From the NCBI RefSeq assembly GCF_000622365.1, contig NZ_JASC01000002.1:62001-126000 (forward strand): a DNA stretch of 64,000 nt, read 5' to 3'. The translations under genes and the position numbers were made by a program. This DNA is from Sulfitobacter noctilucae. Its GTDB lineage: Bacteria; Pseudomonadota; Alphaproteobacteria; Rhodobacterales; Rhodobacteraceae. Numbering within the stretch: the stretch's first letter is position 1; every line of letters begins with the position of its first letter. Shown here piece after piece: positions 1 to 64,000 of this stretch. The notes beneath the pieces were generated by a model, which saw only the letters and a program-made list of their open reading frames with translations, did no database searches and had not been told where the DNA came from.

Positions 1-1008
1 CAGGATGCGATCACGATCATCCCCGCCGAATTGGTTGCCCTGCACAGGCTGACACTGCCGATGCGCAGCGCACGCCGGAAAGCTGCCGCACTTCCTTTCG
101 CCATCGAAGGGGAACTGGGCGACGGTCTCGAGGGGACACATGTGGCTCTATGCGGTCAGGTGGGAGGGACAGGCGGCACCCTAGCAGCTGCGGTTTCGAC
201 TGAGGTGATGGAGAACATCATCGCGCATGAACCGGGTGCGAGATGCGTTCCCGAGCAGCTTCTCCTCAGGTGCCCCGATGCCAGCGACAGCGCCTCTGCA
301 CGTTGGGTCGTCTTTACTCAATCGGGCCGCGCGTTGGTCCGCGCCTCGGACGGAACGGGTTTTGCCGCACGCAGTGATATGCTGCCGACCCTGTGGCAGA
401 TCGCCGGGCAACCCAGTGTCGACAGCTATGGCACGGTTTTGCCAGATGGTGTTCCTGCGCAGCACATGCCTGACGCTTTGCCTCCGCTGACCGATCCCGC
501 TCAATTACCGGACCTAAGGCAGGGAAAGCTCCGCCCGGAACTCGGGCTTGGCAAACCTCTCAAATGGCTCGCTGCCGCCTGCGTTCTGGGTATCGTCTGC
601 CACCTTGGCATCGCTGCCGCCGACGCGCGCGCGCAGCGCGGCATCGCCGATGATCTGCAAAAGGTGGCGGAGGCCGCCCTTACCCCCAGGTTGCCAGATG
701 CCACGGCAGAACAGCCTCCCGCCCTGATCCAGCGCCAGCTTGCGGCCCATAACCAGCCTCAGCGCGGATCGGGCTTTGTGCCGCTGATGAACCGCGTCTC
801 GACCGCGCTTGCAGGTCTGCCTGATGCCGTGCAGTTCCGTCAACTCAGCTGGTCATCGGACGCCCTGCGCATCACGATTGAGACCACTGATCTGGACGCT
901 CTTCAGCGTGCCGAGGCGATGCTGGGCGACGCTGGATTGCGTGTCTCGAGCGGGTCGGCGACGGCCGAGGCCGGGGCCGCCCGCGCTGATCTGACGGTGC
1001 GGCCATGA
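1..1008 (+). CDS. gspL: Type II secretion inner-membrane platform protein GspL (5' end outside window)
   Basis: The frame is open from the first base of the window, so the true start lies upstream. The visible 336 codons show a cytoplasmic actin-like region, then one membrane segment (about codons 190-212, KWLAAACVLGIVCHLGIAA), then a small periplasmic domain of about 110 residues: the GspL layout. In the T2SS, GspL recruits the ATPase GspE to the inner membrane and pairs with GspM. The stop overlaps the start of the next gene by four bases, and M, E and F follow, which supports the call. The cytoplasmic domain is too diverged for a confident call by motif alone, so gene order carries much of the weight. 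Confidence 0.85.
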   Translation, partial: QDAITIIPAELVALHRLTLPMRSARRKAAALPFAIEGELGDGLEGTHVALCGQVGGTGGTLAAAVSTEVMENIIAHEPGARCVPEQLLLRCPDASDSASARWVVFTQSGRALVRASDGTGFAARSDMLPTLWQIAGQPSVDSYGTVLPDGVPAQHMPDALPPLTDPAQLPDLRQGKLRPELGLGKPLKWLAAACVLGIVCHLGIAAADARAQRGIADDLQKVAEAALTPRLPDATAEQPPALIQRQLAAHNQPQRGSGFVPLMNRVSTALAGLPDAVQFRQLSWSSDALRITIETTDLDALQRAEAMLGDAGLRVSSGSATAEAGAARADLTVRP

Positions 1009-1463
1009 AGGTGCTTGCGTCCCTTACCCCGCGCGAACGGGTTCTGATCCTTGGCGGCGGTACACTGCTGCTGGTCTTCGCTGTGTGGTTCTATGTCTGG
1101 CAACCGATTGCCGCAGCACAGAATGTGCAAACAGAGCGCATCGCGCGCTATCTGTCGGTGATCGATCTTGCGGGCCAGATGGGTGACCCGGTGACACAGG
1201 TCGCTGCAACCTCCGCACCTGACACGCCCCTTGCGCAGCGGATCACGCGGAGCGGCGAAGCGGCTGGCATCGCGCTGGCACGGCTCGACCCCGAAGGCCG
1301 GCGCCTGCGCGTCACGGTGGCCGAGGCACCCTATGCTGATCTGATTGGATGGATCGCAACGCTTGAAGCCGAAAGCGGCGTGCGTGCCCTTTCGGTCGAG
1401 ATGTCGCGGCTGACGGGGCCCGGCATGGTTTCCCTGCGGATGACAGTGGAGGATGCTGTATGA
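1005..1463 (+). CDS. gspM: Type II secretion protein GspM
   Basis: A 152-residue bitopic membrane protein with a short basic cytoplasmic tail containing TPRERVL (residues 7-13), one transmembrane helix (about residues 16-33) and a periplasmic domain. A short tail ending in an 'RE+' motif, one helix and a ferredoxin-like periplasmic domain are typical of GspM, which stabilises GspL in the inner-membrane platform. It starts within an ATGA overlap with gspL and ends in an ATGA overlap with gspE, so the genes are translationally coupled. Confidence 0.88.
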   Translation: MKVLASLTPRERVLILGGGTLLLVFAVWFYVWQPIAAAQNVQTERIARYLSVIDLAGQMGDPVTQVAATSAPDTPLAQRITRSGEAAGIALARLDPEGRRLRVTVAEAPYADLIGWIATLEAESGVRALSVEMSRLTGPGMVSLRMTVEDAV

Positions 1464-2938
1464 CGGCGCTCAGTTATAGTTTTGCGAAGGCCAATGGGGT
1501 GCTGATTGAAACGGATGGGGAGGCCGCGCCGCTTTGCCGCCATCTGCCGGGCGCAAAGCTGCCCGCGCTGCTCGAAGCGCAGCGCGTCGCAGGGGGGCAG
1601 ATGCAATTTGAACCCATTGATCCCGACGCTTTCGATCAAGCGCTTTCTGCCACCTACCGTGACAGCGCCTCTCAAGCCGCGAGCATGGCGGACGACGACA
1701 GCGACGACCTGAGTGCTCTTGCCGAAACCGCAGCCTCCGTTGATGACTTGCTGGACCAGAAAGACGATGCTCCGGTGGTGCGTTTGATCAACGCGCTGTT
1801 GCTGGAGGCCGTCAAGGACGGCGCGTCGGACATTCATATCGAGGTGGAGGAAAAGCGCCTTGTCGTTCGGTTCCGCGTGGACGGCGTGCTGCGCGAAGTT
1901 CTGACCCCGCGACGGGCGTTGGCCGCACAGCTGTCCAGCCGGCTCAAGGTGATGGGCAAGCTTGATATCGCAGAAAAACGTCTGCCGCAGGACGGGCGCG
2001 TCAGCCTGCGGGTTGGAAGTTACGAACTGGATGTGCGCATCTCAACCCTGCCGTCGCAATTTGGCGAACGTGTCGTGCTGCGTCTGCTGGACCGGGGACA
2101 GACCCAAACAGGAATTGACAATTTGGGCCTTTCCGAGCGCGATCGCGGGGTTTTCGAGGGGATCATTCACGCGCCAGAGGGGCTGGTGCTGGTCACCGGA
2201 CCTACCGGATCGGGCAAGACGACATCGCTTTATGCTGCACTCCACGCGCTGAATGACCGGGAAAGGAACATCCTTACGGTCGAAGACCCCATTGAATATT
2301 CGATGGAAGGTGTGGGCCAGATACAGGTGAATGCCAAGACCGACATGACCTTTGCGCGTGGGTTGCGTGCCATTCTGCGGCAGGACCCGGACGTGATCAT
2401 GGTGGGCGAAATACGCGACGGCGAAACGGCCCGCATCGCTGTGGAAAGCGCGATGACAGGGCATCTTGTTTTGTCCACGCTGCACACGAACACGGCCATT
2501 GGCGCGGTGTCGCGGTTGATCGACATGGGTGTTGAACGCTACCTTCTGGCCCCGATGCTGCGCGGGTTGGTCGCACAACGCCTGGTCCGCAAGCTGTGTC
2601 CCGACTGCCGCACGGAACGGGCACTGACACCGGCGGAGGCCGCTATGCTGTCAGGTGCAATGACGCCGGGAATGCAGGTTTTCGACGCAGTTGGATGTGA
2701 CACCTGTGCCGATACCGGCTATCGCGGGCGGCTGCCGATTTACGAAATCATCGCAATGACCGCGAAGCTGGAGACGATGATCCACGAGGGCGCGTCGGAG
2801 GCCGATTTGTCAGCGGAAGCCCGCGCCTCTGCACCCAGCATCCTGAAGGATGGCGTGGCAAAAATCCAAGCTGGTCTGACAACCGTATCCGAAGTCGCCC
2901 GCGCGGTGCGCGAGGATGCCGCGGTCGAAGGGGGCTGA
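1460..2938 (+). CDS. gspE: Type II secretion ATPase GspE
   Basis: A 492-residue cytoplasmic secretion ATPase that powers pseudopilus assembly. Visible motifs in order: Asp-box region (about residues 160-200), Walker A GPTGSGKTT (about 247), Walker B region DPDVIMVGEIRD (about 310), His box STLHTNTA (about 343), and the tetracysteine zinc module CPDC (about 379) with CDTC (about 413) that marks GspE/PilB-type enzymes. The N-terminal GspL-binding region is short and diverged. The start overlaps gspM by four bases. All catalytic motifs look intact. Confidence 0.97.
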   Translation: MTALSYSFAKANGVLIETDGEAAPLCRHLPGAKLPALLEAQRVAGGQMQFEPIDPDAFDQALSATYRDSASQAASMADDDSDDLSALAETAASVDDLLDQKDDAPVVRLINALLLEAVKDGASDIHIEVEEKRLVVRFRVDGVLREVLTPRRALAAQLSSRLKVMGKLDIAEKRLPQDGRVSLRVGSYELDVRISTLPSQFGERVVLRLLDRGQTQTGIDNLGLSERDRGVFEGIIHAPEGLVLVTGPTGSGKTTSLYAALHALNDRERNILTVEDPIEYSMEGVGQIQVNAKTDMTFARGLRAILRQDPDVIMVGEIRDGETARIAVESAMTGHLVLSTLHTNTAIGAVSRLIDMGVERYLLAPMLRGLVAQRLVRKLCPDCRTERALTPAEAAMLSGAMTPGMQVFDAVGCDTCADTGYRGRLPIYEIIAMTAKLETMIHEGASEADLSAEARASAPSILKDGVAKIQAGLTTVSEVARAVREDAAVEGG

Positions 2939-2940
2939 GG

Positions 2941-4149
2941 ATGCCCGCATTCCAATATCAGGCGGTCGATCCGTCCGGCAAGAAAACCAAGGGGTTGCTG
3001 GAAGCGGCCAGCGCCGCCGCCGCCCGCGCCGAGTTGCGCGCGCGCGATCTTCTGCCCTTGTCTGTGGAGGCGACGCGGCAGCGTGCAGGTGCATCGCGCG
3101 GCGTGGGATCGCATCGGCTGTCCTTCAAGAAACAGGTGTTGGTGACGCGGCAACTGGCAACGCTCGTGGGGGCGCAGGTGCGGATCGAGGATGCGCTCAA
3201 GATCGTGACGGAACAGATGTCGGGCACCCGCGACGTGTCGCTTTTGCTGAACCTGCGCAGTGCCATCGTGGATGGGCGCAGTTTTGCCGAGGCTTTGGAG
3301 GACGTGCCGGGGTCTTTCGACGAATACTACCGCGCCTCCGTGCGGGCGGCAGAAAGCGCGGGTAAGCTGCCGGAGGTTCTGGAGCATCTGGCACTCCATA
3401 TCGAGGATCGCGCCCGCAATCGGCAAAGCCTGCAACTGGCGCTGATATACCCGGCACTTCTAGCACTGGTGTCCGTCGGCGTGATAGTCGCACTGCTGAC
3501 CTTCGTCGTACCCGACATCGTGCGCGTCTTCACAGCACGCGGTGCCGACCTGCCAGGGCTGACGCGTGGTCTGATCGCCGTGTCGGACTGGATGACACGT
3601 TGGGGATTGATGGTGGGTGGCGCTTTGGCGCTTGGGCTTCTCGCCGGGCTTGCCCTGCTGCGCCAACCCGCTTTGCGGCTACAATGGGACGGCTGGCTTA
3701 TCCGCGCGCCGCTGATTGGCCCACTGGTGTTGCGCATGAACGCGGCGCAATTTTCGGGCACGCTGGCCACGCTGGTGCAATCAGGTGTGCCGCTGGCCGA
3801 AGCGCTGCGCGCAGCATCGGGCACTGTTCCCAACCGGTTCATGCGCAAGCGCGTGGGCGAGATCACACAGGCCGTACAGGACGGGGCGGCATTGTCGCGC
3901 GCGGTGACGGCGGCGAAGGTATTTCCGCCGATGCTGATCGCCATGATCGCAAGTGGTGAGGCAAGCGGCAAGCTGGGCGAAAGTTTGAACAAGGCCGCGA
4001 TAGATCAAGCGGCAGGATTGAAAGCGACGGTCAGCACGATTGTCGCGCTGGTCGAACCGGCAGTTCTGTTGGTGATGGGAGGCGTCGTGATGCTTTTGGT
4101 GATGGCGATACTGATGCCGATCGTGGGGTTGAATGGTCTGGCGGGGTGA
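2941..4149 (+). CDS. gspF: Type II secretion inner-membrane protein GspF
   Basis: A 402-residue polytopic membrane protein that forms the central platform of the T2SS. It has the GspF/PilC duplicated architecture: the N-terminal signature FQYQAVDPSGKK (residues 3-14), a first cytoplasmic T2SSF domain, two closely spaced membrane segments (about 165-190 and 220-240), a second cytoplasmic domain with GTLATLVQSGVPLAEAL (about 274-290), and a C-terminal helix. It begins two bases after the gspE stop, preceded by GAGG. Its stop abuts the stop of the oppositely oriented gspN. Confidence 0.96.
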   Translation: MPAFQYQAVDPSGKKTKGLLEAASAAAARAELRARDLLPLSVEATRQRAGASRGVGSHRLSFKKQVLVTRQLATLVGAQVRIEDALKIVTEQMSGTRDVSLLLNLRSAIVDGRSFAEALEDVPGSFDEYYRASVRAAESAGKLPEVLEHLALHIEDRARNRQSLQLALIYPALLALVSVGVIVALLTFVVPDIVRVFTARGADLPGLTRGLIAVSDWMTRWGLMVGGALALGLLAGLALLRQPALRLQWDGWLIRAPLIGPLVLRMNAAQFSGTLATLVQSGVPLAEALRAASGTVPNRFMRKRVGEITQAVQDGAALSRAVTAAKVFPPMLIAMIASGEASGKLGESLNKAAIDQAAGLKATVSTIVALVEPAVLLVMGGVVMLLVMAILMPIVGLNGLAG

Positions 4150-4890
4150 TCAGAACGGCAGTTGCAAAGTGATCGGGCCACCACGCGGCAGGGCCGTAAA
4201 AATCTCTGCCGCAGTGGGCTCAATGGCAATGTCGATGATCCTGTCGCGGCCCAAGCGTATCCGCGCCATGGGAGGTTGGCCATCGCTTGAAAGTGTCGCG
4301 AGCCCATCTTTGCCGACCTGTGACAGGTTAATCTGCAAAGACGGTATGTTCGCCTGCCGCGTGCCTTCCGTGCAAATCCCCGCCGGTGTGGCGACGTTGC
4401 CGCCTGCGGCCGCATCGCGCCAGCCCCAGCGAAGCGATACGTCCCGCACCGTCGCTGACATTTCACAGGTCCACGCACCGGGAATCAGCCGCGCCAGCCC
4501 AGGACCTGCGCGGCCCGAAAGGTCGACTACAGCAAAACCGCGAAGCCCCGCAGATGCCCAACCGGTCAGCCGCGTATCTCCTCCTTCAAGCACCGTATCG
4601 CTACGGAGATGAGGCAAAGGCAGCATCAGCAAACGGCTATCCCAGCGCAGCGCATAGCCGCCTTCGAGCAAAGCGCGCCCATCGCCTACAGAGCCTTGCA
4701 CCGCAAGCACCGCTGGCGGCATGTCTATGTTTCGGGTAAGCAAGCTTATCGGTACACGCAGGGCCAATGTGCCGGCCAGCAACAGCAGGATCGCCAATGT
4801 CACAGCCAGTAAAACCATCCAAAGCCCGACCCGTAGAGCCGTCGCACGGCCTGTCACGGCGGCGGGTGCTGGCGGGGGCCTCTGCTGCAT
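4150..4890 (-). CDS. gspN: Type II secretion protein GspN (antisense within the gsp operon)
   Basis: A 246-residue protein with a short proline-rich cytoplasmic tail, one N-terminal transmembrane helix (about residues 24-46) and a periplasmic beta-rich domain with a probable disulphide pair (Cys about 141 and 173). This matches GspN, an accessory T2SS inner-membrane protein. It is encoded on the strand opposite to all the other gsp genes here: its stop abuts that of gspF and its start lies inside the 5' end of the next plus-strand gene. The ATG at 4890 has no clear ribosome site; Met25 at 4818 is an alternative start that still keeps the membrane helix. The family call is based on layout and context. 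Confidence 0.75.
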   Translation of the reverse strand: MQQRPPPAPAAVTGRATALRVGLWMVLLAVTLAILLLLAGTLALRVPISLLTRNIDMPPAVLAVQGSVGDGRALLEGGYALRWDSRLLMLPLPHLRSDTVLEGGDTRLTGWASAGLRGFAVVDLSGRAGPGLARLIPGAWTCEMSATVRDVSLRWGWRDAAAGGNVATPAGICTEGTRQANIPSLQINLSQVGKDGLATLSSDGQPPMARIRLGRDRIIDIAIEPTAAEIFTALPRGGPITLQLPF

Positions 4891-5912
4891 CCTTGGTCTC
4901 GCTTTCTGCGGGTTGCGGGGAGCTTGTGCTGCCCGGTTCAGGGTCGGGGTCCACTACGGGCGGGCCGCGCCGGTCGGCGGTGCTGTTGCCGCTATCGGGG
5001 CAATCGGCAGAACTAGGCCAGAGATTGCGCACCGCCGCAACCCTCGGCGGCGGTCCCGGCATCGGAATCGAGATTATCGACAGCGGATCAACGGCTGAAA
5101 GCGCCGTGGCGGCAGCTACCGCAGCGGTGGCGGCGGGGGCCGAAATGCTGGTCGGTCCGGTGTTCAGCGCCCAGACCGAAGCGGTCAGTCAAGCGGTGCG
5201 CGTGCCGATCGTGAGCCTGTCGAACAACGCAAGCCTTGCGGGGCGGCGCACCTTTGTGTTTGGCGTCACCCCTGCTCAATCCGCGCAGGCGATCCTTTCA
5301 ATTGCAGCACAGCGCGGGCTGGGAGACGTGGCTACGGTCGTCCCCCCCGGAACATTCGGCGCTCAATCGGCGGCTGCCGCAGAACGTGTAGGAACAGCTC
5401 TAGGTCTGCGCGTGCGGCCCACGCTGGTGCGCTCAAGCGCCGAGGGACTCGTGGCAGCTTTGCAAGCCAGCGGGCCGCTGCCGAAAGCGGTCTATCTGCC
5501 CGCCGCCGATGCGACCCTCGCGGGATTTGCAGAAGCTTTACGGGGTCAGGGCGTCCAGCTTCTGGGCTCAACCCAGTGGTCCTCACTTGACCTTTCGGGC
5601 CGACCTGCGTTCCGCGATGCGTGGTTCGCGGCACCCGATCCGCTGCGCTTTGCCGCCTTTGACGAGACCTACAGCCAAGTAGCCGGATCACCCGGTGGGA
5701 TCATCACCGGTCTGGCCTTCGACGGAGTGGAGCTTTTGCGCATCCTGGGACAAGCCGGCCAGCTTTCCGTAAGAGGTCTGACACGCGACAATGGATTTAC
5801 CGGCGTTGTCGGTCCCTACCGGTTCCTGCGCTCGGGTCTGTGCGAACGCGGGCTTGGCGTGTTGAAGGTTGGCGCAGGAGAGTTCAGCCTGATCGGCAGC
5901 ACATCCGTATGA
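4797..5912 (+). CDS. Lipoprotein with periplasmic-binding-protein (LpoA / Leu-Ile-Val-type) fold
   Basis: A 371-residue predicted exported lipoprotein. The N terminus carries SRRRVLAGASAASLVSLSAGC: a twin-arginine-like stretch followed by a lipobox with Cys at about residue 40. The body has the type I periplasmic-binding fold seen in branched-chain amino-acid receptors and in the C-terminal domain of LpoA (VLLPLSGQSAELGQRLR near the start, GAEMLVGPVFSAQTEAV further on). LpoA-like proteins activate penicillin-binding proteins, so a cell-wall role or sensing of wall material during T2SS assembly is possible but inferred. The start at 4797 is chosen for an AGGA eight bases upstream; an earlier ATG at 4767 is possible. 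Its stop overlaps gspJ by ATGA, so it is a member of the gsp operon. Its 5' end is antisense to gspN. Confidence 0.75.
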   Translation: MSQPVKPSKARPVEPSHGLSRRRVLAGASAASLVSLSAGCGELVLPGSGSGSTTGGPRRSAVLLPLSGQSAELGQRLRTAATLGGGPGIGIEIIDSGSTAESAVAAATAAVAAGAEMLVGPVFSAQTEAVSQAVRVPIVSLSNNASLAGRRTFVFGVTPAQSAQAILSIAAQRGLGDVATVVPPGTFGAQSAAAAERVGTALGLRVRPTLVRSSAEGLVAALQASGPLPKAVYLPAADATLAGFAEALRGQGVQLLGSTQWSSLDLSGRPAFRDAWFAAPDPLRFAAFDETYSQVAGSPGGIITGLAFDGVELLRILGQAGQLSVRGLTRDNGFTGVVGPYRFLRSGLCERGLGVLKVGAGEFSLIGSTSV

Positions 5913-6460
5913 GCCAGCCGCAGCGTGCCGGGGATGCGGGCGTCAGCCTAATTGAAGTCCTGGTATCACTGGCCATCTTCGCGGTGATTGGCGTGGCCGG
6001 TTTGGCCGTTCTTAACACCGTTTCACGCACGGGCGAACGCACGGAAGGGCGGCTAGAGCGGCTCGCCGACATAGACCGAAGCTTTGTGATCCTGCGCCGT
6101 GATCTGATGCAGATGCGTGGGCTGACTGCGACATTGGAGGCAGGGGCCCTGCGGTTCCTGCGCCCGGTGGAGGGTACAGCCGTCGAAATCACTTATCTGA
6201 CAAATGAGGATGTTTTACTGCGGCGCATTGATCGGGTGGGGACTGATAATGTGGATCAGCATCTGCTCGACGATGTTGCCTCAGCTGAGTGGAAGTTGAT
6301 GGATCGATCGGGCCGCTGGTATGGCACTTGGCCCCCCGCCAGCGCGACAGACGCGGTGCGGCCACACGCTGCTGAACTGGTGCTGAACGTGCGGGCGGAC
6401 GGGGGCCGGACAGAATTTATCACCCGCCTTTTCCCGCTGGCCGCAGGACAGGGCCGATGA
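5909..6460 (+). CDS. gspJ: Type II secretion minor pseudopilin GspJ
   Basis: A 183-residue protein with a prepilin-type leader: a short basic N terminus, then Gly before VSLIEVLVSLAIF, with Glu at +5 of the mature protein and a hydrophobic helix. GspJ is a tip pseudopilin that caps the pseudopilus with GspI and GspK. The ATG lies in an ATGA overlap with the upstream lipoprotein gene, and the stop overlaps gspK the same way. The +1 residue is Val rather than the usual Phe. GspI and GspJ are hard to tell apart by eye; position directly before gspK favours GspJ. Confidence 0.85.
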   Translation: MSQPQRAGDAGVSLIEVLVSLAIFAVIGVAGLAVLNTVSRTGERTEGRLERLADIDRSFVILRRDLMQMRGLTATLEAGALRFLRPVEGTAVEITYLTNEDVLLRRIDRVGTDNVDQHLLDDVASAEWKLMDRSGRWYGTWPPASATDAVRPHAAELVLNVRADGGRTEFITRLFPLAAGQGR

Positions 6461-7317
6461 GTGGCCGCACGCAGGACAGCGGCGTTGTGCTTGTCAATGT
6501 ACTGGTGTTGCTGGCGATTGCGGGCGGCTTGATGGTGCTGCTGATCTCAGGGCAGGAACGCACACTGGATCGGATTTCGGCGTCCAGCGATGCCGCCATC
6601 GCCGAACAGATCGCGCTTGGGGCCGAAGCATCGGTGGTGGATGCCTTGCGCCGCGATATGGATACTGCGCCAGAGACGGATCATCTGAACGAACCTTGGG
6701 CGCTCAGCGTCGTGCAGCAGGAAACGCAGCTTCCGACAGGGCGGTTTTCGGTCGCTGTTGAGGATTTGCAGGCGAAATTCGATATCAATCAACTGGGTGA
6801 TTTATCGGCGGGCACGCAGGCCTTCGGCACGCGGCTGATGACAGCACTTGATCAGCCGCCGGGTACGGTGAACCAGATCGTGCGCATCCTTCAGGCCGTG
6901 GGCCGCATCTCTGCGCTTGAGGATTTAACGGATTACGGTGTGGCAACGGAAACTGTCGCAGCTCTCGCACCGCATGTGACGGCGCTGCCTGTGCCGGGTA
7001 CGGTGAACCTCAATTCGGTCGAGCCATTTCTGTTGTCAGTGATGATGCAGAACCCAAGCCAATCCGCGCAATTGCTGCGCCTGCGCGAAGGGCGCGTAAT
7101 GCTGTCTTTGGACATGTTGCAGGGTGTTGGTGCGCTGCGCCCGCAAAATAGCGGATTTACCTCAAACGTGTACCGGGTAGATATTCTGGCTGAGGCGGGC
7201 AGTGCCAGCATAGCCTTGCGAACGGTACTGGTCCGGCGCAATGCAGCGGGGATCAAGGCCGTGGACGTACTGGAACGGCAACTCCGACCGTCCGCGAATT
7301 TGCCCCCCGAAAAGTAG
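6457..7317 (+). CDS. gspK: Type II secretion minor pseudopilin GspK
   Basis: A 286-residue protein with a prepilin-like leader (Gly then VVLVNVLVLLAIAGG). Position +5 is Asn rather than Glu, as expected for GspK, which is the one pseudopilin that lacks Glu5. The large globular part contains the helix-hairpin-helix-like T2SSK domain, with repeated short segments such as NLNSVEPFLLSVMM (about residues 186-199). GspK forms the tip of the pseudopilus. It is the last gene of the operon and is followed at once by a strong hairpin terminator. Confidence 0.9.
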   Translation: MSGRTQDSGVVLVNVLVLLAIAGGLMVLLISGQERTLDRISASSDAAIAEQIALGAEASVVDALRRDMDTAPETDHLNEPWALSVVQQETQLPTGRFSVAVEDLQAKFDINQLGDLSAGTQAFGTRLMTALDQPPGTVNQIVRILQAVGRISALEDLTDYGVATETVAALAPHVTALPVPGTVNLNSVEPFLLSVMMQNPSQSAQLLRLREGRVMLSLDMLQGVGALRPQNSGFTSNVYRVDILAEAGSASIALRTVLVRRNAAGIKAVDVLERQLRPSANLPPEK

Positions 7318-7350
7318 AAAGCCCCCGACACGCGGGGGCTTTCTGGTCTT
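7317..7350. terminator. Bidirectional rho-independent terminator between gspK and the convergent lipoprotein gene
   Basis: A perfect 10-bp stem (GAAAGCCCCC at 7317-7326 with GGGGGCTTTC at 7334-7343) and a seven-base loop, followed by a T-rich stretch on the plus strand. It directly follows the gspK stop and also lies downstream of the convergent gene ending at 7369. Confidence 0.85.
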
Positions 7351-7368
7351 TTTCGTGTCAGCCGGCGT

Positions 7369-7587
7369 TCAGGGATTGAACGGGTCGGCTGTGCTATTGA
7401 CCGAGATGTTGATGCTTTGCGCATCTACCGGCTCGGCGTTGGCGTCCGCATCGAACATGGCGCGGAATGCCGCCCCGAATGTGTCGATGCCTGTCGCTTC
7501 CTCGCCGCCCGCATTGTCTGAGTCGTCGCATGCGGCGATCAGAAGGACGCTGGTCATCAAGGCTGCTGTTGTAAACTTCAGTTTCAT
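7369..7587 (-). CDS. Small secreted lipoprotein, unknown function
   Basis: A 72-residue protein with a typical lipoprotein signal: Lys-rich start, hydrophobic core and lipobox LIAAC with Cys at residue 20. The mature part is about 50 residues, acidic (several Asp and Glu) and of low complexity, with no recognisable domain. It lies 12 bases downstream of the DUF4331 gene on the same strand, so the two are probably co-transcribed and may act together at the cell surface. Confidence 0.65.
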   Translation of the reverse strand: MKLKFTTAALMTSVLLIAACDDSDNAGGEEATGIDTFGAAFRAMFDADANAEPVDAQSINISVNSTADPFNP

Positions 7588-7599
7588 GAATGCTCCCGT

Positions 7600-9162
7600 T
7601 TAGTTGGTTGCGCCGGGCAGTGGCGTGTTCAGGTAGGGGAACGCGTTCTGCAACTCGGCTGCGGAGATCGGCGCACCATCGATGAAGGGCGCATTGCCAA
7701 CCGGTGCGTCTTCAGGTGCACACAGACCAAGGTTCACTAGATCGGTGTCCGTGTCTTCCACAGCGCCTTCGATGCCAAGCTCGGCACCCAATGGAACTGG
7801 GTGACAAAGAGCACCCATAACAACGCGCAAGGCGATGTCGACCGTGTCGTCACCCGGACGGCGTCCATTTGGGAAACCTGCAAGGTCTTCTGCGACAACA
7901 CCAAATGGGCTTTGCGCATCACGCGGTGTCACCGGAATGGCTGTGTTCAGGCGCATCATTTCTGAAGGCGTCACGGTTGCCAGTTGGTTCACACCCGGGA
8001 AACCGGTGAGGAATGCAGTAACAAGATCCTGACGCGGCAGGTTTGATGGCGCGATATTGCTTGTCGCACCCAAAGCGTCGCGGAACAGGATGTCAATCAG
8101 TGCAGGCAAAGTCGGGTTGGTCACATAGGTGGCCAATGCGCTGTCCTGTGTTGGTTCTGCTGCGTTAAAGAGATCCTTGTCCGGAAGGCCGATCACGACT
8201 TCGTTCACCAGTGGGTTGGACAAACGCGACTGCTGCACAAACGCACCACCGTAAACGGAGGTAGACGCGTATGTAGGCGAGGGATCTTCGACTTCGCCCT
8301 GTGGCAGGCTGGCCGTTGTCCATGCGCCGATCACGCCGTTGCCATCACCCGTGACACAGGAAATCGGCACTTCAAGCGCCAGTGATGTCACGTTGAACCG
8401 GTCCACAAGATCGTCGTTGGAACGGTCGTTTTCGATCGAGCCTTCCAGCGGTACGAGATTCACAAGGTCAAAAATTTCGCCAAGATTGACGGCAAAGGCT
8501 TCGGCACGCTGGCCGACAAACACCTTGCCGGGTGCTTCGCAGCCGGGGATCGAAACGTCGTGGATCAGGCTGTTTGCATAACCCTCGTAATCCGGCAGTG
8601 TCTTGGTGCCGACATAGTCAAGCGGTTTGGTAAAGCTGGTGTTGCCACCGTCGCCTGTGACCATTGAGGCTTCACCCGAACGGCGATCACCCATGATCTT
8701 CTTCAGCGTGTAGCTTTCCATTTCGTTCAGCGGATCATCGGCGGCACCAGTGATTGGGCCAGCCGTCCGTAGCGGGATCGCGACGGTTGCATCACCGATT
8801 TCCAGCGCAATGCCCGCACCGTCCATTGCGAGAGTATTCTCGAAATCGAACTGGAACGTGACGTCTTCAACCGCGTCACCGTCATTGTCGATGTGGATCT
8901 CGTAGATCGCATCGGGGTCCATCGTGAAATAATTCGGACCGCCGTAGGGGGCCTGCAATGGAATATAATTGGCGATGAAAGTAACGTAGTCTTCACGCCC
9001 CGGCTCGTAACTGCGGAACATGTAAAAATCTGTTGCGTCCACTTTAGGCTGCTCGGTGATCCCCGGTGCCTCGCGGTGGGACGAAGCCCCCGCAGTGGAG
9101 GCGACGAGGGCGGCAACACTGGCCGTCATCGCGAATTTTGTAGCTGTCTTGGTAAATGGCAT
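7600..9162 (-). CDS. Secreted DUF4331-family protein
   Basis: A 520-residue protein with a Sec signal peptide (basic start, then FAMTASVAALVASTAGA) and the characteristic DUF4331 opening SSHREAP (about residues 27-33) followed by DATDFYMF (about 42-49). DUF4331 proteins are secreted or periplasmic and of unknown function. The start at 9162 is preferred over an ATG eight codons upstream because AGGAG sits six bases before it. The gene lies between gspK and a prepilin peptidase gene, so it is a reasonable candidate for T2SS cargo (inference). The downstream lipoprotein is probably in the same transcript. Confidence 0.88.
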   Translation of the reverse strand: MPFTKTATKFAMTASVAALVASTAGASSHREAPGITEQPKVDATDFYMFRSYEPGREDYVTFIANYIPLQAPYGGPNYFTMDPDAIYEIHIDNDGDAVEDVTFQFDFENTLAMDGAGIALEIGDATVAIPLRTAGPITGAADDPLNEMESYTLKKIMGDRRSGEASMVTGDGGNTSFTKPLDYVGTKTLPDYEGYANSLIHDVSIPGCEAPGKVFVGQRAEAFAVNLGEIFDLVNLVPLEGSIENDRSNDDLVDRFNVTSLALEVPISCVTGDGNGVIGAWTTASLPQGEVEDPSPTYASTSVYGGAFVQQSRLSNPLVNEVVIGLPDKDLFNAAEPTQDSALATYVTNPTLPALIDILFRDALGATSNIAPSNLPRQDLVTAFLTGFPGVNQLATVTPSEMMRLNTAIPVTPRDAQSPFGVVAEDLAGFPNGRRPGDDTVDIALRVVMGALCHPVPLGAELGIEGAVEDTDTDLVNLGLCAPEDAPVGNAPFIDGAPISAAELQNAFPYLNTPLPGATN

Positions 9163-9299
9163 CCGTTTCTCCTGATTAGATGGCATGCCGGTCCTCCCGG
9201 ATTATGCCTGTTCGGCTCGCTTTTATAATTCAAGCACTGGTACTCACGGATTGGTTTCGGCAAAGTTTCAAAGCATTTGAAAATTAGGAGGGTTGGCAC

Positions 9300-9758
9300 A
9301 TGCCGGAGCTGTTGTGGTTCGTTTCGACTTGCGTTCTCGCAGCAGTATTGGTGCGGCTCTCATGGATCGACATCCAAACACAGCGCTTGCCTGATCGTTT
9401 CACCTTTCCTCTGATCGCCGCGGGGCTGGCCTTTGCGGCTGTAGGGGGCTGGTCAACCTTGGTCACTTCGATCATCGGCGGCACGGTCGGTTTCGCCTTG
9501 CTCGCCCTTCTTGGACAATATTATTTCAGTCGCAAAGGCCGCGAAGGGTTGGGACTGGGAGATGCCAAACTCTTTGCCGCTGCGGGCACGTGGTTGGGCT
9601 GGCCCGCGCTGCCTGTCACGATGTTAATCGCAGCGACCAGCGCGCTTGTTTTCGTATTAATCACTCGGCGCACCGCGACCCAGGTTCCGTTTGGACCGTG
9701 GTTGTCTTTGGGGTTTTTCGCCGTGTGGCTCGCTCAGTTTGTCGGGTGGGTCAACTGA
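9300..9758 (+). CDS. gspO: Prepilin peptidase (GspO/PilD catalytic domain only)
   Basis: A 152-residue polytopic membrane aspartyl protease consisting of only the C-terminal peptidase half of the family, without the N-terminal methylase zinc domain. The two catalytic aspartates are visible: D25 in WIDIQTQRLPDR and the one in GLGDAKLF (about residue 83). About five hydrophobic segments. It should process the GspJ, GspK and other pseudopilin leaders. The start has AGGAGG about eight bases upstream. It is divergent from the DUF4331 gene, with a shared 137-bp intergenic region. Confidence 0.92.
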   Translation: MPELLWFVSTCVLAAVLVRLSWIDIQTQRLPDRFTFPLIAAGLAFAAVGGWSTLVTSIIGGTVGFALLALLGQYYFSRKGREGLGLGDAKLFAAAGTWLGWPALPVTMLIAATSALVFVLITRRTATQVPFGPWLSLGFFAVWLAQFVGWVN

Positions 9759-9761
9759 GAG

Positions 9762-10075
9762 CTAATTGACGGAGTGCCAACTCGGAACCAAGACACCAGC
9801 GGAAGTTACGCGTAACATGCCCTCGATCGGTACTTCAAAGCCGGTGGTACCCGTCATGCCAAAAATCGGTAAGAAGGATCACAGCCTTGGTTTCAAGATT
9901 GATGCTTTACCGGTTGTCTTCAGACTTCCCGCATTATTCGCGAGTTTGACCGGCGCGCGAGTGGGCGCTTCCAGCGCAAATTGAAAGGTACCGCCAATTG
10001 GGGCATCGTGGATCGCGTGAGCATAAATCAGTGTTCCGACTGCGCTGCGATGAAATATGTACTGAAATCGCGAAC
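9762..10075 (-). pseudogene. Possible degenerate coding remnant, unknown family
   Basis: On the minus strand one frame stays open for about 100 codons from roughly 10075 down to a TAG at 9762-9764, broken by a single TGA at 9879-9881. The reading is protein-like (for example DAPIGGTFQFALEAP, later GFEVPIEGMLRV), but there is no clear start or ribosome site and I do not recognise a family. It may be the 3' half of a decayed gene or chance. Confidence 0.3.
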
Positions 10076-10509
10076 AGGTGCTGTGTCAGCAAAGTACGAA
10101 AAACGAATATCGGCAAAGTCCGCCTTTCGATAGGATTGACACTGTGCGGCGATGGCCAAGTCCGGATGTAATGTCATTGAGGCGGGTCCAATTACTGCAT
10201 CGGCACCTTTAGCTGCAATGCGGCGACTAGCATGCCGCGGTTGCAAAGTAATCCTCCGTCAGAGAGTATGCAAAATTCGAGGTCGATTTTGTCCGCATCT
10301 GTTGAGTTCACACACGATGCACCGATAGGCGGGGCGTGTTTAGGGTGCCGTTCGTGGAATACGTGGCGAAGTTTGCTGGGGAGCCCATATTGCGTGGCGC
10401 TGCACCAGTGGGCAAAATCTGATGCGCGCGGAAAGCGACTTTGCAAGGTTCGTGTCCAGTGCGTCACGGACCTGTTCGGGTTACGTTCAACTGAGAGGTT
10501 AGTAATATT
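10076..10509. other. Intergenic stretch without supported genes
   Basis: Short open frames exist on both strands but none has a plausible ribosome site or a recognisable protein. The piece around 10125-10185 resembles other intergenic stretches in this window (near 12130-12300, 16980-17100 and 17840-17930) in its broken CCGC / GGACATT / GCTGC-like phrases, which suggests old decayed sequence. Confidence 0.4.
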
Positions 10510-11445
10510 ATGTGCCGTGTCTTTGCTTATATTGGGCCGGAAATACCGCTCGCGAGTTTGCTCTTGGAACCGAAGAACAGCTTGGTCAATCAGAGCCTGG
10601 ACCCTGAGCTTCATCCACATCTTCAGTTGGCCGGTTGGGGATTTGGAGCCTGGAGCGAACACCTTCTGAAACCAGAGGATCCATTGCTCTATCGCAGGCC
10701 TAAGGCGGCGTTCTATGACGACAACGCCACAGGCATCATTCCAAGCCTACAAGGCAGCACTCTGCTGGCTCACGTGCGCGCATCGGGATACGATTCCGGC
10801 GTTGTCCAAACCGACGAAAATTGTCACCCGTTTTCCTTCGACGAAACGCCTTGGATTATAGCCCAGAACGGTGCCTTGCCGAACTGGAGGCTGCTGCAAA
10901 GGGAATTGCTGGCCCACTGCAATGATCGCTATCTCGAACAGATGCGCGGCACAACTGACACGGAATTTCTTTATACATTGCTTTTGTCGTTGCTAAAGGG
11001 AGATAGCGACGAAGACGTCAAGCAGGGGTTCGAAAAACTGCTTGAGGTCATACTTGAGGCGATGCGCAAGCTCGATCTGGTCGCGCTTACGAAACTGAAA
11101 ATTGCTTTGGTCGGGCAGGACCGGATCATCGGCGTCAATTATGGCTGCGGCCACAAGGGCGAAACGGACGTGACCGGGGACTGGAAGAAACTACGCGAGG
11201 AGGACATGTCTCTCTCGATGTTGCTGGAGCCGATGTACCTTCTTACTGGCAAGAACTTCCAGAATTACGAGAGTTCTTACGAAGTCGATGTGTGCCCGGA
11301 AGGCGAGGCGACATCCGCCATTTTCGCGTCCGAGCCCCTGACCGACGATGGTGACGAATGGCTGAACATCGAATTCGGTGAAATCGTGGCGCTCCAAAAT
11401 AAGGGCGGTTTCATTTCGAAAAAGGTAAGCAGGTTGAATGTGTGA
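10510..11445 (+). CDS. Class II glutamine amidotransferase (YafJ/EgtC-like)
   Basis: A 311-residue protein starting Met-Cys-Arg; the Cys2 nucleophile exposed after Met removal is the hallmark of class II (Ntn) glutamine amidotransferases. Further family features are LAGWGFGAW (about residues 40-48), STLLAHVRASG (about 83-93) and an Asn/Gly oxyanion motif AQNGALPNWRLL (about 118-129). The stand-alone domain resembles YafJ and EgtC, which act on gamma-glutamyl amides, but the substrate is unknown. It lies 58 bp upstream of a poly-gamma-glutamate-hydrolase-like gene on the same strand. The C-terminal 100 residues are less conserved. Confidence 0.8.
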   Translation: MCRVFAYIGPEIPLASLLLEPKNSLVNQSLDPELHPHLQLAGWGFGAWSEHLLKPEDPLLYRRPKAAFYDDNATGIIPSLQGSTLLAHVRASGYDSGVVQTDENCHPFSFDETPWIIAQNGALPNWRLLQRELLAHCNDRYLEQMRGTTDTEFLYTLLLSLLKGDSDEDVKQGFEKLLEVILEAMRKLDLVALTKLKIALVGQDRIIGVNYGCGHKGETDVTGDWKKLREEDMSLSMLLEPMYLLTGKNFQNYESSYEVDVCPEGEATSAIFASEPLTDDGDEWLNIEFGEIVALQNKGGFISKKVSRLNV

Positions 11446-11503
11446 ATTGGCAGTTCCGCCGCGAGATGCAGTCCGCCTTTCAATAAGAGCAGGACAATGA
11501 TGT

Positions 11504-12088
11504 ATGGCTGATCGTTTCCAAAATTTTGAAGAACTGGCCGCCGTGTCACAGCTCGACGTCGACTACAAAATACGGTGCGAAGATCGCGGCTCATCTGTAG
11601 TGATCCTCGCGCCACACGGCGGCACCATAGAGCCTGAAACCGCAGAAATAGCTGAGGCGATTGCGGGAGCCGACTTGTCATTTTATACGTTCGAGGCACT
11701 GGCAGTCGGGGCCCATGGCGACTTCCACATTACCTCCCACCGCTTCGATGAACCCCTTGCCCTCGACCTTGTCGGTAGGACATACACCGCAGTTGCGATC
11801 CACGGACGAAAAGATGACGGAACTGATGCCGTATGGATGGGTGGCCGGGCGACCGATCTGCGGGATACCATAGCTGCATCGCTGCGAGCGGCCGGTTTCA
11901 AGGCTGAACCAAACAAGACGCTGCCGGGCGAACATGAATTCAACATCTGCAACCGGACGCGTTCCGGCAAAGGGGTACAACTTGAGCTTTCACGATCGTT
12001 CCGTAGCAGGCTCGCGGTCGAACAGACTGTCCTGCAAGATTTCTGCACGGCCATCCGAAACGCCATCCGAGTGGCGCGCGCTGATTGA
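11504..12088 (+). CDS. Poly-gamma-glutamate hydrolase family protein (PghP/YjqB-like)
   Basis: A 194-residue protein with the zinc-peptidase-like signature of the family: APHGGTIEPET (His38, Glu43), HITSHRFDEP (around residue 79) and VAIHG (His100). Members cleave gamma-glutamyl linkages in phage PghP, while bacterial homologues such as YjqB have no firm function. There is no signal peptide, so it is predicted to be cytoplasmic. The neighbouring upstream glutamine amidotransferase also belongs to a fold that handles gamma-glutamyl substrates. The start ATG follows a weak purine stretch (AGGACAATGATGT). Confidence 0.82.
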   Translation: MADRFQNFEELAAVSQLDVDYKIRCEDRGSSVVILAPHGGTIEPETAEIAEAIAGADLSFYTFEALAVGAHGDFHITSHRFDEPLALDLVGRTYTAVAIHGRKDDGTDAVWMGGRATDLRDTIAASLRAAGFKAEPNKTLPGEHEFNICNRTRSGKGVQLELSRSFRSRLAVEQTVLQDFCTAIRNAIRVARAD

Positions 12089-12512
12089 AGAGAAACAACC
12101 GTCCGGAGCCGGGTCACGCGCGCCTTTTGGTCCGCACAGTTCACGCAAGCGAACGACTGTAGCGGGCCGCCAGCCGACGCATACAAGAGTTGCGGAAATG
12201 GCAGCTTTGTCTCTCGACTTAATTTTAAAGCCCGCGCGCAGCGAATGCTGCGCTGCATCCGATGACTGCTTCGAGCTCAAAGTTTCAGATGCTGCGCCGC
12301 GCTTGCACGTCCGCTAACGCGAAAAATACGAAACCCTTGAACAAAAGGGCAAGTTCGGAACGGGGATTTTTGGAGGCGTCAACGGATGGGGTTTGGGCCT
12401 GTGTCGAAAAGGAACACTTTTGGGCACCCAGCTCCGCTTGAATTACCCAAAGGCCAATGTGAAACTATATCTAATCATTGTACGTTCTTAATTGTGAACG
12501 ACGGAGTGGAAC
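12089..12512. other. Intergenic stretch, likely decayed DNA plus upstream region of the metal-transport unit
   Basis: No supported gene. The part from 12090 to 12320 reads like degenerate sequence (its reverse strand has a GCATTCGCTGC phrase similar to one near 17915). The AT-richer last 100 bases (12420-12512) presumably carry the promoter of the following operon; I did not find a convincing Zur, Fur or Mur palindrome there. Confidence 0.4.
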
Positions 12513-13079
12513 TTGAGTAGTAGATTGAAATTGGGGCTTTTTTTAATCGGGGCGATCATTGCGGCTGCCCTGTTAGCCGTCGTCATTTTCCTGCGGCCCG
12601 GTGAGGCGCGTACGTATGCCACTCCGGGTTTTGAAAACATGACCGCGCATGAGCTTTCCAGTAAATCCTATCAGGTCGTGCCAGAAATGTTATCCGTCGT
12701 ATATCTCGCCTTTGGAGAGACTAATGAGGTAGTAATCTACGACAAACTGGCTGAAGTCTCCGCCGAAGATGCTCTCGAAACGCTCTATCTGGAACGCGTC
12801 GGCGCGATGGTCGGTGGCGGTCTGGATGAAGCAGACCAGACCCTGCACGCGATGGAACTGACGAGCCTGTCATCGTGGCAATCAGGCAATACCGTTACGA
12901 TGGATGTAAAATGGCATGTCGTCGGTACTGTCGGGCACGCCACCCATCTGCATGTGCGCGGCAACACCTATTCGGCAAACCTGACTGTTGAGCCAGTAGG
13001 CGGTGCGTGGCGGATGACAGCGTTTGTTCTTACAGATGTAGACCGCAGCGATGCAGGTACAATGGTAGCGGCAGAATGA
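12513..13079 (+). CDS. Membrane-anchored periplasmic protein with C-terminal His motif, first gene of the metal ABC unit
   Basis: A 188-residue protein with one N-terminal transmembrane helix (about residues 8-27) and a periplasmic domain of about 160 residues. Near the end is WHVVGTVGHATHLHVRGN (about 133-150), with four histidines spaced so that they could bind a metal ion, followed by a beta-rich NTF2-like end. No named family comes to mind. The TTG start is chosen because GGAG lies nine bases upstream and no ATG fits before the helix. The stop overlaps the ATPase start (ATGA), so it belongs to the transporter operon and may be its periplasmic metal relay or chaperone (inference). Confidence 0.75.
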   Translation: MSSRLKLGLFLIGAIIAAALLAVVIFLRPGEARTYATPGFENMTAHELSSKSYQVVPEMLSVVYLAFGETNEVVIYDKLAEVSAEDALETLYLERVGAMVGGGLDEADQTLHAMELTSLSSWQSGNTVTMDVKWHVVGTVGHATHLHVRGNTYSANLTVEPVGGAWRMTAFVLTDVDRSDAGTMVAAE

Positions 13080-13747
13080 TCGAAATATCTGATTTATCAT
13101 TTGCCTATCCGGGCGGCGATTTCCGACTGACGATCCCGTCTTTACGTTTGGACGCAGGTGAAAAAGTCGCCGTGGTCGGACCCAGCGGCACCGGCAAGAC
13201 GACGCTTTTGAACTTGATTGCGGGGATAACCGTGCCAGACAACGGCACTGTGCATCTGGGCGAAACAGAAATTTCTAAGCTGGGGGATTCAGCCCGCCGT
13301 GCGGTGCGTGCATCACAGATCGGCTTTGTCTTTCAAGACTTTGCACTTCTGGACTATCTGAACGCACGCGAAAATATTCTTTATCCCTATCGCATCACAT
13401 CCGGCGCGAAGCTGGACGGCGCGGCCCGCACTCGCGCCGCAAATCTGGCAACATCCTGCGGGCTTGGTGACAAACTGGATCGTCATCCTGGCGCACTCAG
13501 CCAAGGCGAACAACAACGTGTCGCCCTATGCCGTGCGCTGGTGATGCGACCGAAACTGATTTTAGCAGACGAGGCGACCGGTAACTTAGACCCGGAAAAT
13601 AAATCTGCCATTCTCGATCTGCTATTTGAACGGACCGCAGAACATGGGGCGTCCTTACTGGCCGTCACCCACGATCACGATCTGTTGCCACGCTTTGACA
13701 GGATTATCGACTTTGCCGCGTTCCGGCAAAAAGAGGTGGCGCTTTGA
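13076..13747 (+). CDS. ABC transporter ATP-binding protein (LolD/MacB type), metal ABC unit
   Basis: A 223-residue ABC ATPase. Walker A GPSGTGKTT (about residues 35-43), Q-loop VFQDFALLDYL (about 84-94), signature LSQGEQQRV (about 140) and Walker B KLILADEATGNLD (about 159-171) are intact. The ADEATGNLD form and the order of loops place it with LolD/MacB/FtsE-type ATPases, which partner FtsX-fold permeases, rather than with ZnuC. It overlaps the preceding gene by ATGA and the permease by TTGA, so all three are coupled. Confidence 0.92.
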   Translation: MIEISDLSFAYPGGDFRLTIPSLRLDAGEKVAVVGPSGTGKTTLLNLIAGITVPDNGTVHLGETEISKLGDSARRAVRASQIGFVFQDFALLDYLNARENILYPYRITSGAKLDGAARTRAANLATSCGLGDKLDRHPGALSQGEQQRVALCRALVMRPKLILADEATGNLDPENKSAILDLLFERTAEHGASLLAVTHDHDLLPRFDRIIDFAAFRQKEVAL

Positions 13748-14901
13748 ACGCATTCCATCTTGCCTTCGCGTATCTGCGGTTCAACTGGATCAGGTCATTG
13801 GTGCTTGTTCTTGTCACGGCACTGATCCTTGCGGTGCCGATCATCAGTCAAGTGCTGTTGAACGGATCACGCGCCGCTTTGACTGACCGGGCTGACGCAA
13901 CACCGCTGGTTTTGGGCAGTCGCGGCAGCCAGCTCGATCTAGTGATGAACGCGCTTTATTTTTCTGAAGACCGCGCAGAACCTGTGACTATGGCCGTGAC
14001 GGATACGGTCTGGAACACGGGGCTGGGCCTGCCGATCCCAATGAACACGGCGTTCGAGACGAACGGCTCACGTATTATCGGCACCTCTTTGGATTACTTT
14101 GATTTTCGCGGGCTGGAGGTTGCGGACGGACGCGGCATTGCCGTTTTGGGCGAGGCTGTGCTGGGCGCGGATGTGGCTGCACGTCTTGCTCTTGGTCCTG
14201 GCGACACGGTCGTGTCATCACCGGAAAACCTGTTTGATCTTGACGGGGTATACCCACTTGAACTGAACGTCGTTGGTGTGTTTGCCCCAACTGGAACGCC
14301 GGACGACGAGGCGGTGTTCGTCGATATAAAAACTTCATGGGTGATTTCAGGCATCGGACACGGCCATGATGGTGTCATGGCGACAGGGGCGGAAGGCGAA
14401 GACATCGTTGCAGCGGCCAGTATTCTTGAGTTCAACCGGATTACGGACGAAAACATCGACAGCTTTCATTTCCACGGCGACCCCGCGAGCTATCCGGTGT
14501 CAGCCATCATCCTTGTGCCCAGTGATGAACGGGCGGGGACGATCCTGCGTGGGCGCTACCTCGACCCTGAAAACCCCGTTCAGGTGATCGTTCCTAAAGA
14601 CGTGGTTGGCGATCTCGTAGACCGTATTTTCCGCATCAAAACACTGCTCGATGCTGTGTCATTAATCATTGGAACGGCGGCGCTGGCTGCCATCGGACTT
14701 GCGATTTTTCTATCCTATCGCCTTCGCGCGCGGGAAATGCAGACTGCATTCAAGCTCGGGGCGAGGCGCGGCATGATTGTGCGCCTTCTGGCTGCCGAGA
14801 CATTCATATTACTGAGCATTGCCGGAGTCATATCTTTAGGCATCGTCCTTGCCGTGCAATCGCGCGGCGATACCATTGTGGCCTGGCTACTGGCGACATG
14901 A
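13744..14901 (+). CDS. FtsX-like ABC permease, metal ABC unit
   Basis: A 385-residue permease with the MacB/FtsX arrangement: one N-terminal membrane helix (about residues 18-38), a large periplasmic domain, then three helices at the C-terminal end (about 300-325, 345-365 and 370-385, the last short). The large periplasmic loop contains GIGHGHDG (about 202-209) and FHFHGDPA (about 241-248), two His-rich spots not expected in LolC or MacB and suggestive of metal handling. The TTG start overlaps the ATPase stop. A total of 385 residues is normal for a single-module FtsX permease. Confidence 0.88.
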   Translation: MNAFHLAFAYLRFNWIRSLVLVLVTALILAVPIISQVLLNGSRAALTDRADATPLVLGSRGSQLDLVMNALYFSEDRAEPVTMAVTDTVWNTGLGLPIPMNTAFETNGSRIIGTSLDYFDFRGLEVADGRGIAVLGEAVLGADVAARLALGPGDTVVSSPENLFDLDGVYPLELNVVGVFAPTGTPDDEAVFVDIKTSWVISGIGHGHDGVMATGAEGEDIVAAASILEFNRITDENIDSFHFHGDPASYPVSAIILVPSDERAGTILRGRYLDPENPVQVIVPKDVVGDLVDRIFRIKTLLDAVSLIIGTAALAAIGLAIFLSYRLRAREMQTAFKLGARRGMIVRLLAAETFILLSIAGVISLGIVLAVQSRGDTIVAWLLAT

Positions 14902-14925
14902 TCTCAACCTCACAGGGAGACTTCA

Positions 14926-15696
14926 ATGAAAAAGACTTTTGCGACCGTACTTACACTTGCCGCCCTCACCGGCACGACAGCACTTGCCCACTATGGAATG
15001 ATCATCCCATCTGACAGCATGATCAGCCAAGAAGATGGCCGGTCTGTCGGTCTGACCCTGTCGTTCTCGCACCCGTTTGAGGGCAACGGTATGGTTCTGG
15101 ACGCCCCAGTGTCGTTCAGCGTGACCCACGAGGGTGAAACAACCGACCTGATGGGTGATCTTGCGGACACCGAAGTAATGGGCCAGCCCGCTTTCATGCT
15201 GGATTATCCGCTGGAACGACCCGGCACCTATGTCTTCGCGATGGAGCCCCAGCCATATTGGGAACCGGTCGAGGACAGCTTCATAATTCATTACACTAAA
15301 ACCTACGTGAGCGCGTTTGGCGATGATGAAGGCTGGGATGCTGAACTGGGACTGCGCACCGAAATCGTGCCGCTGTCCAAGCCATTTGGCCTTTGGGAAG
15401 GCAACGTATTCCAAGGCGTTGTGATGCTTGATGGCGCGGCCGTGCCGAGGGCGGAGGTCGAAGTTGAATATTATAATGAAGATATGTCCGCGACAGCGCC
15501 CAGCGATCTGATGATCACCCAAACGATCAAGGCAGATGCAAATGGCGTGTTCACATATGCGGCCCCATCTGACGGTTGGTGGGGCTTCGCCGCACTTAAC
15601 ACTGCCCCGGAAACGATGGACTACGAAGGCAAGGACAAAGCTGTCGAACTGGGGGCCGTCATCTGGGTGAACTTCGAGGAATGGACCGGCGAATGA
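14926..15696 (+). CDS. DUF4198 / NikK-like periplasmic metal-transport accessory protein
   Basis: A 256-residue exported protein: a signal peptide ending near ALA, with the mature N terminus beginning HYGMIIP, so a histidine is at or next to the new N terminus. This layout and the repeated beta-sandwich body (LTLSFSHPFEGNGM, about residues 42-55) match DUF4198, the family of the NikK component of nickel/cobalt uptake systems. An N-terminal His exposed by signal cleavage is a known way to bind Ni or Co. It has a ribosome site (AGGGAG) and follows the permease by 24 bp. Its stop overlaps the NikL-like gene. Metal identity cannot be told from sequence. Confidence 0.85.
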   Translation: MKKTFATVLTLAALTGTTALAHYGMIIPSDSMISQEDGRSVGLTLSFSHPFEGNGMVLDAPVSFSVTHEGETTDLMGDLADTEVMGQPAFMLDYPLERPGTYVFAMEPQPYWEPVEDSFIIHYTKTYVSAFGDDEGWDAELGLRTEIVPLSKPFGLWEGNVFQGVVMLDGAAVPRAEVEVEYYNEDMSATAPSDLMITQTIKADANGVFTYAAPSDGWWGFAALNTAPETMDYEGKDKAVELGAVIWVNFEEWTGE

Positions 15697-16028
15697 GAAC
15701 TCTAATTATCGCTTTGGCGGTAATCGGGTGGGCCACAGCGAGCGTGGCCCATCAACTTATCGTTTTCGCCTTTGTGGAAGATGGCGCTGTAATTGTTGAA
15801 ACGAAATTCTCCACTGGAAAAATTCCAATTTCTGGTGAAGTACGCATTTTTGACGCCGAAAACACATTGTTGCTGACCTTACCATTGGAAAAAGATGGGA
15901 CAGTGCGCTTTCCCCTCGATCCCGACGCATCAACGCAAGGTCTGTCCATTGAAGTTGAAACCAGTGAAGGGCATGACAATTACTGGGTTCTCACGCCTGA
16001 CGACATTGAACGTGGCACGGAGAACTGA
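15693..16028 (+). CDS. NikL-like small periplasmic protein of the metal ABC unit
   Basis: A 111-residue exported protein with a signal peptide (about residues 1-18) ending SVA, followed by HQLIVFAFVEDG, so His would again be at the mature N terminus. This matches the NikL component, which accompanies NikK in nickel/cobalt ECF importers: a small beta-sandwich that begins with His after cleavage. The start is in an ATGA overlap with the NikK-like gene and the stop lies three bases before the binding-protein gene. No NikMNQO (ECF) genes are present here; the partner is an FtsX-type ABC pair instead. Confidence 0.75.
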   Translation: MRTLIIALAVIGWATASVAHQLIVFAFVEDGAVIVETKFSTGKIPISGEVRIFDAENTLLLTLPLEKDGTVRFPLDPDASTQGLSIEVETSEGHDNYWVLTPDDIERGTEN

Positions 16029-16031
16029 ACG

Positions 16032-16943
16032 ATGAACCTATTCAATCCCAACCGGCGGGCAATGTCCTTACTGTTGCTGTCCATTGCCACCGCGCCGTTC
16101 GCAGGTCCGGCTTTAGCACAAGACAGAGCAGTCATCGCGACCGTCAATTATCCGTTGGCCTATTTTGCTGAACGGTTGGTCGGCGACACTGCCGATGTTC
16201 TGTTTCCCGTCCCTGCAGGCGTTGATCCATCGTTTTGGCGTCCCGGTATTGTTGAAATTTCTGCCATGCAGGCAGCGGATGTAATTGCATTTAATGGCGC
16301 AGGGTTTGCGACATGGACAACCAAAGTGTCGTTATCCCGATCCCGGATTGTGGATACCTCTGCCGGTTTTTCCGACCACTATATCTCGACCGAGACGATC
16401 ACACACTCGCACGGGGAAGACGGCGCACATTCCCACACAGGCACCGCAAACTACTTTTGGCTGGATTTCTCTCTCGCCGCGCGTCAGGCAGAAACCCTGG
16501 CCGCAGGATTGATCCGCCGCATGCCAGACGCAGAGGCCAGCATCACCTTGAACCTTGAAGCTCTGACCAACGACCTTGCAGCACTTGATGCATCGGCCAA
16601 AGACCTGAACGCACTTGTCGCGGGTGCAGCGGCCATCTCGTCCCACCCAAGATACCAGTATTTCGGGCGTGCTTATGGTCTGGATATTACGCCGATGGAA
16701 TGGGACGCAAACGAAGCTGTGACCGAAGAGCAATGGAAAAACCTTGAAGCCGTCGTAGCCGAGACGGGAGCGAAGCTGTTCATTTGGGAGGCAACTCCTG
16801 CGCCAGAAGCAAGGGCCCGCATCAAAGATATGGGTTTGGTGGACATAGTCTTCCCGCCTCTCTCCAACCGACCAGCGTCGGGTGATTTTCTGAATGGGAT
16901 GATCACGTCAGTTGAACAGGTCAAAAAGATCATTTTGGAATAG
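16032..16943 (+). CDS. ZnuA-like (cluster A-I) metal ABC substrate-binding protein
   Basis: A 303-residue periplasmic receptor. The signal peptide ends near ALAQ; the body opens VIATVNYPLAYFAERL (about residues 36-51), typical of cluster A-I metal receptors. A flexible His/acid loop HSHGEDGAHSH (about residues 125-135), as in zinc-specific ZnuA proteins, sits between the lobes, and SSHPRYQYFGRAYGL (about 201-215) carries the second-lobe His ligand. Zn is the likeliest substrate, with Mn, Ni or Co possible. ZnuA normally works with ZnuB/ZnuC; neither is nearby, and the only permease in the operon is FtsX-like. Confidence 0.88.
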   Translation: MNLFNPNRRAMSLLLLSIATAPFAGPALAQDRAVIATVNYPLAYFAERLVGDTADVLFPVPAGVDPSFWRPGIVEISAMQAADVIAFNGAGFATWTTKVSLSRSRIVDTSAGFSDHYISTETITHSHGEDGAHSHTGTANYFWLDFSLAARQAETLAAGLIRRMPDAEASITLNLEALTNDLAALDASAKDLNALVAGAAAISSHPRYQYFGRAYGLDITPMEWDANEAVTEEQWKNLEAVVAETGAKLFIWEATPAPEARARIKDMGLVDIVFPPLSNRPASGDFLNGMITSVEQVKKIILE

Positions 16944-17165
16944 ACTTCAAAACCACTTTTTGTCGAACGGTTCGCCGAACCCGACGTTGGCGCTCCTGCA
17001 GCGAAGGTCCGAAAAGTCCGCGAAGCTGTCATCGTCGCGTCGCGCGGCTAATGGCTGCTGTGAGCCCACCTTTCCGGATGCTGCACGTTGCGCTAATGTC
17101 GGGCTTTGAAGTTACGACTAACCCCAAGCTATCAATCTTTCGAAATCAACTGGAAAGCTCAATAC
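16944..17165. other. Intergenic decayed stretch
   Basis: No supported gene or clear terminator. The segment 16980-17100 has the broken phrases seen elsewhere in this window's non-coding DNA (see 10076-10509). Confidence 0.35.
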
Positions 17166-17676
17166 ATGTCAAACGAAGACACTGAAATTTCGGAACTTAC
17201 CGAAATTTTTCGGTCACTGGGTGCTCAGGAGCTAGGCCAGTTCTTAAGCTCAAGAGAAAAAACCTCAGCTTCATAGGTTCCTTTTCCTGCGGCAAGCGTG
17301 GGCTCAAGTCGTCGACGAAGCAGATGATAGCTGGATTGAAAGAGTGATTGAAGCCGCAAATCGTAATCCGGCGGAGCCGTTTTCCGGCCAAGGTCAAGCG
17401 ATAGAACGCATGTTGTCACTGGGCGTCAGCCGTTCTGACATTGTAGATTTGGTTCGCAGTTCGCAAGTCGAAGCGATCTCCCGGCTTTGCTACTTTTTAG
17501 ATGACCCATCGTTGTGCAATGAAGAGAATGAGCGCGTCCGATCTGTGGGTTGGGCTCTTGTTGTAACGAATGAAGACTTTGAGCCGACCGACAAAGTCAT
17601 TGGTGGCCTGCATGAATCAGTTTTGGAGACAGACCCAACTGGTCGAGAAATGCGGCCTCGAAAAAAACTCCAATAA
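17166..17676 (+). pseudogene. Hypothetical protein gene interrupted by a frameshift in a poly-A run
   Basis: An ATG at 17166 opens a frame of 36 codons (MSNEDTEISELTEIFRSLGA...) that ends at a TAG at 17274. A second frame, in which the protein continues to 17676, takes over exactly at a run of six A at 17257-17262. Removing one A gives a continuous protein of about 169 residues running ...SSREK into PQLHRFLFLRQAWAQVVDEA and on to a basic end RPRKKLQ. The joined protein is acidic and helical, with no recognisable family. The lesion may be a real mutation, an assembly error or, less likely, programmed frameshifting. Confidence 0.6.
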
Positions 17677-18114
17677 GACAGATCAACGATGCGTGGTCGC
17701 CGGTTTTCTTTTTGCATCGGTCATGGAGAGCGGACACCGTTGCATTGGAGACGAAATACGGCTTTGTGCCGCAGTGCGGTCATCTGGACGCCCTGAAATG
17801 CTGCGGTCTCGACCAAAGTCTGCAATGTGGACTGCGGCCTCAGCAATTCGGCGGTGAGGTGAACGGCAGGTTTGGACCGCTCGTGTCGATCGACATAAGG
17901 GCGGGGTGCGGACGTTCGCTGCGAGTTTAAAGCTCACCGTCAATCCAGTAGAAATCGGGGTGTCTGAACCGATGGCGCACTTTGGCCAACAGTGGAAAAT
18001 GAACCATTTCAGCAACCGCTTGGCCTTGTCGATGGACTTCTCCTAAAATTGAATTTCTTGTAAAAGGAACGCTTTGGTCGAGGTAGCTGCAGCAGTACAC
18101 GGCAAAAGGCACTC
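17677..18114. other. Non-coding stretch without supported genes
   Basis: No gene can be supported. The sequence contains recurrent phrases such as GGTCATCTGGACG and GCGGACGTTCGCTGCGAGTTT, similar to those in the other non-coding parts of the window, and looks like decayed DNA between the hypothetical gene and the fructokinase pseudogene. Confidence 0.4.
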
Positions 18115-19031
18115 TCAGTCGACTTCACTCCGCCAAGGTGGATCTGCTCCCGCGCGGGATACCGTGATCCCCGCTATATTCGCGCCAAACCTGATCGCGC
18201 GCTACAGCGTGCGGGCCGATATGTTCGAAATACCTGCTTCAATCAGATTTCCGGTCCCGTAAAGGTTTGCAAGAACGCCCGCATTGAACGTATCACCCGC
18301 GCTTACAGTGTCCACAACCTCCGCGCGGGTTGCAGATACATGAACTTCAGTTCCTGTATTGAGATAGCCGATTGCACCCTCTCCGCCGCACGTCTTGATC
18401 ACCGCTGCAGGTCTCATTGCAAGTACAACGCTTGCTTTGCTTTTCAACGTTGAAGGTCCTGAAAACAGCCATTCAAGGTCATCATCAGAAACCTTGATAA
18501 GGCCCGCAAGGGCCATGGCGGTCTCAAGGCGCGACCGACAAGCTGCAACATCCTTGACAAATCCTGGTCGTATATTCGGATCGATCATGACCGGGCGGCG
18601 GGGTCCTTCGTTTTCGAGAAGCGAGATATAGGCATTGCCACCCGGTTAACAAGCCAGGCTGATCCCCCCAAGTAAAGAGCCCTCACGCCTGCGTGCAGCT
18701 GTGGGATCTCCTCGGGTTCCAACATGTGCCCCGCTAAGTTTTCGTCGAAGAAGGTATAGGTCGCGTGCCCGTCTACGAGATGTACAAAGGCCAAGGTTGT
18801 TGGACGATTGGACGTGATGATTTAAGACGTATCTACTTGGCTGGCAGTAAGTTCTACCGCAAGTGGTTGACCAAACATATCTGTCGAAAGGCCGGTCGAA
18901 ATTCCGAGCCGACCCAATGCGATCGCCGCGTTGAATATGGCCCCGCTGACATGAAGAATGAACCCCTTCGAACCCGCTACTGTCGGGGCGGGGATCATAT
19001 CAATCAAAGCTTCACCGCAGCATAAAATCAT
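18115..19031 (-). pseudogene. frk: Fructokinase (PfkB family) pseudogene
   Basis: Read from an ATG at 19031, the pieces align with a complete PfkB/ribokinase-type fructokinase: start LCCGEALIDMIP, middle AFVHLVDGHATYTFFDEN, then MIDPNIRPGF, the catalytic VVDTVSAGDTFNAGVLANL with the family's base Asp, and the conserved end AGITVSRAGADPPW. Lesions: an in-frame TAA at 18822-18824, a one-base shift in a six-base C run at 18664-18669 (G on the coding strand), an in-frame TAA at 18646-18648, and an in-frame TAG at 18202-18204. With one base restored the length is 306 codons, the normal size. It is the last gene of the frc operon, four bases after frcK. Three nonsense codons make this true decay rather than a sequencing slip. 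Confidence 0.9.
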
Positions 19032-19035
19032 AGGA

Positions 19036-19695
19036 TCATTCGTTCTGGATGATAGCCGACGGAGCAGCTGGCGATGCCATCAGGATTTGGTCACCAGCGA
19101 TGACGACATCGCATGGCAAACTGTTTTCATGCACTAATTTCGCATTTGGCAGATCGCTATCGTTCGTTTTTTTTGCTGCCTCTACTTGGCTTAGGCCGTG
19201 ATCCGCCCAACGTTGCAGCAAACGCCGCCGTAATACCTGGAGCTCGACATCGATACTGATGGAAAGGTCCCACAGGCGGGCAAGCTCCTGCCAGTGGGGC
19301 TGATCCAGCATTAGATAGTTACCTTCTACAATTATCGTCTCGGTGGCCGGTTGAATTGCCCCCGCACCTGCGATGGACAGGTCGCGGGATCGGTCGAAGG
19401 TGGGAAATATAACGTCATCCTCTGTTCTGAGCCTTCGGACCAGATGCAGAAAACCCGCAACATCAAAGGTGTCAGGCGCACCTTTGCAGTGCAACATCCT
19501 GCGATCAGACAGAAGGTTATTGTCCAGATGAAAACCATCCATTGGAATGACCTGTATGTGCTGGTCCCTCTTGGCAAGAGCCTCTGCCAGTGTTGATTTT
19601 CCACTTGCAGGAGCGCCGACCAAGGCGACCAAACGCCGCTTGCCGGTAAATGGCGCGGCGTTGATCATCTCGTGCAGATCTGTATGTAGGGCCAC
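19036..19695 (-). CDS. frcK: FrcK-like sugar transport kinase (uridine-kinase fold P-loop protein)
   Basis: A 219-residue cytoplasmic P-loop kinase: Walker A VGAPASGKSTL (about residues 26-36), then IPMDGFHLDNN (about 50-60), a substrate motif of the uridine/phosphoribulokinase-like family, and IIVEGNYLML (about 121-130). Homologues lie in frcBCAK fructose operons of rhizobia, where FrcK is linked to fructose transport with an unclear exact reaction. It starts five bases after the frcA stop. Catalytic motifs are intact, so it may be the only kinase left in this operon now that the fructokinase is broken. Confidence 0.85.
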   Translation of the reverse strand: MALHTDLHEMINAAPFTGKRRLVALVGAPASGKSTLAEALAKRDQHIQVIPMDGFHLDNNLLSDRRMLHCKGAPDTFDVAGFLHLVRRLRTEDDVIFPTFDRSRDLSIAGAGAIQPATETIIVEGNYLMLDQPHWQELARLWDLSISIDVELQVLRRRLLQRWADHGLSQVEAAKKTNDSDLPNAKLVHENSLPCDVVIAGDQILMASPAAPSAIIQNE

Positions 19696-19700
19696 CTGTT

Positions 19701-20465
19701 TTATGCCGCTTCAGGAATGGCGGCACCCGTCATATATGCTACTGCGTCCGACATTGAATGGTCCTTTGGGTCAATAAGGCAAAGCCGTTTGCCAAGACGG
19801 TGCACATGGATGCGGTCTGCTACTTCAAAGACGTGCGGCATGTTGTGGCTGATCAAGATAATTGGAATGCCGCGGCTTTTGACTTCGAGGATGAGCTCAA
19901 GGACCTTGCGGCTCTCTTTGACGCCAAGGGCGGCCGTCGGTTCATCAAGAATAATGACCTTGGAGCCAAAAGCCGCCGCGCGTGCGACAGCCACGCCCTG
20001 ACGCTGCCCCCCTGACAGTGTTTCCACAGCCTGATTGATGTTCTGGATTGTCATCAGGCCAAGCTCGGACAGCTTTTCGCGGGCGACTTCTTCCATGCGT
20101 TTGCGGTCAAGCTGGCGCAAGACAGTCCCTAGAAAACCGGGTTTGCGCAGTTCTCTCCCCATGAACATGTTGTCCGCAATGGAAAGCGCGGGCGACATGG
20201 CCAGTGTTTGGTAAACTGTTTCAATGCCTGCGTTGCGCGCATCGATCGGCGTGCGGAAATGGATTTCTTTGCCTTCCAAAGTGACAGTCCCCGCATCGGG
20301 GATGACGGCACCGGAGATCGCCTTGATCAACGAGCTTTTGCCAGCACCGTTGTCACCGATGATAGCAAGAATCTCACCCGGCATCAGATCGAAATCGCAA
20401 TGATCGAGTGCAGTAACCTTGCCGTAGCGTTTGACCAGTCCACGGGCTTTCAACATCGGTTCCAT
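19701..20465 (-). CDS. frcA: Fructose/monosaccharide ABC transporter ATP-binding protein FrcA
   Basis: A 254-residue single-domain sugar ABC ATPase. Walker A GDNGAGKSS (about residues 37-45), Q-loop ETVYQTLAM (about 82-90), signature LSGGQRQGV (about 147-155) and Walker B VIILDEPTAALG (about 167-178) are present. Most sugar importers of the ribose/xylose class have a duplicated ATPase of about 500 residues; the single domain is typical of FrcA. The start is in a TGATG overlap with the permease stop. Confidence 0.9.
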   Translation of the reverse strand: MEPMLKARGLVKRYGKVTALDHCDFDLMPGEILAIIGDNGAGKSSLIKAISGAVIPDAGTVTLEGKEIHFRTPIDARNAGIETVYQTLAMSPALSIADNMFMGRELRKPGFLGTVLRQLDRKRMEEVAREKLSELGLMTIQNINQAVETLSGGQRQGVAVARAAAFGSKVIILDEPTAALGVKESRKVLELILEVKSRGIPIILISHNMPHVFEVADRIHVHRLGKRLCLIDPKDHSMSDAVAYMTGAAIPEAA

Positions 20466-21526
20466 CAGGCTGCTACCTTTCTAATCCATTGGTCCACTGC
20501 GACCGCGGCGATGATCAGCACGCCGATCAAGAGATATGTCCATTGTGCGTCAGCGCCTGCAAGGCGGAGCCCCAGTGTAAAGACCCCGACGATCAAAGCA
20601 CCGAAGAATGTACCCAAGATCGAGCCGCGGCCCCCGAAGAGAGATATGCCGCCGATCACGACCGCCGTGATGCTCTCAATATTCAGCAGCTGACCGGAGG
20701 TGGGAGAGACCGACCCTATCCGCCCGATCAAGGCCCATCCCGCAAAGGCGCAAATCAGGCCCGCGATGGCGTAAACCGATATGATCGTTTTCTTCACATC
20801 TACTCCCGACAGCTCCGCTGCATCGGGATCGTCACCGACGGCGTAGACATGCCTGCCCCAGGCAGTGTGCTTCAGCGCATAGGCGAGCAGGATAACCAGA
20901 ACCAACAGGAAGATTACGCCGAGCGTGAAGATCGCACCGCCCACATTGAATTTGGTGCCCAGAAGTTGAAGCAAGGGCGCCTCTGTAGCGATTTCCTGAC
21001 TGCGGATTGTCTCATTTTGGGAATAGAGGAAGTTAGCTGCAAGCACGATCTGCCACATACCGAGCGTTACAATAAAAGGAGGTAGCTTCATCACTGCGAC
21101 GAGCCAGCCATTAATCGTCCCGATCAAAGTACCGAAGGCAAGACCGCAAGCGACGGCGATTTCAGGTGGCAAGCCATAGCGGAAGGTGAATTGCCCCATG
21201 ACCACGGAAGAGATGACGGCAATCGCACCGACGCTCAGATCAATGCCGGCGGTTAAAATGACAAGGCTTTGCGCAGCGGCAACAATGCCGACGATCTGGA
21301 CCTGCTGCAAAATGAGAGTCAGAGCGAAGGGAGAAAAGAATTTAGACCCCAGTAACAGCCCAAAGACGATAATTGAGGCCACAAGAACGATCAATGGCAC
21401 CAAGGCGGGTGTCACATGTAAAGCGTGATGTATCTTTCCAACAATCCCCGAAGAGGTTTCGTCGAAACGCGCGACATCGGTGGCGCTGTTCGAGGCCGCC
21501 GCCTCATAATTATCTCCGGTGGACAT
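20465..21526 (-). CDS. frcC: Fructose/monosaccharide ABC permease FrcC
   Basis: A 353-residue permease of the ribose/xylose/galactoside type with about nine or ten hydrophobic segments starting near residue 38. The family signature is visible in ILTAGIDLSVGAI (about residues 109-121) and GGRGSILGTFFGALIVGV (about 297-314). The 35-residue N-terminal tail is cytoplasmic. A GGGAG ribosome site precedes the ATG. It is separated from the upstream frcB by about 100 bp holding two hairpins, which probably lower permease expression relative to the binding protein. Confidence 0.9.
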   Translation of the reverse strand: MSTGDNYEAAASNSATDVARFDETSSGIVGKIHHALHVTPALVPLIVLVASIIVFGLLLGSKFFSPFALTLILQQVQIVGIVAAAQSLVILTAGIDLSVGAIAVISSVVMGQFTFRYGLPPEIAVACGLAFGTLIGTINGWLVAVMKLPPFIVTLGMWQIVLAANFLYSQNETIRSQEIATEAPLLQLLGTKFNVGGAIFTLGVIFLLVLVILLAYALKHTAWGRHVYAVGDDPDAAELSGVDVKKTIISVYAIAGLICAFAGWALIGRIGSVSPTSGQLLNIESITAVVIGGISLFGGRGSILGTFFGALIVGVFTLGLRLAGADAQWTYLLIGVLIIAAVAVDQWIRKVAA

Positions 21527-21560
21527 TGCCCGCTCCCGTTAGGTTGACTGTGCTGTGAGG

Positions 21561-21603
21561 CCTCGCGTGCGAGGGTGTTGCCGGGCGAGGATACCCACCC
21601 GGC
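21561..21603 (-). promoter_or_regulatory. Tandem hairpins between frcB and frcC
   Basis: Two inverted repeats lie side by side: CCTCG/CGAGG with a four-base loop at 21561-21574, and GCCGGG/CCCGGC at 21580-21585 and 21598-21603. Neither is followed by a T tract. Such structures after a binding-protein gene usually stabilise its mRNA or act as partial terminators, so that receptor outnumbers permease. Confidence 0.5.
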
Positions 21604-21630
21604 AGCGTTCGTGCATAGGACTGCTGAGGG

Positions 21631-22650
21631 TTAACCCCAGCACAGTTCCTTGCCTTCAGCGACGCTGATGCTGTCAACGCCATCCACTGCTTTGTCGGTC
21701 ACAAGCGCTACGCCGGTGTCAAAGAAATCTTTGCCTTCGGTTGCCTGAGGTTTCGTGCCGTCCTTAGCAAACGCGGCAATCGCCTCGATCCCTTTGGATG
21801 CCATCAACAGCGGATACTGCTGCGATGTGGCACCAATAACGCCATCCTCAATGTTCTGGACACCGGGGCACCCGCCATCGACGGAAACGATCAGCACATC
21901 GTTCTCACGACCGATGTCTTTCAGCGCTTCATAGGCACCCGCTGCGGCAGGTTCGTTGATTGTGTAAACAACGTTGATGTCCTGATCCTGCGCCAGAAGG
22001 TTCTCCATCGCCTTGCGGCCACCTTCTTCGTTACCGGCTGTTACGTCGTTGCCCACAATACGCGGATCGGTTTCATCGCCCCATTTGCTTGCATCACCAA
22101 GGTCGATACCAAAGCCTTGCAAGAAACCCTGATCGCGCAGAACGCCAACGGTCGGCTGGCTGACGGCAAGGTCAAGCATAGCAATTTTCGCGTTCGCGGC
22201 ATCATCACCCAAAGAAGCGGCAGCCCATTGACCGATTAACTCACCTGCAAGGAAGTTGTCGGTTGCAAAGGTCATGTCGGCGGCATCAATCGGATCGAGC
22301 GGTGTATCAAGTGCTATCACAAGGATACCTGCATCGCGGGCCTGCTGCACGGCCGGTACGATAGAGGATGTGTCAGATGGCGTCAAAAGGATGCCTTTCG
22401 CGCCATTGGCAATGCAAGTTTCAATCGCGGCCACCTGTGTCTCATGGTCACCGTCAATTTTGCCGGCATATGTGTTCAGCTCCATCTCAAGCTCTTCTGC
22501 CTTAGCCTGAGCGCCTTCGCGCATCTTGACAAAGAAGGGGTTTGTGTCGGTTTTCGTAATCAGGCAGGCCGATACCGAATGCGCATCAGCCGATGCCGTG
22601 CTCGTCATTGCGATCAGACCAAGCGCGGTCCCTGCGATAAGTTTTTTCAT
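21631..22650 (-). CDS. frcB: Fructose/monosaccharide ABC substrate-binding protein FrcB
   Basis: A 339-residue periplasmic receptor with a signal peptide ([21 protein letters not shown], cleaved near residue 21) and a type I periplasmic-binding fold: [19 protein letters not shown] near the start, [15 protein letters not shown] (about residues 84-98), [19 protein letters not shown] and [13 protein letters not shown] (about 230-242). These match the FrcB group of fructose/ribose/mannose receptors. Upstream in-frame codons exist, but GGGAGGAG lies six to seven bases before the ATG at 22650; the adjacent ATG at 22653 is equally possible. First gene of the minus-strand sugar operon. Confidence 0.92.
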
Positions 22651-22736
22651 CATTTTCTCCTCCCAGAAAGATTTGATCAACGTCACGAATCGCAGCGTTG
22701 CCATGGTGTCAAAATTTACAAAAACTCGAGGTCTGT

Positions 22737-22767
22737 CAATTAATAAATCATGTTGACTTATTAATTG
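22737..22767. promoter_or_regulatory. Perfect palindromic operator between frcB and the ROK regulator
   Basis: CAATTAATAA at 22737-22746 is repeated in perfect inversion as TTATTAATTG at 22758-22767, separated by 11 bases. AT-rich arms of the TTATT...AATAA kind are typical operators of ROK-family repressors (NagC, Mlc and XylR). The site lies in the 153-bp divergent region and could control both directions. Confidence 0.8.
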
Positions 22768-22806
22768 GATCATACGAGAGTCTGCCGATATAGTTGCAAG
22801 GTGTGA

Positions 22807-24003
22807 GTGCAGTTGATGAACCAGGTTAACGCCATAGGCGCGGGTGGGCGCCCACATCACGAACCGCATCTCAACCCGAACGAGCGCGCTATTCTATCCC
22901 TTCTGCAACGCAATGGATCGATGCCAGGCAGTGATCTGGCTCGGCAGACCGGGCTGTCCGCCCAAACGATTTCGGTCATCCTGCGAAAGCTGAAGAGCAA
23001 CGGTTTGACGCAACAAGGTAAGCCGGTGCGCGGAAAAGTCGGCAAGCCTTCGGTTCCGATCACGCTTGATCCGCTTGGGGCACTCTCTGTCGGGTGCAAA
23101 CTGGGGCGCCGTAGCTGTGATCTGATCGTTATGGATTTTTGCGGCAAGAAGCTGTTCGAGCGCAACCTGACCTACGATATTGCGATTCCACAGACCGTTT
23201 TCACCTTTCTTGAGGAAAGCTTTGCGGATGCTCTTGGAGAAATTGGTGCGAAAGCTGCGGAACGACTATGCGGTTTCGGCATCGCAGCCCCTTTCGAAAT
23301 CTGGAAATGGGGTGCCTCGGACGGCAATACGCCCGAAGAGTTCCTCTCTTGGAAGGATTTGTCATTCGAACGTGAAATTGCCCGGTTCACCGATCTGCCG
23401 GTCTTCATGCTGAACGACGCGACAAGCGCATGCTGGGCCGAGCAGCTTTATGGCGGGGGACGGCAATTCAATGATTATGCCTATTTCTTCGTCTCGACCT
23501 TTATCGGGGGCGGTATCGTCCTGAACCAGTCCGTGTACGAAGGCACCAGAGGCAATGCCGGGGCGTTCGCCCCTCTACGCGTCGGGGACCGCGCCGGCCG
23601 AACGCAACAACTGCTCGATGTAGCATCTGTTCATGTTCTTGAGACCGCGCTTGCCAAGTCAGGAAAAGACTACCGCGACCTCTGGAAAATCCCGCAGGAC
23701 TGGTCTGGTTTTGAGGATGAGGTCAAAGATTGGATCGACGGGGCGGCACACGCAATCGCACAAGCATGCATGTCGGCCTGCGCTGTCATCGACTTTGAAG
23801 CGGTCATTATCGATGGTGCGCTTCCGAGAGATGTGCGCAAAAGGCTGGTCGAAGCCGTTCGCGCAAAACTTTTGAACGAAGACAGCCGCGGTTTGCTCGT
23901 GCCGGACGTAGCCGAGGGCGTTATCGGCGGCGGTGCGCGTGCGCTCGGCGCTGCCTGCGATCCGATATACAACCAGTTTTTCGTAACATCGCAGCTCGTC
24001 TGA
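22807..24003 (+). CDS. frcR: ROK-family transcriptional regulator of the sugar operon (FrcR-like)
   Basis: A 398-residue repressor: an N-terminal winged helix-turn-helix (about residues 28-85, with [21 protein letters not shown]) followed by an ROK sugar-kinase-like domain. The domain contains [10 protein letters not shown] (about 157-166), AFAPLRVGD and CSACA/VIDGALP segments (about 320-340). The typical ROK zinc cysteine motif (CXCGXXGC) is not visible, which is seen in some regulators of this group. GTG at 22807 is used because AAGG lies five bases upstream; ATG at 22816 is the alternative. It diverges from frcB and shares the palindromic operator; the next gene on its strand is the isomerase. 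Confidence 0.88.
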
Positions 24004-24022
24004 CTGACAGGGAATATTCGGT

Positions 24023-24712
24023 ATGAAGCGGTCTGAGATAAATAGACTTCTCGAAGACGCAGGCGAGATGTTTGAACGGTACGGTTTTAGCCTACCGCCC
24101 TTTGCGCATTGGAGCCCGACCGATTTTGTCGCGCATCAAAGTAGTGCCGCGCATCTGATCCAATCACGCTGCGGCTGGGATGTCACAGATTACGGTGCTG
24201 GGCGTTTTTACGAAATGGGTTTGGTTCTGTTCACATTACGCAATGGTGTTTTAAGTGACCTGAATGCCGGTCAGGGTATGTGCTATGCCGAGAAACTTCT
24301 GATATCGCGGCAGGACCAACTTTCTCCAATGCACACGCACATTATCAAAGCCGAAGATATCATCAATCGCGGAGGCGGTACTTTGGTGGTTGAGCTCTTT
24401 GGCTCGGACGCCAAAGGAGGCTTGGACCTTCACGGCGGTGGCAACGTGATGTGCGACGGCCTATTGTTTCCCTTCAAAGCAGGCGACAAGCTTAAGCTTG
24501 CACCGGGCGAGAGCATCACGTTACGCCCCGGCGACTGGCACGCGTTTTGGGCCGAAGGCGCAGATGTGTTGATCGGCGAAGTCAGCACCGTCAACGATGA
24601 CGAGAGCGACAATATATTCTATGAACCAATCACGCGCTTTTCCCAGATTGCAGAGGATGCAGAGCCAGAGCGGCTTTTGGTAAGTGACTACGCTACCCAT
24701 TTTCTCGCATAG
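24023..24712 (+). CDS. D-lyxose/D-mannose ketol-isomerase
   Basis: A 229-residue cupin-fold isomerase. The metal site is visible as MHTHIIKAEDI (about residues 102-112), with two His and a Glu/Asp, and a downstream His in RPGDWHAFWAEG (about 169-180); VVELFG lies between them. Family members interconvert D-lyxose with D-xylulose and D-mannose with D-fructose. It follows frcR by 19 bp, so it is in the same transcript. The isomerase would feed fructose to a kinase, yet the fructokinase gene of this locus is dead. Cytoplasmic; no signal peptide. Confidence 0.88.
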   Translation: MKRSEINRLLEDAGEMFERYGFSLPPFAHWSPTDFVAHQSSAAHLIQSRCGWDVTDYGAGRFYEMGLVLFTLRNGVLSDLNAGQGMCYAEKLLISRQDQLSPMHTHIIKAEDIINRGGGTLVVELFGSDAKGGLDLHGGGNVMCDGLLFPFKAGDKLKLAPGESITLRPGDWHAFWAEGADVLIGEVSTVNDDESDNIFYEPITRFSQIAEDAEPERLLVSDYATHFLA

Positions 24713-25086
24713 TCTACTGAACACGATCAATCTCTGCTGCTCGCCTATCTTGAAGCGAGTTGCTGCTACTTGCTTTGAGCGAGTGACTTAGTATGGGACC
24801 GTCACCGAACGTGAACACGAATGTGCTAATTTAATTGGGCGGTCGCAGCACACTTATAAAAAAGTGATCGGACACGTCCTGATAACAAAAGTCTTATGGT
24901 CGTTAGATGGGCCAGTTTTCGTATTTTTCACTCGTCGTGGCCATCCTAAGAACTTGGCCGCACCGCAGCGTACCGATCTGTAGATGAATGACCGCTATGG
25001 GCCGTAAGTGCCAGACCATCGACACATAGTTGCACTTCATCCATATATACGCATTCTCCTCCAAATTATCCCGTGTGCTGCAGCCG
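24713..25086. other. Intergenic stretch before the tniQ remnant
   Basis: AT-richer than its surroundings, with no supported gene. It might contain the decayed end of a transposition gene upstream of tniQ, but I could not read one in any frame. Confidence 0.35.
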
Positions 25087-26956
25087 ATGAAACCACTTCC
25101 ACTTAGACCCACGTTGCCCCATCGCGAAACAATGCCGTCATTTGTTTCACGGATGGCCGCGATGAACCGTGTCGGCGTCGCGGATTTCTGCTTTGACATG
25201 GGTTTTTTTCCATCAAGAGGATAATCAATCTTGAACCCGAGGCCGTAGGGCGTATCGCGCAACTCGCAGGGCTGGATACAGCGGCCTACTCCAGCCTACT
25301 TTCATGGACCGGCGAACGATCAGGTAATGTCCGGATGGGCTTTAGAAATGAGACCTTCGTCTCCCGAGCGCTGAAAAATCCAAAGATGAGAGGCTGTCCT
25401 GTTTGCCTGAGAGAGGACGCACAAACCAGTACAGGGGCGCCCTTGGAGGAAATGGCGATGCGAGGGGATTGGCAACTGCGCGAGGTTTCTATCTGCGTGA
25501 AGCATCAACATCCTTTGGTAGTTCTTTGGGAAAGAACAAGCCCGACGGAGCGCTTCAATATAAGCACTCGGCTGGGTAATATTTTGCCGCAATTGCTTGA
25601 CGGCAGTTTTGAAATGCCGCCGATCATACCATCGGCATATGACATTTGGCTTGATAAGAGGCTTGAGGACGGCAGTGATGCATCTTGGCTGGCCGAGTAC
25701 TCAATTTATGCAGCATCAACGTTCTGTCGGCTATTGGGCGCTGAGCTTTTGCGGCTGCCGGAAAACGCTGGCTTTGATTCCCATGATCGGATCAGAGCGG
25801 CTCAGTCTGCTGGGTTTGATGTGGCAATCGGGGGCGAAACCTCGATTAATTACGCACTTGATGAACTTGCTGCCCACGCGTCTTCGCACAACGACCTACC
25901 TAACAAAGCATTCGGGGGTTTATACAAAGCCCTTGCGAGACCATATCTTCACGAAGAGTGCTTTGACGCGTTTCGTCGTATTCTTTGGGAACGTATCGTG
26001 GCGATTTGGCCCGTTGCTGCTGACGAAGTGATCCTTGGGCACTCTTTGCCAGAACGTAGGCTGCATTCGTTGCAATCCGCTGTTAAGGAAACTGGCCTTG
26101 GTACATTCCTGTTGGATCAGTTTCTGATTGAGGCAGGTGCATATAGCAAAGAAGACGATAGGTCAGCGCCCCGCAAAACGTTTGACGTCAACAAGTACGC
26201 GTCCTTACTCGCCGAAGTGCCCGACCTTGTTGGTCCAATAGAAATGAGCAAGGCGATGGGTGCGACGCTTAAACAACTCAAGAGGCTTGCGGAAGATGGT
26301 TGCTTGTCCCCAGGACAGAAATAGCTACCATCAAGGCACCTTGGCGTCTGGAAGATGGCGTCAGCCTTATCAACGAGCTGAATGCCAAGGTCATAGTGAT
26401 TTCCGTGACCGATTGTGATTGGGAACTCATTCAGAAGGCCAGATCACGCACGCAGATAAGCGTTGGGACGATCATCCAGTGTATCCGCGAAGGCGCACTG
26501 CGGATTTCATCAAGAGAAGGAATGCAGGGGTATAAGAATTTCTGCGTCAACAAAAAAGAAGTCGATCAGCTGGTCGCAGATAATTCGGAGGGTTTAAAAA
26601 AGAAGCCCCAGTATCCTGACGGCGTTGTGAGTACGGCATCTGCGTTTGGACGTTCCATTGGGATGAGAGAGAACGAAGCATTTATAAGGTTGGTGCGCGC
26701 AGGACATACGCCTGCAAGTCATGTCGATATCTCGACGGCTGGCAAAAAAAGATTTTATGTAACAGAGGACGATATTGCCGCGTTTCATCGAGATTATCTC
26801 ACCCAAAATACGATGGCAGTTGAGTTTAACGGGTTCTGGCGAACACTTATTGCGCGACTGCAGGCAGCAGGGGTGAAACCGTTTACCTCAGGAAGAGAAT
26901 AGTACGGTCACCTATACCTGCGTGCCGATGTGGAAGAGTTATTCCGCAATCCGTGA
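25087..26956 (+). pseudogene. tniQ: TniQ family transposition protein pseudogene
   Basis: The pieces join into a TniQ protein of about 620 codons. The N terminus MKPLPLRPTLPHRETMPSF (start 25087) with FCFDMGF is typical of TniQ; the next piece has the zinc-finger residues CPVC (about 25400) and ICVKHQHPL (about 25490-25515). Two one-base losses, both in homopolymers, break the frame: a T run at 25203-25209 (TAA at 25222 follows) and a C run at 26308-26311 (TAG at 26322 follows). A TAG at 26900-26902 then ends the frame 18 codons before the next in-frame stop. TniQ is the targeting factor of Tn5053/Tn7-like transposons. No tniA transposase, tniB or resolvase is visible nearby. Confidence 0.8.
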
Positions 26957-26972
26957 TTGTTGAGATGACTCT

Positions 26973-28076
26973 CTAATGTAGCAGTGGCCGAGTATAAGCA
27001 ATTTCTGCTCGCGTGATCATTCGCTTGACAGTCCTAAGGCTCGGCCCTCCGATACTTCTCTGACAAGACATAATGATCTCTTCGATACCTGCGATCGCTT
27101 CATCAGGAAGATCGTGTGCTCTACCCAGGCGCCATGCAAAGCCAACAAGGTGCTGCTTTGAAACTGGTGGCAGGTTCAGCGGTGGGCAGCGACTTAGAAG
27201 GGGCTCGGGAAGGCCATGCAAGCTATTGGCGGTCAGGACCCAACCGACCCATGAGAGATCAAACTGGACGCGATAGTAGGGGCATTGCCAGGTCTTCGCT
27301 GTCATGCTTTCCAGTAGGGGCAAAAGTGCATCGGTCAGGCTGAACCGAAGCCCCTTCCGTGAACTTACTTCACCGGCCTTTTCCACTTCGTCGACAACCA
27401 TGATCGGGTTGGCACATTTCTCTCTGAGGATCGTCTCGATGACCTTACCAGGCCCGGCACTACCCCAACCACGCTGAGTGCCAACCAAAGCGAAGCTGCC
27501 AGGCTCACCCGTAGCCTCGACAACCGTCGTCGGCACTTCGAGCAGCTTCCCCAACCTTCGCGCCCAGTGTGACTTTCCGATACCGGGTGGGCCGAGGAGG
27601 AGAAGCGGCGCGAATTTGAATCCGGGCCGACCCTCACGCACGGATTGCCGCATTGCGTGCCAGATGTGCTCGGTGGCGGGGCTCATCCAAGGCATGTCCT
27701 CGTGCAAAGTTGCAGCAAGGACATCAGCATCGTGTTCGGTAGAAACTCTCGAAACCGTCGCGCCGCTCTGCACTCTGCGAAGGGCATTGCGCTCATTGGT
27801 GCTCAGGTGCTGCATCCCTGTCGCCGCTTCCTGCCGTTCAACATATGTCATAGCGAGCCGTACGATCTTCATCTTGTCTTGCATTGAGAGGGAGTTCGCA
27901 GAAAGGTCGAACGTTTCCTCCGGTCCGCCTTCAGCAATCCTATCAACCTGTTGAGCAACGAATCGCTGCTCACGAAAGCCTCTTAGAAATTGGGCAAATC
28001 TACGCTCGAGATCGGCAACTGTAGGTGTTTTGTCGAAGACGCGAATATTCGCAATTGGGATGTTTGATTTCAGCAT
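26973..28076 (-). CDS. AAA+ ATPase with Lon-like ATPase core
   Basis: A 367-residue protein. An N-terminal helical region (residues 1-150) precedes an AAA+ module with Walker A LLGPPGIGKSHW (about residues 157-168), Walker B MVVDEVEKAG (about 222-231), sensor-1 VLTANS (about 283-288) and an arginine-finger candidate LSRCPPLNL. The core resembles the Lon ATPase, but there is no protease domain (no Ser-Lys dyad). AAAGGA lies eight bases before the ATG. It is convergent with the tniQ remnant and lies between it and tRNA-Arg, so it may be cargo or part of the same integrated element. Function unknown. Confidence 0.75.
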   Translation of the reverse strand: MLKSNIPIANIRVFDKTPTVADLERRFAQFLRGFREQRFVAQQVDRIAEGGPEETFDLSANSLSMQDKMKIVRLAMTYVERQEAATGMQHLSTNERNALRRVQSGATVSRVSTEHDADVLAATLHEDMPWMSPATEHIWHAMRQSVREGRPGFKFAPLLLLGPPGIGKSHWARRLGKLLEVPTTVVEATGEPGSFALVGTQRGWGSAGPGKVIETILREKCANPIMVVDEVEKAGEVSSRKGLRFSLTDALLPLLESMTAKTWQCPYYRVQFDLSWVGWVLTANSLHGLPEPLLSRCPPLNLPPVSKQHLVGFAWRLGRAHDLPDEAIAGIEEIIMSCQRSIGGPSLRTVKRMITRAEIAYTRPLLH

Positions 28077-28324
28077 AACGGATTCCTTTCAGATCCCGGC
28101 GCACAGCTTTGCCATGCAGCGGCTGCCTGACCAGAGGCCTGACATTGGGTTTGATATGAAAGGCTCCGGAGCCTTTGAACAGACGGTGAACGAATGGTTG
28201 GGGGCGAGCCAACAGGGCGAGAACGCATTTGTGAGAGGATGCAGAGGAAGCTTCGCCTCGCAGCTTTGCTTCCTAAATATCTGATTTTAATCAGCCAATT
28301 TAGTGCTTCAGATCAGCGCATCAA
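28077..28324. other. Upstream region of the AAA+ gene
   Basis: About 250 bp without a supported gene. It presumably carries the promoter of the AAA+ gene. No direct repeat of the tRNA 3' end, as expected for an attachment site, was found by eye. Confidence 0.35.
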
Positions 28325-28352
28325 TAAAACCGTCTTTTGTCCGAAAGACGGT
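28325..28352 (-). terminator. Rho-independent terminator of tRNA-Arg
   Basis: A nine-base stem (ACCGTCTTT at 28329-28337 with AAAGACGGT at 28344-28352), a six-base loop and a T-rich tail TTTTATTG when read on the minus strand. It lies 38 bp past the 3' end of the tRNA. Confidence 0.75.
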
Positions 28353-28390
28353 CTTTGGATGTCCAACGTCGCTACAGTCAACTATTCCAC

Positions 28391-28467
28391 TGGCGATCCC
28401 GGAAGGACTCGAACCCTCAACATCCTGATTAGAAGTCAGGTGCTCTATCCAGTTGAGCTACGGGACC
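28391..28467 (-). tRNA. tRNA-Arg (anticodon TCT)
   Basis: A complete 77-nt cloverleaf on the minus strand with encoded CCA. The acceptor stem is GGTCCCG paired with CGGGATC (one G-U pair), then discriminator G and CCA. The anticodon stem CCTGA/TCAGG encloses the loop CTTCTAA, giving TCT, which reads AGA/AGG arginine codons. GTTCGAGTC forms the T loop. Its 3' end faces the accessory patch with the AAA+ ATPase and the tniQ remnant, so it could be an integration site. Confidence 0.97.
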
Positions 28468-28572
28468 GCTGCGCAGTCTTGTCTCGCAAATTGCGGTGGT
28501 GTGCAAGACCGTCGGGAGCAGTTGACACATTGTGCCGTCGACGAAATCTTTGGCACCGCATCTGGCCAGATC

Positions 28573-28884
28573 TCAGTGCGTCCAGGCACCGCGTCGACCG
28601 GTTGCGAAGTTGTCGCCGTAGCCGCCGGGGCGCACGTTTGGTTTGCGTTTGTGCGGCGTCTGTATTTGCACGTCAATGCCATGATCACGAGCGTATTCGA
28701 CGGCCGCTTCTTTGGTCTCGAAAGTCAGCCGGACCTGCGCTTGGGTGTCGGAAGATGACGTCCAGCCCATCAACGGGTCGACTTCGCGTGCCTCTGTTGG
28801 CGTGAATTCAAGCAGCCAATGGTTGGTTTTGGCAGTGCCCGAGGACATGGCCGTCCGGGAGGGTTGAAAAATGCGTGCGCGCAT
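28573..28884 (-). CDS. NDUFS4-like complex I accessory subunit
   Basis: A 103-residue protein matching the alphaproteobacterial homologue of mitochondrial NDUFS4 (the 18-kDa subunit of NADH:ubiquinone oxidoreductase). Visible: WLLEFTP (about residues 23-29), GWTSSSDTQAQVRLTF (about 40-55), a helix with EAAVEYARDHGI and the conserved end RPGGYGDNF. No signal peptide or membrane segment; it should sit on the cytoplasmic arm of complex I. It lies upstream of tRNA-Arg on the same strand, monocistronic by spacing. Confidence 0.93.
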   Translation of the reverse strand: MRARIFQPSRTAMSSGTAKTNHWLLEFTPTEAREVDPLMGWTSSSDTQAQVRLTFETKEAAVEYARDHGIDVQIQTPHKRKPNVRPGGYGDNFATGRRGAWTH

Positions 28885-29039
28885 GAAGAGCCTCGTTCGC
28901 TGAAAGTGGGTCTCTTATCCGCCAAATGGCAGGTCGGGGCAAGGGGCACCGGCCCGCCAAGGGTTTACCAATTCAGCAGCAACCCTTGCTTTATGCTGCG
29001 GCGCAGCATAATTATGATGTTTATTAGTGGAGCATCGCG

Positions 29040-29324
29040 ATGCAACCTTACGATTTGTTTAAGTTACAACTAAACCTGACAACGCTGATGATGGAAACGC
29101 AGACCGTCATGGCGTTGCGTGTCATGGGAATGAGCGGTGTGATTCCCGCGCATCGTGGAGAGAATGACCGCATGGTAAGCGAAAAGGGCCCGGCCATGGC
29201 CAAGGCCTTCCATGCGGCGACCAAGGCCGCCTTCGCAGGCGCACGGCCCGATCAGGTGTTGAGTGCCGCGATGGTACCTGTGAGCAAACGGGTCAGTGCA
29301 AATCGCAAGCGCCTGTCCAAATAA
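29040..29324 (+). CDS. Small conserved helical protein, unknown function
   Basis: A 94-residue protein rich in Met and Ala with amphipathic helices and a basic end (RVSANRKRLSK). It resembles short phasin-like proteins common upstream of core genes in Rhodobacterales, but no function can be given. A ribosome site is weak (GGAGCATCGCG). It lies 108 bp upstream of uvrB on the same strand. Confidence 0.65.
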   Translation: MQPYDLFKLQLNLTTLMMETQTVMALRVMGMSGVIPAHRGENDRMVSEKGPAMAKAFHAATKAAFAGARPDQVLSAAMVPVSKRVSANRKRLSK

Positions 29325-29432
29325 ACCGGATTTCCTCCTGATCCTGTCGGTTTCTGGCTGCAATCCGCGCTGCTCCCTTGAACACCGTGCAAAAAGCGAC
29401 AACTTGGTACTCTGACAGCCAAGGAATGCCCA

Positions 29433-31637
29433 ATGCCCTACGCCCAGACAGATCGATCTGATGTTATGCCGATATTGGCCAATCCGGCACCCGACGTGCG
29501 CAATCGGGAAAAGCTGGAAGGCGGCAAGACATTCGTTCTGAAAACAGAGTTCGAAGCAGCGGGAGACCAACCCACTGCGATTGAGGAGCTGTCTGCTGGT
29601 GTGCGTGACGGGGACCGGGATCAGGTGCTATTGGGGGCGACAGGCACCGGTAAGACTTTCACGATGGCAAAAGTCATCGAAGAGACCCAGCGGCCGGCCA
29701 TCATTCTGGCGCCGAACAAGACACTGGCCGCGCAGCTTTACGGCGAATTCAAAGGGTTCTTCCCGGACAATGCCGTGGAATACTTCGTCAGCTACTACGA
29801 TTACTATCAGCCCGAAGCCTATGTGGCGCGGTCCGATACCTTTATCGAGAAAGAATCGCAGATCAACGAACAGATTGACCGCATGCGCCATTCGGCCACC
29901 CGGGCGCTGTTGGAACGGGACGATGTGATCATTGTGGCGTCGGTATCGTGCATCTATGGCATCGGCTCGGTCGAGACCTATGGTGCGATGACGCAGGATC
30001 TGACGGCAGGTAAAAGCTATGACCAGCGACAGGTAATCGCCGATTTGGTGGCTCAGCAGTACAAGCGCAACGACGCCGCGTTTTTCCGGGGGTGCTTTCG
30101 GGTACGGGGCGACAGTTTGGAAATCTTTCCCGCTCACTTGGATGACCGCGCATGGCGGCTGTCGTTCTTTGGCGAGGAATTGGAAAGCATAACAGAATTC
30201 GATCCGCTGACGGGTGAGAAGACCGGCAGTTTCGACAAGATCCGCGTCTATGCCAACAGCCACTATGTCACGCCGAAACCCACGATGGGGCAGGCCATCA
30301 TCGGCATCAAGAAAGAATTGCGCACGCGGTTGGACCAGTTGGTCGGTGACGGCAAACTGCTGGAAGCACAGCGGCTGGAACAGCGCACGAACTTCGATCT
30401 CGAGATGCTGGAGGCGACTGGCGTTTGCAACGGGATCGAGAACTATTCACGCTATCTGACAGGCCGTGCGCCCGGAGAGCCGCCGCCCACTTTGTTCGAA
30501 TTTATCCCTGACAATGCGATTGTCTTTGCAGATGAATCCCACGTCTCCGTGCCCCAGATCGGCGGCATGTACAAAGGCGACTACCGGCGCAAATTCACGC
30601 TGGCAGAGCACGGGTTCCGCCTGCCCTCTTGTATGGACAACCGCCCATTGAAGTTCGAGGAATGGGATGCGATGCGCCCGCAGTCAATCTTCGTCTCTGC
30701 CACACCCGCCGCATGGGAGATTGAGCAAACAGGCGGTGTCTTCACCGAACAGATCATCCGCCCCACTGGCCTGATTGATCCGCAGATCGAGATTCGTCCT
30801 GTCGAGATGCAGGTTGATGATTTGCTCGACGAAGTGCGCAAAGTGGCCGCCGATGGCTACCGCACGCTGTGTACGACACTGACCAAACGCATGGCCGAAG
30901 ATCTGACGGAGTATATGCACGAACAGGGCATTCGTGTCCGGTATATGCACTCCGACATCGACACGATTGAACGTATCGAAATCCTGCGCGACCTGCGCTT
31001 GGGTGCGTTCGATGTGCTGATCGGGATTAACCTGCTGAGAGAGGGGCTCGATATTCCCGAATGTGGACTTGTCGCCATTCTGGACGCCGACAAAGAAGGG
31101 TTCCTTCGGTCCGAGACCTCGCTGATCCAGACCATTGGCCGCGCGGCGCGCAACGCCGAGGGTCGTGTGATCATGTACGCCGACCGCATCACCGGCTCGA
31201 TGGAGCGGGCGATAGGAGAGACGGAGCGCCGTCGTGCCAAGCAACTGGCCTATAATGAAGAACACGGCATCACGCCGATGACCGTGAAGAAGAACGTCGA
31301 GGATATTCTGGCCGGGCTTTACAAGGGCGACGTGGATATGAACCGCGTGACAACGCAGATTGATGACAAGCTGGCCGGTTCCAACATGCAGGCGGTTCTG
31401 GACGGCCTGCGCACCGACATGCGCAAAGCCGCCGAGAACCTCGAGTTTGAGGAAGCCGCACGGCTACGCGACGAGCTGAAGCGGCTCGAAGCCGTTGATC
31501 TTGCGATTGCCGATGATCCGATGGCGCGGCAGTACGCGGTGGACAAGGCTGTAGACGATGCCAAGAAAGCCTCTGGCCGCAGCACAATGGGTCGGGGCGG
31601 TATGCGAGGCGGAGTGAAGCGCAAGAAAGGGCGGTAG
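29433..31637 (+). CDS. uvrB: Excinuclease ABC subunit B (UvrB)
   Basis: A 734-residue DNA damage-recognition helicase of nucleotide excision repair. Motifs in order: Walker [10 protein letters not shown] (about residues 69-77), the beta-hairpin region [13 protein letters not shown] (about 119-131), the DESH helicase box (about 367), motif [11 protein letters not shown] (about 567) and a C-terminal UVR domain ([16 protein letters not shown], about 671-686) that contacts UvrC. A 60-70 residue C-terminal extension rich in Lys and Gly is common in this order. ATG at 29433 follows AAGGAA. Confidence 0.98.
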
Positions 31638-31866
31638 CCTTCAAGATGCGTTTGCAACGCGGGTCTTACTCATAATTTCAGCTCGTTAGCACACCGGTGA
31701 ACCTTTTCTTCGTTCGCGCATCTTCGCTGAATGTCTCCGTCTTACGCGTGGTTTTGCAGGTTCTGTCTTGTGATCTCGTTTGAAGAGGAAAGCACATTCT
31801 GGGAACCAAAATGTCGCACCTTCGTTGATACCCCAGAAAAGTTAATTCATGAACGAGGAAACAAAA

Positions 31867-32052
31867 ATGGAATATGGCATTCTTGGTCTGATCATCCTGA
31901 TCGCAGACATTTACGCAATCTATCAGGTACTTACATCCGGCAGCTCGACACTGTCCAAAATCTTGTGGTCTCTGGCCATTATCGTACTGCCTGTACTTGG
32001 TCTTCTCATCTGGCTGATCGCCGGCCCACGCGGAGGCTCCGTCCGCGTCTAA
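31867..32052 (+). CDS. Small PLDc_N-type membrane protein
   Basis: A 61-residue protein with two transmembrane helices and a short end, matching the stand-alone PLDc_N domain (the N-terminal membrane domain of cardiolipin synthases): MEYGILGLIILIADIYAI, then SKILWSLAIIVLPVLGLLIWL and a GPR end. ATG at 31867 is chosen because GAGGA lies eight bases upstream; an ATG six codons earlier has no ribosome site. It is followed by a strong terminator, so it is a single-gene unit. Confidence 0.85.
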   Translation: MEYGILGLIILIADIYAIYQVLTSGSSTLSKILWSLAIIVLPVLGLLIWLIAGPRGGSVRV

Positions 32053-32076
32053 CCTCTAATATTTACGGAACGATCA

Positions 32077-32107
32077 AAGCCCGAAGCTCTTCGCTTCGGG
32101 TTTTTTC
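32077..32107 (+). terminator. Rho-independent terminator after the PLDc_N gene
   Basis: Stem CCCGAAGC (32080-32087) with GCTTCGGG (32093-32100), loop TCTTC, followed by six T at 32101-32106. Confidence 0.9.
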
Positions 32108-32199
32108 ATTGCGACAGTTTCGTCACAGATTCTTACAACCTGAACAATACATAATCCGACATCAGACCACCTGTGGTAATCACCTCTCACGGAGGTGCC

Positions 32200-32871
32200 A
32201 TGCAGATATCACTTACAACTCTCTTGATTGCAGTTTCATTCACAGCGTCCATGGCGCAGGCCGGCGCGTGGCTGCGCGATAAAGGCACGGGATTTGTGTC
32301 TCTATCCTTTGGAGCAACGCAGTTTTCCGAAACAACCAATGCCTTCTATCTCGAATATGGTCTGACCGAAGGAACAACGGTCGGATTGGACGTCAGCACC
32401 TTCACCAACAGCGAAAACGTACGCAACGGCTTCGGCAACCTTTTCGTCCGCCGCAGTCTTGGGTCCGTTGATGGACCCCACCGATTTGCTTACGAAGTCG
32501 GCGTCGGAGGTTTGTGGGGCAACGAGATGCAACTGCCAACAGTCAAGACGAGCGTCTCCTGGGGACGTGGCTTGTCCGTCTCAGATCGCAGTGGCTGGAT
32601 CAATTTGGATGGCGCATTTATCTACGAGCCTACCTTGGGCGAGCATATCACCAAATTTGACGGAACAATCGGCATGAACTTTACCGATGTCACGACCGGA
32701 TTGCTCGAGGTCACTGTTTCGCAGCAGAATGACGATACCTACGGTGCCGTGGAACCCTCTGTGCTGATCACGCCGAGAAACAGCTCTTTCCGGTTCAAGG
32801 TGGGTGCGCAGATTCCGATCGAAGAACAGGACAAGTCCGCTTTAAAACTCGGTGTCTGGCACACGTTCTAG
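32200..32871 (+). CDS. Outer-membrane beta-barrel-like protein, unknown function
   Basis: A 223-residue exported protein: the signal peptide ends near ASMAQA, and the body is made of alternating beta strands (FVSLSFGATQF, TTVGLDVSTF, RFAYEVGVGGLWG, and the last strand LKLGVWHTF ending in Phe), as in outer-membrane barrels. ATG at 32200 is preceded by GGAGG four bases upstream. No named family is recognised. Preceded by a terminator, so it is independently transcribed. Confidence 0.75.
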   Translation: MQISLTTLLIAVSFTASMAQAGAWLRDKGTGFVSLSFGATQFSETTNAFYLEYGLTEGTTVGLDVSTFTNSENVRNGFGNLFVRRSLGSVDGPHRFAYEVGVGGLWGNEMQLPTVKTSVSWGRGLSVSDRSGWINLDGAFIYEPTLGEHITKFDGTIGMNFTDVTTGLLEVTVSQQNDDTYGAVEPSVLITPRNSSFRFKVGAQIPIEEQDKSALKLGVWHTF

Positions 32872-32909
32872 AGTGCCCCGCTTCCCTGAAAGGAGCGAGG
32901 CAATATTGC

Positions 32910-35198
32910 TTAGCGGCTGTCCATCCGTACCGTCGCCAAGATCCGCCCGCGGACCGCACCGGGCCAAACCACCTGAATCTGATCGCGATCCGGTCCACGC
33001 GAGGTATCTACATAAGGCATGTTGTACTGACGTACGTTGCTCGCGTTGCGGATCGGACCAAGCGCCATGACGCTGTCGACCTGTACCGCTTGTCCACCGA
33101 AGGGCAACTCATCTGCCGCATCAATCACCCATGCATCATCCTCTGTGGACTGGGTATAGTCGATGGTCGCCGGGTTCGAGGGCTGGATCGTCACCCCAAG
33201 GTACGAATTCCCCTCCATCATCACATTCTTGCACCGCGTCATATCCAGATCGGCAAAGGTCGTGTCCACCCTGTCTACCCTGTCGATAAAGCCGTTCAAA
33301 CTGCGATACCGATTGCCGATAATCGACACGCCATTCAGGAAGTGCCCTGCCCCGTGTGGTTTGACCACGATATAGCTGAACCACGGGGCCACATCGCCGG
33401 ACAGGAACATGTTATCCACCACACTCAGCGCGCTGAAAGAGAAACCCGATGTGAAGGCGGGATTGGGGTCGTGCTCGTTCGTCCATTCGATAAAACAATT
33501 GTCGATGTAATTGTTGGAAATCACCGTACCGACGCTGTTGCTCGCCAGAATGATCCCCCCCGACCGAACGCCGTTGGTTACCCCATCCCCTTGGAAAAAG
33601 TGGTTGCCGGTAAAGATGTTGTTTGACCCGCCCAGCAGACCAAAGTGCCGGAACCGTGTGGCACGGTTGTTGCGGATCTTGGCATCGTTCTGGTTCACGT
33701 TGAACCCGATGCTGCGGCGGGCAGGCACATCCAGCGCATCTTCGGCTGACAGGAACTGGTTGCGGTCCAGCATCATGCCCTGGCAGCCCGTCCCGACTGA
33801 TGTGATGCCACGATCCGACGGACGGCTGATGAAACAGTCCCGCACATGAAAGGTGATCCCGCCGCGCGCCAGCATGATGGCCGAGCAGCGGTCGTTGCAC
33901 TGAAACTCAATGTCAGCCATCACAAACTTGCTCAGCAAGTTGAACCCGCTGAAATCAATCAGGTATTTGAACCGCCGGAAGGTAAAGTTCTGCCGCCCTT
34001 CCGCATCGTACAATGGCTTGTTCAGCGTGATCTCCTGCCGGGCAAGGTTCTTGTCGCGAACGTAAACCTCGCGACCTACGCCTGTGCCCTCCACCAATGA
34101 CCCAATCGGAATGCTTGCCACATTGTTGACCGAGGTCAGCGTCCGCGCATCATCAGCGGAATAGGTTGCGGCAGAGGTATAGACTTCGGTGTCCCAAGCG
34201 GACCCTGCCGCGGCTTCCAGTTGTCCGTTGCGAATGACGCGGCGCGTTGCATAAGAGTTCGTCCCGGGTACCGTCAGTTGCATGTCCAACGGTTCGGTGA
34301 TGTTCACTTTGCGCCCGCCCATGTCTAACGCGTCGTGGTCGGCGTTGTTCAACAGCGCCTGAAAGGCCTTCTTGAACGCCAGTTCCTCATCCTCGAACGC
34401 CTCGATATAGGTGGGCAGGTCAAAGTTTCGCCGCAGCAGCAGGACCGCCGTACCCGGCATCACCACCCTGCCCTCGAATTTCACAGGCGTGTCGATGGTG
34501 ATGTTGTTTTGCAAACGAAACACCCCCGATGGCACATAAACGGTCCGCCCGTTCGCCGCCGCGTTGGCGGCTTCAAAGGCCGCGGTGTTGTCTGTCGTCC
34601 CGTTGCCGATGGCCCCATAATCAACCACATCCACGGTCGAAATCATGTCGCGCAGAAAGACCGATGTGACATCTTCGATCTGGATGTCATCAACCCGGAT
34701 GATCCCCCCATTCGGCCCAACCAGATCGATGCCGAAATGTCCGTAAATCGGCTCTGTCCCCCAGACCAGATCCACCCCGCCCCGCAGTCCAGAACCGACG
34801 ATCGCGCTGATCTCGACCACCTCGCCATAGCTCTCCAGCGTTGTGAATGTCGAAAACTCTGGCAGACCGTTGACGCGACTTCCATTACCCCGCGCCGGAT
34901 ACCCGCCGATACGCACCGACGGCAGGTTGCCACTGATTGCTTTCACGCGGGCCGAAATGCGTAAGTAGCATCCCGGTTGCAGAGGCGTTTCACCCATGAA
35001 CCGTAGCTTTTGTGTGTTCTGCGTCTTCAGCAGTTCCAGTGAGCCCGAAAAATCCGGGTCGGCGGCCACGAACAACCCGTTGGTCGCATTCTCATAGGTA
35101 TCCGATCCAGGCGTGCCATCCCCGCTCGACCAAACATCCAACCCAGCGGCAAAGGGTGTCGGCATCAGTACCACGCCATCGGTTATCGCTTTGTTCAT
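32910..35198 (-). CDS. Large right-handed beta-helix protein (pectate-lyase / GH28-related fold)
   Basis: A 762-residue protein. After an N-terminal jelly-roll-like region (residues 1-180) comes VVDYGAIGNGTTDNTAAFEAA (about 190-210), the opening of the Pectate_lyase_3 / GH28-related fold, followed by parallel beta-helix coils (YVPSGVFRLQNN, GGSNNIFTGNHFFQGDG, IISNNYIDN-like repeats). There is no classic signal peptide, so export, if any, would be by a leaderless route. ATG at 35198 is preceded by AAAGGGA about six bases upstream; an in-frame ATG 21 codons earlier lacks this. Substrate unknown: similar folds occur in polysaccharide lyases and in surface or tailspike-like proteins. Confidence 0.78.
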   Translation of the reverse strand: MNKAITDGVVLMPTPFAAGLDVWSSGDGTPGSDTYENATNGLFVAADPDFSGSLELLKTQNTQKLRFMGETPLQPGCYLRISARVKAISGNLPSVRIGGYPARGNGSRVNGLPEFSTFTTLESYGEVVEISAIVGSGLRGGVDLVWGTEPIYGHFGIDLVGPNGGIIRVDDIQIEDVTSVFLRDMISTVDVVDYGAIGNGTTDNTAAFEAANAAANGRTVYVPSGVFRLQNNITIDTPVKFEGRVVMPGTAVLLLRRNFDLPTYIEAFEDEELAFKKAFQALLNNADHDALDMGGRKVNITEPLDMQLTVPGTNSYATRRVIRNGQLEAAAGSAWDTEVYTSAATYSADDARTLTSVNNVASIPIGSLVEGTGVGREVYVRDKNLARQEITLNKPLYDAEGRQNFTFRRFKYLIDFSGFNLLSKFVMADIEFQCNDRCSAIMLARGGITFHVRDCFISRPSDRGITSVGTGCQGMMLDRNQFLSAEDALDVPARRSIGFNVNQNDAKIRNNRATRFRHFGLLGGSNNIFTGNHFFQGDGVTNGVRSGGIILASNSVGTVISNNYIDNCFIEWTNEHDPNPAFTSGFSFSALSVVDNMFLSGDVAPWFSYIVVKPHGAGHFLNGVSIIGNRYRSLNGFIDRVDRVDTTFADLDMTRCKNVMMEGNSYLGVTIQPSNPATIDYTQSTEDDAWVIDAADELPFGGQAVQVDSVMALGPIRNASNVRQYNMPYVDTSRGPDRDQIQVVWPGAVRGRILATVRMDSR

Positions 35199-35368
35199 CA
35201 AATATCCCTTTCTGCGAGAATGCGCAGCGCAAGCGCCAAAGCATTTCGTCTGATTGCCCAAACCCCGACAGGTGCCGGATTAAGGACAGGGAAATAAACG
35301 CAAGGTGTTAATCGCGACCAAGGCGAGCGTACGCACAGCTTTGCAACACCACATGCCGTAGACGTACA
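35199..35368. other. Intergenic region upstream of the beta-helix gene
   Basis: About 170 bp, presumably with the promoter for the minus-strand beta-helix gene; nothing specific is recognised. Confidence 0.3.
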
Positions 35369-35395
35369 AAAGCCCGGCATAAAAACCGGGCTTTG
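35369..35395 (-). terminator. Terminator of the DUF4864 gene
   Basis: Stem AAAGCCCGG/CCGGGCTTT around an eight-base loop (35369-35394), 27 bp beyond the gene's stop. Read on the minus strand it ends in TTTTG, a modest T tail. Confidence 0.7.
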
Positions 35396-35420
35396 GTCAT
35401 TCGTTCAAATGATTAAAGGC

Positions 35421-35834
35421 TCAGGCCGTGGCTCCTGGAGCATCCAGAATTTGAACCCCGCCGATACGCCACCCCGCCTCGGTCTGTTGCATCCGGTACA
35501 GCAGCACATGGGTAAAACCCTTCTGATCCGTGATCTGCACCTTTTGCCACATGGAGCCTTCGTATTCTTTCAGCTCAAGATAGGTGACTTCAGCAGGCCG
35601 CCAGACCATCGGGTAGCCGCTTGTCACCATTCTCTCGAAATTCTCCGGGCTTTGGAAAAGCCGCTGCAGCGTCGGCGTGGCGTAGGTAAAGGCCTGTTCA
35701 AAATTATCGGCCTTGAAAGCATCAAGCTGACCGTTGATCGTGCTTTCAATCTCTGTCTGTTGCGCAGCAGCCCCTGTGGTGAGCATGACCGACAGGATGA
35801 TCCCGCCCAACATTCCTACGATAGCTTTCAACAT
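35421..35834 (-). CDS. Exported DUF4864-family protein
   Basis: A 137-residue protein with a signal peptide (about residues 1-24, ending TGAAAQ) and a compact SnoaL/NTF2-like domain: INGQLDAFKADNFEQAFTYA (about 32-51), then GYPMVWRP (about 71-78) and WRIGGVQIL at the end, the pattern of DUF4864. Periplasmic, function unknown. ATG at 35834 is used because GGAG lies nine bases upstream. Confidence 0.82.
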   Translation of the reverse strand: MLKAIVGMLGGIILSVMLTTGAAAQQTEIESTINGQLDAFKADNFEQAFTYATPTLQRLFQSPENFERMVTSGYPMVWRPAEVTYLELKEYEGSMWQKVQITDQKGFTHVLLYRMQQTEAGWRIGGVQILDAPGATA

Positions 35835-35894
35835 GATCTCGCTCCTGCACTGCCTTGATCTATGGTAAGTCACGGCAGCTTCAGGGCAAGAGTT

Positions 35895-37475
35895 TCACGC
35901 CGCCAGAAGTTTTCCGGCCAGTGCATCATCGATCAGCGCGACAGTCTCCTCGACACCATAAAGCGCGATGAACCCGCCGAACCGCGGACCTTGGCTTGCA
36001 CCCAACAGGACTTCATACAGTGCAGTGAACCAGTCGCGCAGCGGATCAAACCGTTCTTTCCCAACGGCAAACACCATCGTCTGCAAAGCTTCCGCGTCCA
36101 ACCCGCCATCCCAGACCTTGAGGTTGTCGCGCAGTTCCTCCAGCGCCTCACGCTCCAGATCGCTGGGTGCGCGGAACACCTTATGCGGCTTCACAAAGTC
36201 GTTGTAATAGCGCACCGCATGGCCCGCAGCCGCATCCATGCCGGGGTTCTGCTCCGCGGATGCCTCGGGCGCATAGCGCTGGATAAAGCCCCAAAGCTTC
36301 GATTTGTCCTCCGCTGACGATACAGATGCCAGGTTCAACAACATCGAAAACGGCACAACCATATCCGACTTCGGCACATCACCACCGTGGATATGCCAGA
36401 CCGGATTGTTCAACCGGCCCTTGGCATCTTGCCCCTCATAAGCCCGCAACTGCTGGTGATATTCATCCACCGCCTTGGGGATCACATCGAAATGCATCCG
36501 CTTTGCCGTCTTGGGCTTAAGAAACATGAAGTACGACAGCGATTCAGTGCTCGCATAAGTCAGCCATTGGTCAATCGAGATCCCGTTGCCCGACGACTTT
36601 GAAATTTTCTGACCGTTCTCGTCCAGAAAAAGCTCATAGCTAAAGTGGTTCGGCTTCTTGCCGCCCAAAATTTCGCAAATCCGGTCATAGATCGCCGTGT
36701 TTGTTGCGTGCTCCTTGCCGTACATCTCGAAATCGACATCCAGCGCAGCCCAGCGCGCACCGAAATCGGGCTTCCACTGCAGCTTCACATTGCCGCCTGT
36801 CACCGGCAGGGTCCATTCCTTGCCGTCTTCGTCATCAAACGTCACGGTGTGGTTTTCCGCATCCACATGTTTCATCGGCACATAAAGAACGCGTCCCGTT
36901 TCGGGATGGATCGGCAAAAAGATCGAATACGTCTGCTGGCGTTCTTCGCGCAGGCTCTTCAGCATCACTGCCATTACGTCGTCATAGCGCTCGCAGGCCC
37001 GCTTCAATATCTCGTCAAATTCGCCCGCACGGTAGAACTCGCGCGCCGAATAAAACTCGTATTCAAATCCAAAGGTATCCAAAAACCGGCGCAGCATCGC
37101 GTTGTTATGATGACCAAAGCTCTCGAACTCGCCAAAAGGGTCCGGCACGGATGTCAGCGGCTTGTGCATATGCTCGGCCAGCATCTCTTGCTGCGGGACG
37201 TTCCCGGGCACTTTGCGCATGCCGTCCAGATCGTCGGAAAAACACACCAGCTTGGTCGGAATATCCGAGATCTCCTCAAACGCCCGCTTGATCATCGTGG
37301 TGCGCAACACCTCACCGAACGTGCCGATGTGCGGCAAACCAGAGGGGCCATACCCAGTCTCGAACAGCACAAAACCCTTTTCGGGCGGCGCTTTTGCATA
37401 GCGTTTGAGAACCGCGCGGGCTTCTTCAAAAGGCCAGGCCTTGCTGCTCATCGCGGCGTCGCGGGTCTCAGACAT
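35895..37475 (-). CDS. lysK: Class I (archaeal-type) lysyl-tRNA synthetase
   Basis: A 526-residue enzyme that charges tRNA-Lys. It is a class I synthetase: HIGH-like [10 protein letters not shown] (about residues 44-53) and KMSKS-like [10 protein letters not shown] (about 279-288) are intact. The Rossmann region and the long C-terminal helical domain are of normal length. This form replaces the class II enzyme in most Alphaproteobacteria. Several in-frame ATGs lie in the first 13 codons of the open frame (37511 is the earliest); 37475 is chosen because homologues start with MS..RDAAM. No strong ribosome site separates the options. Confidence 0.95.
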
Positions 37476-37596
37476 CATGCTCATCCATTGTTCGGCCATT
37501 CTGCGCCCCATGCGCTCAGGCTGGCGTGTACCTATTGCGTCCCCTAGGGTGCGTCAATATTCTGCACCGCAACAATTCCGCGCAAAGGACAGACCC

Positions 37597-38019
37597 ATGA
37601 ACGACGCTCCCTCCCTTTCGCTCAGCGCACAGGATTGTCTCGTCGCTGTCATGGTTGCTGTTTCCGCCTCGGACGGGGACATCGGCACAGTCGAGCTGAT
37701 CAAGATTCAGTCCGCTGTGACCACGTTGCCGGTCTTTGTGGAATATGATGTCGATCGCCTCAGCCTTATCAGCAAAACGGTCTTGGACCTTTTCGAACAA
37801 GAGGACGGGCTGGACGCGCTCTTTGGCCTGATCCGCGAAGCCCTGCCGGACCGGTTATTTGAAACCGCATATGCGCTTGCCTGCGATGTAGCCGCTGCAG
37901 ACGGCACATTGGACGAGGGCGAACTGCGCCTGCTCGAAGAGATCCGCTACGAGCTTGAAATCGACCGCCTGCATGCAGCCGCCATTGAGCGTGGTGCGCG
38001 GGCGCGGCATATCCACTAG
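37597..38019 (+). CDS. TerB-like (tellurite resistance TerB / DjlA-fold) protein
   Basis: A 140-residue acidic, all-helical cytoplasmic protein with the TerB pattern: AVMVAVSASDGDIGTVEL (about residues 16-33), then ALACDVAAADGTLDEGELRLLEEI (about 92-115). Each repeat has a DG/DE metal-like loop. AAGGA lies about ten bases before the ATG. The end overlaps the convergent dacB stop by four bases. The role of stand-alone TerB domains is unknown (stress or metal sensing). Confidence 0.85.
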   Translation: MNDAPSLSLSAQDCLVAVMVAVSASDGDIGTVELIKIQSAVTTLPVFVEYDVDRLSLISKTVLDLFEQEDGLDALFGLIREALPDRLFETAYALACDVAAADGTLDEGELRLLEEIRYELEIDRLHAAAIERGARARHIH

Positions 38020-39518
38020 GCTTTTGCGCGCCCGTACAACGCGTCCCAGCGCTCGATCAAAGCCTGCTGTACCCGCTTTGCCTTTCGATTCCATTCGCGT
38101 CCGCCACGTGGCCCTTCACGCTCCGCGCGGCTGATCTTGGCCCGCTCCGCCGGATCGGCGGTAAAAATTGCAAACACCATCTCCCGTCCGTCCTGCGCGG
38201 TAATGTAACCTGCCAGCGTTGAGACGAAATTCAATGTGCCGGTCTTGGCATCAACCCAGATGGTCTGCTCTTTTACTGGCTTCCCCTTGCTGTCGCGAAA
38301 CCCGAACTCTCTGAGGATACTGCGGAATCCGCTGTCCCGCACGGCAAGCAGGGCGCGCGCCATATCAAGCGCCGTTAACCGTGAGGCATCACCCAGTCCC
38401 GAATGGTCCACAAGCGCCGGTGCTGTCATGTCCAATGCCCCCGCCGCCCAGCGGTTCATCTCTGCCGCCGACGCCTGCAGGTCGGTGACAGGCCCCAGCC
38501 TTTCTTGCGTAGCTGCCAGCCCCACCATTTCCGCCGTCAGATTGGTCGAGAACCGCAGCATGTCGCGCAGAATCTGACGCAGCGGGGCGCTTTGATGGCT
38601 CAGGATGACCTCGTGCTCGGGAAAGGTATCGATCATCTGGGGTTTGCCCAACCTGATGCCATTGGCCCCCGCCATCGTGGCAAAGACCTCACCCGCATAA
38701 AGCCCCGGCTTGCGCACCGGCAGCCACCGCGCACCCCCACGCCCCAAGGCACCTTTGGCAACGGTCCATTGGTCACGCCCGCCCCGATCACGGTAGGTAT
38801 AAACCGGCGCTGCCCGATCCTCGATCCGCATGGCGGCAAAGGTCACATCGGGGCGGTATTTCTCGGACCGTCCATCCATGGTAACGCTATAATTCCCGTT
38901 GGCGCGCTTCCATTCGAAATGAACCCTGTTGAAGTTCAAAGCGATCCCCGTCACTGCGGGATTGTACCCCACATGGTCGGGTTGCGCGGGATCAATCCGC
39001 TGCAAGACCGGCAGGCCCGCTTCGAAAACTTTCAGACCACCTTTGACAGAGACAATCCCCGCTTCTTTCATCCTGCTCGCCATCTGCGCCAGCGTATCAG
39101 TGTCCAGTGTCGGATCACCACCACCAATCAAAAGGATGTCGCCCTGCACCTCGCCTTCGACGATGCCACCCGTTGCAGCGATCTGTGTCTCGAACTGATG
39201 CGCAGCACCCAACGCATCCAGCGCATAAAGTGCTGTAATCGCCTTGGTCACACTGGCAGGTGGTGTCGCTGTCTGTTCGTTCTCGCATTCCAGCCAACTG
39301 CCCGTTTCCGCATCCGCAAGCGCGAAGGACACGCGACCGGACAACCTCTGCTCCTTGATGATTTCCGCCGCCGTCGGAATTGCCTTGATATGGAAATCCG
39401 GCGCACGCAGCATTGGCCGCAGCGAAGCCGTGGGCGGCGCAGCCGAAACGGCCTGACCCAGCCCGGCAAATGCGGCGGCAGAACCCAAAAAAGCGCGGCG
39501 AGAATATCGTATGTTCAT
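38016..39518 (-). CDS. dacB: D-alanyl-D-alanine carboxypeptidase/endopeptidase (PBP4, DacB family)
   Basis: A 500-residue exported serine peptidase of family S13. It has a twin-arginine-type leader SRRAFLG (residues 6-12) with a hydrophobic stretch. The three catalytic motifs are visible: SxxK in PASVTKAI (Ser about residue 89), SxN in FSTNLTAEM (about 315) and KTG in DAKTGTLNF (about 429). It trims peptidoglycan peptides in the periplasm. Tat rather than Sec export is suggested by the RR motif, but this is not certain. Confidence 0.93.
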   Translation of the reverse strand: MNIRYSRRAFLGSAAAFAGLGQAVSAAPPTASLRPMLRAPDFHIKAIPTAAEIIKEQRLSGRVSFALADAETGSWLECENEQTATPPASVTKAITALYALDALGAAHQFETQIAATGGIVEGEVQGDILLIGGGDPTLDTDTLAQMASRMKEAGIVSVKGGLKVFEAGLPVLQRIDPAQPDHVGYNPAVTGIALNFNRVHFEWKRANGNYSVTMDGRSEKYRPDVTFAAMRIEDRAAPVYTYRDRGGRDQWTVAKGALGRGGARWLPVRKPGLYAGEVFATMAGANGIRLGKPQMIDTFPEHEVILSHQSAPLRQILRDMLRFSTNLTAEMVGLAATQERLGPVTDLQASAAEMNRWAAGALDMTAPALVDHSGLGDASRLTALDMARALLAVRDSGFRSILREFGFRDSKGKPVKEQTIWVDAKTGTLNFVSTLAGYITAQDGREMVFAIFTADPAERAKISRAEREGPRGGREWNRKAKRVQQALIERWDALYGRAKA

Positions 39519-39603
39519 GCGGCCAAGTTAAACCGCACAAGCCCACATTGCACAAGCAGGGCGCGATCACATTTTCATCGCCAAGGGTGCATGCTAAGGC
39601 CGA

Positions 39604-40431
39604 ATGATGTTTCGCGCAGTCCTTATCATGTTCGTCGCCATGTCGCTGATCCCTGCGGGTGATAGCGCGGGAAAGCTACTGACCACGACCCAAGGTGTCA
39701 CACCGGTCTTTGTCGCTTGGTCACGCTTTGTGCTTGGGGCGCTCTTGGTCCTCCCCTTCCTGCCTGCCGGCACTTGGGCGCTTATGCGCGATTGGCGCAT
39801 TTGGGTGCGGGCGGGTGCTTTGGCCTGCGGGATCACCTCGATCCAGACGGCACTGCAAACAGCAGATGTGGCAACCGTGTTCGCCGCTTTCTTTATCGGG
39901 CCGATGTTCTCTTATGTGCTGGCCGCGATATTCCTGCGCGAACCTGTCACGCCATTGCGCTCCTTGCTCATCCTTGCGGGGTTCGGCGGGGTCTTTATGG
40001 TGGTCCGTCCCGGCATCAATGTAGAACCCGGTGTCCTTTGGGCCGTTGCAGCGGGGCTGTTCTATGGCGCGTTTCTGACAATGTCGCGGTGGTTGACCGG
40101 CGCAGGCTCACCGATTGCGCTCATTTTCAGTCAACTGTCGCTCAGCGCGCTGTTTCTGCTGCCCTTCGGCCTGCTCAACCTGCCTGTGATGTCGGCCAGT
40201 GTATCCGCTCTGACGCTCACATCGGCAGCCTGTTCCATGCTAGGCAACCTCCTGTTGCTCTATGCCTACCGCCTTGCCCCTGCGACAAAGATCGCACCTC
40301 TGGTCTATTTCCAGCTGATCGCGGCGGTGGTGCTGGGCTGGGCTGTCTTTGGCGATTTGCCTGATACATGGACATGGGCAGGCCTTGCGGTGATCGTTGC
40401 CGCTGGCCTCGCTTCAACCCGCCTCCGCTGA
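39604..40431 (+). CDS. EamA/DMT-family transporter
   Basis: A 275-residue membrane protein with ten predicted helices arranged as two EamA repeats. The first repeat has [13 protein letters not shown] (about residues 17-29) and [20 protein letters not shown]; the second starts near residue 144 ([15 protein letters not shown]) and ends with a short basic end. Substrate unknown: drug/metabolite exporters in this family carry many compounds. Its end overlaps the convergent nadD stop by 18 bases. Confidence 0.9.
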
Positions 40432-41025
40432 CCAATCGCCCCGCGCCCGGATCGCCGTCGAAGACGCTGAATTCATCGGGACATTTACAAAACACCACGC
40501 CGGTGCCTCCGCCCGCGCCAACAGATGACCAAAGCGTCCCGGTATCCGGTAGGGCGCATACAGCGCTGCTGCGCGACTGAGCCGCGCCGAGATACGTTGT
40601 CCGGGCCGGGCCAGCACGCCGATGGGCACGCTTTGCATGATACCGCGCCAGTCCTGCCATTGATGGAACTGCGCCATGTTATCGGCCCCCATCAGCCAGA
40701 CAAACCGCACCTGAGGGTAGAGGTTTTGCAATCGCGCCACCGTCTGCGCGGTATACCGCGTCCCGATCCGCGCCTCGATGTCCGTTACGGTCACCCGCGG
40801 GTGCTGCATCACCTGCCGTGCCCATGCGACCCGATCACCCAGCGGAGCGGGACCGCGTGATTTCAGCGGGTTGCCGGGGCTGACCAACCACCACACTCTG
40901 TCCAGCCCAAAGCGTTTCATCGCCTCGCGCGTGATATGCGCGTGCCCTTCATGGGCCGGATCAAAAGACCCTCCCAGCAAGCCCACCGTTTGACCCGCAG
41001 CAGCATATGGAAACTGATGGCGCAT
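40414..41025 (-). CDS. nadD: Nicotinate-nucleotide adenylyltransferase
   Basis: A 203-residue nucleotidyltransferase that makes deamido-NAD from nicotinate mononucleotide and ATP in NAD biosynthesis. The ATP-binding motif [11 protein letters not shown] (about residues 18-28), the middle [13 protein letters not shown] (about 108-120) and the end motif SSTAIRARG (about 190-198) are intact. ATG at 41025 is chosen because MR..FP.A..GQ is a usual start in this order; an ATG 20 codons earlier is possible. Confidence 0.93.
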
Positions 41026-41244
41026 TAATACCGCCCCCGACCTGATACAGGGGCGGAAAAGACGGGTATCCGGCACCATTGTCAACGCAGCTTAGCCCGG
41101 TTTGGCAGGGCAACTGATCAGGCGCCCCCCCTTCGAAATGCAGATCGGCCCGCCTACCCGCACCACCGCAGGTCTGCGTTGATCTTGCCGCATCCCCGCG
41201 ATATTGCGTCTGGCAACCTCATTTGATCAGACAGGAGTCCTCCC

Positions 41245-42900
41245 ATGGCGGCCTATCAGTACGTTTACCACATGTCCGGCGTCTCCAAGACCTATCCCGG
41301 CGGCAAGAAAACCTTTGAAAACATCCACCTGAACTTCCTTCCGGGCGTGAAAATCGGTGTGGTCGGCGTGAACGGCGCGGGTAAATCCACCCTGCTGAAA
41401 ATCATGGCCGGTCTGGACAAGGACTTCAGCGGTGAAGCATGGGCAGCCGAAGGTGCAAAGGTTGGCTATCTGCCGCAGGAACCCAAGCTCGACCCGGAGC
41501 TTTCTGTCCGCGAAAACGTCATGCTGGGCGTGGCCGACAAAAAGGCGATCCTCGATCGCTACAACGAACTCGCCATGAACTACTCGGACGAGACCGCCGA
41601 CGAGATGGCCAAGCTGCAAGACGACATCGACGCGCAGAACCTCTGGGATCTCGACAGCCAAATCGACGTGAGCATGGAAGCCCTGCGCTGCCCGCCCGAC
41701 GATGCCGATGTCACATCCCTGTCAGGCGGTGAAGCCCGCCGCGTCGCGCTGTGCAAGCTTCTGCTCGAAGCGCCCGACATGCTGCTGCTCGATGAACCGA
41801 CCAACCACCTGGACGCTGAAACCATCGCCTGGCTGCAACAGCACCTGATGGACTACAAAGGCACAATCCTGATCGTCACCCACGACCGCTACTTCCTCGA
41901 TGACATCACCAGCTGGATCCTTGAGCTGGATCGTGGAAAGGGCGTCCCCTACGAAGGCAACTATTCCGACTGGCTGGAGCAAAAGGCTAAGCGGCTGGAG
42001 CAGGAAGCCCGCGAGGACAAATCCAAGCAGAAGACGCTGGAGCGCGAACTGGAATGGATGCGCCAGGGTGCCAAGGCCCGTCAGGCCAAATCCAAAGCCC
42101 GCATCAACGCCTATAACGAGATGGCCGAATCCTCCGAGCGCGAAAAGCTGTCCCGCGCCCAGATCGTCATTCCCAACGGCCCGCGCCTTGGCAACAAGGT
42201 GATCGAGGTCGAGGGTCTGAAAAAAGCAATGGGCGACAAGCTCTTGGTCGAAGGGCTCGAATTCTCCCTGCCCCCCGGTGGCATCGTCGGCGTGATCGGC
42301 CCCAACGGCGCGGGTAAATCAACGCTGTTCAAGATGCTGACAGGACAGGAAAAACCCGACGCAGGCTCCATCGAATACGGCGATACGGTTGATCTGAGCT
42401 ACGTCGACCAATCGCGCGACGATCTGGCCGATGACGATACCGTCTGGCAGGCGATCACGGGCGGCGCGGAACTGATCAAACTGGGCGACGCCGAAGTCAA
42501 CTCCCGCGCCTACTGCTCGTCCTTCAACTTCAAAGGCGGCGACCAGCAAAAGAAAGTCGGCCTGCTCTCAGGCGGCGAACGCAACCGCGTGCACATGGCG
42601 CGCTTGTTGAAAGAGGGCGGCAACGTGCTGCTGCTCGATGAACCGACCAACGATCTGGACGTGGAGACGCTGCGGGCCTTGGAAGACGCTCTGGTCGATT
42701 TCGCAGGCTGCGCCGTGGTGATCTCGCACGACCGCTTCTTCCTCGACCGGATTTGTACACATATCCTTGCGTTTGAGGGCGAGGCACATGTGGAGTGGTT
42801 CGAGGGGAACTTTGAAGACTATGAGGAAGACAAGAAGCGGCGGTTGGGGGCGGATGCGCTTGAGCCTAAGCGGTTAAAACATAAGAAGTTTGTACGTTGA
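41245..42900 (+). CDS. ettA: Energy-dependent translational throttle protein EttA (ABC-F)
   Basis: A 551-residue ABC-F ATPase with two ATP-binding domains and no membrane region. First domain: Walker A GVNGAGKST (about residues 41-49) and LSGGEARRV (about 157-165) with LLLDEPTNHLD. Second: GPNGAGKST (about 352-360), LSGGERNRV (about 442-450) and LLLDEPTNDLD. The arm and linker regions (residues 245-300, KAKRLEQEAREDK) match the EttA subgroup. It binds the ribosomal E site and gates elongation at low energy. AGGAG-like site ahead of the ATG (AGGAGTCCTCCC). Single-gene unit. Confidence 0.96.
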   Translation: MAAYQYVYHMSGVSKTYPGGKKTFENIHLNFLPGVKIGVVGVNGAGKSTLLKIMAGLDKDFSGEAWAAEGAKVGYLPQEPKLDPELSVRENVMLGVADKKAILDRYNELAMNYSDETADEMAKLQDDIDAQNLWDLDSQIDVSMEALRCPPDDADVTSLSGGEARRVALCKLLLEAPDMLLLDEPTNHLDAETIAWLQQHLMDYKGTILIVTHDRYFLDDITSWILELDRGKGVPYEGNYSDWLEQKAKRLEQEAREDKSKQKTLERELEWMRQGAKARQAKSKARINAYNEMAESSEREKLSRAQIVIPNGPRLGNKVIEVEGLKKAMGDKLLVEGLEFSLPPGGIVGVIGPNGAGKSTLFKMLTGQEKPDAGSIEYGDTVDLSYVDQSRDDLADDDTVWQAITGGAELIKLGDAEVNSRAYCSSFNFKGGDQQKKVGLLSGGERNRVHMARLLKEGGNVLLLDEPTNDLDVETLRALEDALVDFAGCAVVISHDRFFLDRICTHILAFEGEAHVEWFEGNFEDYEEDKKRRLGADALEPKRLKHKKFVR

Positions 42901-43379
42901 AGGGCTAGCCCTTCAACGGGTGCGAGGCAGCGCTTGCTTGCAAGCGCGTTCGCACTCGGTTGTTATCGAGTGCGAACGATGATCGTCCCGGCAATAGGAG
43001 CATAAGAAATACCATTATGGAGCGAGATAAGCCGTTTTGCGATGGCCGTAAGTACAAAAGTTCGACAGCAACACGCAGCACACATTGAAAAGCAAATCAT
43101 GTGCCCCCATTTCTAGGATATGAGGAGGAGGTGCTCACACCACCGAAAGGACCAGTGATTTTGTTGCTGGCACCCTGTAGTCTTCAAGCGCTTAGCGGCG
43201 CTATGTCGAAACCTTCGCGGGAACTAGGCTAAGGCAGACCTACTGCGGGACGCTTTAGGTATCTGTCGATCGGATGCTCCAAGTGATCATAGGAGTAACC
43301 AGACTGCTATAAAGGGCAGTATAATCCACTGAGCCAATGCAATGGCTCGACCGGTCGGGCGTCGCTCAGGACTTTTGTC
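42901..43379. other. Intergenic region after ettA without supported genes
   Basis: The stretch holds an 11-bp perfect inverted repeat (GTTCGCACTCG at 42948-42958 and CGAGTGCGAAC at 42967-42977, loop of eight bases), probably a stem-loop that ends or stabilises the ettA message, although it has no T tract. No coding frame or RNA gene is recognised in the rest. Confidence 0.45.
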
Positions 43380-43475
43380 ATGCGATTTCTTACCAAATTG
43401 AAAGGGCGAGTGACTTATCGTGACGTAGTCGCGACTTTGGCACTCTTGCTGATGCTCATCGACATGCTTCTTTGA
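43380..43475 (+). CDS. Possible 31-residue hydrophobic small protein
   Basis: An ATG-to-TGA frame encodes a basic start (MRFLTKLKGRV) followed by a hydrophobic segment (VVATLALLLMLIDMLL) that could span the membrane. It is followed at once by a GC-rich hairpin (GGGCGGTCTTCGGGCCGCCC) and TTTC, like a terminator. There is no clear ribosome site, so the call is weak. Confidence 0.3.
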   Translation: MRFLTKLKGRVTYRDVVATLALLLMLIDMLL

Positions 43476-43478
43476 CAT

Positions 43479-43505
43479 CGGGCGGTCTTCGGGCCGCCCT
43501 TTCAC
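43479..43505 (+). terminator. Terminator-like hairpin upstream of the first cold-shock gene
   Basis: GGGCGG (43480-43485) pairs with CCGCCC (43494-43499) across TCTTCGGG, followed by TTTC. It lies directly after the small hydrophobic frame that ends at 43475. Confidence 0.55.
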
Positions 43506-43703
43506 TTCAAGCCACTAACAAGCAACCATCCGCCCACCGGCACCCACACCCCTTGCGCGAATCCCCCGCCCGTGCCATATCCGCCCTTGCAGACGTTATT
43601 CGACCTCGACCCACTGACTCCCTAATACGGCGCCACGGACGACACTAGACCGACCACGCCAAGCTATCGCACTCCGCGGATGGCAACTATTAGGAGACAT
43701 GAC

Positions 43704-43910
43704 ATGGCCACAGGCACAGTCAAATGGTTCAACACAACAAAAGGCTTCGGCTTTATCGCACCAGACGGCGGCAGCAAGGACGTATTCGTTCACATTTCCG
43801 CTGTTGAGCGCGCAGGCCTCACCGGTCTGGCCGACAACCAGAAAGTGACGTTCGACATCGAAGCAGGCCGTGACGGCCGCGAGTCGGCAACGAACATCGC
43901 ACTGGCATAA
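43704..43910 (+). CDS. Cold-shock protein, CspA family (copy 1)
   Basis: A 68-residue single cold-shock domain that binds single-stranded RNA/DNA. RNP1-like KGFGFIAPD (residues 13-21) and RNP2-like VFVHIS (27-32) are intact. AGGAG lies eight bases before the ATG at 43704. It differs from the second copy at 57666 in 10 of 68 positions. A strong terminator follows, so it is monocistronic. Confidence 0.95.
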
Positions 43911-43952
43911 GCCTTCGACGGGCCGCTAAGGCGACCCAGTCACAAGAATTTG

Positions 43953-43986
43953 ACCGACCCATCTGCAACGGTGGGTCGGTTTTTTG
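43953..43986 (+). terminator. Rho-independent terminator of the first cold-shock gene
   Basis: A nine-base stem (ACCGACCCA at 43953-43961 with TGGGTCGGT at 43972-43980) with a ten-base loop, followed by TTTTT at 43981-43985. Confidence 0.92.
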
Positions 43987-44060
43987 TTTCCACGGGGTTG
44001 ATAATCAGCCTTCCCTTGGGACAATGAAACCTCTGCACACCCCAATCATGGAGCCGCCCC

Positions 44061-44612
44061 ATGCGCCGCCGCACATTCCTTGCCAGCACTCTGGCCACCG
44101 CCGCCCTGCCACAGGTGCTGTCTGCCTCAACAGCCGCCTATGACCCGACACCGCAAGAGGTGCGCATCAAGTCCACCTACCAGCCCGGTCAGCTTCTGGT
44201 TTTGCCCAGCAGCCATTACCTCTATTTCGTGACCGCGCCCGGCACTGCCATGCGCTATGGCGTTGGTGTCGGCAAAGCCGGTCTGGAATTCACCGGCACC
44301 GCGACCATCGCCGTGAAGAAAGAATGGCCCACATGGCGCCCCACGGACGAGATGATCGAGCGCGAGCCGGAGAGCTACAAGCGTTTCATCGGCAATACCG
44401 AAGCCCAGCCCGGCGGCCCCGGTAACCCGCTCGGCGCGCGTGCGCTTTATCTCTTCCAGAACGGCAAGGACACATACTTCCGTATCCACGGCACAACCGC
44501 GCCCAGCACCATCGGTCGCTCGGTGTCGAACGGCTGTATCCGTATGATCAACGATCACGTTATTGATCTGTATAACCGCGTGCCGGTTGGAACAGTCGTC
44601 ACGGTTCTGTAA
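44061..44612 (+). CDS. L,D-transpeptidase (YkuD domain)
   Basis: A 183-residue exported enzyme: a leader with RRRTFLA (residues 2-8) and a hydrophobic stretch up to about residue 24. The YkuD catalytic signature is visible as FRIHGTTAPS (about 137-146) and SVSNGCIRMIN (about 151-161), with the Cys nucleophile. It forms 3-3 peptidoglycan cross-links or links proteins to the wall in the periplasm. Followed by a strong terminator. Confidence 0.93.
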   Translation: MRRRTFLASTLATAALPQVLSASTAAYDPTPQEVRIKSTYQPGQLLVLPSSHYLYFVTAPGTAMRYGVGVGKAGLEFTGTATIAVKKEWPTWRPTDEMIEREPESYKRFIGNTEAQPGGPGNPLGARALYLFQNGKDTYFRIHGTTAPSTIGRSVSNGCIRMINDHVIDLYNRVPVGTVVTVL

Positions 44613-44632
44613 GGCTTAACGCCAGAGACTAC

Positions 44633-44660
44633 AAAAGCCGCCCCATTCGGGCGGCTTTTT
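44633..44660 (+). terminator. Rho-independent terminator of the L,D-transpeptidase gene
   Basis: An 11-base stem (AAAAGCCGCCC at 44633-44643 with GGGCGGCTTTT at 44649-44659) with a five-base loop and a T tail. Confidence 0.9.
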
Positions 44661-44699
44661 CGTTTCCACGGTCAGGATTCCACTCGCTGAACAGCGACC

Positions 44700-45857
44700 C
44701 TAAATCCAGCTGTCATAAACGTTCGCCGCGATACCATTGGCTTGCATGAACGCGCCCAGATCAGCTTCGGACTGATAGTTCGCGTACCGGATATTCCCGT
44801 CCGCATGCATATAGGCATGCAGCACTGCTGTTGCGTCCTTCAGTCCGAAATAGACTTCCTGAAATCCGTCCGCGTCATAGTCGCCAGCCCCCAGAACCGA
44901 TCCGAGGTTGCCCGTTGCGATGTCATTGGCAAACCGCGTCTGGCTGTCATTTGGCCCACCCGCGATGACCTGCCCCAATGCGACCAGCGGATCTTCGTAG
45001 GTGCCGACAACTCGGGTATCGCCACCGGTGCTGTTGGCGCTGAAATCAATGGTACCGTCTTCGGTGATGCCCAATGTCGCCCATCGGCCCAGTACTTCAT
45101 TGATCATCACCACCTCAATGTCACCATCCCCCTGTATATCAGAGCGGCCGATCTCGACCCAATCCTCCACCGCACCCAGCGCATTGCCGCCAAAATCGAC
45201 AAGGTTCGCGAGAGCCGCAGCACTAAAGGCCGAGGCAAGATCAAAAATGGTGCCGCTTGTTTCGCCGCCAGTTCCGCCTTCTGAACCACCCCCATTGTCG
45301 CTCCCCCCCGTATCTGAGCCAAAGGCTACGGAAAGGGAGTATTCCATGGGTACCAGGCCCGGCACCTCAATCTCGTCGGTCGCAAGCTCAGGTATATCGG
45401 GCATGTTGGGCAAGTTGCCAAACCCGCCGAGGGAAGTCGTGTTGTCATAGTCATACCCGACCGCAGCAATCGAAAACACGGCGTCGGCCCCCGGCGTAAT
45501 GTCCAGAGTGATAGGCGAAGGGGTGCCCAATCCGACTAAAAAATTATCCTCGAGCAGCGCTTCGAAAAAGGGGTCGCTGCCGGTGGCATAGGTAATCTCC
45601 TCCGCAGTCTCGAAACCGGAGATCGGGATAAAGGCGATGAATTGCAGATACTCAGACAGGTTACTGAGGTCTGTTGTCATCGAGAACGAAAAGCTCAGAG
45701 ACGCGACGCTGCCGCTCGTGGTGACGCGGAACACGTCAATCGGATCTTGCGTGAGGCTTGTGATGTCATATGTAGAAAGCGTGGCGGAGCCCGCACCTGT
45801 GATCGCACCAAGGTTCTGGGCGGTGTCCGGCGCATTATCACTGATGCTGAGCGTCAT
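44700..45857 (-). CDS. Large predicted exported protein with a Gly/Ser-rich linker and FG-GAP-like segments
   Basis: A 385-residue acidic protein without a Sec signal. The N-terminal half is a beta-rich domain (residues 1-180, starting LSISDNAPDTAQNLG), then a Gly/Ser/Asp-rich linker (about 181-208, with repeated GG), then a domain with FG-GAP/VCBS-like calcium loops: DIQGDGDIEVV (about 247-257) and DYDADGFQEVYF (about 334-345). Very low Lys and Arg and the lack of a leader are typical of type I secretion substrates. No RTX nonapeptides are present. Function unknown; adhesin or enzyme are both possible. Confidence 0.65.
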   Translation of the reverse strand: MTLSISDNAPDTAQNLGAITGAGSATLSTYDITSLTQDPIDVFRVTTSGSVASLSFSFSMTTDLSNLSEYLQFIAFIPISGFETAEEITYATGSDPFFEALLEDNFLVGLGTPSPITLDITPGADAVFSIAAVGYDYDNTTSLGGFGNLPNMPDIPELATDEIEVPGLVPMEYSLSVAFGSDTGGSDNGGGSEGGTGGETSGTIFDLASAFSAAALANLVDFGGNALGAVEDWVEIGRSDIQGDGDIEVVMINEVLGRWATLGITEDGTIDFSANSTGGDTRVVGTYEDPLVALGQVIAGGPNDSQTRFANDIATGNLGSVLGAGDYDADGFQEVYFGLKDATAVLHAYMHADGNIRYANYQSEADLGAFMQANGIAANVYDSWI

Positions 45858-46048
45858 AATTTAGTTTTCCCCGACAAATTTGCATGTGTTCAATCTCTAA
45901 ATATTCAGCGAAGCCGCTGTGTCAGGCAAGATTTATTTTGCGAGAATGGAATGGAAACGTGGGTCCGGCGTTTCAGGAATTGTCTTCGAACGATCTGACC
46001 GCTTCCAGCGTTTTTATCCCCGGTTCCGGGCTGGAGAAAGACCGCAAC

Positions 46049-46079
46049 AAAAAAGGGCCGGCGCAGTGCACCGGCCCTT
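46049..46079 (-). terminator. Terminator of the pyrimidine ABC operon
   Basis: Stem GGGCCGG (46055-46061) with CCGGCCC (46071-46077), nine-base loop. On the minus strand it is followed by a run of T (the plus-strand AAAAAA). It lies 20 bp beyond the stop of the binding-protein gene. Confidence 0.88.
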
Positions 46080-46097
46080 CGTCACTCTGTGGGTCGT

Positions 46098-47093
46098 TTA
46101 GTTCAGCGCCTTATCCGTGATCGCTGATGTCCAAGCCCCTTCTGGCTGCTTGGAAATCACCGGATCAGAACCACCGGCAAGCAATGTATCCACTGTCCGC
46201 TGATAATCCGCTTCGACCAGAGCACCGTCCGACCCTGCGGTCAGCTTTGCAATCTCGCCCATCATGCGGACCTGAGCGGCCTCGGTCTGGGCACCGGTTT
46301 CATCGTTGTCGAGTACGATGCCTGCGGCTTCTTCCGCGTTCTCTTCCGCGTACTTCCACCCCTTCATGGAGGCGCGCACAAAGCGGACCATTTTGTCTTC
46401 AAACGCCGGGTCCGACAGGTTTTCTTCCAGTACATAAATGCCGTCTTCAAGCGTGGCGACGCCCTGCTCTTCGTACTTGAAAGTCACCAACTCGTCGGGG
46501 TTCACACCCGCATCCAGAACCTGGCCGTATTCGTTATACGTCATGGTCGAGATGCAATCGGCCTCGCGCTGCAAAAGCGGATCGACGTTGAAACCCTGCT
46601 TGAGCACTGTCACGCCATCGTCGCCTCCGTCAGTTGAGATGCCTTCCTGAGACATCCAGGACAGGAAGGGGTACTCGTTGCCGAAGAACCAAACGCCGAT
46701 TGTTTTGCCTTTGAAATCCTGTGGTCCGGTAATGCCCGTGTCTTTCCAGCAGGTCAGCATCAGCCCGGACGTCTTGAATGGCTGGGCAATGTTCACGACG
46801 GGCAGGCCCTTTTCGCGTGCCGCCAGTGCTGACGGCATCCAGTTCAGCATGGCATCGGCCCCGCCGCCTGCCAGCACCTGTGGTGGCGCGATGTCAGGAC
46901 CACCGGCGAGGATGGTCACATCCAGACCTTCCTCCTCGTAGAACCCTTTATCCTTGGCCACGTAATAGCCCGCAAACTGTGCTTGCGTAACCCACTGTAA
47001 CTGCAGCGTTACTTCGTTCGCTTCATCTGCAAAGGCAGGCACGCCGCCCGCTCCGGCAGCAAACGCCGCTGCCATCATCATTTTCTTCATCAT
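46098..47093 (-). CDS. ABC transporter substrate-binding protein (NMT1/THI5-like), pyrimidine operon
   Basis: A 331-residue periplasmic receptor with a signal peptide (ends near AFA, residue 22) and the NMT1/SsuA-type fold: LQLQWVTQAQFAGYYVAKDKG (about residues 30-49), then ILAGGPDIAPPQVL and WFFGNEYPFLSWM (about 138-150). NMT1-like receptors of this subgroup bind pyrimidine-like or hydroxymethylpyrimidine-like compounds. Because the operon also encodes dihydropyrimidinase, uracil, thymine or a hydantoin-type precursor is the likely ligand (inference). It is the last gene of the operon, before a terminator. Confidence 0.88.
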   Translation of the reverse strand: MMKKMMMAAAFAAGAGGVPAFADEANEVTLQLQWVTQAQFAGYYVAKDKGFYEEEGLDVTILAGGPDIAPPQVLAGGGADAMLNWMPSALAAREKGLPVVNIAQPFKTSGLMLTCWKDTGITGPQDFKGKTIGVWFFGNEYPFLSWMSQEGISTDGGDDGVTVLKQGFNVDPLLQREADCISTMTYNEYGQVLDAGVNPDELVTFKYEEQGVATLEDGIYVLEENLSDPAFEDKMVRFVRASMKGWKYAEENAEEAAGIVLDNDETGAQTEAAQVRMMGEIAKLTAGSDGALVEADYQRTVDTLLAGGSDPVISKQPEGAWTSAITDKALN

Positions 47094-47160
47094 CTTGTCG
47101 TCTCCCCTTATTGGTTGTCGTATCGCCCCGCTCAGCGAGGTCTTGGTTATCTCTGCATGT

Positions 47161-48003
47161 CTAGCGTTGCGACGGATGCCAGAACGTCACCCGCTTTTCG
47201 ATCAGTACCATAGCGCCATAAAACGCACTGCCCGCGAGGGCCGCAATCACAATCTCGGCCCAGACCATGTCGAGCGCAAGCTGGCCAAAGCTGGTTGAGA
47301 TACGAAAGCCCATACCAACAGTCGGAGAGCCGAAAAATTCAGCAACAATCGCGCCGATCAGCGCGAGTGTTGTCGCGATTTTTAGCCCGTTGAAGATGAA
47401 TGGCATGGCTGCTGGCAACCGCAGCTTCATAAGCGTTGGCCAGTAGCCCGCCCCATAGGTCCGCATCAGGTCGCGCTGCATCGAGCCCGTATCGCGCAGC
47501 CCGGCGACCGTGTTCACAAGGATCGGGAAATATACCATGACCGCCACCACCGCAGCTTTGCTTTCCCAATCACTGCCGAACCATTTTACGAAGATAGGTG
47601 CAATGCCGACAATCGGGAGGGCCGCCATGAAACTGCCCACCGGCAGGATGCCCCGTGTCAGGAAATCCGACCGATCCGCGAGGATCGCCGTGCCAAGCGC
47701 CGCCAGCCCCCCGATCAGGTAGCCTGTCATCGCGCCTTTCACGATCGTCTGCTCGAAGTCGGCCCAGAGCCGGGGACCCTCCGAAGCCAATCGCCCCAGA
47801 ATGGCGGAGGGGGCAGGCAGCAGAACCGGATTGACCTCGAAGCCGCGCACCAGCATTTCCCAAACCACCACAATGGTCAGTCCGAATATCGCAGGGATCA
47901 ACACCTTGACGGCTGGCTTGTCTGATGCAGGACCATTGGCCAACCGCACGTTCACCCACCATCCCAACGCCCATAGGACTGCTGCTGCAACTGCCAACAT
48001 CAT
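47161..48003 (-). CDS. ABC transporter permease (SsuC/ThiX type), pyrimidine operon
   Basis: A 280-residue permease of the BPD-transport family with six or more helices. The EAA-like cytoplasmic loop is visible near residues 175-195 (TYGAGYWPTLMKLRLPAAMPF), the motif that docks on the ATPase. Its start overlaps the stop of the neighbouring permease gene by four bases, so the two are likely a coupled heterodimer. Confidence 0.92.
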   Translation of the reverse strand: MMLAVAAAVLWALGWWVNVRLANGPASDKPAVKVLIPAIFGLTIVVVWEMLVRGFEVNPVLLPAPSAILGRLASEGPRLWADFEQTIVKGAMTGYLIGGLAALGTAILADRSDFLTRGILPVGSFMAALPIVGIAPIFVKWFGSDWESKAAVVAVMVYFPILVNTVAGLRDTGSMQRDLMRTYGAGYWPTLMKLRLPAAMPFIFNGLKIATTLALIGAIVAEFFGSPTVGMGFRISTSFGQLALDMVWAEIVIAALAGSAFYGAMVLIEKRVTFWHPSQR

Positions 48004-48950
48004 GCCGCCTGCATCCCCATCCGTTTCAATGTCATCCGCTCAATCAAACTGAACAACCCCACCAACGCCGCCGCTGTCAGCGCCGCGGCAAACAAGGCCG
48101 CCCATGAGACAAGCGGCTGGCCATATTGGTCCCCAACCAGCATCCGCGCACCGAAGCCCGCCTTGGCCCCTGTCGGCAACTCGGCCACGATGGTCCCGAT
48201 CAAAGAGGCCGCAATCCCGATCTTAAGCGAGGCGAAAAGATAGGGCATCGACGCAGGCAACCGCAGTGCCCAGAACCCCTGCGTGTTCGACGCATGATAG
48301 GTCCGCAACAGATCAAGCTGCATCGCATCCGGGCTGCGCAACCCCTTTACCATGCCCACGACGACAGGAAAGAATGACAGATAGGCCGCGATCAGCGATT
48401 TCGGAAACAACCCCTGCACGCCCATCGACCCGAGCACCACGATCACCATAGGGGCCAACGCCAGAATAGGTATGGTCTGGCTGACAATCGCCCAAGGCAT
48501 CACGCTGCGGTCCATTACGCGTGAATAGACAATGCCAACTGCCAGCAAGATACCCAGCCCGGTCCCGATGAAAAAACCCAGCAGCGTGGGTGCCAATGTC
48601 ACCCACCCATGGTAAATCAACGACCGTTTCGAGGTGATCTTCTTGTCGATGATCGTCGCATACATCTCGCCTGCAACCTGTTGCGGCGCGGGCAAAGTCG
48701 GCCGTACAAAGGAATAGGTCAGCGGCACCAGATGCAGGTTGCGCAGCGCAAGCCCTGTCCCGCTATACTCCTGCCGTGCGGCAGGTGCGTCCGGCGTCAC
48801 CTTCAACCCATCCCGCTGCGCCTGGTCCGCCACCAGATGCATGTTCATCGGCACCACGGCGACCAGCCAAAACAGCAAAATTGCACCGATCACAGTCAGA
48901 ACTGGCAGGATCGATTTCAAAACCACACCCCCGGCTTCACCCTTTTCCAA
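48000..48950 (-). CDS. ABC transporter permease (SsuC/ThiX type), pyrimidine operon
   Basis: A 316-residue second permease: a first helix near residues 12-34, a periplasmic stretch of about 80 residues, then the BPD domain with an EAA-like loop (TYHASNTQGFWALRLPASMPY, about residues 216-236). Together with the 280-residue permease it would form the membrane channel. It lies 33 bp after the ATPase gene and overlaps the following gene. Confidence 0.92.
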   Translation of the reverse strand: MEKGEAGGVVLKSILPVLTVIGAILLFWLVAVVPMNMHLVADQAQRDGLKVTPDAPAARQEYSGTGLALRNLHLVPLTYSFVRPTLPAPQQVAGEMYATIIDKKITSKRSLIYHGWVTLAPTLLGFFIGTGLGILLAVGIVYSRVMDRSVMPWAIVSQTIPILALAPMVIVVLGSMGVQGLFPKSLIAAYLSFFPVVVGMVKGLRSPDAMQLDLLRTYHASNTQGFWALRLPASMPYLFASLKIGIAASLIGTIVAELPTGAKAGFGARMLVGDQYGQPLVSWAALFAAALTAAALVGLFSLIERMTLKRMGMQAA

Positions 48951-48983
48951 ATACCCGACACGCCGCAGCCAGCGCTCACCACA

Positions 48984-49802
48984 TCACTCATCCTGATGTC
49001 CCGCCCGCAACCCTTCGCGCACCCGGTGCGCTATCTCCAGAAACTCCGGCGTGTCGCGAATGTCCAAGGGCCGCTCCTTGGGCAGCGGGCTTTCAATTAC
49101 ATCTGTAATCCGCCCCGGACGGGGACTCATCACCACAATCTTGGTGCTCAGATACACCGCCTCCGGGATCGAATGAGTGACAAAAGCAATCGTCTTTTCC
49201 GTCCGCGCCCAAAGCTTGAGTAACTGCTCGTTCAGATGATCCCGCACAATCTCATCCAGCGCCCCGAAGGGTTCGTCCATGAGCAGAATATCCGCATCAA
49301 AACTCAGCGCCCGCGCGATGCTCGCCCGCTGCTGCATCCCGCCTGAAAGCTGCCAGGGAAACTTCCGCTCGAACCCGGCTAGATCCACCAACTCTAGGAC
49401 CCGCTCCACACGCTTGGCCTGCTCCGCCTTGGGTATCCCCATGATCTCAAGCGGCAGCCGGATGTTCCCGCCAATCGTACGCCACGGATAGAGCCCGGCC
49501 GCCTGAAACACATAGCCATAAGCGCGGTTCTTTCGCGCTTCCTCCGGGCTGACACCGTTTACGGTGACCGTCCCTCCCGTGGGCTGCTCCAGGTCCGCCA
49601 TTACGCGCAGGAACGTTGTTTTCCCACATCCCGAAGGGCCGATGAATGAAACAAAATCGCCTTGCTCTATCTCGAGGTTCACATCCCGAAGCGCATGGAC
49701 CGGACCATCGTTGGTCTGAAAGGTAAGGTTCAAACCCTGCGCCGAAATCACACTGGCCGCGCGATGGGTGTCCTCAATTGCCTGAACCTTCTGTACTTGC
49801 AT
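48984..49802 (-). CDS. ABC transporter ATP-binding protein (SsuB/TauB type), pyrimidine operon
   Basis: A 272-residue ATPase: Walker A GPSGCGKTT (about residues 55-63), Q-loop YVFQAAGLYPWRT (about 95-107), signature LSGGMQQRA (about 152-160) and Walker B ILLMDEPFGALDE (about 172-184). The WRT after the Q-loop is typical of SsuB/TauB/ThiZ. ATG at 49802 forms a TGATG overlap with the dihydropyrimidinase stop, which fixes the start. Confidence 0.94.
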   Translation of the reverse strand: MQVQKVQAIEDTHRAASVISAQGLNLTFQTNDGPVHALRDVNLEIEQGDFVSFIGPSGCGKTTFLRVMADLEQPTGGTVTVNGVSPEEARKNRAYGYVFQAAGLYPWRTIGGNIRLPLEIMGIPKAEQAKRVERVLELVDLAGFERKFPWQLSGGMQQRASIARALSFDADILLMDEPFGALDEIVRDHLNEQLLKLWARTEKTIAFVTHSIPEAVYLSTKIVVMSPRPGRITDVIESPLPKERPLDIRDTPEFLEIAHRVREGLRAGHQDE

Positions 49803-51262
49803 CAAATCCCCGCCGGAATGTTCAACGGATCACGCTTGATCATCTTCGGGCTCGTCAAGGCCTTCCACTTACTCAACGCCACATTCGCCGACGGAAACGC
49901 CGGACGCGGAATGAACTTGCCCCGCCCCGGTTGAGGTTGGCTGTTCTGACCCCATGCCCAGATCACATCGCCGCGCGACAGCGTATACCGCGCATTTGCC
50001 GTCACTTCGAACCCTTCGAAAACATTGTAATCGAGGATAGAATGATGGTTCGCGGGCGAAATGGTCTTGGTGATCTTCGGATCCCAGACAACGATATCCG
50101 CATCTGCCCCCTCTACAATCGCACCCTTGCGCGGATAGATATTCAGGATCTTCGCCACATTGGTCGAGGTCGCCGCAACAAATTCGTTCGGCGTCAGGCG
50201 GCCCGTCTCAACACCCTCGGTCCAAAGCACGGAAAGCCGCTCTTCCAACCCGTTCGAGCCGTTCGGAATGATCCGGAAATCATCGCGCCCCGCGCGCTTC
50301 TGCTCGGTATTAAATGCCGCATGGTCCGTCGCCACAACTTGCAAAGACCCCGCCTGCAACCCGGCCCACAGACTGTCCTGATGGTCCTTTGACCGGAACG
50401 GGGGTGACATCACGCGCCGTGCCGCGTGATCCCAATTCTTGTTGAAATACTCGCTCTCATCGAGCGTCAAAAACTGGATCAGCGGCTCACCATATACCCG
50501 CATCCCCTTCTGACGTGCCCGCCGGATCGCCTCATGCGTCTGCTCGCAAGATACATGCACGATATAGAGCGGCACGCCTGCCGTATCCGCAATCGTAATC
50601 GCCCGATTTGCCGCCTCGCCTTCAAGCTCCGGCGGACGGCTATAGGCATGCCCCTCCGGTCCGGTAATCCCCTGATCGAAATACTTCTGCTGTAACTCGG
50701 CGACCAGATCACCGTTTTCCGCATGCACCATCGGCAGCGCACCCAGTTCAGCACAGCGCTTGAACGACGCAAACATTTCGTCGTCCTCAATCATCAAGGC
50801 ACCTTTGTAAGCCATGAAGTGCTTGAAGGAATTCACCCCCATTTCCACGGCGTCTTTCATCTCGTTGAATACGTTCTCGTCCCACCCCGTGATGGCCATG
50901 TGATAGCCAACATCCGAACAAATCTGCGGCGCGGACTTGCGATGCCATTCGTTGATCGCGTTCTTGATCGACCCATCTGCCCCCGGAAGACAAAAATCCA
51001 CCACCATCGTCGTCCCGCCACAAGCCGCAGCCCAGGTGCCGGTCTCGAATGTCTCCGCCGCGGTGGTGCCCATAAACGGCATCTCAAGATGGGTATGCGG
51101 GTCAATCCCGCCAGGGATCACATAGGCCCCTTCCGCATCGATATACTCATCACCCTTCAGGTCTTCGCCGATCTGTACGATCTTCTCGCCCTCGATCAGC
51201 ACATCCGCTTTCCAGGTCCGGTCCGCCGTACAAACCTGCCCGCCCTTGATCACCTTGCTCAT
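49802..51262 (-). CDS. hydA: Dihydropyrimidinase
   Basis: A 486-residue zinc amidohydrolase that opens dihydrouracil to N-carbamoyl-beta-alanine, step two of the reductive pyrimidine pathway. Metal ligands are visible: GIDPHTHLEM (about residues 52-61), the Lys that is carbamylated in FKHFMAYKG (about 146-154), His in MVHAENGD (about 181-188), VHVSCEQT (about 238-245) and Asp in ATDHAAF (about 315-321). Length is normal. ATG at 51262 has GGGAG eight bases upstream. It is followed by the importer genes in the same operon. Confidence 0.95.
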   Translation of the reverse strand: MSKVIKGGQVCTADRTWKADVLIEGEKIVQIGEDLKGDEYIDAEGAYVIPGGIDPHTHLEMPFMGTTAAETFETGTWAAACGGTTMVVDFCLPGADGSIKNAINEWHRKSAPQICSDVGYHMAITGWDENVFNEMKDAVEMGVNSFKHFMAYKGALMIEDDEMFASFKRCAELGALPMVHAENGDLVAELQQKYFDQGITGPEGHAYSRPPELEGEAANRAITIADTAGVPLYIVHVSCEQTHEAIRRARQKGMRVYGEPLIQFLTLDESEYFNKNWDHAARRVMSPPFRSKDHQDSLWAGLQAGSLQVVATDHAAFNTEQKRAGRDDFRIIPNGSNGLEERLSVLWTEGVETGRLTPNEFVAATSTNVAKILNIYPRKGAIVEGADADIVVWDPKITKTISPANHHSILDYNVFEGFEVTANARYTLSRGDVIWAWGQNSQPQPGRGKFIPRPAFPSANVALSKWKALTSPKMIKRDPLNIPAGI

Positions 51263-51344
51263 CACATTGCTCCCATCTTCTTTCTCTTTTTGGCCTTATA
51301 TCCCGCGGGGTCTGGGGCAGAGCCCCAGTCAACATCCGCAGCCG

Positions 51345-51734
51345 TCACACCGATCCGAAACATCCCAGCGCCGGCCCATGCACGCCAATATCCAACGGTC
51401 CGAAATCGCTCTCTACGCAAAGCGAAAAATATCCCGCCGTGGGCAAATAAACCACCCGGTAGGTCCTGTCTCCCCGCGAGACAGACCAGCACCGCTGGGT
51501 GATTCCGCCGGAAAAGTTTACCTCCACTTCCCGGGGCTTGCGCCGGATCGCCTCAAAATCTGCGGCCGTCCGCCGTGTCACGCGATCATCCGATCCAAGC
51601 GCCTCGCTGATCTCCGCATCCAGCAAAGCGTCAATGCGTTCACCAATAGAAAGCGCCGGCTTGATCATGCGCCACCCGGAAATTTCAAAAATTTCCGTGC
51701 CGCTTTCTTCACAAGAAAACGTCTCACCCGACAA
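51345..51734 (-). CDS. Hypothetical protein inside the pyrimidine operon
   Basis: A 129-residue protein with no recognisable domain. It contains a basic middle (RVTRRTAADFEAIRRKPR, about residues 51-68) and a beta-rich Cys-containing end (CFGSV). The TTG start at 51734 overlaps the amidohydrolase gene by 11 bases; an internal ATG at 51668 is an alternative. It lies between the amidohydrolase and dihydropyrimidinase genes, so it is expressed with them, but no pathway role is obvious. Confidence 0.6.
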   Translation of the reverse strand: MSGETFSCEESGTEIFEISGWRMIKPALSIGERIDALLDAEISEALGSDDRVTRRTAADFEAIRRKPREVEVNFSGGITQRCWSVSRGDRTYRVVYLPTAGYFSLCVESDFGPLDIGVHGPALGCFGSV

Positions 51735-52974
51735 CCTCTGCTGTCTCTACCACCGCGTGCAACAGAACATCAGTCCCTGCCATCGCCCAGTCTTTGGAAA
51801 TCTCTTCGGCCTCGTTATGCGACAAGCCATCAACACAGGGGCACATCACCATCGCCGTCGGTGCCACGCGATTAATCCAACATGCATCATGCCCGGCACC
51901 GGAGATCAGGTTCATGTGGCTATACCCTAACCGCTCTGCTGCCGCGCGGACAGCACCAACGCACCCTTCGTCAAAGGCGACAGGGTCAAATCCGCCAACC
52001 TTTTCAAATGCAACCTCAAGCCCCATGTCATCGGCAACCTTCTGACCTTCAACGCGCAACCGCGCTTCCATGTCTTCGATCACACTCAGGTCGGGCGAGC
52101 GGAAATCGACCGTAAAGACCACCTTGCCGGGGATCACGTTGCGCGAGTTCGGGTAGACGTCGATATGGCCCGCAGCGCCCACCGCATGCGGCGCATGGCT
52201 CCAGGCGATTTCATCCACCTTGTCCAAAATCCGCGCCATGCCCAGCCCTGCATTCTTGCGCATCGGCATCGGCGTTGATCCGGTATGACTGTCCTTGCCC
52301 ATGACTGTGACCTGAGTCCAACTCAACCCCTGACCGTGCGTGACCACGCCAATGTCTTTACTCTCAGCTTCCAAGATTGGGCCTTGCTCAATGTGCAGCT
52401 CAAAAAACGCGTGCATCTTGCGTGCGCCCACTTCTTCCTCGCCCCGCCAGCCAATGCGCTTCAACTCATCGCCAAAGGTTTTGCCCTGCGCATCCTCAAT
52501 GCCATAGGCCCAGTCCTGCGTATGGATGCCTGCAAAGACACCCGACGACAGCATTGCAGGCGCATAACGCGTGCCTTCCTCGTTCGTGAAATTTGTCACC
52601 ACAATTGGATGCTTGGTCTTGATGCCCAGATCATTCAGCGTGCGGATAATCTCCAATCCGCCCAGCACTCCCAGCACGCCATCGTATTTGCCGCCCGTCG
52701 GCTGCGTATCAAGATGCGAGCCCACATAGACCGGCAATGCATCAGGGTCCGTACCCTCGCGGCGGGCGAACATATTGCCCATCTGATCCAGACCCATGCT
52801 GCACCCCGCAGCCTCGCACCAGCTTTGAAACAGGGCACGGCCCTCTGCATCTTCATCGGTCAGCGTTTGCCGGTTGTTGCCACCCGCCACACCGGGACCG
52901 ATCTTGGCCATCTCCATCAAACTGTCCCACAGACGATCCGGGTTGATCTTCAGGTTCTCTCCGGGTGCGGACAT
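51724..52974 (-). CDS. M20-family amidohydrolase, probable beta-ureidopropionase
   Basis: A 416-residue binuclear-metal hydrolase of the HyuC/allantoate amidohydrolase group. GSHLDTQPTGGKYDGVLGVLGG (about residues 78-99) carries the metal His and Asp ligands, TNFTNEEGTRY (about 117-127) the Glu pair, and GAGHDACW the C-terminal His. Such enzymes hydrolyse N-carbamoyl-beta-alanine (step three, giving beta-alanine, ammonia and CO2) or carbamoyl amino acids and allantoate; operon context favours the former. ATG at 52974 has AAGGAG about eight bases upstream. First gene of the operon, under the RutR-like box. Confidence 0.9.
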   Translation of the reverse strand: MSAPGENLKINPDRLWDSLMEMAKIGPGVAGGNNRQTLTDEDAEGRALFQSWCEAAGCSMGLDQMGNMFARREGTDPDALPVYVGSHLDTQPTGGKYDGVLGVLGGLEIIRTLNDLGIKTKHPIVVTNFTNEEGTRYAPAMLSSGVFAGIHTQDWAYGIEDAQGKTFGDELKRIGWRGEEEVGARKMHAFFELHIEQGPILEAESKDIGVVTHGQGLSWTQVTVMGKDSHTGSTPMPMRKNAGLGMARILDKVDEIAWSHAPHAVGAAGHIDVYPNSRNVIPGKVVFTVDFRSPDLSVIEDMEARLRVEGQKVADDMGLEVAFEKVGGFDPVAFDEGCVGAVRAAAERLGYSHMNLISGAGHDACWINRVAPTAMVMCPCVDGLSHNEAEEISKDWAMAGTDVLLHAVVETAEVVG

Positions 52975-53010
52975 CGGCTGGCTCCTTCTGGCGGGCTTCG
53001 GGCGTAAATT

Positions 53011-53026
53011 TTTACCATTTGGTAAA
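53011..53026. promoter_or_regulatory. RutR-like operator between the pyrimidine operon and its TetR regulator
   Basis: TTTACCATTTGGTAAA is a perfect 16-bp palindrome (TTTACCA, TT, TGGTAAA). It matches the RutR consensus TTGACCANNTGGTCAA except at two symmetric positions. It lies 36 bp upstream of the amidohydrolase start and about 100 bp upstream of the divergent regulator. Confidence 0.85.
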
Positions 53027-53129
53027 GCCACGATTGCGGTTAGGCTGGTCTCTGTCAAGAACTGCTTTTATCACAAGCGCAGAGGCCTGCACACCTGCCT
53101 GCAAATCAGGCAAACCATCGGAGAACCGC

Positions 53130-53750
53130 TTGTCAGACGCATCCGCCAAGAAACCCAGTCGCATTCAAAAACGTAACCGACGCCTGATCCTTGATGCAGC
53201 ACTCGAAGTCTTTTCCCGCCAAGGCTTCCGCGGCGCGACGCTTGACGAAATCGCGGCAGAGGCGGGGCTCAGCAAACCTAACATTCTGTATTATTTCAGC
53301 GGCAAGGAAGACATTCATGTGACATTGCTCAGCAAACTCATGGAAACATGGCTTGATCCTCTGGTCGAGATGAACGCCGATGGCGATCCTGCCACGGAAA
53401 TCCTTGCTTATGTGCAGCGCAAACTGGACATGGCCCGCGATCTGCCGCGTGAAAGCCGTTTGTTTGCAGGTGAAATCCTGCAAGGGGCACCGCGCATCGG
53501 GCCGGAACTTACCGGACATCTTAAACCGCTTTTTGACGAAAAATGTGCGTTGATTTCCGATTGGGTTGCCCAAAAAAGGTTGCCACAGCTTGATCCGCAA
53601 CACCTGATCTTTTCGATCTGGGCTACCACCCAGCATTATGCGGATTTTGAAACGCAGGTCGATGTGCTGCTGGGCGATACGCAAAGCACCCACGCCCAGG
53701 CCTCTGATCATTTGCAGGCGATGTTCGGTGCCTTGCTCAAACAGAAATGA
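53130..53750 (+). CDS. rutR: RutR-like TetR-family regulator of pyrimidine degradation
   Basis: A 206-residue regulator with an N-terminal TetR helix-turn-helix: RNRRLILDAALEVFSRQGF (about residues 14-32) and AEAGLSKPNILYYFSGKEDI (about 42-61). The ILYYF and the C-terminal YcdC-like domain (residues 80-200) match RutR, which is released from DNA by uracil or thymine. TTG at 53130 is used because CGGAGA lies about seven bases upstream and the protein then begins directly before the conserved domain. It is divergent from the pyrimidine operon, and a RutR-like box sits between them. Confidence 0.9.
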   Translation: MSDASAKKPSRIQKRNRRLILDAALEVFSRQGFRGATLDEIAAEAGLSKPNILYYFSGKEDIHVTLLSKLMETWLDPLVEMNADGDPATEILAYVQRKLDMARDLPRESRLFAGEILQGAPRIGPELTGHLKPLFDEKCALISDWVAQKRLPQLDPQHLIFSIWATTQHYADFETQVDVLLGDTQSTHAQASDHLQAMFGALLKQK

Positions 53751-53862
53751 CGCACAGCCGTTAACTGTCTTCTAAAATGCGGCTTCGGCGTTAACCTCTG
53801 GTTCACGCCCTTTCAATATCCCAAGAGAGGGTGGCGGGCTCCAACACATGAATGGAGCAGAG

Positions 53863-54363
53863 ATGAGTACGATATTACTGACTAATCCCTTCGCGCCGCT
53901 ACAGCCGCCCTCAAACTCCGGTGGGCAAGCCCCGGCGGGGGCAGAGACATCACCACCTTCGGGCACGGCACCGACAGCGGTTCAACCTTTCACCCAAAGC
54001 GGCACAGATAACCAAAGCGGTTCGCCGACATCCTATTCCGGCACGGGTGCCGGGGCGGGCGGCGCTGCCGCTCAGCAAAAGCCTGCTGGGAAGTCCGGGC
54101 TGGTTACGCCAACCGATGCAGATCCATCATCAGTTGTTTCGGCGCAGGTGGCCGAACAGGCGGAGGCGGAGCAGGATGTCTTCAGCCAAACAGCCATTAG
54201 CCGGATGGAAGCGCGACGCGATGCGGCGTCTGTCAAGGATGGCACTTCCGAAGATGCAGAGCCAGAGCCTCCACTGGAGCTTCCCAAATCGGAAACAGCA
54301 CGGGAATTGCCTGATCCGCTGCCAACATCGCCTTTCCTGAAACGGAATGAAACGGCCGCCTGA
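53863..54363 (+). CDS. Low-complexity Pro/Gly/Ser/Ala-rich hypothetical protein
   Basis: A 166-residue protein, mostly disordered: residues 1-85 are rich in Pro, Gly, Ser and Thr (for example GTGAGAGGAAA), then a helical acidic stretch (VVSAQVAEQAEAEQDVF, about 90-106), then a basic and acidic end. No signal peptide or known domain. ATG at 53863 follows GGAG; an ATG five codons earlier is possible. It ends three bases before the convergent preA stop. Function unknown. Confidence 0.65.
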   Translation: MSTILLTNPFAPLQPPSNSGGQAPAGAETSPPSGTAPTAVQPFTQSGTDNQSGSPTSYSGTGAGAGGAAAQQKPAGKSGLVTPTDADPSSVVSAQVAEQAEAEQDVFSQTAISRMEARRDAASVKDGTSEDAEPEPPLELPKSETARELPDPLPTSPFLKRNETAA

Positions 54364-54365
54364 CC

Positions 54366-55670
54366 TTACTCTGCCGCCCGCGCAGATGGGTTGTTTGGAT
54401 GCGTTGTCCAGTTGGCATACTCTGGCTGGACAACCCGCCCCGTCCGCGGATCGGTCGCGCCGGGAGCCATCGCTTCCATCGAGATGCAATTTTCGACGGG
54501 GCAGACATTCACACACAGGTTACAGGCGACACATTCCTCGTCGATCACGCTAAAGGTACGGTCGTCGGACATGGCAATCGCCTGATGGCTGGTGTCTTCG
54601 CATGCCGCAAAACAGCGCCCGCATGAGATGCATAGATCCTGATCAATCACCGCCTTAGCGACATAATTCAGGTTCAGGTACTGCCAATCTGTGACATTCG
54701 GCACAGCGGCACCGCAGAAATCCTGAATGCTTGTGTGACCTTTCTCGTCCATCCATTCTGACAACCCGCTGATCATCTCCTGCACGATCTTAAAGCCATA
54801 GGTCATCGCCGCCGTGCAGACCTGCACGTTGCCGCACCCAAGTGTGATGAATTCCGCTGCATCCCGCCATGTCGTTACGCCACCGATGCCCGAGATTGGC
54901 ATCCCCCGTGTTTCAGCATCGCGCGCGATCTCTGATACCATCGACATCGCGATGGGTTTGACCGCCGGGCCGCAATAGCCGCCATGCGATCCTTTGCCAT
55001 CAATCGACGGTTCGGGTGACATGGAATCAAGGTCGACCGAGGTGATTGAATTGATCGTGTTGATCAGGCTTACCGCGTCAGCACCACCGCGCTTGGCTGC
55101 TGCTGCAGGCTTGCGAATGTCCGTGATATTCGGTGTCAGTTTCACAATGACGGGCTTGGAATAATACTGCTTGCACCAGCGCGTGACCATTTCGATATAT
55201 TCGGGCACTTGCCCCACAGCAGCCCCCATACCCCGTTCGGACATGCCATGCGGACAGCCGAAGTTCAGCTCAATGCCATCCGCGCCTGTGTCCTCGACCA
55301 GCGGCAGGATGGCCTTCCAAGCCTCTTCCTCGCAGGGCACCATGATAGACACGATGATCGCCCGGTCAGGATAATCTGCCTTGACCCGTTTGATCTCTTC
55401 CAGATTGGTGTGCAGATCCCGGTCCGTGATCAGCTCGATGTTGTTCAAGCCCAACAGCCTGCGATCCGCGCCATAAATTGCGCCGTACCGTGGCCCGTTC
55501 ACGTTCACCACCGGCGGCCCTTCAGAGCCGAGCGTTTTCCAGACCACGCCGCCCCAGCCTGCCTCGAAAGCACGGCGAACGTTGTATTCTTTGTCCGTTG
55601 GCGGCGCAGAGGCCAGCCAGAACGGGTTTGGGGATGTGATCCCGATGAAGTTGGTTGTCAGATCAGCCAT
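54366..55670 (-). CDS. preA: NAD-dependent dihydropyrimidine dehydrogenase subunit PreA
   Basis: A 434-residue subunit that reduces uracil/thymine to the dihydropyrimidine, step one of the pathway. The N-terminal dihydroorotate-dehydrogenase-like barrel has NPFWLASAPPT (about residues 15-25), the catalytic Cys in ELNFGCPHGMSER (about 135-147) and FMN-binding ISGIGGVTTW. The C-terminal ferredoxin domain has two 4Fe-4S motifs: CISCGRCFAACEDTSHQ (about 340-356) and CVACNLCVNVCPVENC (about 375-390). It forms a complex with PreT, two genes away. Confidence 0.96.
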   Translation of the reverse strand: MADLTTNFIGITSPNPFWLASAPPTDKEYNVRRAFEAGWGGVVWKTLGSEGPPVVNVNGPRYGAIYGADRRLLGLNNIELITDRDLHTNLEEIKRVKADYPDRAIIVSIMVPCEEEAWKAILPLVEDTGADGIELNFGCPHGMSERGMGAAVGQVPEYIEMVTRWCKQYYSKPVIVKLTPNITDIRKPAAAAKRGGADAVSLINTINSITSVDLDSMSPEPSIDGKGSHGGYCGPAVKPIAMSMVSEIARDAETRGMPISGIGGVTTWRDAAEFITLGCGNVQVCTAAMTYGFKIVQEMISGLSEWMDEKGHTSIQDFCGAAVPNVTDWQYLNLNYVAKAVIDQDLCISCGRCFAACEDTSHQAIAMSDDRTFSVIDEECVACNLCVNVCPVENCISMEAMAPGATDPRTGRVVQPEYANWTTHPNNPSARAAE

Positions 55671-55681
55671 TTCAGGGGCTC

Positions 55682-56029
55682 CTACGCGTCCACAAGGGTT
55701 TCAAACCCGCCAAAAATCATGCGTTTGCCGTCAAACGGCATTTCCATATCGGCCATGCGCGGATCTTGCATGGCCTTGTCCATATTGGCATGGGCGGTTT
55801 CCTTGTCCGGCCATTCCTGCCAGCCGGTGACAATCGTCTCGCCCTCTTTGGCCGCGACTGCCATGGGATAGGAGGTAACCTCGCCCGGCAGAATGAAATC
55901 GCCCCAACATTCCACCACCCGAAGCGCTCCGTGCTCTTTGAACACCTGTGCTGCTAATAGGCTATGTGTCTGATAGGCCTCTTTTTTGTTGGTTGGTACT
56001 GCGGCCACAAAGCTCATTACATACATCAA
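55682..56029 (-). CDS. DUF1428-family protein (YbaA-like)
   Basis: A 115-residue protein with the DUF1428 pattern: YVMSFVAAVPTNKKEAY (residues 3-19), then ALRVVECWGDF (about 35-45) and the end MPFDGKRMIFGGFETL (about 97-112). It adopts an alpha/beta ferredoxin-like fold and is of unknown function, possibly an antibiotic-monooxygenase-like dimer. It sits between preA and preT (11-22 bp gaps), so it is produced with the dehydrogenase. Confidence 0.9.
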   Translation of the reverse strand: MMYVMSFVAAVPTNKKEAYQTHSLLAAQVFKEHGALRVVECWGDFILPGEVTSYPMAVAAKEGETIVTGWQEWPDKETAHANMDKAMQDPRMADMEMPFDGKRMIFGGFETLVDA

Positions 56030-56051
56030 ATCGCTCCTTTATAGCGGCGGT

Positions 56052-57383
56052 TCATCCCGCAGCGCCCGTCAACATCGCATGAATATCTATCGCCGCATCG
56101 CGCCCTTCGGCCACCGCTGTCACGGTCAGGTCGTCGCCGCCGCTGGCGCAATCGCCCCCGGCCCAGATGCCTTGGACACTGGTGCGCCCGGCGCTGTCCA
56201 CTTTGATCTTGTTCACCGCCAGCTCCGGCAAATCACCGTCAACCAACCGCTGTCCAATCGCGCGGAACACCTGATCTGCGGGCAACCGCAAAATCTGGCC
56301 AGTGCCTTTCATCGCATCGTCGACATATTCAAATTCCATCTCGCGCACAGCACCATTGCCATGCACCGCCACGGGGACCGCGTGGGTGACGATCCGCACC
56401 CCTTTGCTTGCTGCGAGATCCTGTTCAAACACACTTGCATTCATCCGGTCGCGTCCGCGCCGGTAGACCAGCGTCACATTGAGCGCACCCAGCAGTTTCG
56501 CTTGCACCGCCGCATCGACTGCCGTCATACCGCCGCCGATCACAACCACGTCGCGCCCGATGGGCACTGCAGCGACGTCCGAGGCCTGACGCAGATCAGC
56601 GATGAAATCGACAGCATCCGTCACGCCGCTTTTGTCTTCGCCTTCGGTTCCCAGTGCGTTCACCGCACCTAGCCCCATGCCAAGAAAGACCGCATCATAA
56701 TCCGTCTGCAGCTGCGCCAAAGTCATATCTCTGCCCAGCGCGGCGTTGTACTGCATCTTGATCCCGCCGATCTGCAGCAACCATTCCACTTCGGCCTGCG
56801 CAAAACCGCCCGTGGTTTTGTAGGTCGCGATGCCGAATTCGTTGAGCCCGCCGGGTTTGTCCGCAGCTTCCAATACCACCACATCATTGCCGAGCATCGC
56901 CAGCCGGTGCGCACAAGCCAGACCCGCTGGCCCCGCGCCGACGACGGCAACAGTTTTGCCAGTGGCCGCCGCACGGGAGAACGGATGCACACCCTGTTCT
57001 TGCAAATGATCCGTTGCATAGCGCTGAAGCTGGCCGATCAGCACGGGTTTGCCCTCGGCCACTTCGCGCACACAGACCTCTTCGCACAGCGTTTCTGTCG
57101 GACAGACCCGCGCGCACATGCCGCCCATGATGTTCTGGCTCAGGATCGTTTTGGCCGCCGCATCGGGCGTGCCTGTCGCGATCTGACGAATAAACAGCGG
57201 GATGTCGATATCCGTGGGACAGGCGGTGATGCAGGGGGCGTCGTGGCAAAAGTAGCAACGATCAGCGGCGACCAAAGCCTCATGCGGTTCAAGCCGGGGA
57301 TGCAAATCTGCAAACTGCGTATCATAGCTTTCCGGGTCTAACCGGCCCGCCGAAATGCCCGGCTGAAAAACGTCTGATCCCAT
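56052..57383 (-). CDS. preT: NAD-dependent dihydropyrimidine dehydrogenase subunit PreT
   Basis: A 443-residue subunit that carries electrons from NADH to PreA. N-terminal Fe-S binding region: CYFCHDAPCITACPTDI (about residues 42-58) and CARVCPTETLCEEVC (about 93-107). The FAD site is VVGAGPAGLACAH (about 149-161), and a second dinucleotide site is VVIGGGMTAVDAA (about 280-292). Length is normal for the bacterial two-subunit enzyme. First gene of the preT / DUF1428 / preA unit; a RutR-like palindrome lies 54 bp upstream. Confidence 0.96.
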   Translation of the reverse strand: MGSDVFQPGISAGRLDPESYDTQFADLHPRLEPHEALVAADRCYFCHDAPCITACPTDIDIPLFIRQIATGTPDAAAKTILSQNIMGGMCARVCPTETLCEEVCVREVAEGKPVLIGQLQRYATDHLQEQGVHPFSRAAATGKTVAVVGAGPAGLACAHRLAMLGNDVVVLEAADKPGGLNEFGIATYKTTGGFAQAEVEWLLQIGGIKMQYNAALGRDMTLAQLQTDYDAVFLGMGLGAVNALGTEGEDKSGVTDAVDFIADLRQASDVAAVPIGRDVVVIGGGMTAVDAAVQAKLLGALNVTLVYRRGRDRMNASVFEQDLAASKGVRIVTHAVPVAVHGNGAVREMEFEYVDDAMKGTGQILRLPADQVFRAIGQRLVDGDLPELAVNKIKVDSAGRTSVQGIWAGGDCASGGDDLTVTAVAEGRDAAIDIHAMLTGAAG

Positions 57384-57437
57384 GTCGCTGGCCCTTTGCT
57401 GACTTGCTATAGTGAAACGCTCTCACGGTTTCATTTT

Positions 57438-57453
57438 TTTATCAACTGGTAAA
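57438..57453. promoter_or_regulatory. RutR-like operator upstream of preT
   Basis: TTTATCAACTGGTAAA has the same arms as the box at 53011 (TTTACCA/TGGTAAA), with one mismatch in the left arm. It lies 54 bp upstream of the preT start, on a unit physically separate from the other pyrimidine genes. Confidence 0.7.
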
Positions 57454-57665
57454 ATTATTTCAAATTCGTGAAATTTTGGGCGCTTTTGCTTCGGTATTGG
57501 GCGGCACGGCGCAGAATCAGTTGATTTTCAGATTGAATAGCCGGCTGAATAAAATTGCCTTGCAATTCATCTTGAGCCGACCTGCCCCTCAGGTGCGCCT
57601 TCGGCCAGGATCGCGGCAGGTAGGGGTGACGCAAGACGCGGCCACCTGATCAAGGGAGAGTGATC

Positions 57666-57872
57666 ATGGCGACTGGAACAGTAAAATGGTTCAACACCAC
57701 CAAAGGCTACGGCTTTATCGCGCCGGATGGCGGCGGTAATGACATATTCGTGCATATCTCGGCGGTGGAGCGTGCTGGTTTGACGGGTTTGGCGGATAAC
57801 CAGAAAATCAGTTACGATCTGGAAGCCGGGCGTGATGGGCGCCAAAGCGCGGGGAATATCGCACTGGCCTAG
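57666..57872 (+). CDS. Cold-shock protein, CspA family (copy 2)
   Basis: A 68-residue single cold-shock domain with KGYGFIAPD (residues 13-21) and IFVHIS (27-32). It is 58/68 identical to copy 1 at 43704, and most differences are conservative. GGGAG lies nine bases before the ATG at 57666. It shares the intergenic region with preT but points the other way; the long untranslated leader typical of cold-shock genes would fit in the 280-bp gap. Confidence 0.94.
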
Positions 57873-57902
57873 GGCCATGTGGCGCAGGCATGGCGTCCGG
57901 GA

Positions 57903-58565
57903 TCAGTCGCCTGCCGCTTTGATCAGCTCAAGCACCGATGGTCCCATTCGGCCCACGATCAGCGCCACCCCTTCGGCATTGGGGTGGACGCCATCTGCCT
58001 GAAAATAGTCGCGCAGCTGCGATAGGTCAGCGGTTTCGCCCTCTTCTGTCAGCCCGGCAAAAAAACTGCTGAAAAGCAAACTGTCGAACTCGGCTGCGAG
58101 GTCTGGATAGATCGCATCGAACTGCGTTTTATAGTCCGCGCCGTAATTGCCCGGTGCTTCCATGCCCACCAGCAACACCTCGACATCTGCGTCCTGCGCC
58201 GCCGTAAGAATACCGCTGATATTTGACCGCGCCTGCGCTGCTGGCAACCCGCGCAACAGGTCATTGCCGCCCAGCGCCACGATCATCGCATCCACTTCGG
58301 GCGTCAGCGTCCAGCCCACACGTGCCAGCCCACCGGCTGTGGTATCGCCCGACACGCCCGCGTTGATAAGCTGCACATCCGCGCCCTGCGCATCCAGCCA
58401 GGCCTGCAATTGCGGCACAAAACCTTCTTCCGCAGGCAGTCCGTAGCCCTGCGTCAGGCTGTCACCCAAAGCTGCGATCACCACCTCATCAGCCTGCGCT
58501 GCACTGGCCAAACTCGAAACCGCTCCGGCCAAAGTTAAAACAATAGACATCACTACCTTGCGCAT
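57903..58565 (-). CDS. tesA: Arylesterase/lysophospholipase of the TesA (SGNH) family
   Basis: A 220-residue exported esterase: the signal peptide ends near ASAAQA (about residue 25). SGNH blocks are visible: ALGDSLTQGYGL (Ser about 34), Gly in INAGVSGDTTAG (about 67-78), Asn in ALGGNDLLRG (about 96-105) and Asp/His in DGVHPNAEG (about 194-202). It hydrolyses thioesters and esters in the periplasm. ATG at 58565 is preferred; an upstream in-frame ATG at 58634 would put its start inside the divergent ABC gene. Classic neighbour of the YbbA/YbbP pair. Confidence 0.93.
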   Translation of the reverse strand: MRKVVMSIVLTLAGAVSSLASAAQADEVVIAALGDSLTQGYGLPAEEGFVPQLQAWLDAQGADVQLINAGVSGDTTAGGLARVGWTLTPEVDAMIVALGGNDLLRGLPAAQARSNISGILTAAQDADVEVLLVGMEAPGNYGADYKTQFDAIYPDLAAEFDSLLFSSFFAGLTEEGETADLSQLRDYFQADGVHPNAEGVALIVGRMGPSVLELIKAAGD

Positions 58566-58613
58566 CCCGTCTGTCACTCCATATGCAAAGGAACCCCAAA
58601 ACAAGGCGCACCA

Positions 58614-59282
58614 ATGTCTGATCCGATCTTTCACCTTTCAGATGTAGTGCTTTCGCTCAAGGGCAATGCCGGACCCGTCGATATCTTGCGCGGCATATCA
58701 TTGGATGTGCAAGCCGGCGAAACGATTGCCCTTACCGGACCCTCCGGTTCGGGCAAATCATCCCTCCTGATGGTGATGGGCGGGCTCGAAATGGCCACGG
58801 GCGGCACCGTCATGGCCTTGGGCGAGAACCTGACTACGCTTTCAGAAGACGGTCTGTCGCGTTTCCGTCGGGGCCGCATGGGCATCGTGTTCCAGTCCTT
58901 TCACCTGATCCCGACAATGACAGCGCTGGAAAACGTCGCCACCCCGCTTGAGCTTGCAGGCGACGCCGATGCCTTCGACAAGGCCGAAGCTGCCCTAGGC
59001 ACCGTCGGTCTGGGCCACCGCACCGGTCATTACCCAGCGCAGATGTCGGGCGGCGAACAACAACGGGTCGCGCTCGCCCGCGCTCTGGCCCCTGAACCTG
59101 CGATCCTCTTGGCGGACGAACCCACCGGCAACCTCGATTCCGTGAACGGGCAGGCAATCATGGACCTGCTGTTTTTACTACGCGATGCCCATGGCTCTAC
59201 TCTGGTACTGGTGACCCATGACCCCAAATTGGCGGAGCGTTGTGACCGTTCCGTCTCTCTCGCGGATGGCAAGCTGGTATGA
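58614..59282 (+). CDS. ybbA: ABC transporter ATP-binding protein, YbbA-like
   Basis: A 222-residue LolD/MacB-class ATPase: Walker A GPSGSGKSS (about residues 41-49), VFQSFHLIPTM (about 91-101), signature MSGGEQQRV (about 144-152) and Walker B ILLADEPTGNLD (about 164-175). The start has AAGG ten bases upstream and the stop overlaps the permease gene by four bases. With the adjacent esterase and permease this is the conserved tesA-ybbA-ybbP set; its transported substrate is unknown, possibly lipid-related. Confidence 0.94.
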   Translation: MSDPIFHLSDVVLSLKGNAGPVDILRGISLDVQAGETIALTGPSGSGKSSLLMVMGGLEMATGGTVMALGENLTTLSEDGLSRFRRGRMGIVFQSFHLIPTMTALENVATPLELAGDADAFDKAEAALGTVGLGHRTGHYPAQMSGGEQQRVALARALAPEPAILLADEPTGNLDSVNGQAIMDLLFLLRDAHGSTLVLVTHDPKLAERCDRSVSLADGKLV

Positions 59283-61795
59283 GCCTCAAACTCGCTGCCC
59301 GTTTTGCCCGCCGCGAAATGCGCGGCGGTCTGCGCGGCTTTCGCCTTTTTCTGGCCTGCCTTGCGCTGGGTGTCGCTGCGATCGCCGCTGTCGGTTCAGT
59401 CCGCGCCGCCATCGAGGCGGGGTTGGAGCGCGAAGGTGCGGCCTTGCTGGGCGGCGCTGCGGAGCTTGATTTCACTTACCGCTTCGCCACCGAAGAGGAG
59501 CGCGCATGGATGCAGGACCGCGCCCCCCGTGTGTCCGAGATTGTCGAATTCCGTTCGATGGCCGTGGTCGGGGATGACCGTGCGCTGACCCAAATCAAAG
59601 GGGTCGATGACCTTTACCCGCTGGTCGGGCAAATGTCCTTGTCGCCCGATATGACGCTGGATCAGGCGCTGGGCGAAACGGACGGCACCCCCGGTGCTGT
59701 GATGGAACGGGCGCTGTCGGACAGGTTGGGCCTTATGCCCGGCGACCGCTTCAAACTGGGCACCAAGGAATTTACGCTGACCGCGCTCATCCTGCGCGAA
59801 CCGGATTCCGCCGCCAGCGGCTTTGCACTGGGACCACGAACGCTGGTGCGCAGCCATGCTCTGGATGAATCAGGCCTGTTGGGGCCGGGCACGTTGTTCA
59901 ACAGCAAATACCGGCTGGATCTGCCGCCGCAAACCGACCTCGATGCGCTTGGGCAAGAGGCCCGCGATGCCTTTACCAACAGCGGGATGCGCTGGACGGA
60001 TGCCCGCAACGGCGCACCCGGCGTTGCACAATTTGTTAATCGTCTAAGCGCCTTTCTGGTACTGGTCGGCCTGTCCGGCCTTGCCGTGGGCGGCGTTGGT
60101 GTATCTGCTGCGGTGCGGTCCTATCTGAACGGCAAGACCGAGGTCATCGCCACCCTGCGCGCGCTTGGTGCGGACCGGGCAACTATCTTTCAAACCTACT
60201 TTATCCAGATCGGCGCATTGTCCCTGCTGGGCGTCACCATCGGCCTGCTCCTCGGCGCATTGGTGCCCTTGTTGCTGTCCCCCATCATCGCGGCTCGCCT
60301 GCCCTTGCCTACATCCTTCTCCATCTTTCCCGCCCCCCTGTTCGAGGCGGCGATCTACGGCATGCTCACGGCGCTTGCCTTCACCCTCTGGCCCCTTGCC
60401 CGCAGCGAAGACGTACGGGCTGCGACCCTGTTCCGCGATGCGTGGTCCGGTGCGAAACGCTTGCCCGGCACAAAATATCTGGTGGTGACAGTTCTGTTGG
60501 CAGGTGCCTTGGTGGCTCTTGCGGGTTGGTTCAACGGATCTTGGTGGCTGACGCTTTGGACCCTGGGCGGCATCGCGGGTGCCTTGGCGATCCTCGCACT
60601 CGCCGCTGCTATGATCCGTGCCCTTGCCCGTCCCTTGGCGCGCACCGCGCGGGGGCATCCCCGAATGCGCTGGGCGCTGGCCGCAATTTCCGGCAGCGGT
60701 GAAGGCGCAGGCGCGGTTGTGCTGTCCTTGGGCCTCGGGCTTTCCGTGCTGGCCGCCGTTGGGCAGATCGACGGCAACCTGCGCAACGCAATCTCGGGCA
60801 ATCTGCCCGATGTGGCACCATCGTATTTCTTTGTGGACATCCAGAAGGACCAGATGCCCGGCTATACCGAGCGGCTGGAAAACGATCCTGCCGTCAGCCG
60901 GATCGACAGCGCCCCGATGCTGCGCGGCGTGGTCACGCAGATCAACGGCCAACCTGCTGATGAGGTTGCGGGTGATCATTGGGTGGTGCGTGGTGATCGG
61001 GGCGTTACCTATGCCGCCCGCCCGGATGCAGAGACCCGCATCACTGCAGGCGAATGGTGGCCCGAGGATTATACCGGCCCACCCCTGATCAGCTTTGCCG
61101 CTGAAGAGGCCGAGGAAATGGGCCTGTCGCTGGGCGACACACTCACCCTGAACGTGCTGGGCCGCGACATCACTGGCACCATCACTTCGTTCCGCGAGGT
61201 TGATTTTTCGACCGCCGGGATCGGGTTCATCCTTACCATGAACCCTTCCGCCCTCGAAGGCGCGCCGCATACCTATATTTCCACCGTCTATGCCGAGGAA
61301 GAAGCAGAGGCAGCGATCCTCCGTGATCTAGCCAGCGCCTATCCCAACATCACCGCCATCCGGGTCCGCGATGCCATTGAACGTGTCTCGGACGTGCTGG
61401 CCGGATTGGCTGCCGCCACATCCTACGGCGCTTTGGCAACCCTGTTGACCGGTTTCATCGTCCTGATCGGTGCCGCCGCCGCAGGTGCAGATGCACGAAC
61501 CTTCGAGGCCGCCGTGCTGAAGACGCTGGGTGCCTCGCGCTGCCAGATCGCCATCAGCTTTGTGCTACGGGCCGTTTTGCTGGGGCTGTTCGCCGGTGCC
61601 GTGGCCCTTTTGGCGGGAATCGTCGGCGGTTGGGCAGTCAGCACGTTCGTCATGGAAACCGATTTCACGGTGATCTGGTCTTCGGCCATCATGATCATTT
61701 TGGGCGGGGTCGCCGCGACCGTCTTGGCAGGGCTGGGTTTTGCCAGTAAATCCCTCAATGCCCGCCCCGCTCAGGTGCTGCGCGCCCGCGAATAG
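59279..61795 (+). CDS. ybbP: FtsX-like permease, YbbP-like
   Basis: An 838-residue permease with the duplicated FtsX arrangement: a first helix (about residues 18-40), a large periplasmic domain, a group of helices (about 255-390), further helices near 400-450, a second periplasmic domain (about 500-700) and the last helices (about 710-830). The region at 267-290 (LAVGGVGVSAAVRSYLNGK) is typical of the FtsX core. It overlaps the ATPase gene and forms the inner-membrane part of the YbbAP exporter. No signal peptide. Confidence 0.93.
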   Translation: MSLKLAARFARREMRGGLRGFRLFLACLALGVAAIAAVGSVRAAIEAGLEREGAALLGGAAELDFTYRFATEEERAWMQDRAPRVSEIVEFRSMAVVGDDRALTQIKGVDDLYPLVGQMSLSPDMTLDQALGETDGTPGAVMERALSDRLGLMPGDRFKLGTKEFTLTALILREPDSAASGFALGPRTLVRSHALDESGLLGPGTLFNSKYRLDLPPQTDLDALGQEARDAFTNSGMRWTDARNGAPGVAQFVNRLSAFLVLVGLSGLAVGGVGVSAAVRSYLNGKTEVIATLRALGADRATIFQTYFIQIGALSLLGVTIGLLLGALVPLLLSPIIAARLPLPTSFSIFPAPLFEAAIYGMLTALAFTLWPLARSEDVRAATLFRDAWSGAKRLPGTKYLVVTVLLAGALVALAGWFNGSWWLTLWTLGGIAGALAILALAAAMIRALARPLARTARGHPRMRWALAAISGSGEGAGAVVLSLGLGLSVLAAVGQIDGNLRNAISGNLPDVAPSYFFVDIQKDQMPGYTERLENDPAVSRIDSAPMLRGVVTQINGQPADEVAGDHWVVRGDRGVTYAARPDAETRITAGEWWPEDYTGPPLISFAAEEAEEMGLSLGDTLTLNVLGRDITGTITSFREVDFSTAGIGFILTMNPSALEGAPHTYISTVYAEEEAEAAILRDLASAYPNITAIRVRDAIERVSDVLAGLAAATSYGALATLLTGFIVLIGAAAAGADARTFEAAVLKTLGASRCQIAISFVLRAVLLGLFAGAVALLAGIVGGWAVSTFVMETDFTVIWSSAIMIILGGVAATVLAGLGFASKSLNARPAQVLRARE

Positions 61796-61812
61796 CCAAA
61801 GGAACTGCCGCC

Positions 61813-62706
61813 ATGACCGATAATTTGCCCGCCACCCTGCCCAGCCCGGTCAGCGCCGCCCAGCAGCAGCACATCGTCAACATCGTCCGCCGTGCTGCCA
61901 AGGCCGAAGTAATGCCCCGTTTTCGCGGCCTGTCCAGCGCCGACATCCAAAGCAAATCACGCCCCGACGATCTTGTGACCGCCGCAGATACCGCCGTCGA
62001 GGCGATGATCACCCGCGCCCTGAACATTGCCTTTCCCACCGCACTTGTGGTGGGGGAAGAAGCTGTCTCGGACAAGCCGGAACTGCTCAACCAGATCGCG
62101 GAAGCGCCTCTGGCGCTCATCATTGACCCCATCGATGGAACCTGGAATTTCGCGCACAACATCGCGGTTTTCGGCATCATCCTGGCCGCCACCCAATTCG
62201 GCAAGCCTGTCTTCGGCATGATCTACGATCCCGTCGCGGACGATTGGGCCATCTCGGATGATATATCTTCTCCGCGTCTGGAACGCGCGAATGGCAACCA
62301 AACGCCGCTCAAGGCCAGCATGGGCAAACCGCTCGAAGCGTTGTCCGGTCACGTACCGCTTCACAGCTTCGCGGATGCCGTTCAGCACAGGGTTGCCGCC
62401 TGCCTTCCGACCTTCAAGACAACGGACACCCCGCGCTGTTCGGCACATGAGTACCGGATGATCGCGCAGGGCCATTCCGATTTCCTGCTAACCGCCGCGT
62501 TGAACCCTTGGGACCACGCCGCCGGTGCGTTGATCTGTGAACGAGCCGGGTGCCATGTGGAGATGCTGGATGGCGGGTCATATACGGCAGCGCGCCACAG
62601 CGGTCATCTGCTGATCGCGCCGGACCGCACAACGTGGAACCGGTTGAAAAAGGTGTTCGATTTCCTGCTGAATGACACGACAGGTGGAATTGCAGCCGCC
62701 AGTTGA
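61813..62706 (+). CDS. Inositol monophosphatase family protein
   Basis: A 297-residue Mg-dependent phosphatase: the metal site VVGEEAVSD (about residues 78-86), the hallmark DPIDGTWNFAHN (about 105-116) and WDHAAGALICERAG (about 235-248) are intact. Members act on inositol phosphate, histidinol phosphate or fructose bisphosphate, so the substrate is open. AAAGGA lies nine bases before the ATG. It follows the YbbP-like gene by 17 bp and is convergent with gcvP. Confidence 0.92.
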   Translation: MTDNLPATLPSPVSAAQQQHIVNIVRRAAKAEVMPRFRGLSSADIQSKSRPDDLVTAADTAVEAMITRALNIAFPTALVVGEEAVSDKPELLNQIAEAPLALIIDPIDGTWNFAHNIAVFGIILAATQFGKPVFGMIYDPVADDWAISDDISSPRLERANGNQTPLKASMGKPLEALSGHVPLHSFADAVQHRVAACLPTFKTTDTPRCSAHEYRMIAQGHSDFLLTAALNPWDHAAGALICERAGCHVEMLDGGSYTAARHSGHLLIAPDRTTWNRLKKVFDFLLNDTTGGIAAAS

Positions 62707-62753
62707 CATGGCAAAGGGTGGCGTTTCCCTCCACCCCCTTCCAAACCGCCGTT

Positions 62754-64000
62754 TTACTCCGCCGCGTCCAGATATTCCTCCAACGGCGGGCAGGTGCAGA
62801 TCAGGTTGCGATCCCCATGCACGTTGTCCACGCGGTTCACCGGAGGCCAGTATTTGTCAATCCGGTAGGCACCGGGCGGGAAGCATCCCTGCTCGCGGCT
62901 ATAGGGCCGCTCGCCCCATTCCAGCACCAGATCCTCGACCGTGTGCGGCGCGTTTTTCAGCGGGTTGTTCTCGCGCGGCATGTCGCCTGTCTCAATCGCC
63001 GTGATCTCGTCGCGGATGGCGAGCATCGCGTCACAGAACCGGTCCAACTCTGCTTTGGTCTCGCTCTCTGTCGGTTCCACCATCAAGGTGCCGGAAACGG
63101 GCCAGGACATTGTCGGGGCGTGAAACCCGCAATCGACCAACCGCTTGGCGATGTCTTCAACCGTGACGCCCGCGCTCTCCTCAAAGGGGCGCACATCCAG
63201 GACACATTCATGGGCAATGCGCCCTGTCGGCCCTTTGTAAAGCACCTTGTAGGCGCTCCCTAACCGCTTGGCGATGTAGTTGGCGTTCAGGATTGCGACA
63301 CGTGTGGCCTGCGTCAGTCCTTCGCCCCCCATCATCAGGCAGTAGGACCACGAAATCGGCAACAATGATGGCGAACCGTAAGGTGCTGCCGATACCGCAT
63401 TACCGCCCGCGTTCGGATCGCCCGGCAAATGCGGGATCAGGTGTTCCTTGACGCCAATCGGCCCCATGCCGGGACCGCCGCCGCCATGTGGAATGCAGAA
63501 CGTCTTGTGCAAATTCAGGTGGCTGACATCACCGCCCAGATCGCCCGGACGGCTAAGACCGACCATCGCGTTCATATTGGCCCCGTCGATATAGACCTGA
63601 CCGCCGTGGTCGTGGGTGATCTTGGTCACTTCGGTCACGGTTTCCTCGAACACGCCATGGGTCGAAGGATAGGTGATCATGCAACCAGCAAGGTTATCGC
63701 CCGCCGCTTCGGCCTTGGTGCGGAAATCGTCCAGATCAATGTCGCCATTGTCTGCCGTTTTGACCACAACCACTTTCCAGCCGACCATCTGCGCGGACGC
63801 CGGGTTCGTACCATGCGCCGACATCGGGATCAGACAGATATTGCGATGATCCTCTCCATTTGCGCGGTGGTAGCCCGCGATGCTCAGCAAGCCAGCGTAT
63901 TCGCCCTGCGCGCCCGAATTGGGTTGCATCGAAATCGCGTCATAGCCGGTGATATCGCACAGTTTGGCCGACAGATCGTCGATCATCTGAGTATATCCCG
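62754..64000 (-). CDS. gcvP: Glycine dehydrogenase (decarboxylating), C-terminal part (5' end outside window)
   Basis: The frame is open to the window edge. The visible 415 codons are the C-terminal half of the P protein of the glycine cleavage system, a PLP enzyme that decarboxylates glycine. [13 protein letters not shown] (visible residues 25-37) and the PLP-Lys region [23 protein letters not shown] (about 157-179) are intact. The downstream end falls on a normal stop. The full protein would be about 950 residues. Confidence 0.97.

Follow-up and report, generated by a model that had tools for sequence, protein, structure and literature searches.

A six-gene locus in Sulfitobacter noctilucae combining a MacB-type ABC pair, a ZnuA-like receptor and NikK/NikL-like proteins

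Gene content and layout

The window (the whole 64,000-nucleotide stretch of Sulfitobacter noctilucae DNA analysed here) contains six closely packed forward-strand genes between positions 12513 and 16943, with open reading frames and spacing read directly from the sequence. A first-pass annotation had described these genes as tightly coupled, and a rereading of the spacing reproduced its overlaps and gaps. The genes, and the motifs discussed below, are as follows.

12513..13079, + strand: G1, TTG start; one N-terminal transmembrane helix and a predicted NTF2-like domain
12936..12959, + strand: HxxHxHxR motif of G1, at the predicted hairpin tip between strands 127–142 and 145–162
13076..13747, + strand: FtsE/LolD/MacB-type ABC ATPase, overlapping G1 by 4 bases
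13744..14901, + strand: permease of the FtsX/MacB type whose periplasmic domain bears His motifs, TTG start, overlapping the ATPase gene by 4 bases
14359..14367, + strand: HGH of the permease (residues 206–208), at strand 205–207 of its model
14464..14475, + strand: FHFH of the permease (residues 241–244; FHxH family-wide), at strand 241–243 of its model
14926..15696, + strand: DUF4198 (NikK-like) protein, after a 24-base gap from the permease
15693..16028, + strand: NikL-like small protein, ATG at 15693, overlapping the DUF4198 gene by 4 bases
16032..16943, + strand: ZnuA-like (cluster A-I) substrate-binding protein, after a 3-base gap from the NikL-like gene
16401..16436, + strand: receptor His loop THSHGEDGAHSH, of the HxHG...HxH type

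Curated families back the earlier assignments for the ATPase (Pfam ABC_tran, 5.8e-32; best NCBIfam models FtsE, LolD, YbbA and DevA, all below cut-off), the permease (MacB_PCD, 5.2e-10, above cut-off), the DUF4198 protein (4e-57) and the receptor (ZnuA family, PF01297, 3e-33). They fall short for the FtsX part of the permease (0.0062, 17 bits against a cut-off of 25.5) and for the NikL-like protein (NCBIfam NF058648, 8.6e-18, 65 bits against a cut-off of 100; nothing significant in Pfam), and G1 was assigned no family in either Pfam or NCBIfam. Among the six proteins, Pfam found neither a MacA-type adaptor nor an outer-membrane channel, and no match to an ABC-3 (ZnuB-type) permease, ZrgA (PF10986) or DUF3299. 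Rfam at its gathering threshold returned only a tRNA (28394–28467), and a promoter and terminator scan of 12090–17200 gave promoter-like sites at chance level.

Recurring core and histidine sites

The first pass had proposed a recurrent metal-linked system, and the same core was found around 63 distinct permeases. The ZnuA-like gene, whose absence from orthologous loci was to count against the proposal, lies near the permease in 60/63, and G1 in 58/63. Co-occurrence of all six genes held less well: the DUF4198 gene was found in 35 of the 63 loci and the NikL-like gene in 36, and we define the core as four genes, not six. ATPase, permease, G1 and receptor form a core that recurs across several phyla and is no chance mixture, to which the NikK/NikL-like genes are an alphaproteobacterial addition. 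The machine is rare yet widely scattered in bacteria. Within 394 genomes of the bacterial family, the permease occurs in 25; G1 accompanies it in all 25, as against 6/369 of the others. The 25/25 side is partly built in, as most of these 25 genomes contributed rows to the G1 profile.

The G1 model (AF2, pLDDT 92.0) has Foldseek matches to NTF2-like folds, and we predict an NTF2-like domain, anchored via one helix, that displays HxxHxHxR at the tip of a hairpin. H142, H145, H147 and R149 are invariant (57 aligned rows), and the motif is present in 68/68 G1 open reading frames from a profile search, duplicates included. Relatives of G1 outside the six-gene-type system adjoin HupE/UreJ permeases at 3/7 loci; in stretches L143–L145 a G1 domain carrying HxxHxH is encoded beside HupE_UreJ_2, but these stretches have no permease or receptor of the window-system family. 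A HupE identity for the long Bacteroidota G1 proteins was considered and dropped, and is not claimed, because they had no Pfam match. G1 would define an unnamed NTF2-like His domain.

The permease carries HGH(D) at residues 206–209 and HFHG at 242–245. HGH is invariant in 33 aligned rows, and HGH plus FHxH are present in 63/63 distinct permease loci; non-conservation of these motifs had been named as half of one refutation. They are absent from all 7 ZrgB permeases and the 1 LolC-like protein compared. The predicted fold is MacB-like, with MacB as the best match and LolE next (a likeness that holds at the superfamily level), and the HrtB haem exporter matched too. The MacB_PCD domain and these fold matches place the permease in the type VII (MacB-fold) ABC superfamily, the FtsX part being sub-threshold. 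Likeness to MacB/Lol systems had been the other half of that refutation: the fold does resemble MacB and then LolE, but the His motifs set the family apart from the ZrgB and LolC-like proteins. In a permease tree of 7 ZrgB and 33 window-system family rows, which carries a long-branch warning, the two groups form separate clades (support 100/99 each). ZrgB is the neighbouring clade (95/89); because long branches meet, its sister relation is unsure.

The receptor retains only part of the canonical metal site. In the window protein His1 is replaced by Ser and His2 by Tyr, with His3 and Glu retained; across 60 receptors His1 is found in 0/60, His2 in 11/60, and His3 and Glu each in 51/60 (canonical controls, n = 3: His1, His2 and Glu in 3/3, His3 in 2/3). 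Sequence changes of this kind could mean that metal binding has been lost. The loop motif HxHG is kept in 59/60; for the pair after it, the count is 57/60 at each His position. The alignments thus show a four-part core made up of the ATPase, a permease with four invariant His, an anchored protein with three and a ZnuA-type receptor with a changed metal site.

Genomic neighbours and known metal systems

Several relatives lie beside metal genes. In L023 the system follows znuA of a zur-znuCB/znuA cluster by ~75 bases, and a perfect Zur box precedes that znuA; in L026 it diverges from the zrgA-ATPase-permease-DUF3299 genes, and the interval from zrgA to G1 contains two Zur boxes; in L113 it is 2 kb from zur-znuBCA. 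Cluster A-I operons of a second type lie divergent to the system in L117 and ~5 kb from it in L108. In L120 nikR is directly upstream, and a Methylomagnum plasmid copy has nikR and TonB receptors alongside. The tally counts 7 loci and leaves out L106 and L124 (weaker cluster A-I matches, 4–7 kb off); at least 54 of the 63 distinct loci have no metal-gene neighbour among the reference genes tried. Uptake-gene or metal-regulator neighbours occur in 6/35 NikK-bearing loci (P 4e-5 to 7e-3, post hoc and with chance rates of 1.8–5% assumed as a guess). The metals that these neighbours suggest differ: zinc where the neighbour is znuA or a zrg locus with Zur boxes, nickel where it is nikR, and otherwise another cluster A-I metal.

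A conserved Zur motif had been suggested as a check. None matched at ≤3 mismatches in the region before the window operon (12200–12512; scanned to 12520); boxes do lie by the system in L023 and L026, where they may serve znuA and zrgA only. Across 74 stretches totalling 1.05 Mb there were 109 NikR-type sites (≤3 mismatches to a 28-base consensus), fewer than the 178 predicted by shuffled sequence, and we therefore claim no nickel site. Urease was set aside as a marker of nickel need, being above cut-off in 25/25 genomes with the system and 22/25 without.

The closest comparison is with ZrgABCDE (V. cholerae) and PA4063-PA4066 (P. aeruginosa), which share the split ATPase and FtsX/MacB-type permease and a metal-binding periplasmic protein. 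Published reports tie these systems to zinc starvation (PMC9820375, PMC9817125, PMC11481552), with genetic links to zinc acquisition for ZrgABC in V. cholerae (PMC9820375) and ZrgA in V. parahaemolyticus (PMC9817125). They differ in having their own ZrgA (PF10986) and DUF3299, whereas the window system has a ZnuA-like receptor and G1, and in a ZrgB that lacks the HGH/FHxH pair carried by window-family permeases. The importers ZnuABC, AztABC and SitABCD share the PF01297 receptor but use another permease class, and they differ from the window family in receptor His1 and His2.

We consider it highly improbable that the locus is an ordinary ZnuABC or Zrg operon whose members have diverged. The PF01297 receptor and the neighbouring ZrgB clade would fit it; against it, the six proteins lack an ABC-3 permease, ZrgA and DUF3299, the permease clades are separate (with the long-branch warning above), ZrgB lacks the His motifs, and receptor His1 is gone throughout. 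The host genome also has a separate ZrgA-ATPase-permease-DUF3299 locus, as well as a ZnuABC-type locus elsewhere, in line with the earlier view that this is not the Zrg gene set. Zrg and window-type systems coexist in this host and adjoin each other in L026.

MacAB-TolC, LolCDE, HrtBA and FtsEX share the type VII permease fold; the window system differs in having no adaptor among its six genes, one permease gene, a receptor and the His motifs. MacAB-TolC fuses ATPase to permease, encoded here by two separate genes, and LolCDE uses two permease species for lipoprotein release. Elsewhere the host genome has a LolC-like frame, named by resemblance. In Caulobacter, one report describes znuGHI as a Zur-repressed ABC-2 type system and lists a DUF4198 gene among those down in a zur mutant (PMC4176598). 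The available part of a Paracoccus denitrificans zinc RNA-seq report, transporter table included, names no FtsX/MacB-type permease (PMC5387054). Searches of open-licence literature yielded no description of this gene set.

Direction and mechanism

The best reading is Zrg-like, ATP-driven acquisition or periplasmic hand-off for Zn/Ni-type metals; the system probably helps cells secure or pass along metals in short supply, such as zinc or nickel. We consider it reasonably likely that the locus encodes an FtsX/MacB-type (type VII) ABC system dedicated to transition metals, whose nearest known relative is ZrgABC and which acts on the acquisition side of Zn/Ni-type homeostasis. In favour are the recurrent core, the His conserved in three proteins, the lack of an adaptor or outer-membrane channel among the six, the uptake or regulatory genes beside relatives, the genetic link of Zrg to zinc acquisition and the HupE/UreJ permeases beside G1 relatives. 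Against it stand the fold likeness to MacB, LolE and HrtB, the export proposed for PA4063-PA4066, the missing Zur box, the scarcity of NikR-type sites, the uninformative urease comparison, the mixed metals named by the neighbours, the many loci without such a neighbour and the altered receptor site. The receptor would bind metal via its HxHG...HxH loop and the retained His3/Glu, and dock onto the periplasmic domain of the permease. ATP hydrolysis would drive movement in that domain, by which metal is relayed from one His site to the next among receptor, permease and G1, and from there to the cytoplasm or to another importer; the NikK/NikL-like proteins may collect or buffer it.

More tentatively, we propose a new ATP-driven relay in which a mechanotransmitting type VII permease with a four-His site takes Zn or Ni from a rebuilt ZnuA-type receptor and hands it to G1. 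ABC power would then strip or hand over periplasmic metal, or would power import, as the first case of an FtsX-fold permease importing from a cluster A-I receptor; in either form it would occur in several phyla and be pluggable into zinc or nickel regulons. Import by a type VII ABC pair is not known to have been demonstrated biochemically.

Under an export reading, a MacB-like pump would clear the inner membrane or periplasm of a metal, a metal–chelator complex or some other molecule, and the ZnuA-like protein would serve as its sensor or chaperone. MacB is the best fold match of the permease, and PA4063-PA4066 is argued in one report to export pyochelin–cobalt (PMC11481552); the Zrg and PA4063-66 reports disagree on import or export. 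We nevertheless find export unlikely here: ATPase and permease are separate genes without a MacA-type adaptor among the six, a ZnuA-type receptor accompanies nearly every permease, and the metal genes seen in linkage code for uptake or for regulators of the NikR/Zur type.

Alternatively, the machine could load metal into secreted or periplasmic enzymes and not the cytoplasm. The predicted one-helix anchor of G1 is compatible with this, and type II secretion genes lie close to the system in the host genome and directly before it on a Paracoccus plasmid. They were near only those two loci among the loci searched (flanks mostly 5–9 kb) and no client enzyme was identified, and we rate periplasmic metallation as unlikely. 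Because this family joins a Zrg-kind permease to a recognisable receptor of cluster A-I, and three of its proteins bear invariant His, direction and mechanism are directly testable.

The family also bears on the NikK/NikL-like proteins, which are shared with the NikKMLQO ECF nickel/cobalt importer (the NikL-like protein being below its model cut-off). The ECF partner was not found, in agreement with the first pass: CbiM/NikM had no match in the host assembly at E 0.001, with a model that matched only 3 archaea among 14 control genomes. A 2009 survey noted orphan NikK/NikL with uninformative neighbourhoods (PMC2667541). Both proteins here have His at the presumed mature N terminus (AHYG in the DUF4198 protein; cleavage sites placed by eye), in 35/35 aligned sequences each. 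The window-type system may be one home for such orphans, which would thereby gain a plausible partner.

Gene content and core composition

Direct reading of the sequence at 12513–16943 bears out the six genes and spacing given in the first-pass annotation. Family scans returned the following:

Gene 1 (G1; an N-terminal helix and a predicted NTF2-like domain with an HxxHxHxR motif): no family match
Gene 2: ATPase, ABC_tran
Gene 3: permease, MacB_PCD (FtsX match sub-threshold)
Gene 4: DUF4198
Gene 5: NikL-like, NikL match sub-threshold
Gene 6: receptor, ZnuA

The assembly (3.9 Mb, 14 contigs, completeness estimated at 100%) carries a single copy of this permease; the remaining matches cover, in two pieces, a single paralogous frame, the permease of a ZrgA–ATPase–permease–DUF3299 locus elsewhere in the genome. 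Also present are a cluster A-I receptor with an ATPase, an ABC-3 permease and a Fur-family gene (match just below cut-off), read as ZnuABC–Zur, and a second cluster A-I operon, termed sit-like by resemblance only. No CbiM/NikM match was found in the assembly. Window 60065–61762 holds a second, duplicated FtsX-type permease, an 849-residue open frame with two FtsX domains.

Collapsing 73 loci at 97% permease identity left 63 distinct ones. A ZnuA-like gene lies within 3 kb on the same strand in 60, being absent from L043 (which stops at a contig edge), L052 and L056. G1 is present in 58, and missing from L037, L038, L041 and L052 (contigs of 4.2–7.2 kb) and from L055. At the thresholds used, DUF4198 and NikL-like genes accompany 35 and 36 loci, respectively. 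In carriers outside the main alphaproteobacterial group, the G1 domain usually forms the C-terminal part of a longer protein. In Acidobacteriota and Bacteroidota, a PpiC-type prolyl isomerase precedes the long G1 protein (L045:319–3184, L040:2355–3203), joined in L045 by a DUF3604 protein.

The system is rare: the permease (E 1e-40, S. noctilucae included in each count) occurs in 25/394 genomes of the family, 4/385 of the class and 5/398 of the phylum. A pattern scan using one genome per species gave 44 loci, whose titles include Rhodobacteraceae, Gammaproteobacteria, Bacteroidota, Acidobacteriota, Gemmatimonadetes, Planctomycetes, Verrucomicrobia and a deltaproteobacterial bin; many carriers are metagenome bins, with Christiangramia, Methylotetracoccus and Methylolobus being strains. 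The best two plasmid matches are from Methylomagnum and Paracoccus, further listed plasmids falling below 27% identity.

G1 was detected in 31/394 family genomes: all 25 with the permease and, with weaker scores, 6 of the other 369. Most of those 25 genomes fed the G1 profile, so only its scarcity elsewhere is an independent result. The six permease-less genomes hold seven G1 loci, two on short contigs, with no permease or receptor of this system in the stretches read; HxxHxH is kept in five of these proteins and lost in two. Long G1-domain proteins of such Rhodobacteraceae (L142–L147) adjoin a HupE_UreJ_2 permease at three loci (L143, L144 and L145) and metallo-β-lactamase-fold proteins in L142 and L144.

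Histidine sites and relation to known systems

Permease residues H206, H208, H242 and H244 are invariant across 33 aligned rows, and the corresponding HGH and FHxH motifs both occur in 63/63 distinct loci. Unlike these permeases, ZrgB of the Zrg system has neither (0/7; names taken from the neighbouring ZrgA, Pfam-confirmed for S. noctilucae and L026, by clustering for the other five). Both are likewise missing from the one LolC-like and one FtsX-like protein compared, and from three further FtsX-type permeases, one of which (L013, G043:C3) has a very histidine-rich loop at the equivalent place. In the predicted permease structure (pLDDT 85.6), the motifs fall on short strands 205–207 and 241–243, with low confidence for residues 210–226 between them; we infer that the two motifs form one site.

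The G1 model (pLDDT 92.0) has a helix (2–26) followed by an α+β domain, with H142, H145 and H147 at a predicted hairpin tip. Foldseek places ARC6/PARC6 intermembrane-space domains first, then bile-acid dehydratases, Tim44, VirB8 and NTF2-like proteins.

Alignment of the window receptor to solved ZnuA-type chains bears out the following assignments for His1, His2 and His3. Over 60 rows (truncated rows scored as gaps), His1 is substituted throughout (Ser 28, Ala 26), with a tryptophan two places beyond in 59; His2 is kept in 11, and His3 and the glutamate in 51 each. HxHG is found in 59, each histidine of the second pair in 57.

In the permease tree this family and ZrgB form separate clades (100/99 each), joined at 95/89 against the rest, a grouping to which a long-branch warning applies. 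The nearest solved chains by profile are FtsX, YtrF, YbbP and LolE; by fold they are MacB and LolE, with HrtB lower. The system therefore operates in the manner of a type VII pair, and the tests applied place it outside Zrg, ZnuABC, NikKMLQO, MacAB and LolCDE.

Metal-related neighbours and Zur boxes

The L023 locus (= L103) has znuA ~75 bases upstream and, further out, a Fur-family gene and an ABC-3 permease; a cluster of this kind follows 2 kb downstream in L113. L026 (= L112) has a divergent zrg locus with Zur boxes GTTATGTAATAAC and GTTATACTATAAC in between. A sit-like operon is divergent in L117 and ~5 kb away in L108. In L120, nikR is directly upstream, passing one NikR model (124 against a cut-off of 83 bits) and the Pfam NikR_C cut-off, with TIGR02793 scoring below its own; on the Methylomagnum plasmid, nikR is ~3 kb away beside a TonB receptor. 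Weaker cluster A-I matches 4–7 kb off (L106, L124) were excluded from the count, and the other 54/63 distinct loci have no such metal neighbour among the reference genes tried.

Scanning 1.05 Mb in 74 stretches, duplicates included, for the 15-base Zur box (≤2 mismatches) gave 16 sites versus 6.3 in shuffles; the two perfect boxes are one locus read twice. Sites printed for Caulobacter agree with the box form used (PMC4176598). The region upstream of the window operon contains no Zur box, even with three mismatches allowed.

We therefore read the system as probably serving acquisition or hand-off of a Zn/Ni-type metal, with the metal and direction at candidate level. Transport in the opposite sense, export, is improbable. 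Periplasmic metallation is slightly less so, though still unlikely; type II secretion neighbours could be a hint that secreted enzymes are metallated. Such genes, with a DUF4198 paralogue beside gspD, occur in L129 (G000:C2:52000–71000, whose end overlaps window 1–9000) and L071:1–7762, T2SSF being called by Pfam, and GspD and GspL through matches with annotated counterparts. On a Paracoccus liaowanqingii plasmid, a type II secretion cluster continues directly into the metal system.

The surroundings of the system on the Methylomagnum plasmid (L072:2877–18546) include a CopC-like protein, two TonB receptors and NikR; L054 likewise has the CopC-like protein and a hypothetical neighbour next to the system. 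In L117, the stretch 7690–7740 contains a Fur-like palindrome, AAATGAGAATTATTCTCATTT, close to where the sit-like receptor gene divergent from G1 begins.
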